Shown piece after piece: positions 1 to 64,000 of a stretch of DNA of 64,000 nt. Source of the DNA: Rhodobacter sp. Its GTDB lineage: Bacteria > Pseudomonadota > Alphaproteobacteria > Rhodobacterales > Rhodobacteraceae. The notes beneath the pieces are model-generated. The model saw only the letters and a program-made list of their open reading frames with translations, made no database searches and had not been told where the DNA came from. A program made the position numbers and the translations under genes. Location: NCBI GenBank assembly GCA_027484145.1, contig JAIXUH010000023.1, forward strand, positions 1 to 64,000, read 5' to 3'. Numbering within the stretch: position 1 is the first letter of the stretch; each line of letters begins with the position of its first letter.

Positions 1-116
1 CGGCGACGGGTGCCTTGACCTATGACTCCAACGGCAACGCCGCCGGCGGCGCCACGCAATTCGCCACGCTGCAAACCGGGCTGGCGCTCACGGTCGGGGA
101 TTTCGGGATCATTTGA
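1..116 (+). CDS. RTX-type secreted calcium-binding protein, C-terminal end only
   Basis: Only the last 37 codons are in the window; the frame is open from base 3 to the TGA at 114-116. The peptide reads TYDSNGNAAGGATQFATLQT and then a hydrophobic close ending DFGII. This is the usual tail of RTX proteins exported by type I secretion, where a calcium-stabilised beta-roll ends in a short uncleaved hydrophobic signal. The same kind of tail, ending DFLVV, closes the RTX protein at 44254-47256. The repeats themselves lie outside the window, so the activity of the protein cannot be judged. Confidence 0.7.
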   Translation, partial: ATGALTYDSNGNAAGGATQFATLQTGLALTVGDFGII

Positions 117-1011
117 CCTTATGTAGTTGCTGGCGGGATGCTGGCTTGGCGCTAAGCAACCTCGACTTGTTGGCGGGCCGACCTGTCCGTCGGAGGGCCG
201 AACCGTTTGGTCGTCCGTTCTCCCCACGCACGGGCCCAGAGTTCGAGTAGAGAGTGATATCCCGTGGCGGCCTCGGCACGCGCCAAACTTATGGCGACGA
301 AACACGAGTTCGGGGAAACGGTCCCCAGAGGACAACGCTGAGGCAAGTACGTCGATCTGACAGAGTGTGATCCCGGTGCAGGGTAGTGCGACAAGAGGCG
401 TTTGCTTTCTGGGACCAGCTTTTCGTTTGAGAAAAATCAAAAGGTTAGACTGAAGAAGGTTCGCCCGTAGTCCTGTTCCATCCGACGCTTGCCATACAAG
501 AACGTCGCTCCGGCTCCGGCTCCGGCTACGACCGGATTCTTCCGTGGCTTTCGGGGACTATGCGAGAGGGGCTGTTAACCGGCATCCATGTCGCACGACC
601 CAATAGCATTTTCTCAATGGCCGTATTCTTAAGACCTGAGAGCCGGAACGATTTCGGCTATTGGAGTTAAGGTGTTGATAATAATTGTAACTTTTCTGAC
701 TGGGATAATGGCGTCCGCCTTCGCCTCTGCTTCGAAAATGCGACTGGCATCTGAAAAGAGGGTGACCTAGGCCAGCCTGACGATGGACCCGGGGCCAAAC
801 ACCCTTGATCTGCGGACTTCGTCAGGCGATCGTTCGCTGGATCGGCAGGTCGCCACAGAAACGTTGGTAAATGCGACGTCATGGCGTAGCAATGACAGAG
901 CATAGCAAGCGGGTTCGGCCTGCACCAAAATGTCTTTAGCCGTGCGGGCCGCATCTGATTGCTCAAGACACCACCCTCGGCGGGCATATCGCGCAAGGAA
1001 AGGAAACAGCC
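117..1011. other. Intergenic stretch, no gene recognised
   Basis: About 900 bases without a convincing gene. The short open frames here on both strands have unnatural, arginine-rich compositions and no ribosome binding sites. A small tandem repeat of the six bases ctccgg occurs near 508-530. A GGAAAGGAAA-like Shine-Dalgarno near 997-1006 belongs to the gene starting at 1012. I see no tRNA, terminator or attachment site. Confidence 0.5.
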
Positions 1012-2004
1012 GTGGACGACAAGGCCTTCGGACAAGAAGATGCACGCGGCCATTGGGCGCCGGGTCGGCCTATCAGCTATGGGCCGGCCTTCGATTGGCC
1101 ACCTGATCCGAAGCGGCTGGTAAAGTGGCTTTTCGGGTTTCCCGGGTACTTCTTGCCCTGGAACGTCTTCTACGCGATGTTAGCGGTCATTCTCTGGACA
1201 TGGTTTTCGCCAAGCCTGGAGACGACGCGGACACTTGCACCGGGGTGGATTGCCTATCTCTTGGTTCGAAATCTGATCCTCGCTGTCCTCGTCTATGGCG
1301 CCTGGCATCTCTGGCTGTACAGTTGGAAGAAGCAGGACACGCTCTTCAAGTACAACCGGCAGTTTCCAAGGGGAAAGCAGCCTGGCTTTCGCTTTGGCAA
1401 CCAAACCTGGGACAACATGTTCCACACGTTGGCCAGCGGGGTGCCGATCTGGACGGCCTATGAGGTCTTGCTGTTGTGGTCCTATGCCAACGGCTGGGCG
1501 CCGATGGTCACCCTTGGTGAAAACCCGGTGTGGTTCGTCGCCGTGTTTTTTCTGGTGCCGCTGATCCATGAAGTCGGCTTCTACCTCTGCCACCGGTTGC
1601 TGCATTTCAGCCCTCTCTACGAGATTGCCCACAAGCTGCATCACCGCAATGTCAACCCCGGGCCATGGTCCGGGCTGTCGATGCACCCGATTGAGCACCT
1701 GATCTACTTTTCCACCATCCTGTTGTTCTTCTTGATCCCGTCACATCCGGTCCACATGATCAACCTCGCCTCGCGGTTGGGTGTCGCACCAGCCCAGGGA
1801 CATACCGGGTTCGACCGGATCGTTGTTGGCCAAGAGAAGACCTTCGAGGCGAGCTATTACGCGCATTACCTTCATCACAAGTACTTTGAAGTGAACTACT
1901 CGGACGGCATGGTGCCGCTGGATCGGTGGTTCGGGTCTTTCCATGATGGCACACCAGAGGCGCATGAAGCGATGAAGGCGCGGCGGCAGAAAAGGAGTGC
2001 CTGA
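1012..2004 (+). CDS. Sterol desaturase / fatty acid hydroxylase superfamily membrane protein
   Basis: A 330-residue integral membrane protein. The GTG start at 1012 is chosen because an aaggaaaggaaa purine stretch sits just upstream. Hydrophobic segments lie around residues 40-70, 80-105, 135-165 and 170-190. The family's di-iron histidine clusters are visible: CHRLLHF, then HKLHHRN, then YAHYLHHKYFEVNY. These bind two irons and use O2 to hydroxylate or desaturate a lipid substrate at the membrane. The substrate (sterol, carotenoid, fatty acid or sphingoid lipid) cannot be read from the sequence. The gene stands alone between two RTX genes, so context gives no help. Family assignment is firm; substrate is unknown. 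Confidence 0.85.
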   Translation: MDDKAFGQEDARGHWAPGRPISYGPAFDWPPDPKRLVKWLFGFPGYFLPWNVFYAMLAVILWTWFSPSLETTRTLAPGWIAYLLVRNLILAVLVYGAWHLWLYSWKKQDTLFKYNRQFPRGKQPGFRFGNQTWDNMFHTLASGVPIWTAYEVLLLWSYANGWAPMVTLGENPVWFVAVFFLVPLIHEVGFYLCHRLLHFSPLYEIAHKLHHRNVNPGPWSGLSMHPIEHLIYFSTILLFFLIPSHPVHMINLASRLGVAPAQGHTGFDRIVVGQEKTFEASYYAHYLHHKYFEVNYSDGMVPLDRWFGSFHDGTPEAHEAMKARRQKRSA

Positions 2005-2275
2005 CGCGCTTGGCCCCCTGTTTTGCCACTGGCCGCACGATATGGCCGCGTCACGAACCACAAACAGCCCCGTGCAAACCCGGCGCGGTTCCTCCTGGCC
2101 GGGATCGACTGGGACGCACTCGCGGGCTATTGCCAGTCCTTCGGCTGCTGGCTTGGTACATTTCATGGGATGTTAAGCCGCCCAAGCTAAAGTTCTGACG
2201 CCGTGTGACGTTAGAACAGTACAAGCTTCGCTTACCGTCCTTTGCGTGGCGGTCTATTCCGGTGATCATAGACCA

Positions 2276-5209
2276 ATGCCTACCACCTTCAGCGTCATAG
2301 TTCTCGGTACCGCTGTCGACATGGACCCGACCGAGGGCAATACCTCGTCGGAGAATCTGGCCGCGATCGTCGGATCGACCTTTGGCGGGGCGGGCAACCC
2401 GCTCTATGACAATGTCAGGACCTGGTCGCCTGTCGGCAGCCCTGGCAACACCTACGATGTCAACAACAACCCCGACCAGTTTTCGGTCAACGGCACAACC
2501 TACCGCTATGACGGCGGGGGTGCCTTCAATGCCACGATCACCTATGCCGACGGAACAACGGCGACGGTTGTTGCCAAGATCGCCCAGTCCACCACAGGTG
2601 AGTTGTTCCTGACCTCTGAGACTGCTGGCCAGGAAGCAAACCAGGCGCTTCTGGATGCCAAGCCGATCCTCTCGATCACCATCACCTCGGCCCAGGCGCC
2701 GACCCCCGGCATGGCCGCCGACCGGCTTGTCGGCAACTTCATGGAGGCGGTGGACGGCAGCGTCGGCAATGACAACATGGGAGTTGGCTATACAGACGCC
2801 GGTGGCGACGCAGTAACCGACGGGACCGACGTCATCCGGAGCGGGGATGGCAACGACACGATCAACGCCGGTAGCGGCGACGATGTGATCTTCGGCGGCG
2901 CCGGGAATGATGTCATCGACGACTGGAACGGCAACGATGTGGTCTATGGCGGTGCCGGCAACGACACCGCCGATGTCAGCGTCGGCAGCAACACCATCTA
3001 CATGGATGGTGGCGACGACCTGGTGAACATCCGGGACAACGCGGGGTCCAACACGCTGTTCGGCGGCGACGGCTTTGACACGCTGGATTTCCGCAACTGG
3101 CAAAGCTCGACCGCTGCAAGCGTCACCTTTAACGCCGATGGATCAGGGTCATTCAGCCATTTCGCGGGGGCGACGACCGGCACGTTCCAAGGCTTTGAAC
3201 GGGTGACCGGAACGGCCAATGCCGACACGATGAACGCCTCCGCCGCAGCATCGGGTGTCAACCTGGCCGGAGAGGACGGCAATGACAGCCTGACCGGCGG
3301 CGCGGGGAACGACACGCTGCAGGGCGATGCCGGCAACGACATGATCGTCGGCGGCAATGGCAATGACACCATATCCGGCGGTGCAGCGAACGACACGCTT
3401 AACGGGGGCGTGGGCAACGATACTCTGGATGGCGGCGTCGGGATAGACAGTCTGTTTGGCGGCGATGGCAATGACCTTCTGATCAGCGCGTCTACGGACG
3501 CCGATTTCGTTCCGAACACGCTGTCTGGCGGTGACGGCGACGACACCATAAGGATCGGCGGCAGCTTCAACGGGACCGACTCGATTGACGGTGGCAATGG
3601 CACCGACCTGCTGGAGCTCTTGCCGGTCGATAACCGGAACCTGTCTGTCGATATGGGCGCCGGCAGTGTGGCCGATGGGGCGAACGGCGCGCAGACCTTT
3701 ACCGGGATCGAGAACATTACGACCGGTGGCGGCAATGACACGATCATCGGCGATGTCGGGAACAATCTCCTTTCGGCTGGCGCAGGAAATGACAGTGTCG
3801 ATGGCGGTGGCGGCAGCGACACGATCTATTTCGGGACTGGCAATGACACTGTCCTTGGGGGAACCGGCGACGATTACATTGACGATGTCGGCAGCACCGC
3901 CGAGACGGGCGACAATCTGATCTATGGCGGCGCAGGCAACGATACGATCTGGCACGGCGGCGGAAACGACACTGTCTATGGCGGTGACGGTGGTGACTAC
4001 ATCGACGATCATGGCCCCGCCGTAGCGGGCAATTCGAGCCTGTTCGGCGATGTGGGCAATGACACGATCTGGGCCGGAGAAGGGAACGACACTGTCTTTG
4101 GCGGGGCCGACAACGACCTGCTGGATGGCGAGGCGGGCGATGACGGTGTTGATGGCGGCAGTGGCAATGACCAACTGTCTGGTGGCTCTGGCGCGGACAC
4201 GTTGCGCGGCGGCTCCGGCAATGACAGTCTGACTGGCGGCAGCGGCACAGATACATTCGACTTTGCGCGGGGCGGCAACGCCGATGTGGTCACCGATTTC
4301 AGCCTGACGGATACGGACAGCGACGGAAAGTATGATGACCAACTCGATGTAAGCGAACTTCGCGATCTTGACGGCAATTCGGTGAACGCTTGGGACGTCA
4401 CGGTCACGGATGATGGCAACGGCAATGCGCTGCTGACCTTCCCCGAGGGTGAGACGGTCGTCCTGCTTGGGGTGTCGCCCTCGCAGATGCAGACGGCGCA
4501 GCAGAGGTCCGCCGCCGGGATCCCTTGCTTTACCAGCGGCACCCCGATCCTTACGCCCAAAGGCGAACGCCCCGTCGAGGACATCCGCGCCGGAGACCTT
4601 GTGCTGACTCAAGGTGGTGGGGTGCAGCCCGTGATCTGGGCCGGGCATCGCGCGCTCGGCCCGCAGGATCTGGACGCGCAACCGGATTTGCGACCCATTC
4701 ACTTTGCGACAGACTCTATCGGGAACAGTCGCCCCTTGCGCCTGTCGCCGCAGCACGCCGTCACAGTCCGGCGTCCCGACGGCACACGGGTTCTTGCCCG
4801 TGCCCGCCACCTGAGTGAAACGGGCATGCCCGGTGTGCGGGTCGCACGGGGCGTGCGCGCGGTGACTTACCATCACCTTCTGCTGCCACGCCATGCCATC
4901 CTTTGGGCAGCGGGCGCCGGTGCAGAAAGCTTCTACCCGGGTCCCGAAGCCCTAAGGATGCTGGGTGAGGCGCAATGCATCGCCGTCATCGCGGCCCTCC
5001 GCGCAACGCTGTCAGACAAACTCGGCATGCCGACCAAGCTAACGCCTGACGTTCTGGTGCAGCTTTATGGGCCGCGCGCACTTCCCTTGGCTATGCGGGC
5101 GGACCCAAGCTTGTACCCGCAGCCCTCTGACGCGTGCAGGGCAACCTCGGCAAACGCGGCTGCAATCCTGATGTGCCGGTGCCCCCCGATGACTGCCCAC
5201 CACATCTGA
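2276..5209 (+). CDS. Large RTX beta-roll protein with C-terminal Hint domain
   Basis: About 977 residues. An upstream GTG at 2246 is in frame, but the ATG at 2276 gives the N-terminus MPTTFSVIVLGTAVDMDPTE, the form I know for this secreted family. Many GGxGxDx calcium-binding nonapeptides (for example GGAGNDTLQGDAGNDM) fill roughly residues 180-660. A Hint_2 domain of the hedgehog/intein type starts near residue 750 at GIPCFTSGTPILTPKG, with the nucleophile-type Cys and downstream block LSPQHAVTV. The protein is probably exported by type I secretion and may self-process. The last 25 or so residues (after PSDACRATS) are translated from DNA that encodes a phage terminase in another frame, so the natural C-terminus has been replaced. 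Domain calls are firm; processing is inferred. Confidence 0.85.
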   Translation: MPTTFSVIVLGTAVDMDPTEGNTSSENLAAIVGSTFGGAGNPLYDNVRTWSPVGSPGNTYDVNNNPDQFSVNGTTYRYDGGGAFNATITYADGTTATVVAKIAQSTTGELFLTSETAGQEANQALLDAKPILSITITSAQAPTPGMAADRLVGNFMEAVDGSVGNDNMGVGYTDAGGDAVTDGTDVIRSGDGNDTINAGSGDDVIFGGAGNDVIDDWNGNDVVYGGAGNDTADVSVGSNTIYMDGGDDLVNIRDNAGSNTLFGGDGFDTLDFRNWQSSTAASVTFNADGSGSFSHFAGATTGTFQGFERVTGTANADTMNASAAASGVNLAGEDGNDSLTGGAGNDTLQGDAGNDMIVGGNGNDTISGGAANDTLNGGVGNDTLDGGVGIDSLFGGDGNDLLISASTDADFVPNTLSGGDGDDTIRIGGSFNGTDSIDGGNGTDLLELLPVDNRNLSVDMGAGSVADGANGAQTFTGIENITTGGGNDTIIGDVGNNLLSAGAGNDSVDGGGGSDTIYFGTGNDTVLGGTGDDYIDDVGSTAETGDNLIYGGAGNDTIWHGGGNDTVYGGDGGDYIDDHGPAVAGNSSLFGDVGNDTIWAGEGNDTVFGGADNDLLDGEAGDDGVDGGSGNDQLSGGSGADTLRGGSGNDSLTGGSGTDTFDFARGGNADVVTDFSLTDTDSDGKYDDQLDVSELRDLDGNSVNAWDVTVTDDGNGNALLTFPEGETVVLLGVSPSQMQTAQQRSAAGIPCFTSGTPILTPKGERPVEDIRAGDLVLTQGGGVQPVIWAGHRALGPQDLDAQPDLRPIHFATDSIGNSRPLRLSPQHAVTVRRPDGTRVLARARHLSETGMPGVRVARGVRAVTYHHLLLPRHAILWAAGAGAESFYPGPEALRMLGEAQCIAVIAALRATLSDKLGMPTKLTPDVLVQLYGPRALPLAMRADPSLYPQPSDACRATSANAAAILMCRCPPMTAHHI

Positions 5210-5480
5210 ACAGCATCGCGCAGGCGGAATGGGACCGGCTGGCGACCGATCTTTACCGCATGGGCGTGCCAACAACGGTCGACCGCACAGCAATAGCCAC
5301 CTATTGCCAATGCGACGGTCGCTGGGTCGGGGCGAGGAACGCTTATGCAGCACTCCGATGCTTCTGAAGACCAACACAAGCGACGTCCAACAACCGCCTT
5401 GGCTGTCGACCGTCAACAAGAAGATGAATTTGATGGGGCGCGAAATGGCGGAACTGGGGTTCACGATCACCGGTCGCGGC
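5125..5480 (+). pseudogene. Phage terminase small subunit (P27 family) remnant, frameshifted
   Basis: Two overlapping frames together give a recognisable P27-type terminase small subunit. The first, to 5367, reads QGNLGKRGCNPDVPVPPDD then CPPHLNSIAQAEWDRLATDL and VDRTAIATYCQCDGRWV. After a frameshift near 5350 the second continues LLKTNTSDVQQPPWLSTVNK and MGREMAELGF. This order of blocks (GNPGKR, PPHL..EA..EW, DR.AL..YC..Y..W, P...L.....MG..L.ELG.) matches the family as I know it. The protein would recognise phage DNA for packaging. No large terminase, portal or integrase is nearby, so this is a lone prophage scrap, joined to the end of the upstream Hint gene. Confidence 0.7.
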
Positions 5481-5625
5481 CTATGGGCAGATCGCCACCG
5501 GGCCGACTTACAAGGGCGAGGTGGTGGTGTTCCACCAATGCGAGGATTGCAGCACCAATGAAAAGCCGCTTAACGGCGAAAGTCCGGAAAAGCTGAGCGA
5601 TCCGGCATCAAGACAGGTAGAGTAG
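5481..5625 (+). pseudogene. Unidentified coding fragment after the terminase remnant
   Basis: A third frame here reads natural-looking peptide, AAYGQIATGPTYKGEVVVFH followed by QCEDCSTNEKPLNGESPEKL, and stops at 5623-5625. It has no start codon or ribosome binding site and does not continue the terminase. I do not recognise the family. It is either another phage scrap or part of an older gene cut by the same junction. Confidence 0.3.
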
Positions 5626-5742
5626 ATGCAGCAAGATGACAGGCTTTAGGTTCGCCACCTAACCAAAGTGTTTTCACAGAGTGAGGGCATCTGACACGAG
5701 TTCAAAATCCCTGAGCGAAACCATCAAATGACGGCTGAGCGG

Positions 5743-6228
5743 TCATTTCGCCATCGCAGCCTCATATGCCGTCGTAAGCTCCTGAATGATTGATCGCTCG
5801 GGCTGCGTTGCACCAAGATGAATGTGTCGCAACTCGTCCATGAAGATGGACCACGTCGACGGGCCACCTTCATCCAGCAGCTTTGCACGCACAGACAGTT
5901 CTCGCGATGCGGGCGTATGCCGCGTCCCCCATGCCCCCATGATGGCCAGCATCGGCACCAGTTGGATTGCCGGTTCTGTCAGACTGTAGATCGACTTCTG
6001 CTTGTGCGCAGGATCATTGGTCTTCGTCAAAAGCCCGGCATCGACAAGCTTGTTGAGCCGGTCTGCCAGAATGTTCGACGCGATCCCCTCTTCGGACTTG
6101 TTCAAAAGGTCGCGGTAATGACGCCGCCCCCCGAACATGATGTCGCGGACCACGATCAGGCTCCAGTTGTCGCCAATCATCTCCAGCGTCAGGTTGATCG
6201 GACAGCCCGATCTAGAAGTCTTGGTCAA
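5743..6228 (-). CDS. HxlR-family winged-helix transcriptional regulator
   Basis: 161 residues. The N-terminal part has the HxlR pattern: Cys in SGCPINLTLEMIGDNWSLIV, then YRDLLNKSEEGIASNILADR (recognition helix region) and LVDAGLLTK, followed by the beta wing. The C-terminal 60 residues form an acidic helical extension. HxlR proteins bind DNA as dimers and often sense electrophiles or oxidants through the N-terminal Cys. The gene is divergent from the SRPBCC gene at 6322, and a perfect 13-bp inverted repeat lies in the 93-base gap, so it most likely controls itself and that neighbour. A 7-bp hairpin (5726-5748) overlaps its stop codon and may terminate it. Confidence 0.85.
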   Translation of the reverse strand: MTKTSRSGCPINLTLEMIGDNWSLIVVRDIMFGGRRHYRDLLNKSEEGIASNILADRLNKLVDAGLLTKTNDPAHKQKSIYSLTEPAIQLVPMLAIMGAWGTRHTPASRELSVRAKLLDEGGPSTWSIFMDELRHIHLGATQPERSIIQELTTAYEAAMAK

Positions 6229-6248
6229 CGCTTATGCCTCTTGATTGA

Positions 6249-6306
6249 CTGCTTGCTTTTTAGCAGCAGTATCGGTAACGTTCAACTGTAGGCAAAAAGC
6301 AAGCAG
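6249..6306. promoter_or_regulatory. Perfect 13-bp inverted repeat between divergent HxlR and SRPBCC genes
   Basis: CTGCTTGCTTTTT at 6249-6261 is the exact reverse complement of AAAAAGCAAGCAG at 6294-6306. The arms lie 20 bases from the HxlR start and 15 bases from the SRPBCC start, so the site is almost symmetric about the divergent promoters. This is the expected position for the operator of a local dimeric repressor. Confidence 0.6.
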
Positions 6307-6321
6307 ATTGGAGCCATTGCA

Positions 6322-6789
6322 ATGACCCAGAATCGCGTTCACCACGGCACGGTCGTTGTCGAGCGAAAGATCAACGTGCCGACTGCACGCGCTTTTGCCG
6401 CCTATGCAGATGCTGGTGAACGCGCAAGGTGGGCAGCACCCTCCGACACAGCCGTTTTCATCTATGACCAGACGGACTTTCGCGTCGGTGGCCACGATGT
6501 GGCCCGTTGCGGTGCCAAAGATGATCCGCGCTTTCGCGTAGAGTCGACCTATGCCTTTATTGAGCAGCAGCAGTGTATTGTGACGACCGATACCGTTCAT
6601 GAAGGCACCAACCTCCTCGCCGCAAACGTCAACACGGTTGAGTTCTTTGACGAAGCCCCCGGCACGCGTGTGAAAATCACTGTGCAAGTGACATCCTTTG
6701 TCGGGGACGCAATGATTGAGAATACCCGTTCAGGCAACAACGGATCTCTGGCCAGCTTGGCGAGCTATCTGGAACACGCGCCGACTTAG
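6322..6789 (+). CDS. SRPBCC (AHSA1-like) domain protein
   Basis: 155 residues. The opening VVVERKINVPTARAFAAYAD, then RARWAAPSD, FRVGGHDVARCGAKDDPRFR and the late G.GS...L..YLE segment are the AHSA1/START-like hydrophobic-pocket fold found in many small proteins of unknown ligand. No catalytic residues are known for the group. It is divergent from an HxlR regulator and followed by a YCII-domain gene. SRPBCC plus small regulator pairs are common in this class of bacteria and are usually thought of as stress or small-molecule responsive. Ligand unknown. Confidence 0.8.
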   Translation: MTQNRVHHGTVVVERKINVPTARAFAAYADAGERARWAAPSDTAVFIYDQTDFRVGGHDVARCGAKDDPRFRVESTYAFIEQQQCIVTTDTVHEGTNLLAANVNTVEFFDEAPGTRVKITVQVTSFVGDAMIENTRSGNNGSLASLASYLEHAPT

Positions 6790-6855
6790 TTTCGGTTTGT
6801 CAGATTAGGCTAAGCGTAGTCCTTGACTATGCCGCTGAAGAAAGGACGCGTAGAA

Positions 6856-7197
6856 ATGCCCAGATACTTGATATCGTTCGATGATGGCGCAATGAATCAC
6901 ATTCCCGAGGATGAGATGCCTATGGTTGGCGAGGATTCGCGCGCGGTTGTTCGCGATGCGAAAGCCGCAGGGGTATGGATTTTCGGATGTGGGATTATGC
7001 GTCAGCAATCCTGCGTTGTTGCAACGGACGGAAGCATGACAGCCGGGCCGGTGCCAGAGATAAAGGCGGTTGTTGGCGGGTTCTCGATCATCGAGACAGG
7101 GTCTCGGGACGATGCACTGACTTGGGCGGCTCGAATTGCAAAGGCGTGCCGATGCCCGCAGGAGGTCCGCGAAATCATGTACGATCCGGAATCTTGA
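6856..7197 (+). CDS. YCII-related (DGPF) domain protein
   Basis: 113 residues from the ATG at 6856, which has AAAGGA nine bases upstream; in-frame starts at 6823 and 6829 lack such a site. The protein starts MPRYLISFDDGAMNHIPEDE and later has GGFSIIETGSRDDALTWAAR, the beta-alpha-beta pattern of YCII-related proteins, which are small dimeric ferredoxin-like folds. Function in this family is poorly known. The gene sits 66 bases after the SRPBCC gene on the same strand and may be cotranscribed. Confidence 0.7.
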   Translation: MPRYLISFDDGAMNHIPEDEMPMVGEDSRAVVRDAKAAGVWIFGCGIMRQQSCVVATDGSMTAGPVPEIKAVVGGFSIIETGSRDDALTWAARIAKACRCPQEVREIMYDPES

Positions 7198-7512
7198 GTC
7201 TGACACCCGGAAGCTCCAAAGCAGTGCCGGAGTGAATGTCAGTTGCGTGGCCGCATACCTGCGCTCGGACCTTGGCTTCAGCAACCGAAGGCGCACCGGA
7301 GGCAGACTGGGAACCTTCTGCCAAGTGGCGAATTCCCGATTGAGCCGTTCGTTATCAATAACTTGATCCTACACCTCTGCCGTTTGTAACGTGCACAGCT
7401 GCGCCGCGAACCACGGCAGATGTGAACTGGGGAGATGTGGCAGAGGTGTATGCGACCGGGCGACTGGGGCCCCATCGCGATGTCCACGAGCAGCCGCTGG
7501 CATACAAGCGGG
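7198..7512. other. Intergenic stretch, nothing recognised
   Basis: About 315 bases between the YCII gene and the end of the decayed RTX gene. The overlapping short frames have no matching start signals and no family features. Confidence 0.45.
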
Positions 7513-8150
7513 TCACGCCACCAGAGCGTCAGCCTGCATCATGCCGAGCCTGGGGGTGACCACTGCGAACTGCACGCCAGCAATTGCACCGGTTTCATCG
7601 GCGTCAAAGAACAGGTTGCCTGTGTCGCTATCATGGATGAAGCGGTCAGATGCATCGACTGCAAGGCCGGTGGTGTTTGACTAGAAAGCTGCAACCGTCA
7701 GGGTGCCATTGGCAATACCGCTAAAGATCAGATTTTCGAGCTTGATCGTGTCGGCGGCCACATTGAAATCGGCGATGGTATCGACGATGCCAGACCCAAG
7801 CGCAGCGCCGAACACGAATGTGTCCGTTCCGCCTCCACCGGTCATCGTGTCGTTTTCGCCCAGCCCATTCAGCACGTTTGCGGCGGCGTTGCCGTTCACT
7901 GACTGCCAACCCGGTCAATATGTCGGCCCCGCTGCCCCCGCCATCCGACAGCACGTTTCCCGCCGCATTGCCGGTGATCGCCTGTGCCGCCCCTCATTTG
8001 GTCAGGATCAAGCCCCCTGTCAGCGTGTCATTGTCATTGCTGCCGACAAGGGTGTCGGCCATGGCGTCACTATTCAGCGCGCCATGGGTGCCTTCGGTCG
8101 GATCGCTGGCGGCAAAGGTGGTCAGGCCGTCAAGGGCAAGGCAAGGACGG
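7513..8150 (-). pseudogene. Decayed RTX calcium-binding protein gene
   Basis: Read on the minus strand, RTX sequence runs through several breaks. From upstream: TTFAASDPTEG and ADTLVGSNDNDTLTGG, a TGA after LILTK, then ITGNAAGNVLSDGGGSGADI, a frameshift near 7900, then NGNAAANVLNGLGENDTMTG and DTFVFGAALGSGIVDTIADF. After an in-frame TAG at 7681-7683 the frame continues NTTGLAVDASDRFIHDSDTG and VQFAVVTPRLGMMQ to a final TGA at 7513-7515. At least two stops and one frameshift show the gene is dead. It is the fourth RTX locus in the window and may be a broken relative of the others. Confidence 0.75.
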
Positions 8151-8695
8151 TAGCGTCAAGCCGAAAGTTGGCGTTTCGGTCAACCTACAGCATGACCCCG
8201 CCGCCACTGGCGTGCCACCAGACCTGCGAAAAGGCGGGTTCCAGATCAGTACCGGACGAGCCATCAGTCCGAAGGAACCGGCTGCCCGTCGTCAGTTTTG
8301 ACCCCCTCGACAGTCTTCGCGTCAGCAATGCACCACAACAGGGGTATTGCCGCCGCTCTCCGCCAGCAACGGCAGCGGCTTCCAGCGCGGCCCGCACACC
8401 CGTTGGCAGCCGGTCGCGAAGGGCGGCATTGGCCCGCCGGCGATGACCGGAAGGGTGGGCCAACGCGACAGGTGGTGTGCTGGCCCGCTGCATCGCGGTG
8501 CTGCCCAATGGCAACTCGGTTTGGGTACGGGTGGTGAGCGAGGTCAATCGTTCGGTGTTCGAGCGAGAGACCATCGCCAACTTTCCAACCAAAATGCAGT
8601 TCTTGCGGCCACGACTATTCTCAACGATGGGGGCGCGGCGGCGGTCGCCTCGGGAGGCTCGAGGGTCTACGAAAAGTCGGATTATTGAAGATTTC
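8151..8695. other. Stretch without recognisable genes
   Basis: Open frames exist on both strands (for example 8185-8592 minus) but their translations are rich in Arg and Gly and show no family pattern. They may be further decayed DNA upstream of the broken RTX gene. No repeats, RNA genes or clear terminators were seen. Confidence 0.4.
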
Positions 8696-9295
8696 TCACA
8701 ATCCGCTTGCCGCGATGATTGCCTCGGCGATCTCCGCGATTGGCGTCTGCGACTTCATTGACTTTTCCCGGATGCGGACATAGGCCTCTTCTTCCGGGAT
8801 CCCGCGTTCGCGCGACAGGATGCGGACCGCCTGCTCCACCTGCCTCCGAGCGCGCAAGGTGTCGTCGAGCGTCCGGATCCTTTGCTTCAGCCTGCCTTCG
8901 CGCTGCGCCATGCCAAGCGCCGTGGTGATGGCCGCCAGCACCCCGAAGATGCGCAAGGGCTTGGACAAGATCCCGTGCACGTGCCGCCGGCTGATTTCTT
9001 CCAGGATGTCAGGCGTTTCATAGGCGATGATGGCGATATGGGCGGCCGCGCTGCCCTCGGCCATCCAGGCAACGGACTGGCCATCATCCAGCCCGCTGAG
9101 CAGGAAGAAGACAACGTCGTACTCCTCAGCCAGCTTGTTCGGGGGCGGCCACAGGCATTCGGTCTGGCAGCCGATGCGGCGCAACTGGTCGAACAGAACC
9201 TTGCGATCCTGATCCTCGGGGTGAAGGATCAGCATCCTTGCCCGACGCAGGCGCCGGATGAAGCCCGTGCTTGAGGAGTGATCCGCGCCGGTCAT
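8696..9295 (-). CDS. AmiR/NasR-type ANTAR antiterminator
   Basis: 199 residues. The N-terminal 125 residues look like a degenerate receiver domain (RARMLILHPEDQDRKVLFDQ, YDVVFFLLSG) without the usual phospho-acceptor pocket, as in AmiR. A coiled segment follows (GRLKQRIRTLDDTLRARRQV) and then the ANTAR RNA-binding helices: AVRILSRERGIPEEEAYVRI and REKSMKSQTPIAEIAEAII. ANTAR proteins bind paired hexaloop hairpins in leader RNA and prevent termination. Its start overlaps the stop of the AmiC-like gene (ATGA), matching the amiC-amiR arrangement in Pseudomonas, where AmiC holds AmiR inactive until an amide binds. It should control the operon at 9292-16594. Confidence 0.85.
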   Translation of the reverse strand: MTGADHSSSTGFIRRLRRARMLILHPEDQDRKVLFDQLRRIGCQTECLWPPPNKLAEEYDVVFFLLSGLDDGQSVAWMAEGSAAAHIAIIAYETPDILEEISRRHVHGILSKPLRIFGVLAAITTALGMAQREGRLKQRIRTLDDTLRARRQVEQAVRILSRERGIPEEEAYVRIREKSMKSQTPIAEIAEAIIAASGL

Positions 9296-10431
9296 CCAGA
9301 CATCGCGCCGACCGAACGGTCGTAAGCTATGAGATAGGGATCAGCGCGGATCACCATGGGAGAGCGCCAGACAACGGCATATTGCCCCTCTGCATCCGCC
9401 TTCCCGATCAGCGGACGAACGGAAACGTGGTTCGTTTCGGCGTCAATGCTCAGATCACCGCCGGGCGCGTTGAAGACCGCACCTGACAGCGCCGCCAGAA
9501 GGCTTTCGGTATCGCCGCGCCCCGCCGTTCGCAGGGCGTTGGCGTAGAAGTGGACCAGGGCATAGGCTACCTGCGCGTAAACCCCGGGTGATCCCGTCTT
9601 GTGGAAGCGGTGATAAAGATCGGTGAACGCGGCATTGCCCGGCGTGTCGATGCTGCTGAAATAGGGGGAAACAGCCAGATGCCCGACCCGGGCGGCAGGC
9701 GACATGAGCGCCAGTTCGGCCTCGGTCGTGGTCAGGGAAGCGATGGGCGCGCGCTTGTGCTGTGGGCAGGCCGTGGCATAGGCCTCATAAAGGGCGATGC
9801 TGTGCTGCCCGACCACCGTGGACAGGATCGCATCCGGCTTCAGCTCCGCAACCTTGCGGGCTGCAACGCCGAAGTCTTCGGGCGTCGAGGACAGGGACAG
9901 GTATTGCTCGCTGACCGAGGTGCCGCTGCTTTCGAACAGGAACTCCTTCACGATCCGGTTGATTTCACGCGCATAAAGCGTGTCCGAGCCGACCAGTGCG
10001 ATCCGGCGGCCATGACGCGTGTAAAGGTATTCCAAAAGCGGCACGACCAGTTGGTTAGGCACCGCTCCGCCATAGATGACGTTTGGCGAATATTCGAAGC
10101 CCTCGTAGACGGAAGGGTAGAAGAGCACGCCGTTGAACCGCTCCACCACCGGGAGTACGACCTTGCGGCTGGACGACAGGCAGCATCCGAAGATCACATT
10201 CACCTTTTCCCGCAAGAGAAGCTCGGCCGCGAGTTCGGCATACCTCCGGTCGTCGCCCTTGGGATCGACGATGATCGGGGAAAGGGGGTGCCCGTCGATG
10301 CCACCTTTGGCGTTGATCTCTTCGCAGGCCACGAGGATACCGCGCAGGTGGGCTGTCTCGGACACGTCCATCACGCCCGACTGCGACAAGAGCACGCCAA
10401 AGCTGAAGGGCCTATCCGCCAAGGGTATCAC
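9292..10431 (-). CDS. AmiC-like amide-sensing regulator (periplasmic-binding fold)
   Basis: 379 residues when started at the GTG at 10431, which overlaps the amidase stop (GTGA). The long open frame reaching 10890 is only overlap with the amidase gene. The protein has the urea/branched-chain binding-protein fold without a signal peptide: FSFGVLLSQSGVMDVSETAH, VNVIFGCCLSSSRKVVLPVV, FYPSVYEGFEYSPNVIYGG and VYAQVAYALVHFYANAL. AmiC of Pseudomonas is about 385 residues and cytoplasmic, and binds acetamide to release AmiR. The downstream ANTAR gene overlaps it by four bases. It also resembles the UrtA-like protein at the head of the operon, consistent with both binding the same amide. Confidence 0.85.
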   Translation of the reverse strand: MIPLADRPFSFGVLLSQSGVMDVSETAHLRGILVACEEINAKGGIDGHPLSPIIVDPKGDDRRYAELAAELLLREKVNVIFGCCLSSSRKVVLPVVERFNGVLFYPSVYEGFEYSPNVIYGGAVPNQLVVPLLEYLYTRHGRRIALVGSDTLYAREINRIVKEFLFESSGTSVSEQYLSLSSTPEDFGVAARKVAELKPDAILSTVVGQHSIALYEAYATACPQHKRAPIASLTTTEAELALMSPAARVGHLAVSPYFSSIDTPGNAAFTDLYHRFHKTGSPGVYAQVAYALVHFYANALRTAGRGDTESLLAALSGAVFNAPGGDLSIDAETNHVSVRPLIGKADAEGQYAVVWRSPMVIRADPYLIAYDRSVGAMSG

Positions 10432-11771
10432 TCCGTCTGATTGACCGCAGTATCGATGAATTTCGCGATCTGCAAAAGCCGTTCGTCTTGCCCCGGCCGT
10501 CCCATCAGCATGAGCCCGATCGGCAGCCCGGTGGAGGACAGCCCGCAGGGCAAGGTCACGGCGGGCAGGCCGGCGAGGTTCCCCAGCCAGCAGAACCAGG
10601 TCATGCTGTCCTGCGTTGACACACGCCGACCGCCGAACTCTTGCCAGTCGACGCCCATTGCGGGGGCCGGGACCGGGAGCGTTGGCAGAACAAGCGCGTC
10701 CCAATCGCCAAGGCCCGAGGCGAGCAGCGCGCAGAATTCGGCGCGGACCTGCTGGGCGCGCAAAAGCTCTTGTGCGGTCAGGTACTGCCCGGCTTCCAGA
10801 TGGGCGCGGGTGACCGGGGAAAAACCGGCTGCTGTGGCAAGGCGCGGCTGGTGATAGGCGGTTGCCTCGCAGTGCAGGATGGTCTCCCACGCGCCGAAAA
10901 AGCGCCGCATGCCGGGAAGCGCGCGGGTTTCAACCGTGCAGCCTTGTGCGCGTTGCAGGGCGGCGGTCACGGCGGCATCCACCTCGTCGCTGCGCTCAAG
11001 ACCGGGGCCGGTCAGGCTCACTAGCCGGGCCTTGCGCGAAAGCGCCGCCACGGGCTGAAACGGGTGACTGCCCCGGGTCGCTGCATAGCCTGCGTCCTCA
11101 CCCATGAGGCAAGACAGAAGAACCGCGATGTCATCGAGCGAGGCGGCCAGCGGACCGGGCGCATCCAGCGACCAGCTGAGCGGCAGGACACCATGGCGCG
11201 AGGCGCGGCCATAGGTCGGCTTGAAGCCGTAGATGCCGCAGGCAGATGCCGGAATGCGGATGGACCCGCCGGTATCGCTGCCAAGCGCTGCCGTCACGAT
11301 CCCGCCTGCAACGGCCGCCGCCGACCCACCGCTGCTGCCGCCAGTGATGTGCCCCGGATTGCAGGGGTTGCGGGTCGGGCCGAAACGCGACGTCGTGTTG
11401 GTGGCCCCGTAGGCCCATTCGTGCATGTTGGTCTTGCCGAAGATCACCGCGCCGCCCTCGCGAAGGCGCGCAACCAGGGTTGCATCCACGTCTGTGGGTT
11501 CCAGTGGCAAAGCATCAGAACAGGCCGTCGTTGGATAGTCCTTGGTCAGGAAATTGTCCTTCACCGCAATCGGAATACCGTCCAGCGGGCCGAGCGTGAA
11601 GCCAGCCCTGCGCCTTCCGTCCGAGGCATCTGCGGCGGCCAGCACCTTGTCGGGGTCCAAGGCGACAAAGGCATTCAGCTCGCAAAGCGTTTGCGCTTGG
11701 GCCAGCGCCGTCTCGGCCAGACCACGTGCAGAGGTGTCGCCGCGACCGAGTGCTGCGATCTGGTCGATCAT
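10428..11771 (-). CDS. Amidase signature family enzyme
   Basis: 447 residues from the ATG at 11771, four bases after the upstream small gene; the longer open frame upstream overlaps that gene. The amidase signature is clear: catalytic Lys in GIPIAVKDNF, the GKTNMHEWAYG block, the Ser/Gly motif GHITGGSSGGSAAAVAGG with the cis-Ser, and GSDTGGSIRIPASACG with the nucleophilic Ser. Such enzymes hydrolyse amide bonds to acid and ammonia. The operon holds a urea/amide-type importer and an AmiC/ANTAR regulator, so the likely role is release of ammonia from an imported amide. The exact substrate is not visible. Family is firm, pathway inferred. Confidence 0.9.
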   Translation of the reverse strand: MIDQIAALGRGDTSARGLAETALAQAQTLCELNAFVALDPDKVLAAADASDGRRRAGFTLGPLDGIPIAVKDNFLTKDYPTTACSDALPLEPTDVDATLVARLREGGAVIFGKTNMHEWAYGATNTTSRFGPTRNPCNPGHITGGSSGGSAAAVAGGIVTAALGSDTGGSIRIPASACGIYGFKPTYGRASRHGVLPLSWSLDAPGPLAASLDDIAVLLSCLMGEDAGYAATRGSHPFQPVAALSRKARLVSLTGPGLERSDEVDAAVTAALQRAQGCTVETRALPGMRRFFGAWETILHCEATAYHQPRLATAAGFSPVTRAHLEAGQYLTAQELLRAQQVRAEFCALLASGLGDWDALVLPTLPVPAPAMGVDWQEFGGRRVSTQDSMTWFCWLGNLAGLPAVTLPCGLSSTGLPIGLMLMGRPGQDERLLQIAKFIDTAVNQTE

Positions 11772-11775
11772 GCGA

Positions 11776-11946
11776 TCAGTCTTTCGGCGCATTGCAGACC
11801 TCGGCAGGGAACAGGACGATGGGCTGAAAAAGATGCGCAGGCTCTGGCGCGGGTTGGGTCGGCGCGCCCGCCAGCGCGCCTCGGATGCGGGCCAGGGTGG
11901 CATCGATCATCGCCTGTTGCTCGCGCGTCAAAGGGGGGGCCTGCAT
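11776..11946 (-). CDS. Small hypothetical protein (56 residues) between transporter and amidase
   Basis: Starts at the ATG 11946-11944, two bases after the UrtE-like stop, and ends four bases before the amidase start, so it is tightly packed in the operon. The peptide begins MQAPPLTREQQAMIDATLAR, continues IRGALAGAPTQPAPEPAHLF and ends NAPKD. It looks like one amphipathic helix followed by a proline-rich tail. There is no signal peptide or metal motif, and I do not recognise a family. Small partner subunits are known next to some amidases (for example AtzG with AtzE), which makes a partner role possible but unproven. Confidence 0.6.
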   Translation of the reverse strand: MQAPPLTREQQAMIDATLARIRGALAGAPTQPAPEPAHLFQPIVLFPAEVCNAPKD

Positions 11947-11948
11947 CG

Positions 11949-12647
11949 TCACACCCCCAGCAAATCTTGCTGCAATGCCGTGTCGGCGCGCAGGGTGTCG
12001 CGGTCAACTTCCATCCGAATACGGCCCTTTTCCATCACATAGGCCCGCCCAGCGATGGACAGGCAGAAGTCGAGGTCCTGCTCGGCCACCAGAATGGCGA
12101 TGCCGCGCTCGGTGTTGATGCGTTTCAGGATGCCCGCCATCTCGTCGATGATCGAGGGCTGTACGCCCTCGGTCGGTTCATCCAGCAGCAGGATGCGGGG
12201 CTGCGTGGCCAAGGCCCGGGCCAGCGCCAAAACCTGCTGCTGCCCGCCCGAAAGCCCCCCGGCCAGATCATCCAGCTTTGGCTTCAGCATCGGAAAATCC
12301 GCCAGCGCCGCCGCGACAGCGGCCTTATGGTCATGCCCTGTTGCCGCTGCGGCCACCGCGATGTTTTCCGCCACGGTCATGCGCGGAAACACAAAGCGGC
12401 CCTGCGGCACATAGCCAAGGCCAAGCCGTGCGCGCTTCTCGGGCGCTGTTGGTGCCACCTTGCCGTCAATCTCCACATGCCCGGCCATGGCCGGAATGCT
12501 ACCACTGGCGAACCGCATCAGCGTGGACTTGCCAACGCCGTTGCGGCCCAAAAGCGCCACCACCTCGCCGTGCCTGACCTCAAGGCTGACGTCCCGAATG
12601 ATCGTCGTCTTGCCGTAGCCGCCCGTGGCCCCCACCAGTTTAAACAT
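11949..12647 (-). CDS. urtE: Urea/amide ABC transporter ATP-binding protein, UrtE-like
   Basis: 232 residues from the ATG at 12647, which overlaps the preceding gene by eight bases; longer frames upstream lie inside that gene. Motifs are Walker A GRNGVGKST, Q-loop LGYVPQGRFVFP, signature LAGGLSGGQQQVLALARALA, and Walker B ILLLDEPTEGVQPSII with the EGVQPS form seen in UrtE and LivF. It powers uptake together with the permease-ATPase fusion upstream. Neighbouring amidase and AmiC/ANTAR genes suggest the cargo is an amide or urea-like compound. Confidence 0.85.
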   Translation of the reverse strand: MFKLVGATGGYGKTTIIRDVSLEVRHGEVVALLGRNGVGKSTLMRFASGSIPAMAGHVEIDGKVAPTAPEKRARLGLGYVPQGRFVFPRMTVAENIAVAAAATGHDHKAAVAAALADFPMLKPKLDDLAGGLSGGQQQVLALARALATQPRILLLDEPTEGVQPSIIDEMAGILKRINTERGIAILVAEQDLDFCLSIAGRAYVMEKGRIRMEVDRDTLRADTALQQDLLGV

Positions 12648-14457
12648 GCTGGCGTCTCCCCAGATAGATGTCCAGGACCCGCTCATCGGCGCGGAGGCTG
12701 TCGATATCGCCTTCGGCAAAGACCTCGCCTTGATGCAGGACGGTGACATGGCCTTCTAGGGTTCGGACGAATTCCATGTCATGTTCGACCACAACCACCG
12801 TCGTGTGCCGTGCCAACGTGCGAACCAGCAGAGACAACTCGCGCGTCTCCTTGTTGGTCATCCCGGCGGCGGGCTCATCCAGAAGAACCACGCGGGGAGC
12901 AACGCACAGCACCATGCCGATATCGAGCCACTGCTGCTGGCCATGCGACAGCGCCTGCGCCTCAACCCCGGATTGGGCAGTCATGCCCAGCATGGCCAGG
13001 ATCCGGCCCGCGACATCAGAGGCCTTCGCCTTGTCGCGGGTGCGGGCGTAGGCTGCCGTCCAAAGGTTGTCATAAACACTCAGCGCGCCGAAAACTTGCG
13101 GCTTTTGGTTCTTCACGCCCATGCCAAGGCGCACGCGGCAAAAGATCGGCGCATGGGTTACATCGGTGTCGCCGATGGTCACCTGGCCACCCTCGGGCTG
13201 ATAGACCCCGACGCAGGTCTTGAGGTACGAGCTTTTGCCCGCCCCGTTCGGCCCGATCAGCGCCATCGGCCGCCCGGGCACAAAGCTGCGGCTGACCTTG
13301 TTGACCGGGATCACCCCACCGAACTGTTTGAAGGCCTGATCCGTCGCCATTGGTTTTGCGGGGCCAACTTGCGCTTCGGCCTCGCGAAGGATCAGGTCCA
13401 GATCGTTCACGTTGATCCTGACCTCGCCCGCGTCGCGGGCGGCGGCATTGGGGTCCGGCAGAAAGCGGCGCCACAACTGGTCCAGCGCACCAAGGATGCC
13501 GTTGCGCAGGAACAGCACCAGCAGCACCAGCACGACCCCCAGGATCAGCGTGGTCTGCCCGCCTGCCGCCCCTCCACCCAGCCAGAAGGACAGACCGCCG
13601 ATCGCCAGCGCGCCGACAAACGGCCCGGCAAGCGTGCCGAGACCACCAACCAGCACATAAATCGGCGGCAACAGCGCCTCTTGCACCGAAAAGAGCGACG
13701 GGTTCAGGTAATTCGACCACAGCGCAAACAGTCCCCCGGCAAGGCCTGCGACAGCCCCAGCCCAGGCCATGTTGGCCACCTGCACACGTCGGACGTCATG
13801 GCCCAGAAGCTCGGTCTTCTGGATATCCAGACGGATGCAGTCCACCACCCGTCCAAAGGTGCTGCGCATCAAGGCAAGAGTTGCGAAATAGGCCAGCGCC
13901 GCGACGATGACGCAGACCGCGAATACCCCGTTCGGGGCCAGCGGCCTTGCACCCTCGCCAAAGCCTATCACCATGCCGGGGATGCCCGACATCCCGTTGT
14001 CGCCCCCCACAACCGCCGCGCCGACGGTGAACTTCAACGACTGGGTGACCGACCAGAGAAGCAGCGTGAAGGTGTAGGACAGGATGGTCGCCTGCAGCGG
14101 CCCCATCCGCGCGAAGAAGATAAGCGAGCCCAGCACCCCGGCGCAAAGCCCGCCGATCAGGGCGGCAATCGGCAGCGTCGGCAGAAGTGTATTGCCGATA
14201 AGGGGTCCAAGGTTCACGGCGGCAATCGCGCCGAGATACCCCCCAAGCCCGAAGAACGCAGTCTGGCCAAGGCTGAGAAACCCGCCCCGCCCCCAGACGA
14301 TGTCAAGGCTGAGGCCCAGAAGGCCGAAGATCACCCAGGAGGCGCCGAGGAAGGCGAGGTAAGGGTCGATCAGGAAGGACAGGATCAGGGCGACGGCGAC
14401 AGCAATCGCGGGGAAAGCCCAGGCAGAGGCGCGATAGAGGCGCTGGGAAAGGGTCAT
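12640..14457 (-). CDS. Fused urea/amide ABC permease (UrtC-like) and ATPase (UrtD-like)
   Basis: 605 residues from the ATG at 14457. Residues 1 to about 320 are a LivM/UrtC-type permease with eight or more hydrophobic segments and the GRGGFLSLGQTAFFGLGGYL block. A charged linker (RINVNDLDLILREAEAQ) leads to an ATPase at about 365-600 with Walker A GPNGAGKSS near 400, Q-loop GVKNQKPQVF, signature ALSHGQQQWLDI near 500, Walker B VVLLDEPAAGM and switch His EHDMEF. UrtC and UrtD are normally separate proteins. No stop or start codon separates them here. The gene follows urtB by ten bases. Families are firm; the fusion is seen directly. Confidence 0.88.
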   Translation of the reverse strand: MTLSQRLYRASAWAFPAIAVAVALILSFLIDPYLAFLGASWVIFGLLGLSLDIVWGRGGFLSLGQTAFFGLGGYLGAIAAVNLGPLIGNTLLPTLPIAALIGGLCAGVLGSLIFFARMGPLQATILSYTFTLLLWSVTQSLKFTVGAAVVGGDNGMSGIPGMVIGFGEGARPLAPNGVFAVCVIVAALAYFATLALMRSTFGRVVDCIRLDIQKTELLGHDVRRVQVANMAWAGAVAGLAGGLFALWSNYLNPSLFSVQEALLPPIYVLVGGLGTLAGPFVGALAIGGLSFWLGGGAAGGQTTLILGVVLVLLVLFLRNGILGALDQLWRRFLPDPNAAARDAGEVRINVNDLDLILREAEAQVGPAKPMATDQAFKQFGGVIPVNKVSRSFVPGRPMALIGPNGAGKSSYLKTCVGVYQPEGGQVTIGDTDVTHAPIFCRVRLGMGVKNQKPQVFGALSVYDNLWTAAYARTRDKAKASDVAGRILAMLGMTAQSGVEAQALSHGQQQWLDIGMVLCVAPRVVLLDEPAAGMTNKETRELSLLVRTLARHTTVVVVEHDMEFVRTLEGHVTVLHQGEVFAEGDIDSLRADERVLDIYLGRRQHV

Positions 14458-14467
14458 GTCTACGGCC

Positions 14468-15334
14468 TCACAGTTTCCGCCGCCAACGGGCGGAGATGCC
14501 AAGCGGGAAGCGCCACAAAAGAAGCGCCGTTACGATGAAGAAGAAGGCATCGCCTGCGACCGAGGTAAGGAAGCTGGCTGTCACCGAAGCCCCGCCGCCA
14601 AGGCCGATCGCGGCCAAGGCGCTGCCGGTCAGGGTCACCGGTCCCGCGACCACAACGGTCAGGAAGGCCTTGATCACGAAGGCAAACCCCATCGACGGCG
14701 TGGCCGGCACGATGGGCAAGAGGACGGCACCCGCAAACCCGGCAAGCCCGCAGCCAAGCGCGAAAGTCAGAGTGTTGACCCTGGACGAGGATATGCCGAT
14801 GGCCCGCGCCATTTCGGGCACCTGAATCGAGGCGCGGGCCTTCATGCCATAGACGCTGCGCGTCATCAGCAGATAGACAAAGCCCAGCATCAGAAGTGCC
14901 ACCACATTCATCAAGAGCGGGTAGAGAGCGAGCGAATAGTCCCCAATCTGCACGCTGATCTGCGGCATGCCGATGCCGGGCGACACGGTGCCGAAGGTCA
15001 GAACTGCCAGTTGGTAGAAGGCGATGCTGATACCCCAAGTCGCGAGCATCGTGTCGAAGATCCGCCCGTAAAGGCGGCTGATGATCAGCACCTCGACCAG
15101 CGCGCCGATGGCCATGGTCACCGCCACGGCAATCGGGATCGACAGAAGATAGGGCACGCCTGCCTGCGTGGCGGTCAGCGCCGTGTAGGCCCCGATCATC
15201 AGAAACTCGCCATGCGCCAGATTGATGACGCCCATCAGGCCGAAGACGACGGCGAGGCCGATGGTGGCGATCAGAAGGATCGAGGCGCTGGACAGTGACG
15301 ACAGCAGCACTGTCGCCAGAAAATCGGCTTCCAT
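14468..15334 (-). CDS. urtB: Urea/amide ABC transporter permease, UrtB-like
   Basis: 288 residues from the ATG at 15334, which has AGGGAG seven bases upstream; the open frame extends ten codons further but without a site. It has the LivH/UrtB pattern of many hydrophobic helices with GLMGVINLAHGEFLMIGAY near residue 40, the conserved ATWGISIAFYQ, and RSVYGMKARA facing the cytoplasm. It forms the inner-membrane channel with the UrtC part of the fused protein. It is separated from the binding-protein gene by 60 bases that hold a strong stem-loop, and is transcribed in the same direction. Confidence 0.85.
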   Translation of the reverse strand: MEADFLATVLLSSLSSASILLIATIGLAVVFGLMGVINLAHGEFLMIGAYTALTATQAGVPYLLSIPIAVAVTMAIGALVEVLIISRLYGRIFDTMLATWGISIAFYQLAVLTFGTVSPGIGMPQISVQIGDYSLALYPLLMNVVALLMLGFVYLLMTRSVYGMKARASIQVPEMARAIGISSSRVNTLTFALGCGLAGFAGAVLLPIVPATPSMGFAFVIKAFLTVVVAGPVTLTGSALAAIGLGGGASVTASFLTSVAGDAFFFIVTALLLWRFPLGISARWRRKL

Positions 15335-15361
15335 GGCAGGCTCCCTGAGGCAAGGGTGGGG

Positions 15362-15385
15362 CACGCCCGGACTGGCCCGGGCGTG
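15362..15385 (-). terminator. Stem-loop between urtA-like and urtB-like genes
   Basis: CACGCCCGG at 15362-15370 pairs perfectly with CCGGGCGTG at 15377-15385 around a six-base loop. On the transcribed strand it follows the binding-protein stop (15395) and is not followed by a clear U tract. It could protect the upstream message from decay or cause partial termination, giving more binding protein than permease. Confidence 0.5.
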
Positions 15386-15394
15386 TGGGTTCGG

Positions 15395-16594
15395 TCACAT
15401 GCCTTCCGGCGTGAACTGCGTCGCGATCGCGGGGTCCTTGATCAGGTCGCACATCGCGTTTTCGTAGGCGGGGGCCACGCCCTCGAAGGTCTCGACGACA
15501 TTGAAGCTGTGGTTCGCATCGCCCTCGACGATGTAGATGTTCTGGCGCAGGTGGTGCGACCCCGGCTCGAATGTCACGGTGCCGTTGGGCGCCTCAAAGG
15601 TGAGGCCGCTTTCCAGTGCCGCCGTGACAGCCGCGATGTCGGTGCTACCCGCCTTGTTCGCCGCCGCCGCCCAGAGGTGCACGGCGTTCCAGGTATCGAC
15701 GGCAACCGAGACGATGGGCTCAGATGAGCCATACTTCGCCGCCCAGGCCGCCACAAAGGCTGCGTTGGCCGAGTTGTCGACCACCTGGAAATAGCCCTGG
15801 CTGGCGATCAGCCCTTCACCCGCCGCAGGCGAAACGACAACCTGCTGGTTGCCCGAGCCATAGTTGGTCGAGACGACGCCGATGGCTTCTTTCAGGCCCG
15901 CCGCCGCGAATTGCTCAAGGAACCCGGTCTGGTTGGCACCAACGGGCAGGGCAACCACGAAATCGGGTGCGGACTGCTGGATCTTTTGGATCGTCGGGGC
16001 GTAGTCGGTCACGGTCAGCGCAAGGAAATCCTCGCCCACCACTTCGCCGCCATACTGCTTGGCGTATTCATGGACCCAGTGCGCGGAAATGGTGCCAAAG
16101 TTGTAGTCCGGCGCCATGATGTAGATCTTCGGCCCATATTTCTGGATCGCCCATTCGATTAGCACGTCAAGCTGCTGCGAGGCAGAAGAGCCGGTCACGA
16201 AGGTCTGCTTATCGCATGCTCCGCCCTCGTAGAGCGAAGGGTAGAAGTAGAGCACGTTATTGGCCTGAACGATCGGCCGGATCGCCTCACGCGAGGAGGA
16301 GGTCAGGCCCGCAAACAGGGCATCGACATCGTCCCGCAAGATCGCCGTGGTGGTGAACTGCGTGTATTTGGTCAGTTCCGATTGGGCATCATAGCTGACC
16401 ACGCTGATCGGCTCACCCAGCACGCCACCTGCGGCGTTGATCTGCTCCACCGCCAGTTCAAGCGCGTTGTTTTGCTGGATGCCATAGATGTTCAACCCGC
16501 CAGTCAAGTCGAAGATCGCGCCGATCTTCGTTTCGGCAAGAGCACTGCCGCCCGCGAAGATCGCGAGACTGGCAGCCACGAATAGTTTTTTCAT
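15395..16594 (-). CDS. urtA: Urea/amide ABC transporter substrate-binding protein, UrtA-like
   Basis: 399 residues from the ATG at 16594, preceded by AGGGG; an in-frame ATG seven codons earlier would precede the signal peptide. The N-terminus MKKLFVAASLAIFAGGSALA is a clear Sec signal with cleavage before ETKIG. The mature part has the urea/short-chain-amide binding fold: LTGGLNIYGIQQNNALELAV, VDALFAGLTSSSREAIRP, NNVLYFYPSLYEGGACDK and VTGSSASQQ. It delivers the ligand to the permeases encoded just downstream. Because the operon carries an amidase and AmiC-type control, an aliphatic amide such as formamide or acetamide is as likely as urea. Confidence 0.88.
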   Translation of the reverse strand: MKKLFVAASLAIFAGGSALAETKIGAIFDLTGGLNIYGIQQNNALELAVEQINAAGGVLGEPISVVSYDAQSELTKYTQFTTTAILRDDVDALFAGLTSSSREAIRPIVQANNVLYFYPSLYEGGACDKQTFVTGSSASQQLDVLIEWAIQKYGPKIYIMAPDYNFGTISAHWVHEYAKQYGGEVVGEDFLALTVTDYAPTIQKIQQSAPDFVVALPVGANQTGFLEQFAAAGLKEAIGVVSTNYGSGNQQVVVSPAAGEGLIASQGYFQVVDNSANAAFVAAWAAKYGSSEPIVSVAVDTWNAVHLWAAAANKAGSTDIAAVTAALESGLTFEAPNGTVTFEPGSHHLRQNIYIVEGDANHSFNVVETFEGVAPAYENAMCDLIKDPAIATQFTPEGM

Positions 16595-16620
16595 TGCGGA
16601 GCCCCTGTTGTTCAAGCAAA

Positions 16621-16666
16621 GCAGAACATCAGGACAGCAAAAACCGCAACTGAACCATTGTTCTGC
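16621..16666 (-). promoter_or_regulatory. Inverted repeat in the urtA leader
   Basis: GCAGAACA at 16621-16628 and TGTTCTGC at 16659-16666 are exact reverse complements in the stretch that should be the mRNA leader, 27 to 72 bases upstream of the urtA-like start. The stem would enclose 30 bases with further partial pairing. Since the operon encodes an ANTAR antiterminator, an RNA structure here could be its target, but I cannot draw the classic pair of hexaloops with certainty. Confidence 0.35.
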
Positions 16667-16692
16667 TGCGCTGCATGGATTTTCACGTGCTT

Positions 16693-16717
16693 CGGTGCAC
16701 AGCCTGAATGTGCACCG
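16693..16717. promoter_or_regulatory. Perfect 9-bp inverted repeat upstream of the amide operon
   Basis: CGGTGCACA (16693-16701) and TGTGCACCG (16709-16717) are exact reverse complements spaced by seven bases, about 100 bases upstream of the urtA-like start. The TGCAC...GTGCA arms resemble the nitrogen regulator NtrC consensus (TGCAC-N7-GTGCA), but the spacing of these arms is N9. Nitrogen control of the amide operon would make sense; the exact binder is inferred. Confidence 0.45.
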
Positions 16718-17066
16718 ATTGGTCGCGCGGTGTCAAGTGATATGCGGTGACAATCAATCCTTTTGGCATGTACCAACCGTTACGTTCTCCCCTTGTGTCG
16801 ATGGCCCGGTGTGTGCCGTGCAGCCGAGATTGCGCGCACGCTTGCCAGCCGCGCTCAGTGAATGGCATTGCGACAAGCAAATCCCAATGGCCAGTGAGAC
16901 CTCCAATGGACCACGCGCTACAGACAGCCGCTCTCCCTTGCGTCACCTAAAGCAAATCAAATCAATTCCTTACGGTAGAGATGGGGTGATGCCGCTCTCT
17001 CCCCAACGGCGTCACAATGCGCCAAGCTTGTGATGCTGAAGTCACAAGGGAAACGAGAGGGCATCC
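16718..17066. other. Upstream flank of the IS110 element
   Basis: No gene. The stretch probably contains the left end of the IS110 element, where this family carries a non-coding segment before the transposase, but I could not define the boundary from terminal repeats. A purine-rich GAGAGGG lies just before the transposase start at 17067. Confidence 0.4.
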
Positions 17067-18140
17067 ATGAAGGAAGTTTGCATCATCGGGGTCGATCTGG
17101 CAAAGAACGTGTTCCAGCTGCATGGCGCTGCGGCAGACGGGACGGTTCTCTTCCGCGAGAAGCTGTCGCGTCCGCAGTTCCAGCGCTTCATGGCGGACCA
17201 TCCGCAGTGCCTCGTGGTGATGGAGGCTTGCGGTGGCGCGCATCACTGGGCACGGGAATTGGAGCGGGTCGCCCACGAGGTCAGACTGATCGCACCGCGC
17301 TACGTCAAACCGTTCATCAAGCGGCAGAAGAACGATGCTGCAGATGCGGAGGCGATCGTGGAAGCGGCACTGCGCCCGACCATGCGCTATGTCGAGCCGA
17401 ATATCGGGAACCAGCAGGCGTGGTCCATCCTGTTCCGCGCCCGCGAGCAGTTCGTGAAGCAGCGCACTGAAGCGGTCAACGCGCTGCGGTCGCACCTGTT
17501 CGAGTTCGGCTTCATCGCGCCGGAGGGGATCGGCTACCTCCCGCGTCTAAGTGCCGTCCTAGAGGACCAGAGTTCGGATTTGCGACCGCTCGCCCGGGAA
17601 ATCTGTCGCGAGTTGATGGATCAGGTCTTGCAACTGACTGGCCGGATCAATGCCATGAAAAAGAGGATCGACGCGATCGCGAGGGAAGAAGAGACATCCC
17701 GCCTGCAGAGATGAGCCGGGCCAGAAAACGATCCGGGGGATCGTTTTCCCAGCGATTGGCCGGGCGAGGGTCCGATCAGCGCCCTGGCTGTCGAGACCTT
17801 TGCGCCGCCGATGGAACAGTTCAAACGCGGTCGCGACTTCGCGGCCTGGCTGGGGCTTGTGCCGCGACAGGCCTCGACCGGCCGCAAGCAGAAGCTCGGG
17901 AAAACCTCGAAGATGGGCCAGCGCGATATCCGCAGCCTGCTGATCACCGGCGCGATGGCCGTGATCCACTGGGCGCTGCGCCATGGCGCACCGAGCAATC
18001 CCTGGCTGGCGCGCATGCTGGAACGCAAGCCGCCGATGTGGGCCGCCTCGGCGCTGGCCAACAAGATGGCGCGTGGCATCTGGGCGATGCTGACGCGCAG
18101 CGAAGACTATCGCGGTCTGGAGATCGGAAACGCTGCCTGA
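17067..18140 (+). pseudogene. IS110-family transposase, interrupted by a short hairpin insert
   Basis: The first part (17067-17714) is a DEDD transposase N-terminus: IGVDLAKNVFQLH, VMEACGGAHHWARELE and KRQKNDAADAEAIVEAAL, then AREQFVKQRTEAVNALRSHL. It stops at TGA 17712-17714. Beyond an insert, another frame gives PGEGPISALAVETFAPPMEQ then DFAAWLGLVPRQASTGRKQK and WAASALANKMARGIWAMLTR, the transposase_20 domain with its Ser region, ending at 18140. An intact enzyme would be about 340 residues. The split is caused by a hairpin insert around 17715-17765 plus a frame change, so this copy is probably inactive on its own. Confidence 0.85.
17715..17765. repeat. 44-bp hairpin insert flanked by a 7-bp direct repeat
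   Basis: GCCGGGC occurs at 17715-17721 and again at 17759-17765. Between them GAAAACGATCC (17724-17734) pairs perfectly with GGATCGTTTTC (17738-17748) around a GGG loop. The arrangement looks like a very short palindromic element that duplicated its 7-bp target. Related strings occur at 40495-40508 (aaaacgatccccct) in this window. Confidence 0.55.
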
Positions 18141-18465
18141 CCCGGCAGCACGGTTCGAACCGGACCACCAAGTTGTGAGGAAGACATGAACTGCATGGGC
18201 AAATGATCGACATGATCCGGGTTGGGTAAACCAGAAACCTTCTCCAAGCCTCGAACTCGCTCTCAGAGATCTGGCCCCGGTCCGCGCATCACCATCTCGG
18301 CCAGCGGCATCTATTAGGCCGCACGAACAGGCCTGACAAGAGTCCGCACTCGATCACATGCCTAAGGTTCAGAAATTCCTTGCAAATGAGAGCGGCATCC
18401 ACAAGAGAAGGTTCGCCCCCAGTCGCGTTTCCTCCGCCGTATCGTTTTCAGAACCTGTCTAACTG
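18141..18465. other. Downstream flank of IS110, no gene
   Basis: This should hold the right end of the IS110 element and the junction to the IS3 remnant. No open frame with family features was seen, and I could not place an exact element border. Confidence 0.4.
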
Positions 18466-18960
18466 CGCCAGAACGGCATCCAGATCATCCGTAGCTGGAA
18501 GTTCAAGCGCAAAACCGAGAGCGACCCCGCCGTCAACATTGGTCTGAATCTCCCGCAGCAGGACCCTACCGAGAGCAGGCCGAACCACAAGTGGCCTGAC
18601 GGCGGTGCTAGCACCGTCGTTGGCCGGCCGCTCAGCAACCGCATGAAGCAGGGTCTGGTCTTGCGCGCTGAACATGGCCATTCGCAGGCCGCCACCAAGC
18701 TGCGTTCACCACACGGACTGCCCCTCGCATGGTTTGTTGGCAAACCATTGCCGGGCAAGGGAATAGATCAAGGGCTTCTACAACCCGCACCGCAAACACT
18801 CGGTCCTCGGCTGGAAATCACCCATGGCCTGCGAACGAAGGGCCGCCCAACAGGAGCATCTGACCAGAGCAGAACCGGTGCAGGTCCAGAAGACGGAGAC
18901 AAAACCGGACACAGACTGTCGCAAAAACAAGTCCGTGGCGGTATGCCAAACGCCAAAGCG
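18466..18960 (+). pseudogene. IS3-family transposase (OrfB) remnant with internal deletion
   Basis: The first frame reads RQNGIQIIRSWKFKRKTESD, then RPNHKWPDGGAST joined directly to VVGRPLSNRMKQGLVLRAEH. This matches IS3 OrfB (R.NG..V.R..KFK.TTDS, RPNQKWAGDI..., RRVIGWA.S.RMK..L...AL), with the middle of the DDE domain missing. After another gap the IS3 C-terminus appears from about 18770: GFYNPHRKHSVLGWKSPMA followed by CERRAAQ. There is no usable start. The element has lost catalytic parts and is dead. Confidence 0.75.
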
Positions 18961-19019
18961 TGGGTGCTCGCAGCATAGCTGGCGCGTGCCATGGCACATT
19001 GGCCGGCAGGGCCATTTGA

Positions 19020-19290
19020 GTGACGGGTGATGAGGGGTTCAGTTGGGCGTTGCGGGCGCGGCTCTGGTCGGGCCAAAAGCTGTGGCCGTTCGCCTCCATG
19101 ATGTGGATAAGGTGGGTCAGCCAGTCGGGCAGAGCGCCGGCCAGTAATACTCGTTGATGACCTGAAGGGGCCAGTGCCAGACAAGGCGGGAGTGGTGTTT
19201 GTCTTTCTGGGGGACCCACGTGTGCCTGCGCGATGTTGATTTTCGCCCAGACGTGAGCCGGCTTTTTTACTGAGAGGTAAGCCACCTCTG
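19020..19290 (-). pseudogene. Probable IS21 helper (IstB-like) remnant
   Basis: On the minus strand the translation ALPDWLTHLIHIMEANGHSF then WPDQSRAR resembles the C-terminus of IS21 helper ATPases (LLDRLTHHVHILEMNG.SYRL). Upstream codons give WAKINIAQAHVG and a frame change. No Walker motif or partner transposase remains. The match rests on one short block, so the call is tentative. Confidence 0.4.
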
Positions 19291-19875
19291 ATTAAGGAAT
19301 TCGGTCCATCTTGGGGTTAAGTGCGGGGTGGTCTGCTTCTTTCCCTTTGTGGCGAACGGCAACCATGCCTTTCGTTTGCCTGACTGGCAACTTGAACGGA
19401 ACCCTGATGGTCAAACAGACCTGGATATCGGCATCCGGGACCACCCCAGGGCAACCTGTATCGCCATCAGGCGGCGTGCGCCGCGTCATCTCCGTGCCCA
19501 TCCACCCTTTCACACATGCCAGCCTGTGTTACCGGGCAACGGATCCGCAAAGAGCCGCCCTTGCGAAGCGGAGCGGTGTCGATGGAACAGTTCGTCACGC
19601 GGGAGATGGCGGGTGATGGCTTCTGCATCCGGCCGGTCTGACCGCATGGATTCACGACGTGAATCCAAGCCAGACAAAGTTGTGCAACAACGCTGATGCC
19701 CGGTGAAATCCTGCCCTGTCTATCCTTGATGTGATGCAGCGCCCGCGGCCTTTGAAACGGGTGAGCCTGTCGTGCGGCTGGTTGTCTAACAGGCGCAACT
19801 GGCCGCACGAAAGGGTTGCGGATCGGGTCAAGGGCGCGGCGGGCCTGCCTTTGCTGCCTCAACCCGTTGCGCGGT
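19291..19875. other. Degenerate stretch between IS remnants and the sugar island
   Basis: Several short open frames on both strands with no recognisable family, start signal or conserved composition. Likely more insertion-sequence debris. No terminator with a U tract was seen after the ribokinase stop at 19876. Confidence 0.4.
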
Positions 19876-20799
19876 CTAGCGGGCCAGTAGCGCGTCAATC
19901 TCGGCGCGGGCTGGCATTGCAGGGGCAGTGCCGGGGCGGGTGACGGAAATGCCAGCCGTGGCGCAACCAAAACGCACCGCATCAATCACGTTGCGACCTT
20001 CGGCCAGTGCCACGGCAAAGCCGCCGTTGAACGCATCGCCCGCGCCAGTGGTTTCCACAACAGGGCCTGCCGAAACCACCGGAACATGCACCGTCTGCTG
20101 GGCATCATGGTACAGCGCGCCCTTGTCACCCAAGGTGATGACCACAGCGCCCACGCCTTTGGCCAGCAGGGCGGCGGCTGCGGCTTTGGCCTCGGCCACC
20201 GAGGTAACGGGCAACCCGGTCAGCGCCTCGGCTTCGGATTCATTGGGCGTGACGTAATCGCACAGTGCCAGCATCGCGTCGGGCAGGCTCGCGGCCGGCG
20301 CAGGGTTCAGGATGGTGGTCACACCCGCCGCGCGGGCAATTTCAAGGGCTCGCTGTGCGGCAAGGATCGGCTGTTCCAACTGCGTGACAAAAATCGCGGC
20401 GGACTGGATCAGTTCAGCCTTGTCCTCCACATCCTGCGCGGAAACCCGGCCTGCGGCACCCGGGGACACGATGATGGCGTTGTTGCCGGTGGCGTTCTCG
20501 ATAAAGATATAGGCCGCCCCGGTATAGCTTTCGTGGTCCACCTTGATTTCTGGCACCACACCCGCCTTGGCCCAGGTCGCCTGCGCGATTTCGGCAAAGG
20601 CATCGGCCCCCAGACGGGTGATGAAATGAACGCGTCCCCCTGCCATTGCGGCGGCGACGGATTGGTTCGACCCTTTGCCGCCCGGCCCCAGCACGAAAGA
20701 GGTGCCAAGGATGGTTTCCCCCATCTTGGGCTGGCGTTCGGCGCGATAGGCGGTGTCGGCAACAAAAATTCCAAGGATGACAATGGGTTTCATGCTCAT
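19876..20799 (-). CDS. PfkB-family carbohydrate kinase, ribokinase-like
   Basis: 307 residues. N-terminal PfkB motif FVLGPGGKGSNQSVAAAMAG, central LNPAPAA and TPNESEAEALTG, and the C-terminal ATP-binding/anion-hole block VETTGAGDAFNGGFAVAL with the catalytic Asp. It phosphorylates a sugar, ribose or a similar pentose or deoxy sugar being most likely. The start overlaps the stop of the FucU gene by four bases (a second ATG at 20793 is equally possible). It is the last gene of a three-gene unit with FucU and an ABC ATPase, divergent from the CUT1 binding protein, so it likely acts on the sugar brought in by that importer. Confidence 0.87.
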   Translation of the reverse strand: MSMKPIVILGIFVADTAYRAERQPKMGETILGTSFVLGPGGKGSNQSVAAAMAGGRVHFITRLGADAFAEIAQATWAKAGVVPEIKVDHESYTGAAYIFIENATGNNAIIVSPGAAGRVSAQDVEDKAELIQSAAIFVTQLEQPILAAQRALEIARAAGVTTILNPAPAASLPDAMLALCDYVTPNESEAEALTGLPVTSVAEAKAAAAALLAKGVGAVVITLGDKGALYHDAQQTVHVPVVSAGPVVETTGAGDAFNGGFAVALAEGRNVIDAVRFGCATAGISVTRPGTAPAMPARAEIDALLAR

Positions 20800-21248
20800 G
20801 CCTCGGGCGGGATCACGCCCTTGCGGAGCATGAAGCAGCCATAGAACCGCCGCTCACCCGTTTGGATCACGGCATAGGCGCTGCGGGCAACGTCATAGAA
20901 CGCAAACCGCTCGATCGAGATCATCGGGCGGTGACGGCCCTCAGCCGCGTCAATTTCGGCCTGCACTTCGACCTGAACCGGGGGAATGGACGTGGCATCG
21001 CCGACAATCTCCATCCGGCCCGCGAAATCATCGACAAAGGTATCCAGCGGTAGAACCGTCAGCACCGCCTGCACCGCCTGTGCGGCAGTCAGGTTTTCCA
21101 TGCGCAGCAATTGCCCCGTCACGGTGGCGCGCGCCACAGAATCGGCCGGAAAGTTGGTGTCGGAAATGATCAGCACATCGCCGTGCCCCATCGCCCGCAA
21201 ACACCCCAAAACCTCGGCATTCAGCCGATGGTCGATCCCTTTCAGCAT
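20796..21248 (-). CDS. RbsD/FucU-family sugar mutarotase
   Basis: 150 residues. It has the RbsD/FucU pattern: MLKGIDHRLNAEVLGCLRAM then GHGD with the catalytic-type His, ISDTNFPA, VLPLDTFVD, and the C-terminal FYGCFMLRKGV. These proteins interconvert alpha and beta forms of sugars such as ribose or fucose. It lies 12 bases after the ABC ATPase and overlaps the kinase start, so it probably prepares the imported sugar for phosphorylation. A paralogue is at 26437-26892. Confidence 0.88.
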   Translation of the reverse strand: MLKGIDHRLNAEVLGCLRAMGHGDVLIISDTNFPADSVARATVTGQLLRMENLTAAQAVQAVLTVLPLDTFVDDFAGRMEIVGDATSIPPVQVEVQAEIDAAEGRHRPMISIERFAFYDVARSAYAVIQTGERRFYGCFMLRKGVIPPEA

Positions 21249-21260
21249 GGACGTCCCCCC

Positions 21261-22355
21261 TCAGATACGTTGGCCTGTCGCCTTGTCGAAAAGGTGCGAC
21301 GTGGCGGCATCCGGCGCAAGAGTGATTGTTGCGCCGGGACCAAATGCCACCCGATTGCGGAACACGGCCGTGATTTCGCGCCCGGCAAGGCGCAAGACCA
21401 CATGGGTTTCCGACCCGGTCGGTTCGATCACCGCAACAGTGCCGTTCAGCCCCTCGGCCGCCTCCTGCAGATGTTCGGGGCGGATGCCATAGATCACTTC
21501 ACGCCCCTCATCGACCGAAACGCCAGCCGGCAGCGGCAAGCGTGCACCGGCCACCTCGACATTGCCGCCCGAGACACGCCCTTCCAGCAGGTTCATCGAA
21601 GGGCTGCCGATAAAGGCCGCGACAAAGGCATTTGCGGGCCGGTCATAAAGCTCCAGCGGCGCACCGACCTGTTCGATCCGGCCGCCCTGCATGACCACGA
21701 TCTTGTCGGCCATGGTCATCGCCTCGATCTGGTCGTGGGTGACGTAAACCGTGGTGGTTTTCAGGCGCTGGTGCAGTTCCTTGATCTCGGTCCGCATCTG
21801 CACGCGCAGCTTGGCGTCAAGGTTCGACAGCGGCTCGTCAAACAGGAACACCTGCGGGTCGCGCACGATGGCGCGGCCCATCGCCACCCGTTGACGCTGC
21901 CCACCCGACAGCGCGCGTGGATAGCGGTCAAGATAGGGCGTCAGGCCCAGAATTCCGGCGGCATGTTCCACCTTTTTGCGGATGGCGGCCTGATCCATGC
22001 CGCGCATTTTCAGCGCAAAGCCCATGTTGGCCGCCACGGTCTTGTGCGGGTAAAGCGCATAGTTCTGGAACACCATGGCGATGTCACGTTCCGACGGCGG
22101 CAGATTGTTGACCCGCCGCTCTCCGATCCTCACGTCGCCGCCGGTCACTTCCTCCAGCCCCGCGATCATCCGCAACAGGGTGGATTTGCCGCAACCCGAT
22201 GGTCCGACCAGCACCACAAAGGCCCCATCCGGAATATCCAGATCAAGCCCGTGGATGACTTGCAGGCCGCCATAGGTCTTGCGCAACGCGCGGATCGTCA
22301 CTTCGGCCAAACGCTTGTCTCCCTTGAACCCCTGCGAATTTTCTATCCCAGTCAT
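21261..22355 (-). CDS. CUT1 sugar ABC transporter ATP-binding protein (UgpC/MalK type)
   Basis: 364 residues from the ATG at 22355; a further in-frame ATG five codons upstream is less likely. Motifs are Walker [11 protein letters not shown]-loop [13 protein letters not shown], signature [19 protein letters not shown], Walker [17 protein letters not shown] and switch His [12 protein letters not shown]-terminal TOBE/MOP-like region follows ([11 protein letters not shown]). It should energise the importer whose binding protein and permeases are encoded divergently at 22598-26346. A palindromic operator lies 28 bases upstream of its start. Confidence 0.88.
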
Positions 22356-22382
22356 GGTCAGTCTGTCCACCCGCTGACCATA

Positions 22383-22394
22383 CTAACATGTTAG
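22383..22394. promoter_or_regulatory. CTAACATGTTAG palindrome, candidate GntR operator
   Basis: A perfect 12-bp palindrome in the divergent promoter region between the ABC ATPase (start 22355) and the binding protein (start 22598). The same 12 bases occur directly in front of the GntR gene at 33805-33818 and a near copy is at 31050-31061, so it is probably that regulator's site. Confidence 0.65.
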
Positions 22395-22597
22395 AATCTT
22401 GACAGGGGCTTGCCGCCTTGCGAAGCTGCCACCAGGGAGGCTGCCAAACCGGGGTGTGGGAGACCCCCGATTGAACCTGTTCGGTCTGCGGACAGACAAG
22501 AGACGGCCGCAGGGTGGCGGTTCCACTAACAAGACACACAGACACCAGACCCGCATCGGGAAACCCGGTCCGGGCATGTTCCAAGGGAGGAGCTATC

Positions 22598-24229
22598 TTG
22601 AAGGTCGATCACTACGAGGCGATGTCGCGCGCCACGCTAAGCCGTCGCCGTATGCTGCAGGGCACGGTCGCTTTGGGCGCCATGGGGATGATGCCAAAGG
22701 CAATGGGCTTTGGCGCCGCAATGGCACAAGATTCCGTGCGCGCGCAGATTCTTGCGATTCCGGGTGTTGGTAATGGCAGCCCGACGGATGCCGATTGGCA
22801 AAAGGTGGGCGAGCTCTGCCTTGGAGCCACCAAGGCCAACGTGGCTGAGGGCGAGTTTGCCGGGGTTGAGCTGACCTTTATGGGTCTGAACAACCAGAAC
22901 CTGCATAACCTTCTGTTCCGCGGCTTCTTGAAGCCATGGGAAACCTATACCGGCGCCAAGATCAACTGGATCGACCTTGCGCAGGCCGACTACAACCCGC
23001 GTCTGCAACAGGCGATTGCCACCGGCACCGTCGATTTCGACATCATCGAAATGGGCGCCCCCTTCGAAGGCGAAACCGCGGGCAAGGGCCTGCTGGACGA
23101 GATGCCCGATTGGGTCAAGACCCAGATCGAAGCCGACGACCTTGTGGGCTATCTGCAGCCCCCCGTGGGCACATGGGACGGCAAGTCCTACCGCATCACC
23201 ATCGATGGCGACTGCCACACCTTTGCCTATCGCAAGGACTACTTTGGCGAGGGTGCCATCGGCGGGGCGACCGTTCCCGCGACATGGCAAGACGTCAATG
23301 CAGTCTCGAAGGCTCTCATCGGCCAGACCGACCCGCTGACCGGCCTGCCCGCACATGGCTATCTTGACCCGCTCAAGGGCTGGGGCGGCTTTGGCTTCTA
23401 CTTCCTTGCCAACCGGGCCACGGCCTATGTCAAGCATCCCGACGACCGCGCTTGGCTGTTCGATCCGGATACAATGAAGCCGCGCGTCAACAACGCGGGC
23501 TGGGTGCAGGCCATTCAGGACGTGATGGACCTGATCGCAGCCGGCGCTTATCCGGCTGACCAGATCAACGCCGACCCCGGCACCACCGGCTTCTCGCAGT
23601 TCCTTGCCGGCACCGGCTCGATGCTGATGTGGTGGGGCGACATCGGTTCTTCGGCACGCACCTCCGACACCTCGGTCGTGGGCGATGTGGTGGGCTTTGG
23701 TATCAACCCCGGCTCCACCCGCCGCTACAACTCGGTCGCAGGCGCATGGGAAGAAACCGCAAACGAAGCACCACTGATGGCCTATATCGGTTGGGGCGTC
23801 TACGTGACCAACCGCGTGTCGGGTGACGAGAAGAAGCGCAAGGCGGCTTGGTCGGCAGCGGCCCATCTGGGCGGCAAGGATATTTCGCTGTGGACGGCGG
23901 CCTATCCTTCGGGCTTCCAGCCCTATCGGAACTCGCACTTCGACTATGCCGAGTGGGAGGCCGCAGGCTACGACCGCGCTTATGTCGAGGATTACCTCGG
24001 CTCGAACGCCGACAGCTACAACCACCCCAACGCCGCGATCGAACCGCGTATCCCCGGCATCTTCCAGTACTACTCGGTCGCCGAGGATGAACTGGCCAAA
24101 GGCTATGCCGGCCAATACAAATCGGCGCAGGAAACCGCTGATGCGATTGCGGCAGCCTGGGAAAAGATCACCGACCAGATCGGCCGCGACAGCCAGATTG
24201 CGCTGTATAAGGCCAGCTTGGGGATGTGA
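22598..24229 (+). CDS. CUT1 sugar ABC transporter substrate-binding protein, Tat-exported
   Basis: 543 residues from a TTG at 22598, chosen for the strong AAGGGAGGAG eight bases upstream; the ATG at 22622 is the next in-frame alternative. The N-terminus has a twin-arginine signal, LSRRRMLQGTVALGAMGMMP. The mature protein is a long family 1 solute-binding protein (LYHN-type motifs are absent; blocks include INWIDLAQADYNPRLQQAIA and GWGGFGFYFLANRAT). Its size and layout resemble the glycerol transporter protein GlpV, but the neighbours are sugar enzymes, so cargo is uncertain. A stem-loop pair follows the stop. It is divergent from its ATPase gene. Confidence 0.8.
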   Translation: MKVDHYEAMSRATLSRRRMLQGTVALGAMGMMPKAMGFGAAMAQDSVRAQILAIPGVGNGSPTDADWQKVGELCLGATKANVAEGEFAGVELTFMGLNNQNLHNLLFRGFLKPWETYTGAKINWIDLAQADYNPRLQQAIATGTVDFDIIEMGAPFEGETAGKGLLDEMPDWVKTQIEADDLVGYLQPPVGTWDGKSYRITIDGDCHTFAYRKDYFGEGAIGGATVPATWQDVNAVSKALIGQTDPLTGLPAHGYLDPLKGWGGFGFYFLANRATAYVKHPDDRAWLFDPDTMKPRVNNAGWVQAIQDVMDLIAAGAYPADQINADPGTTGFSQFLAGTGSMLMWWGDIGSSARTSDTSVVGDVVGFGINPGSTRRYNSVAGAWEETANEAPLMAYIGWGVYVTNRVSGDEKKRKAAWSAAAHLGGKDISLWTAAYPSGFQPYRNSHFDYAEWEAAGYDRAYVEDYLGSNADSYNHPNAAIEPRIPGIFQYYSVAEDELAKGYAGQYKSAQETADAIAAAWEKITDQIGRDSQIALYKASLGM

Positions 24230-24236
24230 CACCGCA

Positions 24237-24298
24237 AGGTGCGCAAAGGCGCGCACCTGCCAAACCAACCGTAGGGTGCGTGACATCACGCACCCTAC
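24237..24298 (+). terminator. Two stem-loops after the CUT1 binding-protein gene
   Basis: AGGTGCGC (24237-24244) pairs with GCGCACCT (24251-24258), and GTAGGGTGCGTG (24271-24282) pairs perfectly with CACGCACCCTAC (24287-24298) around a four-base loop. Both lie between the binding-protein stop and the first permease. They probably stabilise the upstream message or cause partial termination. Confidence 0.6.
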
Positions 24299-24322
24299 AC
24301 TTATCTCACCGGGGCCAGTTTT

Positions 24323-25429
24323 GTGAGCAGTTCAGGCGATCTTCTTCACGTTGTCACCAATGACAGCATTTCGGCCGGTCGAAAGACCTTTGGCCGCGTG
24401 ATGATCTGGGGGTCTGGCGCGATTATGCTTGCGGTGGCAGCGGCGCAATCGCTGCAGGCCGTCGGCTCTGCTGGTTTCGGTTTTGAAAACTGGCGCCCCA
24501 CGCTTTATGCCTATGTCACATGGGCGATCTGCCTGTGCTGGGGACAGGTCCTGATGCATGGCGAGCATGGCAAGCGCACGCTGTTCGTGCTGCCGGCAGC
24601 GCTGTTTGTCATATCCTTGACCGTGTTTCCGCTGCTGTTCGGGCTTATCATCGCCTTCTCCGACTGGAATCTTTCCAGCCCTGATGGCCGGCAATTCAAC
24701 GGGTTGGACAACGTCTGGCAGATGTGGGCCGATCCGTTCTACTGGAACGCCATGCTGAACATGGTCTGGTATGTGCTGGCGATCCTTGTCGAATATGCCA
24801 TCGCCTTTGGCCTTGCCCTTGCGCTGAATGCCGAGATCCGGGCGCGCAAGTTCTTTCGCGTGGCCTTCTTGTTGCCGCTGATGCTGTCGCCGGTGGCCGT
24901 CAGCTGGATGATTGGCAAATCGATGCTGGAACCGCGCTTTGGCCCGATTGCGCGGCTGGGTCGGGCCCTGGGCTGGGATGATCCGTCGTTCTTTGGCAGC
25001 CCTTGGATCGCCAAGCTGACGATCATGCTGATGGATGCCTGGACCTTCATTCCCTTCATGATGATCATGATCCTTGCGGGGTTGCAGGCGATCCCGAAGG
25101 AGTTGAACGAGGCCGCCAAGGTGGACGGCGCCAACGGCTGGCGCGCGTTCTGGGAGGTCACTTTCCCACTGATGTTGCCAGTATCGATCACCGCGATCCT
25201 GATCCGCATCATCTTCAAGCTCAAGCTGGCCGATATCGTGATCGCCGTCACCTCGGGCGGGCCCGGGGGGGCGACGGATACCGTGACCTCGTTCATCTTC
25301 CGCGAATACCGTGACAGGTCGAACGTTGGTTACGGCACGCTTTTGGCCATGGTCTATCTGGTGATCATCATCATCGCGATGACATTGCTGATGAAACTTG
25401 CAGACCGCATTTCAAGGCCCAGAACATGA
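24323..25429 (+). CDS. CUT1 sugar ABC transporter permease 1
   Basis: 368 residues from the GTG at 24323. It has two N-terminal hydrophobic segments (about 25-50 and 60-80) in addition to the six of the MalF-type core, and the cytoplasmic EAA loop LNEAAKVDGANGWRAFWEVT that docks to the ATPase. The end overlaps the next permease start by four bases (ATGA). It forms the channel with the protein at 25426-26346. The long N-terminal extension is like that of large MalF-type subunits. Confidence 0.85.
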   Translation: MSSSGDLLHVVTNDSISAGRKTFGRVMIWGSGAIMLAVAAAQSLQAVGSAGFGFENWRPTLYAYVTWAICLCWGQVLMHGEHGKRTLFVLPAALFVISLTVFPLLFGLIIAFSDWNLSSPDGRQFNGLDNVWQMWADPFYWNAMLNMVWYVLAILVEYAIAFGLALALNAEIRARKFFRVAFLLPLMLSPVAVSWMIGKSMLEPRFGPIARLGRALGWDDPSFFGSPWIAKLTIMLMDAWTFIPFMMIMILAGLQAIPKELNEAAKVDGANGWRAFWEVTFPLMLPVSITAILIRIIFKLKLADIVIAVTSGGPGGATDTVTSFIFREYRDRSNVGYGTLLAMVYLVIIIIAMTLLMKLADRISRPRT

Positions 25430-26346
25430 CTGACACCCAGATTTTCCATGACAGCCCCGTAGATCGGGCGTTTCGGGCCAAGCGGTTTTCGGGGCGGCTG
25501 GCGATCTACGCCCTGCTGATCCTGTGGGCGCTGATCTGCCTGTTCCCGATCTATTGGACGCTGACCACCAGCTTCAAGATGGCCCCCGACGTGATGAAGG
25601 GGCACATGGTGCCATGGGTCGATTTCACGCCGAAATGGCTAGGGTGGAAGTCGCTGGGCCTGTCTCCTGACACGCTGGGCGATGAAAGTACCGTGCGGGC
25701 GGAGTTTCTGAAACGGTTCAGCAATTCGGCCATCGTGTCGGTGGTCTCGTCAGTGCTGGCTGTGGTGCTGGGGTCTTTGGCGGCCTATGGGTTGAGCCGG
25801 TTCAGCTACAAGTTTGCGTGGATGCGGAACAGCGATATTTCGTTCTTCTTTCTGTCGCAGCTGATCTTGCCGCCCGTGGTTCTGGCGCTGCCGATGCTGG
25901 TGCTTTACAAGGAACTGGCGCTGCTGGACACACGGATCGGGTTGATCCTGCTGTATACGCTGAGTGTCCTGCCCATTGTGATCTGGATCATGCGGGATCA
26001 GTTCTCATCCATCCCGACCGAGTTGGAAGAGGCCGCACTTGTGGATGGGTTGTCGATCTGGGGGGCGTTCCTGACGATCATCCTGCCCATCGCCCTGCCG
26101 GGGATGGTGGCGGCGTTCATCCTGTCGCTGGTGCTGACGTGGAATGAATACTTTTTTGCCGCGCTTCTGACCTCGACCCATTCCAATACCTTGCCGGTGA
26201 TGGTGGCCAGCCAGACCGGAAGCCAAGGGATCAGCTGGTGGTCGATGGCGGCGCTGGCCTGGGCCGCGATCCTGCCGTTGATCGTGATCGGGGTGGTGCT
26301 GGAACGCTACATCATCAAGGGGATGGCGGCGGGGGCGGTGAAGTGA
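25426..26346 (+). CDS. CUT1 sugar ABC transporter permease 2
   Basis: 306 residues, MalG-type. Six hydrophobic segments, with the EAA loop LEEAALVDGLSIWGAFLTII and a C-terminal VVLERYIIKGMAAGAVK, which is typical of this subunit (RYI..G...GAVK). It overlaps the first permease by four bases. A stem-loop overlaps its stop and is followed by the second FucU gene. Confidence 0.87.
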   Translation: MTDTQIFHDSPVDRAFRAKRFSGRLAIYALLILWALICLFPIYWTLTTSFKMAPDVMKGHMVPWVDFTPKWLGWKSLGLSPDTLGDESTVRAEFLKRFSNSAIVSVVSSVLAVVLGSLAAYGLSRFSYKFAWMRNSDISFFFLSQLILPPVVLALPMLVLYKELALLDTRIGLILLYTLSVLPIVIWIMRDQFSSIPTELEEAALVDGLSIWGAFLTIILPIALPGMVAAFILSLVLTWNEYFFAALLTSTHSNTLPVMVASQTGSQGISWWSMAALAWAAILPLIVIGVVLERYIIKGMAAGAVK

Positions 26347-26364
26347 TGTCCCAGCGTGGGACAT
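26346..26364 (+). terminator. Stem-loop after the permease genes
   Basis: ATGTCCCA (26346-26353) pairs with TGGGACAT (26357-26364) around a GCG loop, starting in the permease stop codon, and is followed by a short T run. A weak terminator or mRNA stabiliser before the FucU paralogue. Confidence 0.5.
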
Positions 26365-26436
26365 TTATGAAACCGTTTGAAATCAGTGGTTTGGGTTGGT
26401 CATCTTAACCCGTTCTTAACACTTGGGAGCTAACCT

Positions 26437-26892
26437 GTGCTGAAAGGCATCGACCAGAGACTGTCAGCCGAGATTGTGCATGTGCTGATGCTGATGGGGC
26501 ATGGCGACGATCTGGTGATCTGCGATGTGAACCACCCGGCGGCAACGATTGCGGCCCAGACCACCTATGGCAAGCTGATCGATATGGCGGGCTGCGATAT
26601 TCCCACGGGGGCGGCGGCGATCTTGTCCCTGATGCCGCTGGACACCTTTGTGCCTGCCCCGGTGGCGCGGATGCAGGTGGTGGGCAACCCCGATGGCGTG
26701 GTGCCGATTTTCGCGCGGATGCAGGCGGTGGTTGACCGTGCCGAAGGCCGCGCGGTGACGATCGAACCCTTGGAGCGGTTTGCGTTCTATGACGCTGCCA
26801 AGAAAGCCTTTGCCATCATCCGCACGGCAGACTCTGGCCCCTATGGCTGTTTCATCCTGAAAAAGGGCGTTGTGAACCTGCCCGAGCTTTAA
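26437..26892 (+). CDS. RbsD/FucU-family sugar mutarotase, second copy
   Basis: 151 residues from a GTG at 26437 with GGGAG upstream. MLKGIDQRLSAEIVHVLMLM then GHGDDLVICDVNHPA, LSLMPLDTFVP, and the C-terminal GPYGCFILKKGVVNLPEL give the FucU pattern. It shares the N-terminal block and the C-terminal YGCF.LKKGV with the protein at 20796-21248 but differs in between, so the two may serve different sugars. It follows the CUT1 permeases on the same strand and its stop overlaps the stop of the convergent creatininase-like gene. Confidence 0.87.
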   Translation: MLKGIDQRLSAEIVHVLMLMGHGDDLVICDVNHPAATIAAQTTYGKLIDMAGCDIPTGAAAILSLMPLDTFVPAPVARMQVVGNPDGVVPIFARMQAVVDRAEGRAVTIEPLERFAFYDAAKKAFAIIRTADSGPYGCFILKKGVVNLPEL

Positions 26893-27623
26893 AGGCCCAG
26901 TACCTGCCGCAGATGGGCAAGAGCGATCTGCACCCCGGCCTCGCCAAGGCCCGGCGAGGCCCCCGTGGCATCTTCGGTATACCAATGGCCGCCGTCATGA
27001 ATGCGGGCGATATCGACGGTTTCGGGTGCAAGGGCCTGCATCAGCGATGTCTCGCCTTTGCCTGCGTGGTCAAAGGGGAAGGCCGCGCCCTTGGGGAACA
27101 GGGGGTGGATGCGGACCCAGTTGAACGGGTCTGCCGCGCGGGCCTGATCGGCGTAGTAATCCTGCATGGCGCGGTCGCCCCACCAACCGGGGCCGCGCGT
27201 CGATTCCACAAACCGCATGATCGCGCTGCGCCCTGCCAGCCGAAAGGCAAGGTCGGTTGGCATGCCCTGATCAAATCCTTCGGTCTGGTGATGGATCACG
27301 CCGTGAATGTTGCGAAAGCCTGCCCGCAAGAGCGCGGTAAACAGCCCCTCGGCCATGGGCAGAAGCGCGCCCGCATCAATGTGCAGCGTGCCGGTGCCAT
27401 CGGGGCCTGCCACGGCATGGGACGCCGCCCCATAGGCAAAGGGCGGCAGGGTGATGATCGCATCTCCCAGCCTGTCCAACACCTCGGTAACCGCCAGCAG
27501 GTCCACCCCAGCGGGCAAGTGCTGGCCGTGGTATTCCATCACCCCGATGGGCAGGACGATGGGGGTACCTGCCGCAATCGCGGCCTGCAACTGGTGCGGG
27601 CGCAGGCGGGCGAATTCGGTCAT
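26889..27623 (-). CDS. Creatininase-family amidohydrolase-like protein
   Basis: 244 residues from the ATG at 27623, which overlaps the FGGY kinase stop (ATGA). The creatininase fold is indicated by LPIGVMEYHGQHLPAGVDLL (metal-binding Glu, His and Asp in the usual G..EqHG.HLP..tD), YGAASHAVAGPDGTGTLHID, and HAGKGETSLMQAL in place of the usual HAGE.ETS. Relatives hydrolyse cyclic or linear amides such as creatinine. Here the gene ends a kinase/M42/BtpA operon, so it may act on a modified sugar or sugar amide. Substrate is unknown. Confidence 0.8.
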   Translation of the reverse strand: MTEFARLRPHQLQAAIAAGTPIVLPIGVMEYHGQHLPAGVDLLAVTEVLDRLGDAIITLPPFAYGAASHAVAGPDGTGTLHIDAGALLPMAEGLFTALLRAGFRNIHGVIHHQTEGFDQGMPTDLAFRLAGRSAIMRFVESTRGPGWWGDRAMQDYYADQARAADPFNWVRIHPLFPKGAAFPFDHAGKGETSLMQALAPETVDIARIHDGGHWYTEDATGASPGLGEAGVQIALAHLRQVLGL

Positions 27624-29095
27624 GGCAGGGCCTGCATGATATCGCGCGTTTGGGCATAAAGCCGCTTCCAAAGCGGGTATTGGAGGGCATAGGCCGGAAC
27701 GCTTTCGGGCGTGACGGTGCTGGCATTGGGGTTCCAGCGGGTGATGTCAGCGGGCTGAACCGCCCCGATGGCGAGGGCGGCAAGGAAGGCGTCGCCAAAG
27801 GAGGCCCCGATGGTCTTTTCGCAGACCTTTTGCGGGACTCCGCCAAAATCGGACGTGGCCTGAAGCCAGAGCGCGTTCTTGGTGCCGCCGCCAACGGCAA
27901 GCACGCGGTCGGGGCTGGCCCCCACTTCGGCATAGGTTTCCAGCACATGGGCGGTGCCTGCGGCGATGCCTTCGACCACGGCGCGGAACATATCGGCGCG
28001 GGTATGGGTCAGGTTCAGGCCAAAGAAGGCGCCGCGCGCGTGCGGGTCATGGATCGGGGTGCGTTCGCCCGAGAAATAGGGCAGGCAGAGCAGGCCCTTG
28101 GCACCCTTTGGGCTGGCCTGCGCCTCGGCCACCAAGGCGGGAAAGTCGGTGTCACGCGCCAGTTGGTCACGGAACCAGTGCGTCAGCGTGCCCGAGGTGG
28201 CAAGCCCCGCCATGGCAGCATGGGTGCCGGGAAAGAGCCATGGCGCATACCACAGGCGCGGGTCGCGGACGGGGGTGGCGGTGACCTGAATGATGAAGAT
28301 GGTTGAGCCATACATCATCATCATCTGGCCGGGGTGCTGCACGCCGACGCTGACAGCCTCGGCCGCAGCGTCGATGGTGCCGCATGTGACGGGGGTGCCG
28401 ATGGCAAGGCCGGTTTCAGCGGCGGCCTGTGCTGTTACATGGCCCGCGATTTCGGTGGACCACATCAGGCGCGGCAGTTTTTCCAGCGGCAGGATGTGGG
28501 GGGCAAGGTCGGCGGTCCAGTCTTGGGTTTCCACATCATAGAGCGGCGAGAAATTGGCCGCCGTGTAGTGGTCGATGACGTATTGGCCTGTCAGCTTCCA
28601 TGTCAGGTAACTGGTGGCGGTCAGGACCTTTGCGGTTCTGGCGTAAAGCTCGGGGTGGGTTTCCTTGAGCCACAGGATCTTTGGCCCGACCTGCTGCGAG
28701 GTCAGGGCATTGCCACAGCGCTGCAGGATGGTGTCCACGCCGATCTGCGCGTTCAGCGCGGCGATCTGGTCGGTGGCGCGGGTGTCGACGCCGTAAAGGA
28801 CGCCATTCATCAGCGGGGTGCCATCGGCATCCACCGGCAACATGCAGGGACCGATGGCACTGGTGGCGACGGCCTTGATCTCGCTGGGGTCAAGGCCGGA
28901 TTGGGCCAGCAGCGCGCGGGTTAGGTGGACGAGATCGCCCCACCAATCCTCTTCCGCGCGGTGTTCGGCCCAGCCCGCGCGGGGGACGATCATCTTGTGC
29001 GGGCGCGAGGCCGTGGCGGTGATCCGGCCTTGGCCTTCGACGAGGACGCCCTTGGATTCGAAGGTGCCGATGTCGATGCCAAGGGTATGGGTCAT
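27620..29095 (-). CDS. FGGY-family carbohydrate kinase
   Basis: 491 residues. N-terminal ATPase fold MTHTLGIDIGTFESKGVLVE, PRAGWAEHRAEEDWW, TPLMNGVLYGVDTRATDQI (catalytic Asp region), central VTCGTIDAAAEAVSVGV and SGERTPIHDPHARGAFFGLN, and C-terminal LAVGGGTKNALWLQATSDF. These enzymes phosphorylate pentuloses and related sugars or polyols. It overlaps the M42 gene by four bases upstream and the creatininase gene downstream. The sugar cannot be read from sequence. Confidence 0.88.
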   Translation of the reverse strand: MTHTLGIDIGTFESKGVLVEGQGRITATASRPHKMIVPRAGWAEHRAEEDWWGDLVHLTRALLAQSGLDPSEIKAVATSAIGPCMLPVDADGTPLMNGVLYGVDTRATDQIAALNAQIGVDTILQRCGNALTSQQVGPKILWLKETHPELYARTAKVLTATSYLTWKLTGQYVIDHYTAANFSPLYDVETQDWTADLAPHILPLEKLPRLMWSTEIAGHVTAQAAAETGLAIGTPVTCGTIDAAAEAVSVGVQHPGQMMMMYGSTIFIIQVTATPVRDPRLWYAPWLFPGTHAAMAGLATSGTLTHWFRDQLARDTDFPALVAEAQASPKGAKGLLCLPYFSGERTPIHDPHARGAFFGLNLTHTRADMFRAVVEGIAAGTAHVLETYAEVGASPDRVLAVGGGTKNALWLQATSDFGGVPQKVCEKTIGASFGDAFLAALAIGAVQPADITRWNPNASTVTPESVPAYALQYPLWKRLYAQTRDIMQALP

Positions 29096-30180
29096 CGGGT
29101 GAGCGTCAGGTCAGGGGTGATGGCAGACATTGCCGCGTCAAGGAGCGTGACGAGGCCCTGAAGGTCTGAGGGGTCTACCACCTCTAGCGCGGAATGGGAG
29201 TAGCGCATGGGAAAGCCGACATCGAGGCAGGCGACGCCTTCGGGGCCCATGAACTGGATGTAGGAGAGGTCGGTGAGGGCACCGGTGTGGGCGGAGCGTT
29301 GCAGGGGCAGGCGGGCGGTGGTGGCGGCTGTTTCGAACAGGCGGACGAGGGCGGGGTGCGGGATGACGCCGTTCAGCGTGCCGCGACCGTGGAAGCTGTA
29401 GAGCGAGATGCCGGGGCCGCCGCCAAGGGTGACGTCGCCGCGGGTTGTCATGTCGGGGGTGTCGCAGGCCAGCAGCAGATCGATCTGCAGCGCGATGGCG
29501 GGTTGAAGCGCGGTGGCGGCGGGCAGAACGCCGCGCAGGTTGTATTCCTCTTGCACGGACCAGACGAAATGCAGCGTGGGACCGGGTTTGCCGATCCGCG
29601 CCTCGGCGAGTTTCAGAAGGGCCGCACAGCCCGCACGGTCATCAACCGAGGTGCCCGCGATGCGGCCATTGGCGAGCGTCAGCGCGCGGGGCAGGTAGGT
29701 GACGGGGGTGCCGATGCGGACACCGGCGGCCTGTGCCTCGGCGCTGGTCGAAAAGCCGGCGTCGACGTAAAGGTCGGCATAGGGCAGGACCTTGTATTTC
29801 TCGTCCGGACCCGTCGCATGGTGGCTTTTGTTGGCAATCAGCGCGGGCAGATCGCCCTGATCGGTGCACAAGAGCACGGCCTGCGCGGGCAGGGCACGTT
29901 CGGGCACGCCGCCAAGACGTTCCAGACGGATCAGGCCGTTGGCTTCGATCTTGCGGACGATGAAACCCAACTGATCCATATGGGTGAAGATCATCACCGA
30001 GGGCAGGGCGGGGTCACCGGGGATGGTGCAGGACAGGTTGCCCAGACGGTCCGAGCGGTGGGGCAGGCCGAGGGCATCAAGGTGGGCCTTGATCGCGTTG
30101 GCCACGCGGGTTTCATAGCCCGCAAGGCCGGGGATCAGCATCAACTCGACCGTCAGATCGGCAACCGAAGGCAGGGTCAT
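29092..30180 (-). CDS. M42-family metallopeptidase-like protein (FrvX/SgcX type)
   Basis: 362 residues. Metal ligands of the family are present: His in IFTHMDQLGF, Asp-Asp in GTSVDDRAGC, Glu-Glu in VWSVQEEYNLRG, Asp in LLACDTPD, and a final His in FPMRYSHSALEVV. The family covers aminopeptidases and also FrvX/SgcX proteins found in sugar operons of enterobacteria, where the true substrate is unclear. The position beside a BtpA/SgcQ gene and an FGGY kinase suggests a sugar or amino-sugar role. It overlaps both neighbours by four bases. Confidence 0.85.
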   Translation of the reverse strand: MTLPSVADLTVELMLIPGLAGYETRVANAIKAHLDALGLPHRSDRLGNLSCTIPGDPALPSVMIFTHMDQLGFIVRKIEANGLIRLERLGGVPERALPAQAVLLCTDQGDLPALIANKSHHATGPDEKYKVLPYADLYVDAGFSTSAEAQAAGVRIGTPVTYLPRALTLANGRIAGTSVDDRAGCAALLKLAEARIGKPGPTLHFVWSVQEEYNLRGVLPAATALQPAIALQIDLLLACDTPDMTTRGDVTLGGGPGISLYSFHGRGTLNGVIPHPALVRLFETAATTARLPLQRSAHTGALTDLSYIQFMGPEGVACLDVGFPMRYSHSALEVVDPSDLQGLVTLLDAAMSAITPDLTLTR

Positions 30181-30989
30181 TTGCCGCCCCGCGCGGCGCG
30201 GGCGCGGGCCATGAAATCGGCGGCGCGGTCAGGGTCGACTGCGGCCCAGGTATCGCCGCCGTATTTCAGCGCGGAACCGACGATGGCCCCATCGGCCACC
30301 GCCAGCACATCGGCCACGGTGGTGTGCTTGACGCCGGTGTTGGCCAGAACGGGGGTGTTCGGCAGCACGCGCTTGACCCCCTCCAGATCGACCATTGCAG
30401 CGGCCTCGCCGGTAATCGCGCCCGAGACCAGAACGGCATCGGGGATGGAGGAGAACACGGCCGAACGCGCGCGGTCGGGCAGGGAGCGGCGGTCGAGGCT
30501 GTCGGCAAACTCGGCGGACACGTTGTAAAGCCGGGCCACGCCGCCTGCGCCAAGACGCTGGGCATAGCGCACCGCAGCGCCAGCATCGGGGGCCCAGATG
30601 CCCATGTCAGAGGCATAGGTGCCGGTGAAGATCTCGCGCACGAAACGCGCGCCAGTGGCCGCAGCCACGGCAAAGCTGGACTGCGGATCCCACAACACAT
30701 TGACGCCGAAGGGCACGGTGATTTCATCCCGCAAGCGACCGATGACATAGGCCATCGTTGCCGATGTAGCGGTATCCACCTTCAACTCGTAAGGGCGATC
30801 ATTCTCGTTCCCGAACATCACGGCATCAAACCCGGCGGCCTGCAGGGCGTGCAAATCGGCCCGTGCAGAGGCAAGGATGCCCTCGACGCCACGTTCGGCA
30901 TCATACAGTGGCGCGCCCGGGGATGCCCCCAGATGCACCATGGCGATGATGGGTTTATTGGCCCCGAAAACGGCTTGGAAACGCGACAT
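30177..30989 (-). CDS. BtpA/SgcQ-family TIM-barrel protein
   Basis: 270 residues. IIAMVHLGASPGAPLYDAER, FDAVMFGNENDRPY, VPFGVNVLWDPQSSFAVAAA, and the C-terminal NTPVLANTGVKHTTVADVLA then ADGAIVGSALKYGG match the BtpA/SgcQ family. BtpA was linked to photosystem I in cyanobacteria, while SgcQ lies in an enterobacterial sugar operon; the reaction is unknown. It is the first gene of the four-gene minus-strand operon that ends at 26889, with a candidate GntR operator about 60 bases upstream. Confidence 0.87.
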   Translation of the reverse strand: MSRFQAVFGANKPIIAMVHLGASPGAPLYDAERGVEGILASARADLHALQAAGFDAVMFGNENDRPYELKVDTATSATMAYVIGRLRDEITVPFGVNVLWDPQSSFAVAAATGARFVREIFTGTYASDMGIWAPDAGAAVRYAQRLGAGGVARLYNVSAEFADSLDRRSLPDRARSAVFSSIPDAVLVSGAITGEAAAMVDLEGVKRVLPNTPVLANTGVKHTTVADVLAVADGAIVGSALKYGGDTWAAVDPDRAADFMARARAARGGK

Positions 30990-31047
30990 CTGATCCTCCC
31001 TGATGCGTCACGCTAGCGCGAAACATATTGGACGGGAAGCAGGTTCA

Positions 31048-31063
31048 TACTAGCATGCCAGTA
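31048..31063. promoter_or_regulatory. Near-perfect palindrome, candidate GntR operator
   Basis: TACTAGCATGCCAGTA is a 16-bp palindrome with one mismatched pair. Its core CTAGCATGCCAG resembles the CTAACATGTTAG sites at 22383 and 33806. It lies between the divergent BtpA-like gene and the aldo/keto reductase, 15 bases before the latter's start. Confidence 0.55.
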
Positions 31064-31078
31064 ATGCGGGAGGAGCAG

Positions 31079-32101
31079 ATGCTGCCAACACGACATTGGG
31101 ACCGCCTTGGCAATGGCGGCCTGACCTTTACGGAACTGGGGTTCGGCGCGGCACCCTTGGGGAACCTGTATCGGGCGATTTCGGACGATGATGCGCATGC
31201 GGTGCTGGAGGCAGCTTGGGCGGGCGGGGTGCGGCACTATGATACGGCGCCGCTTTACGGGCATGGCCTGTCGGAAACCCGGCTGAACCGTTTCCTGCGC
31301 GGCAAGCGGCGCGATGACTATGTGCTGGCCAGCAAGATCGGGCGGCTGCTGCGGGCGGCGGATGAGGCCACACGCGAGGGGATTGGCAAGTGGTTTGATG
31401 TGCCAGCCCGGATCGGGGTTTATGACTACGGCTATGACGCGACGATGCGGTCCCTTGAGTTTTCGCTGGAGCGGCTGGGGGTTGACCGGATCGACATTCT
31501 TTATGCCCATGATCTGGATGTGTTCAACCATGGCTCGGAAGCGGCGATGCTGGCCCGGCTGGAAGAGTTCATGGCAGGGGGCTACCTCGCGCTTTTGGCG
31601 CTGCGCGATCAGGGTGTGATCCGGGCCTTTGGCGCAGGCGTCAACGAATGGCAGCCCTGCCAGTGGCTGCTGGAGCGCGGCGATTTCGACGTGTTCCTGT
31701 TGGCGGGGCGCTATACCCTGCTGGAGCAGGAGGCGCTGAACAGTTTCCTGCCGATGGCCACGGCGCGGGGCGTGGGCGTTGTGGTGGGCGGGCCCTATAA
31801 CTCGGGCATTCTGGCCACGGGGCCTGTGACGGGGGCGAATTACAATTACCAACTTGCCCCCGACTGGGTGATGGAGCGCGCAGGCCAGTTGCAGGCGGTT
31901 TGCACGGCCCATGGGGTTCGGCTGGTTGATGCGGCGTTTCAGTTTGCGCTGCGCCATCCGGCGGTTGTGTCTGTCATTCCGGGCGGGCAGGGGGTTGCGG
32001 AAATGGCTGGAAATCTGGCGGCGGCGCAGGCGGTTGTGCCGCCCGCCCTGTGGCAGGATCTGAAGGCAAAAGGGCTGCTGCGGGCGGATGCCCCGGTTTG
32101 A
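31079..32101 (+). CDS. Aldo/keto reductase, aldose 1-dehydrogenase type
   Basis: 340 residues from the ATG at 31079, with GGGAGGAG six bases upstream; earlier in-frame starts would place the operator inside the gene. The catalytic tetrad is visible: Asp and Tyr in RHYDTAPLYGHG, Lys in YVLASKIGRLL, and His in DILYAHDLD. The overall form is that of D-threo-aldose (L-fucose) 1-dehydrogenases and related enzymes that oxidise a free sugar to the lactone with NAD(P). Position beside FucU mutarotases, which act on the same kind of free sugar, supports a role in sugar oxidation. Confidence 0.85.
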   Translation: MLPTRHWDRLGNGGLTFTELGFGAAPLGNLYRAISDDDAHAVLEAAWAGGVRHYDTAPLYGHGLSETRLNRFLRGKRRDDYVLASKIGRLLRAADEATREGIGKWFDVPARIGVYDYGYDATMRSLEFSLERLGVDRIDILYAHDLDVFNHGSEAAMLARLEEFMAGGYLALLALRDQGVIRAFGAGVNEWQPCQWLLERGDFDVFLLAGRYTLLEQEALNSFLPMATARGVGVVVGGPYNSGILATGPVTGANYNYQLAPDWVMERAGQLQAVCTAHGVRLVDAAFQFALRHPAVVSVIPGGQGVAEMAGNLAAAQAVVPPALWQDLKAKGLLRADAPV

Positions 32102-33067
32102 TCAGCCGCCGTAAAGCGCTGTTGTCACGATGCGGGTCGCGGCGGCGGCATCTTGGGTGGCTTGGGCGCGGGCAAGGTCGGCATTGCCGGCCAGCGTTTT
32201 GGCAATGGCGCGCAGGCGGTCGGTGACGGCGATATTGGCCCGCGCCTCACCCACGGGATCGGTGCCGCCGTGATCGGGGAAGGTGTCGAAATAGATGACA
32301 CCGTCATAGCCTGCACGGTCCAGCGCCACGAAAAGTTCCACCGTCTGCACCGGGTGGACCGAGCCTGCGATCAGGCCATCATCGCGCTTGCCATAGCCGT
32401 CATTCAGGTGCACGCCCAAAATCCGGCTGCTGCGGGCGGCCAGCATGGCGGCGCGGGCGGGCATTTCGCCTGCAAAGAGCATGTGGCAGAAATCCAGTGT
32501 GACGCCGGTATTCTTGCGCCCCACTTCGGCCAGTGCCAGCAGGGTGGTGGTCATGTCGGGCATCACCACATGGGCGCGCGGCTCATTCGGTTTGTATTCG
32601 ACGGCGATGTCGATGGCGGGGTTGTGGTCGGCCACCTCGGCAATCGCGGCGATGGTGTCTTCCCACTGGCGGGCGTAATCGGCCTGAAAGCTGTAGTCAA
32701 AGCCGTCTTGACCCATCCACAGCGTCATCAGCCGCCCGCCCATGGCGGCCAATGCATCAAGGCCGCGTTTGGTTTGGTCAATGGCAGCGCGGCGCAGGGC
32801 AGGGTCGGGGTGCGTGAAGGCCCCCAGCCGGAAGCCGGGGTCGGTGTAGTAGCGCATGGCCAGCCCGTTCAGCGCCATGCCGTTATCCGCCAGAAGACGC
32901 GACAGGTCTGCCGGGGTGTGATGGTCGAAATGGTCGGGGAAATTCAGGTCGGCGGCGTCCAGCCCGCCCACGCGCCCGGCGGCCACAATCATCTGCGCCA
33001 CCGTGTCGCCCTTGGTCTTGAAGGCGTTCAGCCGGGTGGCATAGCGAGGACGATTGGGCAGGGTCAT
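32102..33067 (-). CDS. TIM-barrel sugar isomerase/epimerase (xylose isomerase-like), copy 1
   Basis: 321 residues. The AP-endonuclease-2/xylose-isomerase-like fold shows GLAMRYYTDPGF, LMTLWMGQDGFDYSFQ, metal-binding Glu in IAVEYKPNEPR, Asp/His in TLDFCHMLFAGEM, LGVHLNDGYGKRDDGL and YDGVIYFDTFPDHGG. These blocks match those of the protein at 34070-35065, so the two are paralogues. It overlaps the GntR gene start/stop by four bases and should isomerise or epimerise a sugar in this island. Confidence 0.83.
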   Translation of the reverse strand: MTLPNRPRYATRLNAFKTKGDTVAQMIVAAGRVGGLDAADLNFPDHFDHHTPADLSRLLADNGMALNGLAMRYYTDPGFRLGAFTHPDPALRRAAIDQTKRGLDALAAMGGRLMTLWMGQDGFDYSFQADYARQWEDTIAAIAEVADHNPAIDIAVEYKPNEPRAHVVMPDMTTTLLALAEVGRKNTGVTLDFCHMLFAGEMPARAAMLAARSSRILGVHLNDGYGKRDDGLIAGSVHPVQTVELFVALDRAGYDGVIYFDTFPDHGGTDPVGEARANIAVTDRLRAIAKTLAGNADLARAQATQDAAAATRIVTTALYGG

Positions 33068-33804
33068 GGTTGTCCTTGGGGTGAGAAAAGGTCTGGGCGC
33101 TCGCGCTCCAGCGGTTGAAGATAGGTCAGCAACTGGCGCAGGTGGTGCTGGACGGTCTGACGCGCGGCGGCGGGATCGCGGGCCTCGAACGCAGCAAGGA
33201 TGGCGCGGTGTTCAGCAAGGGTGGCGGCAAGGCGCCCCTCGACCGGCAGGATCAGTTGGCGCGCGCGGTGGACGTTCAGCCACGCGGTCTGCGATACCTG
33301 CGGCAGGCGGGGATAGTCGGTGAAGGACAGCAGCATTTCGTGCATCTGTGCGTCCAGAAGCATGAAGCCCTGTTGGTCGCCATCGGCCACCAGCGCCTCT
33401 TGCAGCATCAGGTTGCGGCGCAACTCGCGTAGTTGGTCTTCGGTGATGCGCGGCGCCACCAGTTCGGCGGCGGCGACCTCAATCGCCTCGCGGATAAAGG
33501 CGCCTTCGCGAATGTTGTTCATGGACAGCCGGCCAACGAAGGTGCCGGCTTGCGGGACCACATCAACCAAACCTTCGGCGGCAAGACGCGCCACTGCATC
33601 GGCCACGGGGCTGCGCGAGACGCCCAGCCGATCGCAGATCTCGGGCTTGCGGATGATCTCGCCGGGGCGGTAGGTCAGCGTCAGGATCGCCTGTTGCAGG
33701 CTTTGGTAAACCCGCTGGCCCAACGAGCCCTGAAAGCGGTCCAGCGGCAAAAGCCGCGCCGCGCCAATCAGCTCTGGGGATCCGGTCGATGGGTCTTGTA
33801 GCAT
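33064..33804 (-). CDS. GntR-family (FCD) transcriptional regulator
   Basis: 246 residues. A winged helix occupies about residues 25-90 (LGQRVYQSLQQAILTLTYRP, RKPEICDRLGVSRSPVADAV, LVDVVPQAGTFV), then an all-helical FCD ligand domain with REAIEVAAAELVAP, DAQMHEMLL and LAEHRAILAAFEARD, which hold the usual Asp and His metal ligands. FCD regulators usually respond to sugar acids or related metabolites. The 14-bp palindrome directly upstream of its start recurs at two other promoters in the island, so it likely represses itself, the CUT1 importer and the sgc-like operon. Confidence 0.87.
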   Translation of the reverse strand: MLQDPSTGSPELIGAARLLPLDRFQGSLGQRVYQSLQQAILTLTYRPGEIIRKPEICDRLGVSRSPVADAVARLAAEGLVDVVPQAGTFVGRLSMNNIREGAFIREAIEVAAAELVAPRITEDQLRELRRNLMLQEALVADGDQQGFMLLDAQMHEMLLSFTDYPRLPQVSQTAWLNVHRARQLILPVEGRLAATLAEHRAILAAFEARDPAAARQTVQHHLRQLLTYLQPLERERPDLFSPQGQP

Positions 33805-33818
33805 GCTAACATGTTAGC
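33805..33818. promoter_or_regulatory. GCTAACATGTTAGC palindrome at the GntR start codon
   Basis: A perfect 14-bp palindrome touching the ATG of the GntR gene (33804). It contains the same CTAACATGTTAG as the site at 22383. Its position would block transcription or translation start, pointing to autoregulation. Confidence 0.7.
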
Positions 33819-34046
33819 CGAGGTGGGCCCGGTGTCAAGAATGCTGCGGCAGCACGCGGGGCTTCGGCCGCCGCTTCTGCAGGCCGGGTAACGTCTGCGG
33901 GCAAGGCCATGGAACGGCGCAGGTGGCTGGCAACACTTGCAAATCGCTGCGGCTGGCGCGGCTTTGGCCGCCGGCAAGCGCACCCCCTGACCCCCATTTT
34001 GATGCGAGAGTTGAGAAGATTGTTTACTTCATGACTTTTTGAATTA

Positions 34047-34058
34047 TTGTAAAGTTAT
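34047..34058 (+). promoter_or_regulatory. TTGTAAAGTTAT site before the second isomerase gene
   Basis: This 12-mer, 11 bases before the start at 34070, recurs as its exact reverse complement at 35065-35076 before the CUT2 binding-protein gene. A candidate site for the RpiR regulator encoded at 38672-39526. Confidence 0.5.
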
Positions 34059-34069
34059 GGGAGATTCGA

Positions 34070-35065
34070 ATGCTCGGGACACGCTTTGCCACGCGGATCA
34101 ATTCGTTTGCATCGGGGGCTGCGGCCTATTGGCCCGACCTGAACGGTAAGCCAAGTCTGGCCCAAATGGTGCGCCGGTCAGCGACGGTTGATGGGCTGTC
34201 GGAACTGGATCTGAACTATCCGGACCATGTGGGCGATGACGCTGCCGCCGTGGGGGCCATGGTGCGCGATTGCGGGCTGCAGGTGTCTGGCCTTGCGATG
34301 CGCTATTACACCAACCCGGCCTTTAAGCGCGGCGCGTTCACCAACCCGGATGCGGCAGTGCGGCGCGAGGCGATTGACCTGACCAAGCGCGGCATTGATG
34401 CGGCGCGGGAAATGGGTGCGCCGATGATGACCTTGTGGATGGGGCAAGATGGTTGGGATTATTCCTTTCAGGTGGATTTTGCCGCGCTGTGGGAGGCCGA
34501 GGTTTCGGCCATCGCCGAAGTGGCTGAACATGACCCGGATTGCCTGATCTCTATCGAGTATAAGCCAAATGAACCAAGGTCTTATTCGATACTGCCAAAT
34601 GCGGCGACCACGCTTTTGGCGATTGATCAGGCCGGGCAGCCAAACCTTGGTGTCACCATCGATTTTGCCCATGCGCTTTATGCAGATGAACAACCCGCCT
34701 TTGCGGCGGCGCTGATTCAGCGGCGATCACGCCTGTTGGGCCTGCATCTGAACGATGGCTATGCCAAGCGCGATGATGGGCTGATGGTGGGCGCGGTGCA
34801 TGAGCAGGCGACGCTGGAACTGCTTGCGCAGGTCAAGCGCGGTGGCTTTGACGGCGCGATCTATTTCGACACCTTTCCCGATGCTTCGGGGCTTGATCCG
34901 GTGGCGGAATGTGCGGCCAACATCCGCACCGTGCGCCGGATGCTGGATGCCGTGACGCGGATGGAAGGCGACAACCAACTGGCCGATGCCCAAAGCCGCC
35001 AAGACCCGGTCGAGGCGCAGGAAATTGCCCGTCTTGCCTTGGCGCGGGCCACGGCAACCGGCTGA
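34070..35065 (+). CDS. TIM-barrel sugar isomerase/epimerase (xylose isomerase-like), copy 2
   Basis: 331 residues. It shares with the copy at 32102-33067 the blocks GLAMRYYTNPAFKRGAFTNP, MMTLWMGQDGWDYSFQVDF, ISIEYKPNEPRSYS, TIDFAHALYADEQ, LGLHLNDGYAKRDDGLMVG and AIYFDTFPDASG, with the same expected metal ligands. It is the first gene of the CUT2 importer operon on the plus strand, so it most likely acts on the sugar taken up by that importer after or before phosphorylation by the kinase at 39535. Confidence 0.83.
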   Translation: MLGTRFATRINSFASGAAAYWPDLNGKPSLAQMVRRSATVDGLSELDLNYPDHVGDDAAAVGAMVRDCGLQVSGLAMRYYTNPAFKRGAFTNPDAAVRREAIDLTKRGIDAAREMGAPMMTLWMGQDGWDYSFQVDFAALWEAEVSAIAEVAEHDPDCLISIEYKPNEPRSYSILPNAATTLLAIDQAGQPNLGVTIDFAHALYADEQPAFAAALIQRRSRLLGLHLNDGYAKRDDGLMVGAVHEQATLELLAQVKRGGFDGAIYFDTFPDASGLDPVAECAANIRTVRRMLDAVTRMEGDNQLADAQSRQDPVEAQEIARLALARATATG

Positions 35066-35076
35066 TAACTTTACAA
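35065..35076 (-). promoter_or_regulatory. Reverse copy of TTGTAAAGTTAT before the CUT2 binding protein
   Basis: ATAACTTTACAA starts in the isomerase stop codon and lies 35 bases before the binding-protein start at 35112. It is the exact reverse complement of the site at 34047-34058. Confidence 0.5.
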
Positions 35077-35111
35077 ATCGTACAAAACTTGTGTTGAAAA
35101 GGGAGGAACCA

Positions 35112-36161
35112 ATGAAACACATCCTGAAGGGCGCGTTGGCTGTCAGCGCGATTGCTCTGTCCTTGACCATGGCGCAGGCCCAAGATCTGGCCCCGCTGAA
35201 TTCAGACAGCGAACCCGATCGCATGGACTGGTCTGAGCTGGACGCCAAGTTTGGGGCGCTGCCCCCCCCCGCCGCTGGCACCAAGGTGGGTGGCGTGTCG
35301 AAAACGCTGACCAACGAATACTGGCGCAGCCTTGGCGAGGGCTATCAGAACGTGGCCACCAAACTGGGGGTTGAGCTTGTTTATCAGGCCGCCCAGAACG
35401 AAGGTGATCAGTTGGGCCAGTTGTCCATCGCGGAAAACCTGATCAGCCAAGGCTTTAACGCGCTGCTGTTCTCGCCCCAGTCGGATGCCAACCTTGTGCC
35501 AGCACTTGAAGCGGCCAAGGCGGCAGGGATTCCGGTGCTGAACGTGAATGACGCGGTGATCCCGTCGGCCGAGCATTATGTCGGCAACGTACAAAAGGGC
35601 AACGGCGTGAACGTCGCCAACTGGTTCATCACCAATCGCCCTGACGGCGGCAAGGTGGCAGTGATCGAAGGCCAGCCGGGTGTTTACGCCGCAGGCCAGC
35701 GCACCGCAGGCTTTACCGAAACCATCAACGCCGCGGGCAAGTTTGAAGTGGTTGCCTCGGTTCCTGCGAACTGGAGCCGGGAAGAAGCCTTCAACGCTGC
35801 TGCGACCATCCTGCAGCAATACCCTGACCTGATCGGGTTCTATGCCAACAACGACGGCATGGCGCTGGGCGTGGTTGAGGCGGTGAAGGCCGCAGGCAAG
35901 GCCGAAACCGTCGCCGTGTTCGGCACTGATGGTGTTTCGGATGCCTATGCGGCGATCCGGGCAGGCGATCTGACCGGAACGGTGGACAGCTTTCCGGTGC
36001 TGACGGGTGAGATTGCGATGGAAGTCAGCCTGCGCCTGATGGCGGGCCAGCCGCTGCCGCGCGTGGTGGCCACCCCGCAGGCGCTGATCACCAAGGACAA
36101 TGTCGAAACCTATGCCACGACCGACATGGCGGCGCTGCGCGCAGCCCTGTTGGCCAAGTAA
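35112..36161 (+). CDS. CUT2 sugar ABC transporter substrate-binding protein (RbsB-like)
   Basis: 349 residues from the ATG at 35112, which has GGGAGGA just upstream; the open frame before it overlaps the isomerase gene. The signal peptide MKHILKGALAVSAIALSLTM ends near AQAQ. The mature protein has the ribose-binding fold: VSKTLTNEYWRSLGEGYQNV, LLFSPQSDANLVPALEAAK, VLNVNDAVIPSA, YVGNVQKGNGVNVANWF and AVFGTDGVSDAYAAIRAGDL. It feeds the RbsA/RbsC-type proteins encoded next, from which it is separated by a stem-loop. Confidence 0.88.
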   Translation: MKHILKGALAVSAIALSLTMAQAQDLAPLNSDSEPDRMDWSELDAKFGALPPPAAGTKVGGVSKTLTNEYWRSLGEGYQNVATKLGVELVYQAAQNEGDQLGQLSIAENLISQGFNALLFSPQSDANLVPALEAAKAAGIPVLNVNDAVIPSAEHYVGNVQKGNGVNVANWFITNRPDGGKVAVIEGQPGVYAAGQRTAGFTETINAAGKFEVVASVPANWSREEAFNAAATILQQYPDLIGFYANNDGMALGVVEAVKAAGKAETVAVFGTDGVSDAYAAIRAGDLTGTVDSFPVLTGEIAMEVSLRLMAGQPLPRVVATPQALITKDNVETYATTDMAALRAALLAK

Positions 36162-36169
36162 GGCAGGTT

Positions 36170-36200
36170 GCGGCCCGCTTCGCTCCCGTGGGCGGGCCGC
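36170..36200 (+). terminator. Stem-loop with T run after the RbsB-like gene
   Basis: GCGGCCCGC (36170-36178) pairs perfectly with GCGGGCCGC (36192-36200) and is followed by ATTTTCTT. It has the form of an intrinsic terminator acting as an attenuator between binding protein and ATPase. Confidence 0.65.
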
Positions 36201-36221
36201 ATTTTCTTGAGGATGACTGCC

Positions 36222-37727
36222 ATGCAACCCCGGCTTTCCCTGTCTGGCGTGACCAAGCGGTTCGGGTCCGTGACGGTGCTGCATGATGTGTCGCTGACCG
36301 TGATGCCGGGGCAGGTGCATGGCTTGCTGGGCGAAAATGGTGCTGGAAAATCAACGCTGCTGAACATCCTGTCGGGGGTGTTGCCACGCAGCAGCGGCGC
36401 GTTGACGATCGATGGTGCAGCGGTGGCGATTGCCAGCCCGCGCGATGCGGCGGCGGCGGGGATCGCGATGATCCACCAGGAATTGCAGCAGGTGCCGGAA
36501 CTGTCGGTGGCGCAGAACATCTTTCTTGGCGCGTCGCTGCGCCGGATGGGTGGGATGATCGTGGACCGTTCGGCCCAAGAGGCCGAGGCGCGGCGGATCT
36601 TGGCGCCCTTGGATGCGTCGATTGATGTGACCGCGCCGGTGCGGTCCTTGCGGGTGGCGCAGCGGCAGATTGTGGAGATCGCCAAGGCCCTGCGCGCCAA
36701 TGCCCGCATCATTGCGATGGATGAGCCGACATCCTCGCTGACCCCGGCCGAGTTTGAACGACTGGTGGTGGTGATTGAAAAGCTGGCTGCGCAGGGCGTG
36801 TCGGTGATCTATGTCAGCCACAAGATGGATGAGGTGTTTCGCCTGTGCCAAGCCGCCACGATCCTGCGCGATGGGCGGTTGATCGGGCAGGTGGACCTGC
36901 CGCAGACCCCGGTGGCGCGGGTGATCGAACTGATGGTGGGGCGCGAATTGGTGCATGTTGCGCACAACAGTTTTGCCACCGACCGTGTGGTGGCGCAGGT
37001 CAGGGGCCTGTCGCGGGGCCGCGCGGTGCGGGATGTGAGCTTTGCGTTGCACGCGGGTGAGGTTCTGGGCATCGCCGGGCTGGTCGGCAGTGGCCGGACT
37101 GAATTGCTGCGCCTGATCGCGGGGGTGGACCGTGCCGATTCAGGGGTGGTCATGGTGAACGGGGTCGAGGTTGCGGGAACTTCGCCCCGTGCGCGGATTG
37201 CGGCCGGGTTCGGGCTGGTGCCCGAAGAGCGCAAGCGGGACGGGATCGTGCGGCATCGGCCAATTGCGTCGAATGTGGGCCTGCCCGCGATGCGGGCGTT
37301 TTCGCGGGCCGGGGTGATCCGGCGGGCGTTTCTGAAGGCCCGGACCGAGGCTTTGATGCGTCAGGTCAATCTGCGCCCCTTGGATGTCACCCGCCCTATC
37401 GGCAGCTTTTCCGGCGGCAACCAGCAAAAGGCCATCATTGGCCGCTGGCTGGCGGCGGGCACCCGGATTTTCCTGTTTGACGAGCCCACGCGCGGCATCG
37501 ACGTTGGCGCCAAGGCCGAGATTTACGATCTGATCGAACGGCTGGCCGCCGAGGGCCGTGCGGTGATCGTGGTATCCTCTGAACTGCCCGAAGTGATCCG
37601 GGTCTCTGACCGGGTGCTGGTAATGCAAGAGGGCCGGGTCAGCGCCACGCTGGCCGGGGCCGAGATTTCCGAAGCGGCCATTGCCCGCGCCGCCATTCCC
37701 AACCGTCAGACCGGGACAATCGCATGA
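36222..37727 (+). CDS. CUT2 sugar ABC transporter ATP-binding protein (RbsA-like)
   Basis: 501 residues from the ATG at 36222, with GAGGA ten bases upstream. It has two ATPase halves. The first has Walker A GENGAGKST, Q-loop IHQELQQVPELSV, signature SLRVAQRQIVEIAKALR and Walker B IIAMDEPTSSLTPAE. The second has a degenerate Walker A region GLVGSGRTELLRL, signature GSFSGGNQQKAIIGRWLA and Walker B IFLFDEPTRGIDVGAKAEIY. Such tandem ATPases serve ribose-type importers. It overlaps the permease start by four bases. Confidence 0.9.
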   Translation: MQPRLSLSGVTKRFGSVTVLHDVSLTVMPGQVHGLLGENGAGKSTLLNILSGVLPRSSGALTIDGAAVAIASPRDAAAAGIAMIHQELQQVPELSVAQNIFLGASLRRMGGMIVDRSAQEAEARRILAPLDASIDVTAPVRSLRVAQRQIVEIAKALRANARIIAMDEPTSSLTPAEFERLVVVIEKLAAQGVSVIYVSHKMDEVFRLCQAATILRDGRLIGQVDLPQTPVARVIELMVGRELVHVAHNSFATDRVVAQVRGLSRGRAVRDVSFALHAGEVLGIAGLVGSGRTELLRLIAGVDRADSGVVMVNGVEVAGTSPRARIAAGFGLVPEERKRDGIVRHRPIASNVGLPAMRAFSRAGVIRRAFLKARTEALMRQVNLRPLDVTRPIGSFSGGNQQKAIIGRWLAAGTRIFLFDEPTRGIDVGAKAEIYDLIERLAAEGRAVIVVSSELPEVIRVSDRVLVMQEGRVSATLAGAEISEAAIARAAIPNRQTGTIA

Positions 37728-38668
37728 AAACCGTCTTTTCGCGCATCCGCTTTCGTGATGCGGGCACACTTCTGGGGTTGATCCTGATTTCGGCGGTGTT
37801 TGCCGCGCAGTCGGATACGTTTCTGACCACGCCCAATCTGGTGAACATCCTTCAGCAATCAACGATCAACGCCTGTATCGCGCTGGGGATGACGCTGGTC
37901 ATCATCTCGGGCGGGATTGATCTGTCGGTGGGGCCGGTGGCCGCGCTGTCGGCGGTGTTGGGGGCGGCGATGCTGGTGGCCGGGGTTCCGGTGCCGCTGG
38001 CCATTGCGGGGGCCTTGGCAGTGGGGGTCGCCTGCGGCTTTGTCAACGGCGCGCTGATCACTTGGGGCGGGTTGCAGCCTTTCATCGTCACGCTGGGGGG
38101 CCTGTCGCTGTATAGGGCCTTGGCACTGATCTATACCGGGGGCACGCCGATCTTTGGCCTGCCGGATGAGTTTCGTGCCCTGACCAACGGGACGCTGATG
38201 GGGATTCCGAACCCGGTGATCGTGGTGGGGGTTCTGGCCATTGCGGCATGGGTCATCCTGAACAAGACCCCTTTGGGCGAATACTTCATGGCCGTGGGTG
38301 GCAACCCCGAAGCCGCGCGGATTGCCGGGGTTCCGGTGACGCTGACAAAGATGGCCGCCTATATGATCTCGGGCCTGATGGCCGCCGTTGCCGCCATGAT
38401 CCTGATCGGGCGTCTGGGTGCGGCTGAACCCACGATGGGCACATTGTGGGAGTTGGACGCGATTGCCGCCGCGGCGATTGGCGGGGCCAGCCTGATGGGG
38501 GGGCGTGGGTCCATCCCCGGCACGCTGATCGGCTGCATCATCCTTGGCACGCTTCGCAACGGGCTGACCCTTATGAATGTACAGGCGTTCTACCAGTTGC
38601 TTGCCACCGGAATCATCATCATTGTCGCCATGCTGATCGACAAGGTGACCAGCGGCAAAGAGGGATAA
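37724..38668 (+). CDS. CUT2 sugar ABC transporter permease (RbsC-like)
   Basis: 314 residues, with eight or more hydrophobic segments. TLVIISGGIDLSVGPVAALS near residue 60, GFVNGALITWGGLQPFIVTL, and the later AVGGNPEAARIAGVPVTLTK and GGASLMGGRGSIPGTLIG are RbsC-family signatures. The ATG overlaps the RbsA stop. With the two preceding genes it forms a complete ribose-type importer. Confidence 0.9.
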   Translation: MKTVFSRIRFRDAGTLLGLILISAVFAAQSDTFLTTPNLVNILQQSTINACIALGMTLVIISGGIDLSVGPVAALSAVLGAAMLVAGVPVPLAIAGALAVGVACGFVNGALITWGGLQPFIVTLGGLSLYRALALIYTGGTPIFGLPDEFRALTNGTLMGIPNPVIVVGVLAIAAWVILNKTPLGEYFMAVGGNPEAARIAGVPVTLTKMAAYMISGLMAAVAAMILIGRLGAAEPTMGTLWELDAIAAAAIGGASLMGGRGSIPGTLIGCIILGTLRNGLTLMNVQAFYQLLATGIIIIVAMLIDKVTSGKEG

Positions 38669-38671
38669 GGC

Positions 38672-39526
38672 ATGGGTGATCCTCGGGCGGTCGGGGCGCA
38701 GATCCGCATGAAACTGCCGGGGCTGACGCCGTTGGAGGCGAAGGTGGCCGGGGATATTCTGGCGCGCAAGGACATTGATGAATCGATGCCTCTGCGCGAT
38801 GTGGCCACCGGGTCGGGCGTGTCTGAGGCGATGGTGGTCAAGGTCGCCAAGAAGCTGGGATTTGCCGGCTTTCGGGAGTTTCGTCAGGGGCTTGTCGATT
38901 ACTACAGATCCGACACCGCCGCCCTGCATGCCGAGATTGCCACCGACGATACCTCGGGCGAGATTGTGCAAAAGGTGTTTCGCACCGCCATGCAGGCGTT
39001 GGAGGAAACCTTTGCCATTCTGGACCTTGCGGCCTTTGACCGGGCCGCCGATTATCTGCACCGCGCCCGGCAGCGCGATTTCTATGGGCTTGGCGGATCG
39101 GCGCAGATTGCGCGCGATGTCAGCCACAAGTTCCTGCGCATTGGCATTCGGTCGTCGGTTTTTGACGATGCCCATATGATGATGATGTCAGCGGCGCTGT
39201 TGGGCCCGGATGATGTGGCGATAGCCTTTTCGCATTCCGGCAGCACGAGCGCCGTGATTGATGCGGTGGAACTGGCCCGCCGGAACGGCGCGCGCACCAT
39301 TGCGGTGACCAATTACCCCGACAGTCCGGTGGCGCAACTGGTGGACGTGGTGTTGTGTTCCACCGCGCAGAACAACCCGCTGTTGGGCGAAAACGCCACT
39401 GCGCGGATTGCGCAACTGAACCTGCTGGATGCGCTGTTCGTGGCTGTGGCCCAACGCGACCGCAAAGCCGCCGACCTGAATCTGGCCCGCACCATGCGCG
39501 CCGTGCAATCTAAACGCCGAAGCTGA
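38672..39526 (+). CDS. RpiR/MurR-family transcriptional regulator with SIS domain
   Basis: 284 residues. The N-terminal helix-turn-helix (LTPLEAKVAGDILARKDIDE, LRDVATGSGVSEAMVVKVAK, LGFAGFREFRQGL) is followed by a SIS sugar-phosphate-binding domain: RDFYGLGGSAQIARDVSHKF, AIAFSHSGSTSAVIDAVELA and NGARTIAVTNYPDSPVAQLV. RpiR proteins respond to sugar phosphates. The gene sits inside the CUT2 operon, three bases after the permease, and probably controls this operon through the TTGTAAAGTTAT sites at 34047 and 35065. Confidence 0.88.
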   Translation: MGDPRAVGAQIRMKLPGLTPLEAKVAGDILARKDIDESMPLRDVATGSGVSEAMVVKVAKKLGFAGFREFRQGLVDYYRSDTAALHAEIATDDTSGEIVQKVFRTAMQALEETFAILDLAAFDRAADYLHRARQRDFYGLGGSAQIARDVSHKFLRIGIRSSVFDDAHMMMMSAALLGPDDVAIAFSHSGSTSAVIDAVELARRNGARTIAVTNYPDSPVAQLVDVVLCSTAQNNPLLGENATARIAQLNLLDALFVAVAQRDRKAADLNLARTMRAVQSKRRS

Positions 39527-39534
39527 GGCCCCTG

Positions 39535-40401
39535 ATGACCGCCCCCACCGTCCTGACCGTTGGCAGCCTGCATTACGACATCATGGTTCAGGCCGACCAT
39601 TTGCCGCGCAAGGATGAAACCGCCGTCGGGTCGCGCTGGTTTCCCAAGTTTGGCGGAAAGGGGGGCAATCAGGCGGTGGCGGTGGCCCGTGCGGGTGCCC
39701 CAAGTCGTATGTTTGGCGCGGTGGGCGACGATGAGTTTGGACGCTTCATGCGGGCTGCCCTTCAGGCCGGGGGGGTGGAGGATACCTTTGTGGCGACCCT
39801 GCCTGATGTCGGATCAGGGATGAGCGTGGCCATACTGGACGCGCAGGGCGATTATGCCGCCACCATCGTTTCGGGGGCCAACCTGAAGTCTGACATGGGC
39901 GCGCTGTCGGATGCGGCGCTATGGCAGGATGTTGGACTGCTGATCTTGCAGAACGAGGTGCCCGAGGCGTTGAACATCGCTGCCGCCACACAGGCGCGTG
40001 CGCGGGGCATCCGCACCTTGCTGAACGCGGCTCCGGCCCGTGCATTGCCGCCTGAACTGGTGTCAAAGGTCGATATTCTGGTGGTCAACGCGGTTGAGGC
40101 CGAAATGATGGGGGCCGATCCGGTCTGTTGTCTGCACAGTGCGGCGGATGCCGCCAAGGGGCTTGCCGCGCGGTTCGAGGCGGTGATCGTGACCGCAGGA
40201 GCCAAGGGTCTGGCCGCCGTCGGCCCCGATGATGACGCCTTTACCCTGCCCGCCGAAAAGGTGGAGGTGGTGTCAAGCCATGGCGCGGGGGATGCCTTTA
40301 TTGGCGCGCTCTGTGCGGCTTTGGTGCAGGGCAAGGCTTTGCCCGTTGCCGCCGAGGCCGCCTCACATGCCGCGGCCCTGCATGTCAGCACACGGGGCTA
40401 G
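39535..40401 (+). CDS. PfkB-family carbohydrate kinase, second copy
   Basis: 288 residues. VLTVGSLHYDIMVQADHLPR, the GG motif FPKFGGKGGNQAVAVARAG, LLNAAPARALP, VVNAVEAEMMG and the C-terminal SSHGAGDAFIGALCAALVQG with the catalytic Asp. The usual Thr-Thr/Thr-Gly before GAGD is Ser-His here, a mild departure. It closes the CUT2 operon, eight bases after the RpiR gene, and likely phosphorylates the imported sugar, giving the sugar phosphate that RpiR senses. Confidence 0.85.
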   Translation: MTAPTVLTVGSLHYDIMVQADHLPRKDETAVGSRWFPKFGGKGGNQAVAVARAGAPSRMFGAVGDDEFGRFMRAALQAGGVEDTFVATLPDVGSGMSVAILDAQGDYAATIVSGANLKSDMGALSDAALWQDVGLLILQNEVPEALNIAAATQARARGIRTLLNAAPARALPPELVSKVDILVVNAVEAEMMGADPVCCLHSAADAAKGLAARFEAVIVTAGAKGLAAVGPDDDAFTLPAEKVEVVSSHGAGDAFIGALCAALVQGKALPVAAEAASHAAALHVSTRG

Positions 40402-40705
40402 CCGGACCTTTGCGCCCCGGCAACGGGATATGTCAGGACGGATGGTGGGCCATTTCAGGATCGTCTTGCTTGAGAACGCGGGTGCCGCCTTCTACAAAAC
40501 GATCCCCCTCAGCCTCGGTGAATCCGGTTGAGCATCATTTCCTTCAAGACCATGCCATTGCGTAGGTTGCCGAAGCGTCGTCCGTTGGGCTTAAACCGAT
40601 GGTGCCGCAATGGTGCTTTCGGGCGGCCACTCACGCTGTGCCGTCATCGAAACGGACCGATCTGCTCCTCTAGGGTTAGCCTTGTGCCCTAGATCAGGTG
40701 CGCCG
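40402..40705. other. Intergenic stretch with a possible coding scrap
   Basis: About 300 bases between two operons that converge here. On the minus strand a short peptide (RFKPNGRRFGNLRNGMVLKE) looks protein-like and may be insertion-sequence debris. The string aaaacgatccccct at 40495-40508 resembles one arm of the hairpin insert in IS110. No terminator could be assigned. Confidence 0.35.
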
Positions 40706-41365
40706 TCAGACCCGCCGCTCGGCCAACATGTGCCAGTGCCACGAACCGGGTTTTTCATGCTCGCGGTCGTAGAGGGTAAAGACCTCGAACTCTGGCATCA
40801 GTGCCAGAAGGTCGGCTGCGTTGCAGAAGTAGTGGGGATGCACCTTGTCACCCGGGCCATCAAAAACCCAGGTGTTGCGGCTGATCTCGCGGCCGGGGGC
40901 CTTGGCCCGCTCAACCGGGACACGTCGCGCCGACAGCATCGTGGCCATGAAGGTGCCGCCCGGGCGGGTCACGCGGGCGATCTCGGTGATGGCGCGGCGG
41001 ACGATCGTTTCGTCACCATGGTAGATGACGTTCCATGAAAGAACGTGGTCGAATTGACCGTCTTCAAACGGAAGATCGGTCATCGGGGCAAGCCGGGTCG
41101 CGATCTCCAGCCCCTGCGCCGTTGCGGCAGCGTCTATGGCAACAACCGCGGCATCTGCGGCATCAAGTGCCGTCACCTGATGGCCCATCGCGGCCAGCGC
41201 CAGTGCATGTCGTCCGATCCCGGCGCCGAGATCAAGGATGCGGCTGTTGGGGGCAAGGGTCTTGCCGTGCTGAAGCACCCAAGGCTCCGCCTTTGCCCAA
41301 GGGCTGTTGGCATCGGCCTCTTTCCATTCGGCGTTCCAGTAGAGGTGTGCAGTGTCGGTGTTCAT
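40706..41365 (-). CDS. Class I SAM-dependent methyltransferase
   Basis: 219 residues. Motif I ILDLGAGIGRHALALAAMGH binds SAM, with acidic VTALDAAD at strand two, the post-motif FDHVLSWNVIYHG and EIARVTRPGGTFMATML. The fold is that of small-molecule methyltransferases. Its ATG overlaps the stop of the PhnE-like permease, so it is the fourth gene of a PhnD/C/E-like importer operon, which suggests it methylates the imported compound or a product of it. Target unknown. Confidence 0.87.
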   Translation of the reverse strand: MNTDTAHLYWNAEWKEADANSPWAKAEPWVLQHGKTLAPNSRILDLGAGIGRHALALAAMGHQVTALDAADAAVVAIDAAATAQGLEIATRLAPMTDLPFEDGQFDHVLSWNVIYHGDETIVRRAITEIARVTRPGGTFMATMLSARRVPVERAKAPGREISRNTWVFDGPGDKVHPHYFCNAADLLALMPEFEVFTLYDREHEKPGSWHWHMLAERRV

Positions 41366-42162
41366 ATCAGCTTTCTTCGGATCCAGCCCGAGCCTTGCTC
41401 GACGGCAATAACGAGGGCGAGCATCAAGAGGATGATGGCCAGCGCTTCGTCGTAATTGAAAAGGTCGAAGGCCACCTTCAGGTCTACCCCGATGCCGCCG
41501 GCCCCGACCAAGCCCAGTGCAGCCGAGCCGCGGACGGATTTTTCCAGCGCGAACAGGGATGTGGCGGTAAACGACGGCAGGCAGGCGGGAAAGACGGAGG
41601 AGACGATGATCCCAAGACGGCTGGCACCGATTGCCCGCAATGCATCTTGCGGGCCCGGGTCGGTTTCCTCCATCGCTTCGGCGAAAAAGCGCCCTGCGAA
41701 GCCGATCTTGTCTACCATTATCGCCATGACGCCCGCCGCCGGGCCGAGGCCCACGATGATGATGAAGATGATGGCCCAGACCAGATCCGGCACCGTGCGG
41801 AAAAGCGCAATCACCGCGCGGGCAACATGCCGGACCAAGGGATGCGGCGAAAGCCGGTCCGTGGCTAGGATTGCGAAAGGAATGGCGAGCAAAAGGCCCA
41901 GAAAGCAGCCCGCGACGGCCATCTGCAGGGTTTCCAACAGCTTCCAGCTGATCGGCACGATGCGGCTGAAATCGGGCGGGAACATCTGCACCAGCATGCC
42001 CGATGGGGCAAACAGGCGCGCGATCCCCCGGGCCAGCTTGTCCAACGCGGGGGCTGTCGCCGCCAAGGACGACACGACCAGCGCAAGCACGAGCAGAATA
42101 CCGACATATTCGGGCAGGCTGCGATGGCTGAACCGGCGCGGCAGCGCGGGAAGATCGGTCAT
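41362..42162 (-). CDS. PhnE-type ABC transporter permease of a second phosphonate-like importer
   Basis: 266 residues, with about six hydrophobic segments. LFRTVPDLVWAIIFIIIVGL and GLGPAAGVMAIMVDKIGFAG match the PhnE family, as do RAIGASRLGIIVSSVFPACL and the end block SAALGLVGAGGIGVDL. It overlaps the ATPase gene upstream and the methyltransferase gene downstream, four bases each. It is the only permease in this operon, so a homodimer channel is likely, unlike the two-permease set at 49193-50985. Confidence 0.85.
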   Translation of the reverse strand: MTDLPALPRRFSHRSLPEYVGILLVLALVVSSLAATAPALDKLARGIARLFAPSGMLVQMFPPDFSRIVPISWKLLETLQMAVAGCFLGLLLAIPFAILATDRLSPHPLVRHVARAVIALFRTVPDLVWAIIFIIIVGLGPAAGVMAIMVDKIGFAGRFFAEAMEETDPGPQDALRAIGASRLGIIVSSVFPACLPSFTATSLFALEKSVRGSAALGLVGAGGIGVDLKVAFDLFNYDEALAIILLMLALVIAVEQGSGWIRRKLI

Positions 42163-42962
42163 GCAGCCTCCTGATGGTCGAAAAACCGCCTCAGACCGGC
42201 TGCATCGGCCTGTGCAGTCGGCAGATCAAGCGCGATACGACCCTGAGCGAGGCCAAGGATACGGTCAGAGAATTGCAGCGTGTGTTCCAGCCGGTGCGAG
42301 ATCATCAGCAGCGACAGCCCTTTTTCCCGCACCAGACCGAGCAGAAGGGCCATCACCTCTTCCCCGGTCTGCGGATCTAGGCTGGCGTCCGGTTCATCGG
42401 CCAGAATGAAGGCGGGGCGCTGCATCAGCATGCGCGCGATTGCCACGCGCTGCTGCTGACCGCCCGAGAGGCTGTCCACCCGCGCCATCGCCCGGTCGGC
42501 AAGGCCGACGCGGTCAAGCTGCGCCATGGCTTCGGCGCGCACCTCGGATGGGGCCAAAGACTGAAACCATGCGCGGGGGCCAGAGAGGCGTGACTGCACA
42601 CCATGGACCACATTCGACAGGGCCGAGAGGCGCGGCACTAGATTGTGCCGCTGCCAGACCATCCCCACCTGCGCGCGAAAGGCCCGCAACTCGCGCGGTG
42701 CAAGCAAGCGAACATCGCGGGACAGCATCTGGATCCGGCCGTCAGAAGGCTCGATCAACCGGATGAGGCATTTCAGCAGGGTCGATTTGCCGGAGCCATT
42801 GGCCCCGATCAGCGCCGTCGACTGGCCCGGGGCAATTGCGAAATCGAGCCCGTCAAGAACCCGGCGGCCATCAAAGGCTTTGACGAGACCCGAAACAGCC
42901 AAGACCGGCCCCACGATGGTGGAGCCGGTCGCAGCAGCATTCGGCGCAAGCAGAGCGTTCAT
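42159..42962 (-). CDS. PhnC-type ABC transporter ATP-binding protein, second importer
   Basis: 267 residues from the ATG at 42962, seven bases after the binding-protein stop. Walker A GANGSGKST, Q-loop VGMVWQRHNLVPRLSAL as in PhnC, signature [18 protein letters not shown], Walker B FILADEPDASLDPQTGEEVM and switch His ISHRLEH. It energises the PhnE-like permease. The family imports phosphonates, phosphite or related oxyanions; the ligand here is not known. Confidence 0.85.
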   Translation of the reverse strand: MNALLAPNAAATGSTIVGPVLAVSGLVKAFDGRRVLDGLDFAIAPGQSTALIGANGSGKSTLLKCLIRLIEPSDGRIQMLSRDVRLLAPRELRAFRAQVGMVWQRHNLVPRLSALSNVVHGVQSRLSGPRAWFQSLAPSEVRAEAMAQLDRVGLADRAMARVDSLSGGQQQRVAIARMLMQRPAFILADEPDASLDPQTGEEVMALLLGLVREKGLSLLMISHRLEHTLQFSDRILGLAQGRIALDLPTAQADAAGLRRFFDHQEAA

Positions 42963-42969
42963 CAGGACG

Positions 42970-43833
42970 TCATTCGACGAACGCGGTGAACTCTGTGATG
43001 CCGATGTTCTGATACATCTTGCGGACCACGTCATAGTCGGCATCGGTCACAGTCGAACCGAAGCTGCCGCCGATGTACTTGGCGTTTTCTTCCATCGAGG
43101 TGATCGCGCCCAGCAGCGCATCGCCGTTATCGGCAAAGGTCTTGCGGACCGTCTCGACCACTTCCGGCGCAACGGTCGGCGACACCAGAAGCACGTCGTT
43201 CGGCAGGGTCACGCCCTTGGCGATCTGGCGGAACTTCTGGTCGGGGAATTTTTTGGTGATGCTGTCGATGTGGGTACGGTTCAGACCGATGGCCCCGATC
43301 TCACCGGCAATCAATGCCTCGACGGCGACGTTGCGGTTCAGAAAGACCGGCTCGTAATCGGTGCTGTAGGTCAGCCCCGCCTCGGTCAGCAAGGTGACTG
43401 GGCCAAGGTGCTGCGAGGTCGACCCGATTTCGCCGAAAGACACTTTCATGCCCTTGAGGTCTGCGGGCGATTGCACCGGGCTGGCGTCCAGCACGACCAG
43501 CGTGGAATAATAGTCAGGGCGCGTCCAGGTGACGACGGGCTGCGCTTCCAGACGGGCGTTGAACACCACGTATTCCGCCGGACCGGTCAGCACAAAGTCA
43601 ACCTGATCGGCGGCCATGGCTTCAACCGCGACGGTGCGGCCCGAGACGGGGAAGAACTCGACCTTCAGGCCCGAGGCAGCTTCGAACGCCTCCTTGAACG
43701 GGCCCATTTCGCGCTGCAGCGCCTCAAGCCCGTCAATGTCGGTAAAGGCGAAGCGGATTGTGTCTTGGGCCGCAACCTGTGTGGCGGCAAAGACGCTCAT
43801 GGCAATGAGGCCGGAAGCAAGCAACTGTTTCAT
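42970..43833 (-). CDS. PhnD-type substrate-binding protein, second importer
   Basis: 287 residues. Signal peptide MKQLLASGLIAMSVFAATQV with cleavage near VAAQ. The mature protein has the PhnD/PtxB fold: LEALQREMGPFKEAFEAASG, VAVEAMAADQVDFVLTGPAE, LKGMKVSFGEIGSTSQHLGP and NRNVAVEALIAGEIGAIGL. It is the first gene of the operon at 40706-43833. A methyltransferase in place of C-P lyase genes suggests a ligand other than the usual phosphonates. Confidence 0.84.
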   Translation of the reverse strand: MKQLLASGLIAMSVFAATQVAAQDTIRFAFTDIDGLEALQREMGPFKEAFEAASGLKVEFFPVSGRTVAVEAMAADQVDFVLTGPAEYVVFNARLEAQPVVTWTRPDYYSTLVVLDASPVQSPADLKGMKVSFGEIGSTSQHLGPVTLLTEAGLTYSTDYEPVFLNRNVAVEALIAGEIGAIGLNRTHIDSITKKFPDQKFRQIAKGVTLPNDVLLVSPTVAPEVVETVRKTFADNGDALLGAITSMEENAKYIGGSFGSTVTDADYDVVRKMYQNIGITEFTAFVE

Positions 43834-44253
43834 AGCGGGATCCCATCTCTTAGGTTGGCCCGTCTTAGTTTTTCTGTGTGACTGTTACGCGACGGCCCTA
43901 TCAAGGATTGATGACACAGACTGCACGGCGTTTTTGGATGCGGAGTCGTCCTCGCTTCATCGCCAGAACCTGAAGGTTGCAGCGCGGGTGACGGCGAAGG
44001 GGAAGACCTTTGCGGGCTTTCGCTGGCATGTTTGGACCAATGGCGCTTGCCTGTTTCCATCGACATCCAGCACCAGCGCTTTGGCAGCAACCGGCACGCG
44101 ACCTGCGCCGATAGCCACCGCCGCCCATGTCAGGTGCCGGACGTGAACCCCCCCCCTGTGGCATTCGCATGCGCGGCTGAACCTGTGCAGAGTGCGCTTG
44201 GGTCGATACAGGTGCTGATGCGGACGGAACGTCGGCCCCGATCTGTCCGCCGG
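43834..44253. other. Intergenic stretch before the second importer
   Basis: 420 bases holding the promoter of the PhnD-like gene. A plus-strand frame gives the protein-like peptide AARVTAKGKTFAGFRWHVW, but it lacks a start and I do not recognise it. No Pho box is evident. Confidence 0.4.
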
Positions 44254-47200
44254 TCACACCACCAGAAAGTCGAGGTTGGTCAGCGCGAGCCCCGTATCCA
44301 GCACGGCAAACTGCACCCGCGCGCCTGCGCCCGTGCCGTCGGCGTCGTAGTAAAGGTTGCCGTCGTCTTCGTCATAGATGAGACGATGATCTATGGTCGA
44401 TGCCAGCCCCGTGGTGTTGACGACAAATGCCGTGCTGGCAACGGCACCCAACGCCAAGGCGGAAAAGACGGCGTCATCCAGTTCGATGGAATCGTCGGCA
44501 ATGGTAAAGTCGGTCAGCGTCGCGATATTGAGGCCATCCAGTGCTGCGCCAAAGACAAAGACATCCTGACCTGTATGGCCCGTCAGGGTATCGCTGCCGC
44601 CGCCACCGTCAATTCGGTTGTTCCCGGCATTTCCGGTGATCGACTGATTGCCTGCGTTGCCGGTCAGGTTGATCGCCCCGGTTCCGGCGAGGCTGGTGGT
44701 CGTCATCACCTCGATATCGTCATCGGCGGCCAGCACAAAGCTGACGGCGGCGGCGACCTTGTCTGCTGTGCCGGTGCCCGCGCCTTCGTTGATCTGGGTT
44801 CCCGCCGTGCGCACGATGTAGGTATCGTCGCCGAAGGACCCGGACAGCGTATCTGCCGCCCCGGCGGCATCTGTCAGCACGTTGTTGGCCGCATTGCCGG
44901 TGATGGATTGCGCCAGTGCATTGCCGGTCAGGTCAATCACCGACAACCCGCCGGCATTTGTTGTTGTCATGACCTCGATATCGTCATCCGCCGCCAGCAC
45001 GAAACTGACGGCCGCGGCAACCTTGTCGGCCGTGCCATTGCCCGCAATCTCGTTGATCTGGGTGCCAGCCGTCCGCACGATATAGGTATCATCGCCCAAC
45101 GATCCGGCCAGCGTATCGGCGGCCCCCGATGCATCGGTCAGCGTGTTGTTGGCCGCGTTGCCGGTGATCGATTGCGCCAATGCGTTGCCGGTCAGGTCGA
45201 TCACCGTCAGCCCGGCCAGACTGGTGGTGGTCATGATCTCGATGTCATCATCGGCGGCCAGCGTGAAACTGAGCGCGGCGGAGACCTTGTCGGCGGTGCC
45301 CCCTCCCGCGATCTCGTTGATGACGGTGCCTGCCGCCCGCACGATATAGGTATCATCGCCCAGCGACCCGGTCAGGGTGTCGGCGGCCCCTGCTGCATCG
45401 GTCAGCGTGTTGTTGGCCGCATTGCCGGTAATCGCCTGTGCCAGTGCATTGCCGGTCAGGTTGATGACCGTCAGCCCGGCCAGACTGGTGGTGGTCATGA
45501 CCTCGATATCGTCGTCGGCGGCCAGCACATAGCTGACACCGACGGCGGCCCGGTCTGCGGTGCCGTTGTTCGCCACCTCGGTGATGACCGCGCCCGCGAC
45601 ACGGATGATATAGGTGTCATTGCCCGCAAGGCCGACAAGGACATCTTCGCCCACGCCGCCGCCATCCGCCAGCGTGTCACCCGCCGCAGACCCGGTTATG
45701 GTCTGCCACAAGGCATTGCCGGTCAGCGTGACCGCGGTCAGCGCGGTTTGATCGACAGCCGACATGAATTCGATGTTGTCATCGGCCGCCAGCGTAAAGG
45801 TGTCGGCGCTGAACACCCAGTCGAAACCTTCGTTCACCTTCTCGATGATCGTGTCGCCCGAGGTCACGTAGTAGTTGTCGTTGTTGGTCCCGCCGATCAA
45901 GGTGTCGTTGTCGGCCCCGCCATCCAGCGCATCATCACTGCTGCCGCCTTCCAGCGTGTCGTTGCCCGCATCGCCGTACAGGAAATCGACATCGTCGCCA
46001 CCGAAAATTCTGTCTTGTCCGGCACCGCCATAGATATCGTCGCGGTCTGCGCCACCAAGGATCCTGTCATTGCCGCCATTGCCATAGATGTTGTCGTCAC
46101 CCAGACCGCCATCCAAGGTGTCATTGCCTCCTGCGGTGGCAAGGATGCCAACCTGATCTTCGTCCCAATCGCCCCAAATCTGGTCGCCGTCGCCGCCTCC
46201 GAACACCAAGTCGTTGCCGAATGTCATTTCCGCCAGCGTGATCGTGGAACCGGCCATGAGAAGACGGATATCGCCCCACATTTGGTCTTTACCGTCGTTT
46301 CCGTTCAGCCGGTCGTCGCCACCAGCAAACCCTGAGGCGGTATCTGAGTCGTTCGTGATGATGTCGATGTCGCCGTGAATCCAATCATTGCCGATCAAGC
46401 CAGACAGGTCATCGTCGCCACATGTAATGTCACTGGCTGCCCCAACGCTGGATGCGTCGCCATAAAGCTTGCCGGCACTGATAAGGGTGTCGTTGCCCCC
46501 GACAACCTGCCCGCCCGAATTGATCGTGTGGGTATCGCCAAAGAGGCTGGTCAAGAGATCATCATGGGTGTCGTTCTGCTCCAAGTGATCATTGCCGCCA
46601 AATAGCGAGCCGCCAAGAACACTCTGCGCGTCGCCGTGGGCAGTGACGGTTCGCAGAACCGTGCGGGAAATAATGATTTCGTCGTCACCGCCCGTGTAGT
46701 TTTCGCCCGAGAGAACAATATCGGTATCGCCGTAGAACGACGCCACTTCCGTCCCGGCCGAGAGGGTCACGTCAAACGTGTCGTTACCACCGGTCGCGGT
46801 CCCGTTCAAACCCCAGTGATCGCCATATATCGTCACCTCGTCATCGGGCGTGCCGATAAAGCTGTCCGCCCCGCCGATCCCGCCAGCTTGGAAGAAGAAA
46901 TCCCCCATAAACTCCATCGAAAAGCTGGAGGTCAGATCGAACGTATCGACCGCGCCGAACATCTCGCTCCATAAGGTGCTGAAATCCAGCAACATATCGG
47001 CAAGGCTGGCGTTGGGGACGGCGGTAATGAGAATATCGTCGACGCCGTTGTTGGCCAGATCAATGGTGACAGCCGTCACAATGCCCGTGGCCCCGGCAAA
47101 GGTGCCCGTCGCCGTCACCAGATGGTTGTCTGGTGACGTCCACGAGTATTCGGTGGCTGTAGCGGTCACCTGCGTCTGGAACGACAGGTCATCGACCGGC

Positions 47201-47256
47201 GTGCTAAAGGTGAATTGAAAACCTTGGAGTGCGCCAGTGGCATCAAATACGGACAT
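44254..47256 (-). CDS. Large RTX calcium-binding secreted protein with 88-residue repeats
   Basis: 1000 residues from the ATG at 47256, with GAAAGGA upstream; an earlier in-frame ATG eight codons away is less likely. The N-terminal 140 residues (MSVFDATGALQGFQFTFSTP) are a non-repeat domain. RTX nonapeptides follow (GGLGDDNIYGNGGNDRILGG). Residues from about 440 to 880 hold 88-residue repeats built on GDDTYIVRTAGTQINEIAG, SFVLAADDDIEVMTTT and LTGNALAQSITGNAANN. The tail LDTGLALTNLDFLVV is the type I secretion signal. No type I exporter genes are in the window. A cell-surface or biofilm role is plausible but unproven. Confidence 0.85.
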   Translation of the reverse strand: MSVFDATGALQGFQFTFSTPVDDLSFQTQVTATATEYSWTSPDNHLVTATGTFAGATGIVTAVTIDLANNGVDDILITAVPNASLADMLLDFSTLWSEMFGAVDTFDLTSSFSMEFMGDFFFQAGGIGGADSFIGTPDDEVTIYGDHWGLNGTATGGNDTFDVTLSAGTEVASFYGDTDIVLSGENYTGGDDEIIISRTVLRTVTAHGDAQSVLGGSLFGGNDHLEQNDTHDDLLTSLFGDTHTINSGGQVVGGNDTLISAGKLYGDASSVGAASDITCGDDDLSGLIGNDWIHGDIDIITNDSDTASGFAGGDDRLNGNDGKDQMWGDIRLLMAGSTITLAEMTFGNDLVFGGGDGDQIWGDWDEDQVGILATAGGNDTLDGGLGDDNIYGNGGNDRILGGADRDDIYGGAGQDRIFGGDDVDFLYGDAGNDTLEGGSSDDALDGGADNDTLIGGTNNDNYYVTSGDTIIEKVNEGFDWVFSADTFTLAADDNIEFMSAVDQTALTAVTLTGNALWQTITGSAAGDTLADGGGVGEDVLVGLAGNDTYIIRVAGAVITEVANNGTADRAAVGVSYVLAADDDIEVMTTTSLAGLTVINLTGNALAQAITGNAANNTLTDAAGAADTLTGSLGDDTYIVRAAGTVINEIAGGGTADKVSAALSFTLAADDDIEIMTTTSLAGLTVIDLTGNALAQSITGNAANNTLTDASGAADTLAGSLGDDTYIVRTAGTQINEIAGNGTADKVAAAVSFVLAADDDIEVMTTTNAGGLSVIDLTGNALAQSITGNAANNVLTDAAGAADTLSGSFGDDTYIVRTAGTQINEGAGTGTADKVAAAVSFVLAADDDIEVMTTTSLAGTGAINLTGNAGNQSITGNAGNNRIDGGGGSDTLTGHTGQDVFVFGAALDGLNIATLTDFTIADDSIELDDAVFSALALGAVASTAFVVNTTGLASTIDHRLIYDEDDGNLYYDADGTGAGARVQFAVLDTGLALTNLDFLVV
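44621..45940 (-). repeat. 264-bp (88-residue) tandem repeats in the RTX gene
   Basis: The same block recurs at exact 264-base spacing, with marker positions 44621, 44885, 45149, 45413 and about 45677. The three middle copies are nearly identical in sequence and the outer two are diverged. All stay in frame. Confidence 0.75.
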
Positions 47257-47752
47257 TGCAATAATTCCTTTCAGAATCAATCAGCGCATGGCGTTCCGCG
47301 CTCTATGAATACATCAGAAGGCTATCACTTTTATTACGTCGGGCCGTGATGAGCGCATGGCAAAGGGGCCAACGCACACGATCTTGGGTTGTGCCGGAAT
47401 CAAATAGGCACCGGCCTGCAATTGGCGAGATCATAGCAAAACTGCGACGTCATTGCCACTTTTACGCGAAGAAAAGATCCCTTTCAGGCGCGATGAAAAG
47501 GAGGATGGCAGAGTGCAGGAAGAGGGCCGTCCTGCGAAGCGGCGGAACGGGTGACGCCGCAGACATCAGATATACTTGCTAGGGATTGGGGCGCCCACCC
47601 CTTTGCCGCAGGCGCACCGGGCCTTGATCCATAGCCTGACGGATTTTCGGATGACATATGGGCCGTTGCCATCCGCGACGTCCCGATCTTGCGCGCAACC
47701 AACCTTCACGCGGGTTTGGTGAACGTCGGCCGTCGCGGTAGCGGCAATCAGG
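47257..47752. other. Intergenic stretch upstream of the RTX gene
   Basis: About 500 bases with the promoter of the RTX gene and the end of the phn operon. Short frames on both strands show no family features. I did not find a clear terminator or operator. Confidence 0.45.
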
Positions 47753-48361
47753 TCAGCGGTATTTCTCGATGAAGGCGTCAATGTCCAGCGCCCGGATATC
47801 GGGAAGTGCGGCCCGGAGCGCCGCATGGTCCCAATCCCACCATGCGATCTGTTGCAACGCCGCGGCCTGCGGGGCCGCGAACCGCCATTTCAGGTGTCGC
47901 GCGGGCACACCGCCCACGATTTCATAGGGGGCAACATCCTTTGATACCACCGCGCCTGCGCCGATCACCGCACCCGTGCCGACGGTCACACCGGGCAGGA
48001 TCGTGACACCATGGCCGATCCAGACATCATGGCCGATGGTCACCCAATGATCGCGGCGCCACTGGAAAAAGGCGTCGTCATCTTCGCCCAAGCCGAACTG
48101 CGCGGCGCGATAGGTGAAGTGGTGCTGGCTGGCCCGCCATGTGGCGTGGTTGCCGGGGTTGATCCGCGCGCCTTCGGCGATGGAGCAGAACTTGCCGATG
48201 GTGGACCAGACGACGTTGCCGCCTTTGACGATGTAGGAATAGTCGCCAAACGTGACCTCGCGCATCGTCACATGCGCCATCACCTCGGTCCATTTGCCCA
48301 GCGTGCAGTCGACCAGCGTGGCGGTGTCGTGGACGTTGGGCGCTTCGGTCAGCATTTTCAT
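47753..48361 (-). CDS. Hexapeptide-repeat acetyltransferase of the phosphonate operon
   Basis: 202 residues. Left-handed beta-helix repeats run from about 15 to 160, with the trimeric acetyltransferase His region [20 protein letters not shown], then [20 protein letters not shown] and [20 protein letters not shown] as in the chloramphenicol-acetyltransferase-like group. Proteins of this form are recurrent in phn operons and annotated as phosphonate-metabolism acyltransferases. It is the last gene of the operon, 13 bases after the transglutaminase-like gene. It may acetylate an aminophosphonate or a phosphonate-derived amine. Confidence 0.83.
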
Positions 48362-48374
48362 TTCTGGTTCCGGG

Positions 48375-49193
48375 TCAGGCGGTTGCGGGCATCAGACGGC
48401 GGATCTGGATTCTGTCGAAACGGACCGGTTCGCCGCCCTTCATCACCATGGGTTCGACCAGCAGTTTCAGGTCAACAAAGCCGATCTCGGTCTGGCAAAG
48501 CGCGGAAGAATGGCCCACCGGCACGCGGAACCCGCCTTTTGGGTTCAGCGCAGGCCCGGCATCGCGCCGCCCGATCTGCAGGAAATGCGAGATGTCCCAT
48601 TCCTGTGTCTGCCCATTGGTGCGGGTGACGGCCCAGCAGTGCCCGCTGGTGCATTCGCCGACCTCGGGGAAGAAGTAACCCACCACATAGCCCGCCTCGA
48701 TTCCGGCCGCGCGCAGCGATGCGAGAAAGTAGGTGTGGATATCGACGCAGGAGCCTTCGGTCAGGCCGCAGGCCAGATGGGGCACATGGTCGAAACCATC
48801 GGTGAGTTTTTGGGTGGGATGGCCATAGTCAAACCGTTCGGCCACATGGCGGGCAATGCGGATGGCGCGGGTCAGATCGTCGCCGGTTCCGGCGATCTGC
48901 CGGGCCTCATCCACCAGTGCGGGGGCCGCGCGGGTATAGCGGGACGGGGCTGGATGAAAGATCGCCTCGGGATAGGTGCCGGGCTGGCCGGAAAAGGTGT
49001 AGCGGAACGTCACCTTGGCAGCGTCGGGCGTCACCCACAGAAGTTCTTGCCCCGAAGTCGCCTCGGCCAACCGCCGCACTTGCCCCCCGGTCACGGTGCA
49101 ACCGCTGCAGACGGATGCCGGAGAGGAGAGGCCCGCAGGGGCGAGGATCGGGCCTTCGGTTCCCGCCACGGCGATTTCGACGGCGTAAGGCAT
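48375..49193 (-). CDS. Transglutaminase-like protein in the phn operon
   Basis: 272 residues from the ATG at 49193, which overlaps the PhnE stop (TAATG). The transglutaminase-like catalytic triad is visible: Cys149 in [20 protein letters not shown], His185 in TSGHCWAVT, and Asp200 in QEWDISHF. The N-terminal 100 residues are a beta-rich domain ([12 protein letters not shown]). Members of this fold act as cysteine proteases or amide-bond-forming or -breaking enzymes. It has no signal peptide, so it acts in the cytoplasm. Its place between phnE and an acetyltransferase suggests that it handles an amide or peptide-linked phosphonate. Function unknown. Confidence 0.8.
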
Positions 49194-50071
49194 TATCTGG
49201 TTCCCTCCCATGATCCGATGAAGCGTGCCCGGATCAAGCCGGACAGCCAGTCGATCAGATAGACCATCGCGATGATCAGGAAGATGATCGACCACGCCTG
49301 ATCCCACATATAGGCCTGAATCCGGTCTGACAGCAGAAAGCCGATCCCGCCCGCGCCCACGATGCCAAGGATGGTGCCCGAGCGGACGTTGGATTCGAAG
49401 TTGTAAAGCGTGATCGAAAGCAGCACCGGAAAGACCTGCGGCAGGATCGCAAAGCGGATCGCCTGCGTGATCGACCCGCCAGAGGCGACCACACCTTCGA
49501 CCGGTTTGTTCGACGCGTTTTCAATCGCCTCGGAATAAAGCTTGGCCAGAACGCCGATTTCGGACACCGCGATGGCAAGCACACCGGCCAGCGGCCCCAA
49601 CCCGAAGGCACGGATAAAGATCAGCGCAAGGATCAGCGTTTCGAACGACCGGATCACATCGAAACCGCGCCGGAACCCAAGACGCAGCCAGTTCATCCGG
49701 TTGATGGTCTTTGCCCCCACAAAAGCCAGCGGAAAGGCGACCACGGCGCCCAGCAGACTTCCCATAAAGGCCATGGACAGGGTTTCGCCCAGACCCTCCA
49801 GAATGTCGGCAAATTCAGACCATTGCGTCCAGATGTACGGCGGGAACATGAAGCCCAAGACCTGCCCGAACCGCGCCAACCCCGAAAAAATGCGATAAGG
49901 TGAGAAGTCAAAGTCATAAAGGCACCAGCCGAACAGCGCCAGAAAGGCAATCCACAGAGCCGCCGTGCGCAAACGCTGTGGCATGGGCGCGCGAAAGGCC
50001 AAAGGCATGCGGGCCTTGGCGGCGGCAATCTCGGCCGGGGTGACCTTTTGAGTCATAGGGGGAACAGACAT
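49193..50071 (-). CDS. phnE: Phosphonate ABC transporter permease, second copy
   Basis: 292 residues. About six hydrophobic segments; RSFETLILALIFIRAFGLGP, LAGVLAIAVSEIGVLAKLYS, EAIENASNKPVEGVVASGGS and FESNVRSGTILGIVGAGGIG are PhnE family blocks. The start overlaps the preceding permease stop by one base. Two different PhnE subunits in one operon point to a heterodimeric channel. Confidence 0.9.
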   Translation of the reverse strand: MSVPPMTQKVTPAEIAAAKARMPLAFRAPMPQRLRTAALWIAFLALFGWCLYDFDFSPYRIFSGLARFGQVLGFMFPPYIWTQWSEFADILEGLGETLSMAFMGSLLGAVVAFPLAFVGAKTINRMNWLRLGFRRGFDVIRSFETLILALIFIRAFGLGPLAGVLAIAVSEIGVLAKLYSEAIENASNKPVEGVVASGGSITQAIRFAILPQVFPVLLSITLYNFESNVRSGTILGIVGAGGIGFLLSDRIQAYMWDQAWSIIFLIIAMVYLIDWLSGLIRARFIGSWEGTR

Positions 50072-50985
50072 CAGCGCACTCCCAATCCGATGAAGCGGTG
50101 CCGCAGCTTTTCTGACCCGTAGTCGATGAGCATGACGGTCACGAGAATGATCACGAACAGCGCCGAAAGGTCGGTGTATTCCTGCAGGCTGACGGCGGTG
50201 CGGAATTCCTGCCCCAAGCCACCTGCGCCGACGTAGCCGATGATAGATGAGGAGCGGACGTTGATCTCGAACCGCAGGAGGGTATAGCTGAGGATATTGG
50301 GCAGCACCTGTGGCACGGCGCCATAGCGGATCATGTCAAACCACGTCCCGCCCGAAGCCTTGATGCCATCCAGCGGGCGCATGTCGATGTTTTCATTGGC
50401 TTCCGAGTAGAGCTTGCCCAGCGCCCCCACGCAGTGCAGCGATATGGCCATTACCCCGGCCATCGGGCCGATGCCAAAGCTGAACACGAAGATCAGCGCC
50501 CAGACCAGATCGGGCACGGTGCGGGCAATCTCCAGAAACCGGCGGGTGAACCACAAAAGCCATGGGTTGGGTGACAGGTTCCGCGCCGCAGGAAAGCTTA
50601 ACAGAAAGCCGCCCACCACGCCGAATGTCGTGGCCATGAAGGCGATCAGGATGGTTTCGGCCAAAAGGACCGCCCATGTGCGCCACGCCCAGAACCAGTT
50701 CGCCAGATCAGCGCCCAGCGTGGACCAGTGCAGCGAAGGGATGGTCTTTTCCAGATACTCGCCCAGACGCGGCAAACCAGCCGGAATGATCCAGCGTTCG
50801 GCCCGCGACCCATCGGCCAGCGTCACTTGGTTGACCTTGAAGAAATCGCTCATATGGGCAGAGGCAAAGAACAGGATCAGAAACACGATTGTGCTGGCAG
50901 CCCAGATCAGCCGCGACCGGGCACGCGCCGCAGCATAAGCCGATTCAAAGGCCTGAACGGCAGGCGAAAGGGAAACCGTGGTCAT
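50071..50985 (-). CDS. phnE: Phosphonate ABC transporter permease, first copy
   Basis: 304 residues from the ATG at 50985 (an ATG at 51000 is also in frame). Family blocks are ARTVPDLVWALIFVFSFGIG, PMAGVMAISLHCVGALGKLY, SEANENIDMRPLDGIKASGG and FEINVRSSSIIGYVGAGGLG. A periplasmic loop of about 60 residues follows the first helix. It pairs with the permease encoded next, from which it is separated by a one-base overlap. A strong stem-loop lies between it and phnD. Confidence 0.9.
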   Translation of the reverse strand: MTTVSLSPAVQAFESAYAAARARSRLIWAASTIVFLILFFASAHMSDFFKVNQVTLADGSRAERWIIPAGLPRLGEYLEKTIPSLHWSTLGADLANWFWAWRTWAVLLAETILIAFMATTFGVVGGFLLSFPAARNLSPNPWLLWFTRRFLEIARTVPDLVWALIFVFSFGIGPMAGVMAISLHCVGALGKLYSEANENIDMRPLDGIKASGGTWFDMIRYGAVPQVLPNILSYTLLRFEINVRSSSIIGYVGAGGLGQEFRTAVSLQEYTDLSALFVIILVTVMLIDYGSEKLRHRFIGLGVR

Positions 50986-51007
50986 GCACTGCCCATCCAT
51001 AAAGGGA

Positions 51008-51031
51008 ACGGCGGCCCAAGGGGGCCGCCGT
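51008..51031 (-). terminator. Stem-loop between phnD and phnE
   Basis: ACGGCGGCCC (51008-51017) pairs perfectly with GGGCCGCCGT (51022-51031) around a four-base loop, directly after the phnD stop at 51045. No U tract is seen; an RNA stabiliser or attenuator is likely. Confidence 0.55.
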
Positions 51032-51044
51032 CGATCAGATCAGA

Positions 51045-51947
51045 TCAGCTTTTGCGGTTTGCCTTGATCCAGGCGCGCATGTCGATGATCCACTGGTAAC
51101 GCTCGTGGTTCACCTCGATATAGCCCTTGTCGGTCGAGGTATCGCCGCCGGTCATTTCCTTGTAAACCTCGGGCGCAGCGGTCGGCAGCGCCAGAAGGGC
51201 GGCCTTGACTTCATCGATCATCGGCTGCGGCAGGTTGTTGCGCGTGGTGACCGGGCCGTTGGTGATTTCGGGCGACTGCCAGATGACGCAGATTTCGCCT
51301 TCCTTGATCATGCCCTTGGACGCCATCAACTGATAAACGCCCGAGGTTTCGTTGTCCTGATAGGTGGCGGCGGCATCAAACTGCTTGTTGACCACGCCCT
51401 GAACGCCCGCTTCATGGCTGCCCGAGAAGGGAGTGCCTGCGAAGAAGGTTTCCATTTCATAGCCCTGCTGCACAAGGTTATACAGCGGCACGGCATAGCC
51501 CGAGGTGCTGTCGGGGTCGGCGAAAGCCAGAACCTTGCCCTTCAGATCGTCGATGGTCTTGTAGCCGCTGTCGCAGCGCACCGTGACGATGCTGTAATAG
51601 CCCGTGGCGCCGTTTATGCTTTGCGAAGCGAGCAGTGGCTGGACGTTGCCTTCGCTGGCGGTATAGGCGGCGGCATAGGCGGACGAGCCGAGGAAAGCGA
51701 ATTCGATCTGGTCGGCAGCCAAAGCCTGAATCACGCCGTCAAAGTTGCCAGCGGTGAAGATCTCCAGATCCACGCCGAGGGTCTTTTCCATATAGGCTTC
51801 GAAGCCCTTGTAGCGGGCCAGACGGTCCTGCTCGTTCTCGCTCGACAGGATGCCGAACTTGACGGTCTTGTAATCGGCTTTCCAGTCCTGCGCCATTGCG
51901 GGCACGGCGGCCAGAAGGGCAAGGGCAGTCACAGCAAACAGACGCAT
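51045..51947 (-). CDS. phnD: Phosphonate ABC transporter substrate-binding protein
   Basis: 300 residues from the ATG at 51947, with AAAGGA upstream. Signal peptide MRLFAVTALALLAAVPAMAQ. The mature protein shows the PhnD fold: VKFGILSSENEQDRLARYKG, VDLEIFTAGNFDGVIQALAA, DQIEFAFLGSSAYAAAYTA, and DLKGKVLAFADPDSTSGYAV with the family's phosphonate-binding Ser/Thr stretch. It binds organophosphonates in the periplasm and feeds the two PhnE permeases. Confidence 0.92.
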   Translation of the reverse strand: MRLFAVTALALLAAVPAMAQDWKADYKTVKFGILSSENEQDRLARYKGFEAYMEKTLGVDLEIFTAGNFDGVIQALAADQIEFAFLGSSAYAAAYTASEGNVQPLLASQSINGATGYYSIVTVRCDSGYKTIDDLKGKVLAFADPDSTSGYAVPLYNLVQQGYEMETFFAGTPFSGSHEAGVQGVVNKQFDAAATYQDNETSGVYQLMASKGMIKEGEICVIWQSPEITNGPVTTRNNLPQPMIDEVKAALLALPTAAPEVYKEMTGGDTSTDKGYIEVNHERYQWIIDMRAWIKANRKS

Positions 51948-51975
51948 GATGTATCCTTTGAGGTGGGTTGAGAAA

Positions 51976-52782
51976 TCAGGCCGGCACAAGGACGCGCGCG
52001 GCGGTCGAGGTCACGGCTTCGTTGAACTCGGCCAGCCCTTCGCTGCCGTAGATGTCACGCACGACATCATCGGTCAGTTGCCGGGGGGTGCCGTCAAAGA
52101 ACACCCGGCCGTCGCGCATGGCGATGATGCGTTGGCAATAGGCGCGGGCCGTATCCAGCGTGTGCAGGTTCACCAGCACGGTGATGCCGTCATCGCGGTT
52201 GATGCTGCGCAGCGCTTCCATCACGCGGGTGGCATTGCCGGGGTCAAGGCTGGCGATGGGTTCATCGGCCAGCATGATCCGGGGGTTCTGCACCAGCGCC
52301 CGTGCAATCGCCACGCGCTGCTGCTGGCCACCTGACAGGGTGCCTGCGCGCTGCAGCGCTTGGGGGGCAAGCTCCAGCCGGTCGAGCGCGCGGATGGCGA
52401 TCGTCCGCTCGGCATCCGAAAACCGCATGGCCATCGAGGAGAAAAAGCCGTGATCCGCCAACCGCCCGACCAGCACATTTGTCAGAACATCCAGCCGGTC
52501 CACCAGATTGAACTGCTGAAAGATCATCGCGCAGTCGCGTCGCCACTGCCGCAATTCACGCCCGCGCAGTTTGGTGACATCGGTGCCGCCAAAGCGGATC
52601 GAGCCCTCGGTCGGGTCGATCAGCCGGTTGATCAGCCGCAGCAGCGTGGATTTTCCGGCACCCGAGCGGCCGATCACACCCACGAACTGGCCGGGGGCAA
52701 AGTCGAGTGTCACGGAATCCACCGCGCGGGTGGAGCCAAACTGGCGGCCTAGGCCGGAGAGGGAGAGGATGTGCTTTTCCAT
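51976..52782 (-). CDS. phnC: Phosphonate ABC transporter ATP-binding protein
   Basis: 268 residues from the ATG at 52782. Walker [11 protein letters not shown]-loop [20 protein letters not shown], signature [19 protein letters not shown], Walker [21 protein letters not shown] and switch His [11 protein letters not shown]. The NLHTLDTA form is typical of PhnC. It is the first gene of the transporter block. The 96-base gap before it holds a palindrome shared with the phnF promoter and a Pho-box-like sequence, so the block may have its own promoter. Confidence 0.92.
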
Positions 52783-52819
52783 GACGCACACCCTGCCGAC
52801 GCATCACAAAACTCAGGCA

Positions 52820-52831
52820 TCATCCGGATGA
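52820..52831. promoter_or_regulatory. TCATCCGGATGA palindrome before phnC, candidate PhnF operator
   Basis: A perfect 12-bp palindrome 38 bases upstream of phnC. An 11-of-12 match (TCATTCGGATGA) lies 17 bases before phnF at 59200-59211. Shared position and sequence point to the operon's own regulator. Confidence 0.6.
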
Positions 52832-52849
52832 ATTCTGCGACTCAGTTTG

Positions 52850-52867
52850 GCGACACTCTGGTGACGC
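52850..52867 (-). promoter_or_regulatory. Weak Pho-box-like sequence before phnC
   Basis: On the minus strand GCGTCAC-CAGA-GTGTCGC has the 7-4-7 spacing of a Pho box (CTGTCAT repeats), with five of seven matches in each half. Suggestive only. Confidence 0.35.
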
Positions 52868-52878
52868 CGGGATGAAGG

Positions 52879-54048
52879 TCAGGCGACGCGCTTCAACGCC
52901 ACCGACCCGTCGGAATAGATCTTGGCGCCGTGGCGCAGCGTGGCGCGGACATGACCCACCCCGGTATCATCGGCGATCACCAGATCGGCCAGCATTCCTG
53001 TCTGGATTGCCCCGCGATCCATCAGACCCAAGGCGCGGGCCGGGTTCAGCGTGGCAAGTTGTGTCGCCCCCGCCAACCCCTTTGGGTCGGCCTTGGCCAG
53101 TTCCAGCACGGCGGGCAAAATGGCCGAAGGGTGATAGTCCGCCGCCAGAATATCCAGCAGTCCCAATCCATGCGCCTCACGCGCGGAAAGGTTGCCGGAA
53201 TAGGATTTGCCGCGCAGCGCGTTGGGCGCGCCCATGGCGGTGGCAAGCCCGCGCGCGCGGGCCTCGGTCGCGGCCTCGACCGTCACGGGAAATTCGCTGA
53301 TGCTGGCACCCAAGGAATGCATCAGCGCCACCTTTGCAGCCGTGTCGTCGTCATGGCTGGCAAGGGCCACGCCATGCGCGCGACAGGTGTCTGAAATCGC
53401 CTGCAGGGTCGCGGCCATGTCGCCTGCCGTGCTGCGCTTTTCCGCGATCCGGCGGGCGACTTCGTCTTCGGCCTCGGTCAGGGACACACCTTTTTCGCGC
53501 GCCACGCGTTCGACATGCGCCTCCATATCGCGGTACTGACCCTGACCGGGGGTGTGGTCGGTCAAGGACACCAAATCCACAGCGCCTTCGGCAATCAGTC
53601 CTTCGACCACGCGCAGGGCATCGGGAAAGGTGACCTCGAAGCGAGCGTGAACCTTGTGATCGACCTTCAGCATCTCGCCCATGGCCTTCAGGCTGCGGAT
53701 GATGGCTGAGGTGTTGTCGAAGTGGCGGATATGGCCATAGGCCGATCCGGGGTGAAAACTGACGGCGGCATAGGCCGTTGTCACGCCCCCCGCGGCCAGA
53801 CGGCGGTCAAGATCGCGCAGGCCCAATTCCATCGGCATGCGGACGTTGGGGCGCGGTTCCACCTCGCGTTCGACCATGTCGCCATGCATGTCGACAAAGC
53901 CCGGCAGCAACAGCAGACCGTCGCCGTTCAATGCGGCACCAGGCACCGGGGCATCCGCAATCTCAGCAATCTTGCCGCCTTCAATCCGCACGGCACCACG
54001 CTGCAGCACCGCATCAGGGGTCACCACGCGAAAATCAGACAGCCACAT
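52879..54048 (-). CDS. phnM: PhnM, ribosyl-phosphonate triphosphate diphosphatase
   Basis: 389 residues. An amidohydrolase-superfamily enzyme that removes pyrophosphate from alpha-D-ribose 1-alkylphosphonate 5-triphosphate in the C-P lyase route. Visible features: LLLPGFVDMHGDMVEREVEP with metal-binding residues, DLVSLTDHTPGQGQYRD, the HGVALASHDDDTA block, ISEFPVTVEAATEARARGL, MGAPNALRGKSYSGN and LDILAADYHPSAILPAV. Sequence around MHGDMVE differs from the Escherichia coli form (HSDNLEK). It overlaps phnL by 14 bases. Confidence 0.9.
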   Translation of the reverse strand: MWLSDFRVVTPDAVLQRGAVRIEGGKIAEIADAPVPGAALNGDGLLLLPGFVDMHGDMVEREVEPRPNVRMPMELGLRDLDRRLAAGGVTTAYAAVSFHPGSAYGHIRHFDNTSAIIRSLKAMGEMLKVDHKVHARFEVTFPDALRVVEGLIAEGAVDLVSLTDHTPGQGQYRDMEAHVERVAREKGVSLTEAEDEVARRIAEKRSTAGDMAATLQAISDTCRAHGVALASHDDDTAAKVALMHSLGASISEFPVTVEAATEARARGLATAMGAPNALRGKSYSGNLSAREAHGLGLLDILAADYHPSAILPAVLELAKADPKGLAGATQLATLNPARALGLMDRGAIQTGMLADLVIADDTGVGHVRATLRHGAKIYSDGSVALKRVA

Positions 54049-54739
54049 CTTCGGTCACCTCTTTTGCAGTCAGTTCAATGTCACGGTCGATCAGGTGGGC
54101 CACATCACCGGGGTGGTGAAACACCCCGATCATTGCCACGCCCTGCGCCTTCAGATCAGCCAGCCTTCGCACCAAGGCTGCCCGCGCCCCCGCATCCAGC
54201 GAGGCGGTGGGTTCGTCCAGCAAAAGCAGGCGCTGCGGCAAAATCAGCGCGCGGGCAAGGTTCACCTTTTGCTGCTCACCCCCCGAAAAGGTGGTGGGAT
54301 AGGCGCGCCACAGATCCCGCTTCACACCAAATTCGGCCAGCCAGAGGCGGGCTTGCGCGGTGGCCTCGGCTGCCGGGATACCAGCCAAACGCAACGGCTC
54401 GGCGACAATATCCTCGGCGGCCACGCGGGGGCGCGCGATCAGGAATTGCGTCACGAATCCGATCTCGCGCCGCCGCAGCAGGGCGATATCCACATCGGCG
54501 GCGCGGGCAAGGTCGATCCGGCCTTCGGTGGTGTGATACCAGATATGGCCCTCTTGCGGCAGATAGCTGCGGTACAGCGTGCGCAAAAGGGTGGATTTGC
54601 CCACGCCATTGGGGCCGCGCAGCAGCAGGAACTCGCCCTGTGCGAGGGTAAAGTTGATGCTGTCAAAGGCGTGCAGGCTTTGGCCCAGATGGTGCATCTG
54701 AAACTGCTTGCCCAGGTTTTCAACCTGCAACACGGTCAT
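54035..54739 (-). CDS. phnL: PhnL, ABC-type subunit of the C-P lyase system
   Basis: 234 residues from the ATG at 54739. Walker A GPNGVGKST, then LYRSYLPQEGHIWY and EIGFVTQFLIARPRVAAEDI, as in PhnL (GWVSQFLRVIPR). Signature TTFSGGEQQKVNLARALI, Walker B RLLLLDEPTASLDAGARAAL and switch HHPGDVA. PhnL has no membrane partner and works with the cytoplasmic PhnGHIJ core. The gene follows phnK by seven bases. Confidence 0.9.
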   Translation of the reverse strand: MTVLQVENLGKQFQMHHLGQSLHAFDSINFTLAQGEFLLLRGPNGVGKSTLLRTLYRSYLPQEGHIWYHTTEGRIDLARAADVDIALLRRREIGFVTQFLIARPRVAAEDIVAEPLRLAGIPAAEATAQARLWLAEFGVKRDLWRAYPTTFSGGEQQKVNLARALILPQRLLLLDEPTASLDAGARAALVRRLADLKAQGVAMIGVFHHPGDVAHLIDRDIELTAKEVTEDVAV

Positions 54740-54746
54740 CGCGGCC

Positions 54747-55541
54747 TCACAATTTCGCATGGACAAGGGATTGGGTGTATTCGTGCTGCGGGTCTTGGAA
54801 CACCTGATCGGCCAGCCCCTGTTCCACCACGCGGCCATGGCGCATCACCATCACGCGGTCAGCCATGGTGCGAAGGACGCCCAGATCGTGCGACACGATC
54901 ACCATGGTGATCGCCCGGTCGCGTTGCAGGCGTTTCAGCGTATCCAGCACAAGGGCCTGCACCGAAACATCCAACCCCGTGGTGGGTTCGTCCAGCAGCA
55001 GAAGGGCAGGTTCCAGCGCGATCGCCTTGGCCAGTTGCACGCGCTGTTGCATGCCACCGGACAGTTCGATCGGGCGGGCGTCCATGCGGTCCAGCGGGAA
55101 TTCGGAGGCCTCCAGCGCCACACGGCCACGGGCGCGCAGGGCGGCAAAGCTGCGTTCGCCCGCGATCAGCAGGCGTTCGGCGACATTGCCGCTGGAGGTA
55201 TGCTTCATCAGCAACCCCTGATGCGGGTTCTGGTACACAATGCCGATGCGGGTGGCGCACAGCATCCGGCGGGCAAAACGGTCAAGGTCAAAGAGGTTGC
55301 CGGGCAGATCGGGCAGGGCGAGGCGGTAATCGCCGCTGTCAGGCGTATCCTCCAGGTTCATCATGCGCAGCAGGGTCGATTTGCCCGACCCGCTTTCGCC
55401 GACGATCCCCAGCACTTCGCCGGGGTAAACCATGGCCGAAACGTCATCCAAGGCCGTCACGCGGCCATAGCGGCGGCAAAGGCCTGTCATGGTCAGCAGG
55501 GGTGGGGTGGTCATCAGTTGTGGGGGCAGCATGGCGTTCAT
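54747..55541 (-). CDS. phnK: PhnK, ABC-type subunit of the C-P lyase system
   Basis: 264 residues, starting in ATGA overlap with the phnJ stop. Walker A GESGSGKST, then MLCATRIGIVYQNPHQGLLM, which is close to the PhnK Q-loop (GWGFVHQHPRDGLR). Signature IELSGGMQQRVQLAKAIALE and Walker B ALLLLDEPTTGLDVSVQALV with VSHDLGVLRT. PhnK binds the PhnJ subunit of the core complex. The N-terminus is about ten residues longer than usual if the first ATG is used. Confidence 0.9.
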   Translation of the reverse strand: MNAMLPPQLMTTPPLLTMTGLCRRYGRVTALDDVSAMVYPGEVLGIVGESGSGKSTLLRMMNLEDTPDSGDYRLALPDLPGNLFDLDRFARRMLCATRIGIVYQNPHQGLLMKHTSSGNVAERLLIAGERSFAALRARGRVALEASEFPLDRMDARPIELSGGMQQRVQLAKAIALEPALLLLDEPTTGLDVSVQALVLDTLKRLQRDRAITMVIVSHDLGVLRTMADRVMVMRHGRVVEQGLADQVFQDPQHEYTQSLVHAKL

Positions 55542-56464
55542 GGCATCACCCCGTTTTCATACCAGGTGGGGCCGATCTGGTCTGCCGCGCCTTCGACCCC
55601 GCCTTCTGCCTGCGACAGCCGGATTGCCTTGATGCCCAGATGGCTGTCAGACAGTTCAAAGACCGAACCCACATCCTGCGGGATTTCATTCATGAAATAG
55701 CCTGTGACGCCCGAGCGGTGGCAGGTGAGGCCGCCGTGATCCTCGACCTGATAGGGTACATCGGAGAACACCAAAGGTTCCACGCGGGTAAAGGGGGGCA
55801 CGGCGTAAAGGCGCTTCTCGCGGCCCGCCGACAGAAAGGTGAGGTGCTGCGCCATGTGAAGTTTGGGCACGTCCCAGCGGGGGATGGGGGAGGGGGTCAT
55901 CACATGCCGACCGTTCACCAGCGCCGGATAGGCCGCCCCCTCCATGATCCGCCCGGCGCGGACCATTTGTTCATAAAGGATCAACCACAGCCGCCCGTAA
56001 TCGGCATCGGCGTGCATCTGGCGGGCGATGGACATGTTGGGTTCCACCGGGCGCAGGGGTTCGGGGTTGGGCACTTGCAGGACCAGAACCTGATCGGCGC
56101 GCAGGCGTTCCTCGGGGATGCGGTGGCGGGATTGGATGATGGTGGCGGCGAGGGTGTCCCAGGTTTCGGCCGCACCGGAAACCTTGGACAGGAAGGACCG
56201 GATGGAGGCGGCGTTGACGCTGTCATCGGCGCCTTGGTCGATGACCTTGACCACGGATTGCGGTTTCAACAGGGTCAGCGTGACTTGCAAGCCCCCGGTC
56301 CCCCAACCGCGCGCCATGGGCACTTCGCGGCTGGCATAGGGCATCTGGCAGCCCGGCACGGCGATGGCCTTGAGCATCTTGCGGCGCAGTTCGCGTTTGG
56401 CCGACGGGTCGAGGAAGCCATAGGACATGGGCTGCCAGGCTTTGGTCAAGGCTGCGATGGTCAT
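55538..56464 (-). CDS. phnJ: PhnJ homologue lacking three of four core cysteines
   Basis: 308 residues from the ATG at 56464 (ATGA overlap with phnI). The family core is clear: AVPGCQMPYASREVP with the Gly (residue 38) that forms the glycyl radical in the known enzyme, MARGWGTGGLQVTLTLL, VKVIDQGADDSVNAASIRSF, TIIQSRHRIPEERL, PSPIPRWDVPK and FLSAGREKRLYAVPPFTRVE. In Escherichia coli PhnJ, Cys241, 244 and 266 bind the iron-sulfur cluster and Cys272 acts in catalysis. Here the matching stretch LTCHRSGVTGYFMNE has Cys248 only; the others align with Ser251, Leu271 and Gly277. The frame is intact and the C-terminus is about 27 residues longer. Radical-SAM activity by the known route is therefore doubtful. 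Confidence 0.88.
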   Translation of the reverse strand: MTIAALTKAWQPMSYGFLDPSAKRELRRKMLKAIAVPGCQMPYASREVPMARGWGTGGLQVTLTLLKPQSVVKVIDQGADDSVNAASIRSFLSKVSGAAETWDTLAATIIQSRHRIPEERLRADQVLVLQVPNPEPLRPVEPNMSIARQMHADADYGRLWLILYEQMVRAGRIMEGAAYPALVNGRHVMTPSPIPRWDVPKLHMAQHLTFLSAGREKRLYAVPPFTRVEPLVFSDVPYQVEDHGGLTCHRSGVTGYFMNEIPQDVGSVFELSDSHLGIKAIRLSQAEGGVEGAADQIGPTWYENGVMP

Positions 56465-57504
56465 GCGGGCACCTCTGCCGTTTTGGCCCCGCGCAGGGCG
56501 TCGAGTGCGGATTGGAAGGTGACGTAATGCGGCAGTTTGAAGTGGATGCAAAAGCCCGACGCCTCGACCGGTTCGGTGTGATAGAGGAAGAACTCCTCCT
56601 CCACCGGGGATCCCTTAGGGGCGGCGGCGGCGTTCAGATCGAGCGTTGCACCCGAGATGACCTTGACTTCGTTCCAGCCCAAGGTGGCGCAGAAGCCGAG
56701 GTTCAACTGGCCAGATTTGCCTTTGGAGGTGACTTCGGCCTGTGAAACCTTGACGCGGCCTGCCGAAAACACCGTGCCGCTTGGGTGGGTGACGCGGACC
56801 TCGGCCTCGGCCAGCCGGAGTTCGTTGACGGTGGGGTGGGCGTTGCCATAGCCGCGCATGGCGGCATAGCCGAGAGCCAACATGCCGCCCGTATCGGCGC
56901 GGGCGAGGCTTTGCAGGGTATGGGCGCGTTTGGCGGGGAAAAGCAGCGGTTCGCGCGTCAGGTCGGGGATGGCGTCGGGGGCGACATCCTCGCGCAGCGG
57001 GTCGGCCACCAGCCCTTGGGCCTTTTGCCAGGCGGCGAGGGAGGGTTGGTGGGCGGGGGCTGGGGTAGCGGCGGGTTCAACCGGCGTGGGGGTATAGGGG
57101 CGGCCTTGCAGGACATCGGTGGCCAGAAGGCGGTGGGCGTAATCCAGCGTTGGCCCAAGGATTTGCCCGCCGGGAATATCCTTGAACGCCGCCGAAATGC
57201 GGCGGTGGGTGATCAGGTCCTCTTGCAGCACGGGCGCAGCGATGGCGAGGCGCGGTTGGGTGGTGCGCCAGGCGCGCAACAGCAGGACCGCCTCATACAA
57301 ATCACCGCCCGTTTGAGCCAAGGCAAGTGCGGCAAGGTCGGGTTCATAAAGCGACGCCTCACCCATGACCCGGTCAATCAAATTGGGCAGGGATTGGCGC
57401 AGGGTGGTCACGCGGGTTGCATCGATCTGGCCCAATTCAGCGCGGTAGAGCCGTTCGGATTGGTCGATGGCGCGGGCCCCGCCACGGGTGGCAACATAGG
57501 CCAT
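56461..57504 (-). CDS. phnI: PhnI, C-P lyase core subunit
   Basis: 347 residues from the ATG at 57504, which overlaps the phnH stop by one base. MAYVATRGGARAIDQSERLY, LPNLIDRVMGEASLYEPDLA, AVLLLRAWRTTQPRLAIA, RRISAAFKDIPGGQILGPTL, DYAHRLL, and the end EEEFFLYHTEPVEASGFCIH then KLPHYVTFQSAL follow the PhnI family. PhnI with PhnG, H and L attaches ribose triphosphate to the phosphonate. The region between residues 240 and 300 differs from the Escherichia coli protein. Confidence 0.9.
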   Translation of the reverse strand: MAYVATRGGARAIDQSERLYRAELGQIDATRVTTLRQSLPNLIDRVMGEASLYEPDLAALALAQTGGDLYEAVLLLRAWRTTQPRLAIAAPVLQEDLITHRRISAAFKDIPGGQILGPTLDYAHRLLATDVLQGRPYTPTPVEPAATPAPAHQPSLAAWQKAQGLVADPLREDVAPDAIPDLTREPLLFPAKRAHTLQSLARADTGGMLALGYAAMRGYGNAHPTVNELRLAEAEVRVTHPSGTVFSAGRVKVSQAEVTSKGKSGQLNLGFCATLGWNEVKVISGATLDLNAAAAPKGSPVEEEFFLYHTEPVEASGFCIHFKLPHYVTFQSALDALRGAKTAEVPA

Positions 57505-58031
57505 CACAGCACCTCGATTTGGGTAGAGCGGGGCAGGCCCATCACCTGGCCCCCGCAGATCAGGAATAGGTCGAACCCGGCGGGATAGCGGTTCTGGGCC
57601 CGCTGAGGCCAGATGTCGGCCACGCCGCCCAAGATGACATCGGTGTAGGTTTCGATACCCGGCCCCGTCAGGCGCAGGCGTTGGCCGGTGCCGTGGGTGG
57701 CGGTGATGATCACGGTGGCCCCGGCATCGGGATAGAGGGCCGAACCCACGGCGACCTGCGCCAGAATGCCGGGCGTGGGATGGCTGGCAAAGCAATGATC
57801 CGCCTCGGCCACGGGAACAAGTGCTGCGCCAAAGTTGGCGATTGTGGCGGCCAGAGTCGGGTCATCGGTGTAAACGCGGCATTCGCGATCGACCAAAGCC
57901 TCGGCAATGCCAGCCATACCGGGGGTGGGCAGGGGGTGCAGGGTACCGGGGCGAGACAGCGCCGACATCAGCGCCTCGAAGGTCGCGTTGGTACGGGCCT
58001 CGAAGGCATCGGGGATGGGGACGGCGGTCAT
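57504..58031 (-). CDS. phnH: PhnH, C-P lyase core subunit
   Basis: 175 residues from the ATG at 58031 (TGATG overlap with phnG). FEALMSALSRPGTLHPLPTP matches the PhnH N-terminus (FR.LLDAMARPG), followed by LVDRECRVYTDDPTLAATIA, HPTPGILAQVAVGSALYPDA and the C-terminal RYPAGFDLFLICGGQVMGLP with RSTQIEVL. Slightly shorter than the 194-residue Escherichia coli form. It dimerises in the PhnGHIJ core. Confidence 0.9.
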   Translation of the reverse strand: MTAVPIPDAFEARTNATFEALMSALSRPGTLHPLPTPGMAGIAEALVDRECRVYTDDPTLAATIANFGAALVPVAEADHCFASHPTPGILAQVAVGSALYPDAGATVIITATHGTGQRLRLTGPGIETYTDVILGGVADIWPQRAQNRYPAGFDLFLICGGQVMGLPRSTQIEVL

Positions 58032-58462
58032 CAGAACGTCTCCATATCCACGCGGGTCGCTTCGACCTCGCACAGGCGGGCGGTGTCGCGGGCAGTGATT
58101 TCGGCGGACTCAGCGGCAAGAAAGGCTTGGATTTCCGGACTTTGGCCAAGGCTGGCCACGGCATCGACCACGGCCATGGCCATGGCCTGTTCCAAATTGC
58201 GGCCCACGACCATGCCATACCCCTCGCATCCCTTGGCACGCAGATGCGCTTCGGCCACCAGAACCTCACCCAAATGAAAATCCGTGCCCTTGACTGTGTC
58301 GCGCATGGGCAGCATCACAAGGCCGGTGCGGCTGTGCAGCACCTCGACGTCTTGCAACTGCGGCAGCAGGGTTTCGGCCAAGGCGGTCAGGCGGGCCACA
58401 TCGGCGCGGGCCAGCACGTCCAGCAGGGTGGCATGGTCAAACTCGGTCGGGCGGTCAAACAT
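58031..58462 (-). CDS. phnG: PhnG, C-P lyase core subunit
   Basis: 143 residues from the ATG at 58462, inside an eight-base overlap with phnF. LLDVLARADVARLTALAETL, VLHSRTGLVMLPMRDTVKGT, FHLGEVLVAEAHLRAKGCEG and YGMVVGRNLEQAMAMAVVDA correspond to PhnG (RP..G...R....G..FN.GE), including the phosphonate substrate-contacting segment. It is first of the core genes. Confidence 0.9.
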   Translation of the reverse strand: MFDRPTEFDHATLLDVLARADVARLTALAETLLPQLQDVEVLHSRTGLVMLPMRDTVKGTDFHLGEVLVAEAHLRAKGCEGYGMVVGRNLEQAMAMAVVDAVASLGQSPEIQAFLAAESAEITARDTARLCEVEATRVDMETF

Positions 58463-59183
58463 CGCGGCCTTCCTCCAGACTATCAATGGTGAATTGCACG
58501 CGGGCCCCGGCCCAAACGGCTTCGGAATGGCCGATAGGCGCGCCTGCGGCATCGACATCTGTCTTTTGGACCACCATTACGGGTTGGTCCGGATGCTGCC
58601 GCAGCAAAGCCGCCTCGTGCGGATTGGGGCGGCGGGTCAGAATGACAGTGCGCTTTCGGGCATAGGTTTCGATGCCGTGATCGCGGTAAATGTCGGTGAT
58701 GGAATGGCCAGTCTGCCGCCGTGCGGCCAGATCGGGAAAACGCTCGGCACTATGCCACGAGAGGCTGATGTTGATGGGCGCGCCATCGGCCAGACCACGC
58801 CGCAACAGGCGATGCACCATGGCCCCCTCGGCCAGCCCCAAAGCCACCGCGATCTCTGGCGGGGCGACCATGAGGTCTGCGGAAATCTGCTCTCCCGCAG
58901 GCGCGACCCCCTGTTCCATCAGGTTCTGGCGAAAACGCGTGCGTCGCCCGATGTGGTAGTTGATCAGGGGGGCAGCCTCGACAAAGGTGCCGCGCCCCTG
59001 TTCCACGCGCAACTTGCCCTCAACCGCCAAAGCGGCAATCGCCCGGCGCACCGAGTGGCGCCCGGCCTGAAACGACTGACACAGCACGCTTTCCGTCGGC
59101 AACTGGGCCCCCGGCGCCAGATGCCCTTGCGCAATCTGCGACGAAAGCGTGTCGCGGATGTTTTGCCAGTGCTCTTGCGCCAT
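58455..59183 (-). CDS. phnF: PhnF, GntR/HutC-family regulator of the phn operon
   Basis: 242 residues from the ATG at 59183. Winged helix at about 1-75 (HWQNIRDTLSSQIAQGHLAP, PTESVLCQSFQAGRHSVRRA, LRVEQGRGTFVEAAPLI), then a UTRA ligand domain (MVHRLLRRGLADGAPINISL, ETYARKRTVILTRR, HPDQPVMVVQKTDVDAAGAP). PhnF proteins repress phn genes and respond to phosphorus status or ligand. A palindromic site 17 bases upstream and a Pho-box-like sequence about 50 bases upstream are in its promoter, so it is probably autoregulated and under phosphate control. Confidence 0.9.
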   Translation of the reverse strand: MAQEHWQNIRDTLSSQIAQGHLAPGAQLPTESVLCQSFQAGRHSVRRAIAALAVEGKLRVEQGRGTFVEAAPLINYHIGRRTRFRQNLMEQGVAPAGEQISADLMVAPPEIAVALGLAEGAMVHRLLRRGLADGAPINISLSWHSAERFPDLAARRQTGHSITDIYRDHGIETYARKRTVILTRRPNPHEAALLRQHPDQPVMVVQKTDVDAAGAPIGHSEAVWAGARVQFTIDSLEEGRDV

Positions 59184-59198
59184 GCTGCGCTCCCTGCA

Positions 59199-59212
59199 GT
59201 CATTCGGATGAC
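59199..59212. promoter_or_regulatory. GTCATTCGGATGAC near-palindrome before phnF
   Basis: Imperfect 14-bp palindrome 16 bases upstream of the phnF ATG. Its core TCATTCGGATGA differs at one base from the perfect palindrome before phnC (52820-52831). Candidate PhnF operator. Confidence 0.6.
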
Positions 59213-59231
59213 TTCGCTCTATCGCCACGCC

Positions 59232-59249
59232 ATGACGCAGGTGTGACAG
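59232..59249 (-). promoter_or_regulatory. Pho-box-like sequence upstream of phnF
   Basis: On the minus strand CTGTCAC-ACCT-GCGTCAT has the 7-4-7 layout of a PhoB site (consensus CTGTCAT repeats), with six and five of seven matches. It lies 48-66 bases before the phnF start, a normal distance for activation. Confidence 0.5.
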
Positions 59250-59810
59250 CGCAGGCGTGCGAGAGCACAACGAAGCGCCAAAAATGGCGGGTCGCGCGCG
59301 CTCAATCCACGTTTCGCGGTTGGCAGGAAGGCTTCGCGCCCGTGAAGACGGAACGGGGTGGGCAAGCGGCGACATCTGCCAATGCTAGTCAGCATGGCCG
59401 CCCAAGGCCCGAAGTCGGCCACGAAGGAAGCGCCTGCCGCGCTTGCCAGTCTGCGAAGAAGGGCACCAGAAAGTTTACTGAGGTCGGGTCATTGCTTTTC
59501 TGCGAATGCAGGGCGTCCCCGACAAAGCCCTCTGTCAAGACCACCAACCGAATGACCTTTGTCACGTCAGGCGGCGTGATCCGTCCGTGTTTTGCCAACA
59601 CGGCGATGCTGACGCGCGAACGGCCCTGGCATAGGCGACTCGTGGCAGTATGGACCAATCGCCACGCCGCAAGGGCCGGAAAGCCAACGCCTATCCATTG
59701 GCCTTTCAGGCGATTCTTCCCCGATCCGGGGCATCGATTCCTGATGTTGCGGTTTCCTGTCCCATGGCGTTTGCAGCGATCAGGGAATGGTCACGACCAG
59801 GCTGTCGCCG
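59250..59810. other. Intergenic stretch between phn operon and metal module
   Basis: About 560 bases upstream of the phnF promoter and downstream of the MFS gene. Open frames on both strands have no family features. No insertion sequence or terminator was recognised. Confidence 0.45.
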
Positions 59811-61118
59811 TCACGCGGCCTTGGGCCAGCGGCGGTGCAAATCATCGATTACGAAAGCATGCGCGTGGTGCGGGCCATGTTGCCGAAGATGCGGATGGTC
59901 CGGCGGCAGGTCCGGGTGGTCATGCGTCAGGATGGTGTCGTCCTGATCCGGCCAGATGCGCAAGACCGCAATCAGCCCAAGCGCGCCTACTCCTGCCAGC
60001 CCCAGCGCCGCGACCGACAGGCCAGCCCCGGCCCCGACCCACCCGGCCAGCGGATAGGTGACCAGCCAGCAGGCATGGGAGAGCGCAAACTGTGCGGCGA
60101 ACACCGCGCCCCGGTCAGCCTCGCGCGCCGAGCGGTTGATGATCCGGCCGATGGGGGTTTGGGTCAGGGAAAAGCCAAAGCCGATCACTGCCCAAAGCAT
60201 GATCAATGCGGCAAGGCTTCCGATCAGCGGCACCAGTGCAACGCCCGCCACCATCAGGGCGGCCCCGCCGATCATCACCGGGCGGTCGGCCATGCGGTCA
60301 AGGAGGCGCGGCAGCAAAAAGGCAGCCAGCATCGACCCCGCGCCAAAGCCAGCAAAGGCCAGTGCCACGGCTTCCTCGGCCAAGCCCAGCCGCGCCTGCA
60401 CCAGAACGACCGTGTTGACATAGACCATCGCACCGGCTGCGGCGACGGCAGCCTCCATCACCATCAGCCCGCGCAGGCGGGGGGTGCGGGTATAGATGCG
60501 GATGCCTTTGGTTACATCGGCCCAAAAGGCGCTGCCCTCGGCGCGTGCCCTGTCCGGCAAGCGCGCGGTCAGCACCAGCATCGCAGAGGCCACGAACCCC
60601 ACGACCGTGCCCGCAAACAGCACCGGAAAGCTGACCACCGTCAGCAGCAGCGCCGCGATCATGGGTGAGGCGAGTTGCTCCAGATCCTCGCTTAGACGCA
60701 GCAAGGACAGGGCGTTGGTGTAATCATCCTCATCCTTCAGCACATCCGGGATCACCGCTTGAAAGGCAGGGGTAAACCCGGCCGATGCCGCCTGAAGAAA
60801 GAAGATCAGCACATAGACCTGCCAGATCTGATCGACAAAGGGCAGGCAGGCGATCACGCCTGCGCGCAGCAGGTCCAGCGTCACCAGAAAGGCCCGGCGC
60901 GGCAGGCGTTCGGCCACAGCCGCCGCCACCGGAGCCAGCGTGACATAGGCCACCATCTTGATGGCCAATGCCGTGCCCAGCACCGCGCCTGCCGTGTCGC
61001 CCGCCAACTGCCAGGCCAAAAGCCCCAACGCCACCGTGGCTAGGCCCGTACCCAAAAGCGCCACGATCTGCGCGGCAAAGAGGTGGCGGAAGGTGGGGTT
61101 GCGCAGGGTGTGAAGCAT
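59811..61118 (-). CDS. MFS exporter with His-rich C-terminal tail (nickel type)
   Basis: 435 residues. Twelve hydrophobic segments of the MFS type, starting LRNPTFRHLFAAQIVALLGT, with cytoplasmic ADRPV and DRGAVFAAQFALSH segments. The last 45 residues are rich in His and Asp (THDHPDLPPDHPHLRQHGPH then HAHAFVIDDLHRR). NrsD and NreB nickel exporters have the same layout. It begins right after the stop of the InrS-like repressor gene, so it is under its control. Function as a nickel or cobalt exporter is inferred. Confidence 0.85.
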   Translation of the reverse strand: MLHTLRNPTFRHLFAAQIVALLGTGLATVALGLLAWQLAGDTAGAVLGTALAIKMVAYVTLAPVAAAVAERLPRRAFLVTLDLLRAGVIACLPFVDQIWQVYVLIFFLQAASAGFTPAFQAVIPDVLKDEDDYTNALSLLRLSEDLEQLASPMIAALLLTVVSFPVLFAGTVVGFVASAMLVLTARLPDRARAEGSAFWADVTKGIRIYTRTPRLRGLMVMEAAVAAAGAMVYVNTVVLVQARLGLAEEAVALAFAGFGAGSMLAAFLLPRLLDRMADRPVMIGGAALMVAGVALVPLIGSLAALIMLWAVIGFGFSLTQTPIGRIINRSAREADRGAVFAAQFALSHACWLVTYPLAGWVGAGAGLSVAALGLAGVGALGLIAVLRIWPDQDDTILTHDHPDLPPDHPHLRQHGPHHAHAFVIDDLHRRWPKAA

Positions 61119-61376
61119 CTAGAGGAGTTTTGTCAGCGATTTGATCTCGGCCAGATCATGCGCGCCGCCGCTGGTCACACAATGGTCGATGTGGTCGTGG
61201 ATCAGGGCCCGCTTCGCCTCGGCCACCGCGCGTTCGACCGCATGCAGTTGTGTGGCCAGATCGACGCAGGTACGCCCCTCTTCGATCATGCCGATCACCC
61301 GCCGCAAGTGCCCCTCGGCACGTTTCAGCCGGGTGGTGATGGCAGGGTGGCTTGCGTGGACATGCGGTTCTGACAT
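61119..61376 (-). CDS. CsoR/RcnR-family metal-responsive repressor, InrS-like
   Basis: 85 residues. All-helical repressor: HASHPAITTRLKRAEGHLRR, VIGMIEEGRTCVDLATQL and ALIHDHIDHCVTS. The residues at the family's metal positions are His5, Cys37, His62 and Cys66. The spacing 32-25-4 equals the His-Cys-His-Cys set of the nickel sensor InrS and differs from RcnR (His-Cys-His-His). Nickel sensing is thus likely. The downstream MFS gene starts with no gap. A 17-bp palindrome lies 11 bases upstream of its start. Confidence 0.85.
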   Translation of the reverse strand: MSEPHVHASHPAITTRLKRAEGHLRRVIGMIEEGRTCVDLATQLHAVERAVAEAKRALIHDHIDHCVTSGGAHDLAEIKSLTKLL

Positions 61377-61387
61377 AGAAAGAGATT

Positions 61388-61404
61388 ATCCCCCCTGGGG
61401 GGAT
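61388..61404. promoter_or_regulatory. ATCCCCCCTGGGGGGAT palindrome, metal repressor operator
   Basis: A perfect 17-bp palindrome with a central T between the InrS-like gene (start 61376) and the divergent His-rich gene (start 61450). The long C/G runs are the hallmark of RcnR/CsoR/InrS operators. It should switch both directions. Confidence 0.75.
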
Positions 61405-61449
61405 CAGGCAAGCAGGGAACCGGGGCGTGCACCCCCAAAGGATGCGACA

Positions 61450-61800
61450 ATGCGGCGGCGATTGACGGGATGGGGCAGGCTTTGGGCGCTGTGTGCGGCC
61501 TTGGGTCTGGCATTTGCCCTTGCCGCAGCGCCTGCGATCGAGGCGGTCAAGCATGGCCCCGCGACACAGGCCGCCGAAGCCGACCACCGCGCCTTTCATG
61601 CCGCGCACGGCCATTCCCATGATTTACCCGCCGGTCACCACGACTCGGGCGACCATGACCATGTTAGCGCGGCGGTCCTTGCTCCGGCCGGGGCTGAGGT
61701 GCATTCCGCGCCCGCGCGTAAACTGCATCCCGATGCCATGGTCGCCAACGGCACGATCCGCGACGGACCGCGACGCCCACCCCGGCTGACGATGATCTGA
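61450..61800 (+). CDS. Small His-rich exported protein
   Basis: 116 residues from the ATG at 61450. N-terminal hydrophobic signal RLWALCAALGLAFALAAAPA, then a His-rich middle (HRAFHAAHGHSHDLPAGHHD followed by SGDHDHV). The end is basic and proline-rich. No family beyond this is recognised. It is divergent from the InrS-like gene and upstream of hupE, so it is probably a periplasmic or membrane-anchored binder of nickel or cobalt. Confidence 0.7.
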   Translation: MRRRLTGWGRLWALCAALGLAFALAAAPAIEAVKHGPATQAAEADHRAFHAAHGHSHDLPAGHHDSGDHDHVSAAVLAPAGAEVHSAPARKLHPDAMVANGTIRDGPRRPPRLTMI

Positions 61801-61854
61801 GCCGCCGTCCGGTTGCGGGCGGCAGACAGTCTTTTTCGTCAGGATATTCATGAA

Positions 61855-62580
61855 ATGACATCCAACATTCTGGCGCGCTTGCGCCCCCCGGTGCCGTGGC
61901 CAGCCTTGGCTGCGTTCGGCACCCTCTTGATCGCCCTGTTGCTTGCGGGCGCAGCCCTTGCCCATAACGTCACCGAAGGCGACGCGGGCTATGTGCAGGA
62001 GGTGACGGGCTTCCGCCCTATCGCCTTTATCTACCTTGGCGCCAAGCACATGGTGACGGGCTATGACCATCTGCTGTTCCTCGCCGGGGTGATCTTCTTC
62101 CTCTACCGGGGCCGGGACATCGCCACCTACGTCAGCCTCTTTGCCATCGGCCATTCGATCACGATGATCGCGGGTGTCTGGTGGTCGATTTCGATCAACG
62201 CCTACATCATTGACGCCATCATCGCGTTTTCGGTGGTCTACAAGGCGCTGGATAACCTTGGCGCCTTCCGCCTGTGGTTCGGAGTTCAGCCGGATACCAA
62301 AGCCGCCACTCTGATCTTCGGCCTGCTGCACGGCTTTGGTCTGGCCACCAAGATTCAGGATTACGACATCTCGCCCGATGGCCTTTTGGGCAACCTCATC
62401 GCCTTCAACCTGGGGGTGGAGCTTGGGCAGTTGATGGCGCTGGCGCTGATCCTGACGGCGATGACCCACTGGCGGGCGCGGCCTGCCTTTGCCCGGCAGG
62501 CCTGTGCCGCGAATGTCCTGATAATGGTGGTTGGATTTGCCCTGATGGGCCTGCAGATCACCGGCTATTTCGTCGCCTGA
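61855..62580 (+). CDS. HupE/UreJ-family membrane protein
   Basis: 241 residues from the ATG at 61855 with AGGA upstream. About seven hydrophobic segments; FIYLGAKHMVTGYDHLLFLA with its His, GVIFFL, FAIGHSITMIAGVWWSISIN and TLIFGLLHGFGLATKIQDYD carry the family's histidines. HupE/UreJ proteins are thought to carry nickel or cobalt across the inner membrane. The gene lies between a His-rich exported protein and an anchor protein and is likely in one operon. Confidence 0.85.
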   Translation: MTSNILARLRPPVPWPALAAFGTLLIALLLAGAALAHNVTEGDAGYVQEVTGFRPIAFIYLGAKHMVTGYDHLLFLAGVIFFLYRGRDIATYVSLFAIGHSITMIAGVWWSISINAYIIDAIIAFSVVYKALDNLGAFRLWFGVQPDTKAATLIFGLLHGFGLATKIQDYDISPDGLLGNLIAFNLGVELGQLMALALILTAMTHWRARPAFARQACAANVLIMVVGFALMGLQITGYFVA

Positions 62581-62595
62581 AAGGAGGGCTGACCC

Positions 62596-63393
62596 ATGAC
62601 CAACCGTTTTGACACACCCAAAGCCCCCCTGCAGGCAGAACCCCGGCCTATGGCGACAAACGTCCAGTCGGTGCCCGCCACACCCGGCGGGTTGATTCGT
62701 TCCACCCTGCTGGCAGCCGGGGCGGCAGGGGCGATCCTTGTCCTGTTCTGGTTGCCCGCCGAATACGGGATCGACCCGACCGGCGTAGGCGGCCTGACCG
62801 GGCTGACCGAGATGGGCGAGATAAAGAGCCAACTTGCCGCCGAAGCAGAGGCCGATACGCTTGCCGCCGCTGCGGAGCCGGTTTTGGCACCTGCGCCAGC
62901 CGTGGCGGCGCCCGAAATCCTTGCGCGCCTTGACCGTATCGACGCCCAGCTTGCGGCCATCAGCGCAGTGATCGGCACGCCGCCCAGCCTGACCGAGCCT
63001 GTTCCTGAAGCGCCAATAGCGGCACAGCCTGCGCCTGAAGAGGTTGCCGCCGCACCCGAGCCTGTCGAGGCCACCGCCCCGGAATGGCGCGACGAGGTCA
63101 GCTATACCCTGAACCCCGGCGAGGGGATCGAGGTGAAGCTGGCGATGGAGGCAGGCCAGACCGCCCGCTTTGCGTGGACGGCAAATGGCGGCGTGGTGAA
63201 CTTTGATCTGCACGGCGATGGTGCTGGGCAAAAGCGGAGCTATGAACAGGGCCGCGCCGTGCCGGAGCAGGCGGGCGAACTGACCGCCGCCTTTACCGGC
63301 AACCACGGCTGGTTCTGGCGCAACCGCTCTGACGCGCCGGTGACGGTCACGCTGCGGACGGGCGGCGCCTATGCGGAACTGAAGGCACCCTGA
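62596..63393 (+). CDS. Transmembrane anchor protein paired with HupE
   Basis: 265 residues, starting at ATG 62596 with AAGGAGGG upstream. One membrane segment at about residues 33-52 (LIRSTLLAAGAAGAILVLFW), a long Ala/Pro/Glu-rich linker to about 160, and a C-terminal beta domain (YTLNPGEGIEVKLAMEAGQT, FTGNHGWFWRNRSDAPVTVT). Short proteins of this layout next to HupE are described only as transmembrane anchor proteins. Role unknown, but it is surely linked to the metal module by position. Confidence 0.75.
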   Translation: MTNRFDTPKAPLQAEPRPMATNVQSVPATPGGLIRSTLLAAGAAGAILVLFWLPAEYGIDPTGVGGLTGLTEMGEIKSQLAAEAEADTLAAAAEPVLAPAPAVAAPEILARLDRIDAQLAAISAVIGTPPSLTEPVPEAPIAAQPAPEEVAAAPEPVEATAPEWRDEVSYTLNPGEGIEVKLAMEAGQTARFAWTANGGVVNFDLHGDGAGQKRSYEQGRAVPEQAGELTAAFTGNHGWFWRNRSDAPVTVTLRTGGAYAELKAP

Positions 63394-63439
63394 CCCGAAC
63401 CATTATCCCAAAGCAGCATCCTGCACGACGTGCCGTAAC

Positions 63440-63468
63440 GCCGCCCCGTGGCACGCCACCGGGGCGGC
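63440..63468. terminator. Bidirectional stem-loop terminator
   Basis: GCCGCCCCG (63440-63448) pairs with CGGGGCGGC (63460-63468) in the gap between convergent genes. The strong stem and convergent position fit a shared terminator, although the T runs are short. Confidence 0.55.
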
Positions 63469-63513
63469 GGTTATCGGCAGGTCAGATCAGGGGCGTGAGG
63501 TTTTCCAAGGCCA

Positions 63514-64000
63514 TCAAGACGCGACGGGGATCGGGAACGCCATCCCGTCAAACAACTTGCGCGCGGTGCGCAGGGTACCGGCACCGATCACCGCGCCATC
63601 TCGGATGTCCAGCAAAACCTCGGCCATGCCACCCGGATGTTCGATGCGATAGCGGGCGTCCTTGGGTTGCTCTGCCACCTGTGCAGCCGGACCTGTGGGC
63701 AACAGGCAGGCCGTGGCCACGCTGACCGCTGCCAGAACGCCGATACCGGCATGCACCCGGTGCGGAATAAGGCTGCGGGTGTTGATGACGCCGCCATGGG
63801 CGGGCGGTGAGACAAGGGTCATCTTGGGCACCGATTTTGCGCTGACATCGCCAAGGTTCATAAGCGGTCCGGCCTGCAGGCGAATGGCTTCGATCCGGGC
63901 CTTCAGGGTGCTGTCGGCCTCTAGCACCTCGGGGCTTTCCTGCCCGGACAGGCCAAACGCCGCAGCAGGCATCACGGCGATCGGCATGCCATTGTCGATC
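63514..64000 (-). CDS. PrpF-family isomerase (4-oxalomesaconate tautomerase type), partial
   Basis: The last 162 codons of a gene that begins outside the window. IDNGMPIAVMPAAAFGLSG, LKARIEAIRLQAGPLMNLGD, SVPKMTLVSPPAHGGVIN, TRSLIPHRVHAGIGVLAAVS and VATACLLPTG match PrpF proteins, which shift double bonds in tricarboxylates such as 4-oxalomesaconate or methylaconitate. The conserved SVPK and HR region residues are present. Which substrate applies cannot be told from this part. Confidence 0.82.
   Translation of the reverse strand, partial: IDNGMPIAVMPAAAFGLSGQESPEVLEADSTLKARIEAIRLQAGPLMNLGDVSAKSVPKMTLVSPPAHGGVINTRSLIPHRVHAGIGVLAAVSVATACLLPTGPAAQVAEQPKDARYRIEHPGGMAEVLLDIRDGAVIGAGTLRTARKLFDGMAFPIPVAS

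Follow-up and report, generated by a model that had tools for sequence, protein, structure and literature searches.

A candidate second lineage of C-P-lyase-type complexes with a PhnJ that lacks the cluster and catalytic cysteines

In this study, we identified a phn operon in which PhnJ has lost three of the four cysteines that serve the iron-sulfur cluster and catalysis in Escherichia coli PhnJ, the match of Cys241 alone being kept. Phylogenetic trees of PhnJ and its partners suggest that the C-P-lyase-type complex encoded in the window (the whole stretch of 64,000 nucleotides of Rhodobacter sp. DNA that was analysed) belongs to an old lineage separate from the canonical one; we call this second lineage type II. 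By its gene set and fold, type II falls within the C-P lyase complex family; by the cysteines compared here, its PhnJ stands outside the radical-SAM PhnJ proteins. Its PhnJ is predicted to be unable to carry a [4Fe-4S] cluster on the known ligands or a thiyl radical on Cys272. In our preferred reading, to which we give about an even chance, the complex would ribosylate its substrate and free phosphorus at a metal site without the radical-SAM cluster of PhnJ. Among the papers listed in searches of the open full-text literature, outside which most subscription papers lie, none describes a PhnJ without these cysteines.

All genes of the operon are on the minus strand. The phnJ gene (55538..56464) is an open frame of 308 amino acids plus a stop codon and overlaps both phnI and phnK by 4 bases. 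The phnI frame (56461..57600) is a 379-codon stretch whose true start lies further in, and phnH (57504..58073), phnG (58031..58558), and phnM (ribosyl-phosphonate triphosphate diphosphatase, 52879..54048) score above the cut-offs of TIGR03292, TIGR03293, and both NF011988 and TIGR02318, respectively. The best families of the two ABC ATPases are PhnK (54747..55541, 219.7 bits) and PhnL (54035..54838, 239.1 bits), both below the NCBIfam cut-offs (302.85 and 256.3) as scored for the window copies. The putative GntR/UTRA regulator gene phnF (58455..59375) probably also starts further in. The transporter genes phnC (ATPase, 51976..52791), phnE1 (permease, 50071..51000), and phnE2 (permease, 49193..50071) were assigned from gene order, translation, and relatives in other loci, and the phosphonate-binding protein gene phnD (51045..51989) reaches 261.9 bits in TIGR03431 (cut-off 261.1), with E. 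coli PhnD (3p7i) as its best solved relative. Homologs of PhnG, H, I, J, K, L, and M stand together in one operon, as in the C-P lyase core complex family. The PhnD match, together with phnX and a TIGR03364 oxidoreductase gene behind the Cys-less operon in two other loci (L057 and L058), suggests that the operon serves phosphonate use. A Pho box search of the window returned 4 matches at 3 mismatches, compared with 4.03 expected by chance. Elsewhere in the window (34070-40401) lies an ordinary sugar transporter cluster with AP_endonuc_2, a periplasmic sugar-binding protein, a double ABC ATPase, a permease, and a PfkB kinase.

The gene content of 30 Cys-less and 52 canonical loci was scored by our own ORF calling and similarity to the window proteins. 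PhnI is present in all 30 Cys-less loci, PhnG, PhnH, and PhnL in 29 each, and PhnM in 26; the four stretches without phnM are L055, L056, L062 (which ends at the contig end), and L070. Relatives of phnC and phnD accompany 26 and 25 of these loci. In L055 and L056, where the stretch runs G-H-I-J-K-L, upstream genes resembling oligopeptide or sugar ABC transporters replace phnCDE. Near three other Cys-less operons (L036:12559-16892, L037:14479-18944, and L117:24804-28906) a second phnM stands with its own phnD-C-E, together with a methyltransferase-like gene in L036 and L037 and a second phnF in L117; a second GHIJKL set is absent from the stretch seen. Apparent PhnI-PhnJ fusions in L043 and L045 were rejected as artefacts, the upstream part of the long frame being a wrong-frame reading. 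Two genes below phnE2 had been proposed in an earlier note on this DNA as possible companions of the cysteine loss. The hexapeptide acetyltransferase (47753..48361, TIGR03308) occurs beside both operon types (15/30 Cys-less and 24/52 canonical loci). The transglutaminase-like gene (PF01841, 48375..49307, no NCBIfam match), which lies between phnE2 and the acetyltransferase gene, was found in 2 of the 30 Cys-less loci, its one relative besides the window among the 30 and 52 loci being in L063; it was therefore rejected as a general partner and is probably incidental.

Residues 14-273 of the window PhnJ align with residues 8-268 of E. coli PhnJ (4xb6_D) with an E-value of 1.9e-78 (phmmer), placing C248 on Cys241, S251 on Cys244, and L271 on Cys266. 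This alignment does not reach Cys272; in the multiple alignment, G277 occupies the Cys272 column. Gly38, the match of the radical residue Gly32, is kept, as are R113, H114, and Q130, which correspond to E. coli Arg107, His108, and Gln124. The earlier description of an intact frame, with Gly38 and Cys248 kept and Ser251, Leu271, and Gly277 in place of Cys244, Cys266, and Cys272, is thus exact in our alignments. The protein reaches 376 bits in Pfam (cut-off 25) and shares 47-48% identity with E. coli PhnJ in the structural match. An AlphaFold2 model (mean pLDDT 77) matches 7z19_D over 276 columns (E 3.4e-30, TM 0.81 by target); with an rmsd of 6.3, it speaks for the kept fold alone.

PhnJ frames were taken from 115 loci. 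The Cys-less set comprises 46 hits and the window row, i.e., 47 rows from 45 distinct genes (the window gene fills three rows, since L002 and L006 repeat it). The canonical set comprises 68 rows from 67 distinct genes; because 590 candidates had been narrowed to the best 80, it is biased towards relatives of the window. None of the 47 Cys-less rows has a cysteine in the 244, 266, or 272 column, and all four cysteines are present in 68/68 canonical rows of this best-80 selection. The 244 column holds Ser or Thr in the Cys-less rows, the 266 column mostly aliphatic residues, and the 272 column mostly Gly or Ala. The same loss is seen in six further plasmid copies, two of them from Thermus. Gly38 is invariant (47/47), and its stretch is conserved in both types. 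C248 is kept in 45 rows and replaced by Asp in L060 and L061, and C39, adjacent to Gly38, is present in 37, its place being taken by Tyr or His in ten rows and by Tyr in Thermus; no cysteine is universal in the 47 aligned rows. E270, K279, and the tail residues G298 and T300 are found in every Cys-less row and are conserved in this type alone, K279 also in both Thermus copies, and H243 is present in 41 of 47. The extended C-terminus (G-x-T-[WY]-[YF]), which the earlier note had considered possibly related to the loss, proved to be shared by most members of the lineage; in Thermus it is shorter. dN/dS values of the window PhnJ against four relatives are 0.065, 0.097, 0.087, and 0.178, among the lower values within the operon. 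The gene is under purifying selection and is not the product of error or decay; a sequencing error is excluded because independent assemblies have the loss in common.

Phylogenetic trees were built on residues 12-234 or 14-234, which leaves out the cysteine columns of the C-terminal part. In a quick tree of 112 PhnJ rows (residues 12-234), the 45 Cys-less rows lie behind one branch (SH-aLRT 99). A more careful tree of 48 rows (residues 14-234), which includes the six plasmid copies, also places them behind one branch (bootstrap 96, SH-aLRT 94). Both trees thus give one clade sharing the loss, which had been the question put to such an alignment. Quick trees of PhnG, H, I, K, L, and M, Thermus included, give the same single split with supports of 99, 93, 99, 99, 100, and 95, albeit with long-branch warnings, and it is thus the whole complex, not PhnJ alone, that forms a second lineage. 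According to record titles, its members belong to Rhodobacterales and Hyphomicrobiales (Devosia, Rhizobiaceae, Phyllobacteriaceae, and Aurantimonadaceae), with four Anaerolineae MAGs (Chloroflexota) and plasmids of Thermus thermophilus; two further MAGs, one with the label Bacteroidetes and the other with just 'bacterium', group with the Anaerolineae. The Thermus plasmids branch first when canonical rows serve as the outgroup of the unrooted trees, and loss from a cysteine-bearing ancestor is likely. On the Thermus plasmid pVV8, reportedly the subject of a paper by Ohtani in 2012, the order is phnC-D-E-G-H-I-J-K-L-M with the Cys-less phnJ, followed by an acetyltransferase-like gene and a TIGR00282 metallophosphoesterase gene. 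Existing annotation calls this copy an ordinary C-P lyase PhnJ. A PhnJ relative with 53% identity to the Thermus protein is encoded at 6964-7767 of OQ572413.1, a record named Pseudomonas phage Y12.

The metal and ligand site is kept in type II. In excerpts of the structural study of the E. coli complex (PMC9947105), 5-phosphoribosyl 1,2-cyclic phosphate (PRcP) and a Zn ion are located between PhnI His328 and His333 and PhnJ Arg107, His108, and Gln124, and PhnI His219 joins the Zn site in the open state. The matches of the three PhnI histidines (H255, H353, and H358 in the window, for His219, His328, and His333) are present in 31/31 Cys-less and 52/52 canonical operons, and those of the three PhnJ residues in 33/33 Cys-less and 15/15 canonical rows. 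Four PhnM histidine columns are also kept, except that a single row deviates in one of them and another row is gapped. The surroundings of the site differ between the types. At Ec326, two residues before the match of His328, PhnI has a cysteine in 30/31 Cys-less operons compared with 3/52 canonical ones (L064, L068, and L074), Thermus having Ala; strand alternation suggests that this cysteine may face the metal. The adjacent Ser327, mostly polar in canonical PhnI, is Ile or Leu in 31/31, and the canonical-invariant Tyr273, Gly274, and Met287 are replaced in 29, 31, and 31 of 31. PhnI near the metal site thus appears to have changed in step with PhnJ. The columns that separate the types number 46 in PhnI, 24 in PhnK, 19 in PhnL, 12 in PhnG, 11 in PhnM, and 3 in PhnH, and much of this set may be plain divergence.

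A partner protein supplying the cluster, as had been suggested earlier, found no support nearby. A scan of the six subunits encoded beside phnJ (PhnG, H, I, K, L, and M) detected no near-universal new cysteine in the Cys-less operons outside PhnI. The best columns are in PhnH (20/30 vs. 1/51 canonical), PhnK (18/31 vs. 0/51), and PhnM (18/27 vs. 17/45). The CX3CX2C motif was found in none of the 30 Cys-less loci and in two of the 52 canonical loci among selected ORFs of at least 150 amino acids.

The genes downstream of phnM bear on the later steps of the pathway. As outlined in excerpts of PMC10574752, PhnI ribosylates the phosphonate, PhnM trims it, and radical cleavage by PhnJ yields PRcP, which passes to PhnP and PhnN; the same excerpts propose a 2H phosphodiesterase as a substitute for PhnP in such operons. 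In L054 and in Mesorhizobium sp. AR07, DUF1045 and PhnN genes directly follow phnM of the Cys-less operon, and we read DUF1045 as that 2H phosphodiesterase. The L054 protein reaches 245.6 bits in TIGR03223, just below the cut-off of 248.95. The AR07 order is phnG-H-I-J-K-L-M-DUF1045-phnN with the Cys-less phnJ, between two IS6 transposase genes. These in-operon genes suggest that a cyclic-phosphate route after cleavage is still used. Both are rarer beside Cys-less loci than beside canonical ones (DUF1045 3/30 vs. 23/52, PhnN 3/30 vs. 29/52). The genomes G074, G300, G310, and G315, which show the Cys-less PhnJ only, each encode PhnN above the cut-off and DUF1045, in G315 on contigs other than that of phnJ. 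In searches of 18 genomes for each protein, the MAGs G316-G321 had neither PhnN nor PhnP above the cut-off, and DUF1045 was present among them in G321 alone and weakly (31.3 bits, cut-off 24.3), leaving the product route in these six unproven. PhnP exceeded the cut-off in 0/18 genomes, G323 coming close (265.3 vs. 272.25). Phosphodiesterase or Ugp/Opp-type transporter genes lie beside L047, L050, L054, L058, and L062 and on the Thermus and AR07 plasmids; the counts in 30 and 52 loci were too small to claim enrichment, and such a link was set aside. In AR07 (L119:816-18810), the segment enclosed by the IS6 transposase genes resembles a compound transposon and holds, besides the Cys-less operon, an alkaline-phosphatase-family gene and an oligopeptide-type ABC transporter.

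We propose a pathway for the type II complex based on these kept and lost parts. The residues of the middle step are lost, and the earlier parts, in several operons also the later ones, are kept; most simply read, the conserved metal site carries out the middle step in another manner. PhnG, H, I, and L would couple the ribose of ATP to the phosphorus substrate, and PhnM would trim the triphosphate. The next step would fall to PhnI and PhnJ at the conserved ribose-phosphate site with its two-His metal, where the ribose 2'-OH may attack phosphorus and the organic group leave by a polar, non-radical route. The resulting 1,2-cyclic phosphate would be opened by DUF1045 or another phosphodiesterase, and PhnN, where it exists, would turn the opened product into PRPP. 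A phosphonate with a charge-bearing leaving group, or a P-O, P-N, or P-S compound, would be a likelier substrate than methylphosphonate. The narrower proposal, that the lineage from Thermus to the roseobacters is a SAM-independent C-P lyase working at the PhnI/PhnJ metal site with neither iron-sulfur cluster nor thiyl radical, is tentative, and we put it at about one chance in three. A different reaction is likely, given the same loss across the whole lineage, whose members range from marine bacteria to a model organism of hot springs. The earlier idea of another chemistry is supported to this extent: across a conserved lineage, the catalytic cysteine and the ligands of the cluster are gone, and the metal and ribose-phosphate site is retained. 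Several points count against our main reading. To our knowledge, non-radical C-P cleavage of unactivated alkyl phosphonates has no precedent. Gly38 is kept in all rows without an obvious need in a non-radical enzyme. Furthermore, phnM is missing from 4/30 loci, DUF1045 and PhnN are rarer beside Cys-less operons, and the new PhnI cysteine is absent in Thermus and present in three canonical PhnI proteins.

The complex might instead ribosylate phosphonates or other phosphorus compounds without breaking any bond to phosphorus, for example to detoxify, store, or export them. The near-complete set of PhnI, PhnG, PhnH, PhnL, and PhnM in loci whose cleaving residues are gone is consistent with such a function, as is the lack of PhnN and PhnP above the cut-off in G316-G321. 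However, the frequent phnC and phnD relatives speak for import, and the post-cleavage genes DUF1045 and PhnN directly behind phnM in L054 and AR07 argue against it, and we regard this explanation as unlikely.

Cleavage by a glycyl radical could also persist if the radical on Gly38 were made by a separate radical-SAM activase or by a canonical PhnJ in the same cell. The invariance of Gly38 and the cysteine beside it in most rows favor this explanation, and the distribution of PhnJ copies bears on it. Among 295 genomes of the window's family, 16 carry the Cys-less gene, and 15 of these 16 have two PhnJ matches. Compared with the 131 of 279 other genomes that have a match, taken collectively as 'canonical only' with some fragments among them, this is more than expected (Fisher p 0.0002). 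Fourteen of the second matches share 46-49% identity and are taken as canonical on that basis, their cysteines having been read in G000 only; the fifteenth (G022) is counted without an identity row. In the window's own genome, a canonical PhnJ is encoded as a second copy on a different contig (C23:871026-871838), a copy for which the earlier note had proposed a search. In G080, G230, G250, G297, and G323, genes of both types stand on the same contig with 8-21 kb between them, and in Haematobacter massiliensis OT1 a second match lies on the same plasmid record, outside the 98-113.5 kb stretch. Help in trans from canonical genes is thus possible in most of the 15 family carriers. However, C39 is replaced in ten rows and in Thermus, which leaves no universal thiyl donor in PhnJ, and the CX3CX2C motif is lacking in the selected ORFs of the 30 loci. 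Ten carriers also show no second PhnJ match, namely G074 from the family search and nine of 29 genomes elsewhere, including Haematobacter massiliensis CCUG 47968 and the six MAGs G316-G321; a completeness value (99%) is available for G074 alone, and most of the single-match genomes of the 29 are MAGs. An activation in trans is therefore distinctly unlikely in our estimate. A search with the C-terminal part detected the Cys-less gene in 5/398 genomes of the phylum and in 13/292 of the order, including the window's own and a short match in G749; among the genomes listed in the order search, two more belong to the same genus as the window, and both lack the gene.

The frequent pairing of two PhnJ copies, some of them close together, could also mean that the Cys-less PhnJ is a helper that works only in mixed complexes with canonical PhnJ. 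Its own co-diverged PhnG, H, I, K, L, and M, the ten carriers just described, and the Thermus HB8 plasmid record, in which tblastn found this copy only, make such a role very improbable. We think it hardly likely at all that other residues of the clade still bind the cluster in the same place, since C248 is Asp in two members, H243 reaches 41/47, and the 244, 266, and 272 columns hold Ser/Thr, mostly aliphatic residues, and mostly Gly/Ala, even though C248 persists in 45/47 rows and the modelled fold follows the E. coli chain.

Our preferred reading, phosphorus release at the metal site without a PhnJ cluster, bears on questions beyond this operon. According to excerpts of two studies (PMC9381506 and PMC10574752), phnJ serves as the marker gene when phosphonate breakdown and aerobic methane release are surveyed. 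Such counts may include the type II lineage, whose reaction may yield no methane. In the E. coli complex, according to excerpts of PMC9947105, the cluster site lies ~30 Å from the radical Gly32, and in the open state 31 Å separate Gly32 and the Zn ion. These distances are an open puzzle on which type II bears, as a natural complex with the metal site kept and the cluster lost separates the two and makes each role testable, possibly with a heat-stable version from Thermus thermophilus.

Type II differs in distinct ways from the systems it resembles. Pyruvate formate-lyase is a glycyl-radical enzyme with a separate activase, and the conserved Gly38 could likewise bear a radical made in trans, whereas the type II PhnJ has no universal cysteine and its loci, as far as read, have no activase-like motif. 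Cys-plus/Cys-minus ribosomal protein pairs include a paralog that keeps its fold without the metal-binding cysteine set; in type II, a catalytic cysteine is lost as well and the whole operon has diverged. Phosphonoacetaldehyde hydrolase (PhnX) cleaves the C-P bond of activated phosphonates by a polar, radical-free route, but it is an unrelated HAD-family enzyme and involves no ribosylation. The E. coli C-P lyase (PDB 4xb6 and 7z15-7z19) shares with type II the gene set and order G-H-I-J-K-L-M, PhnI His219/328/333, PhnJ Arg107/His108/Gln124, and the fold, whereas type II lacks three of the four cluster and catalytic cysteines, has a C-terminal tail in most members, and is altered around the PhnI metal site.
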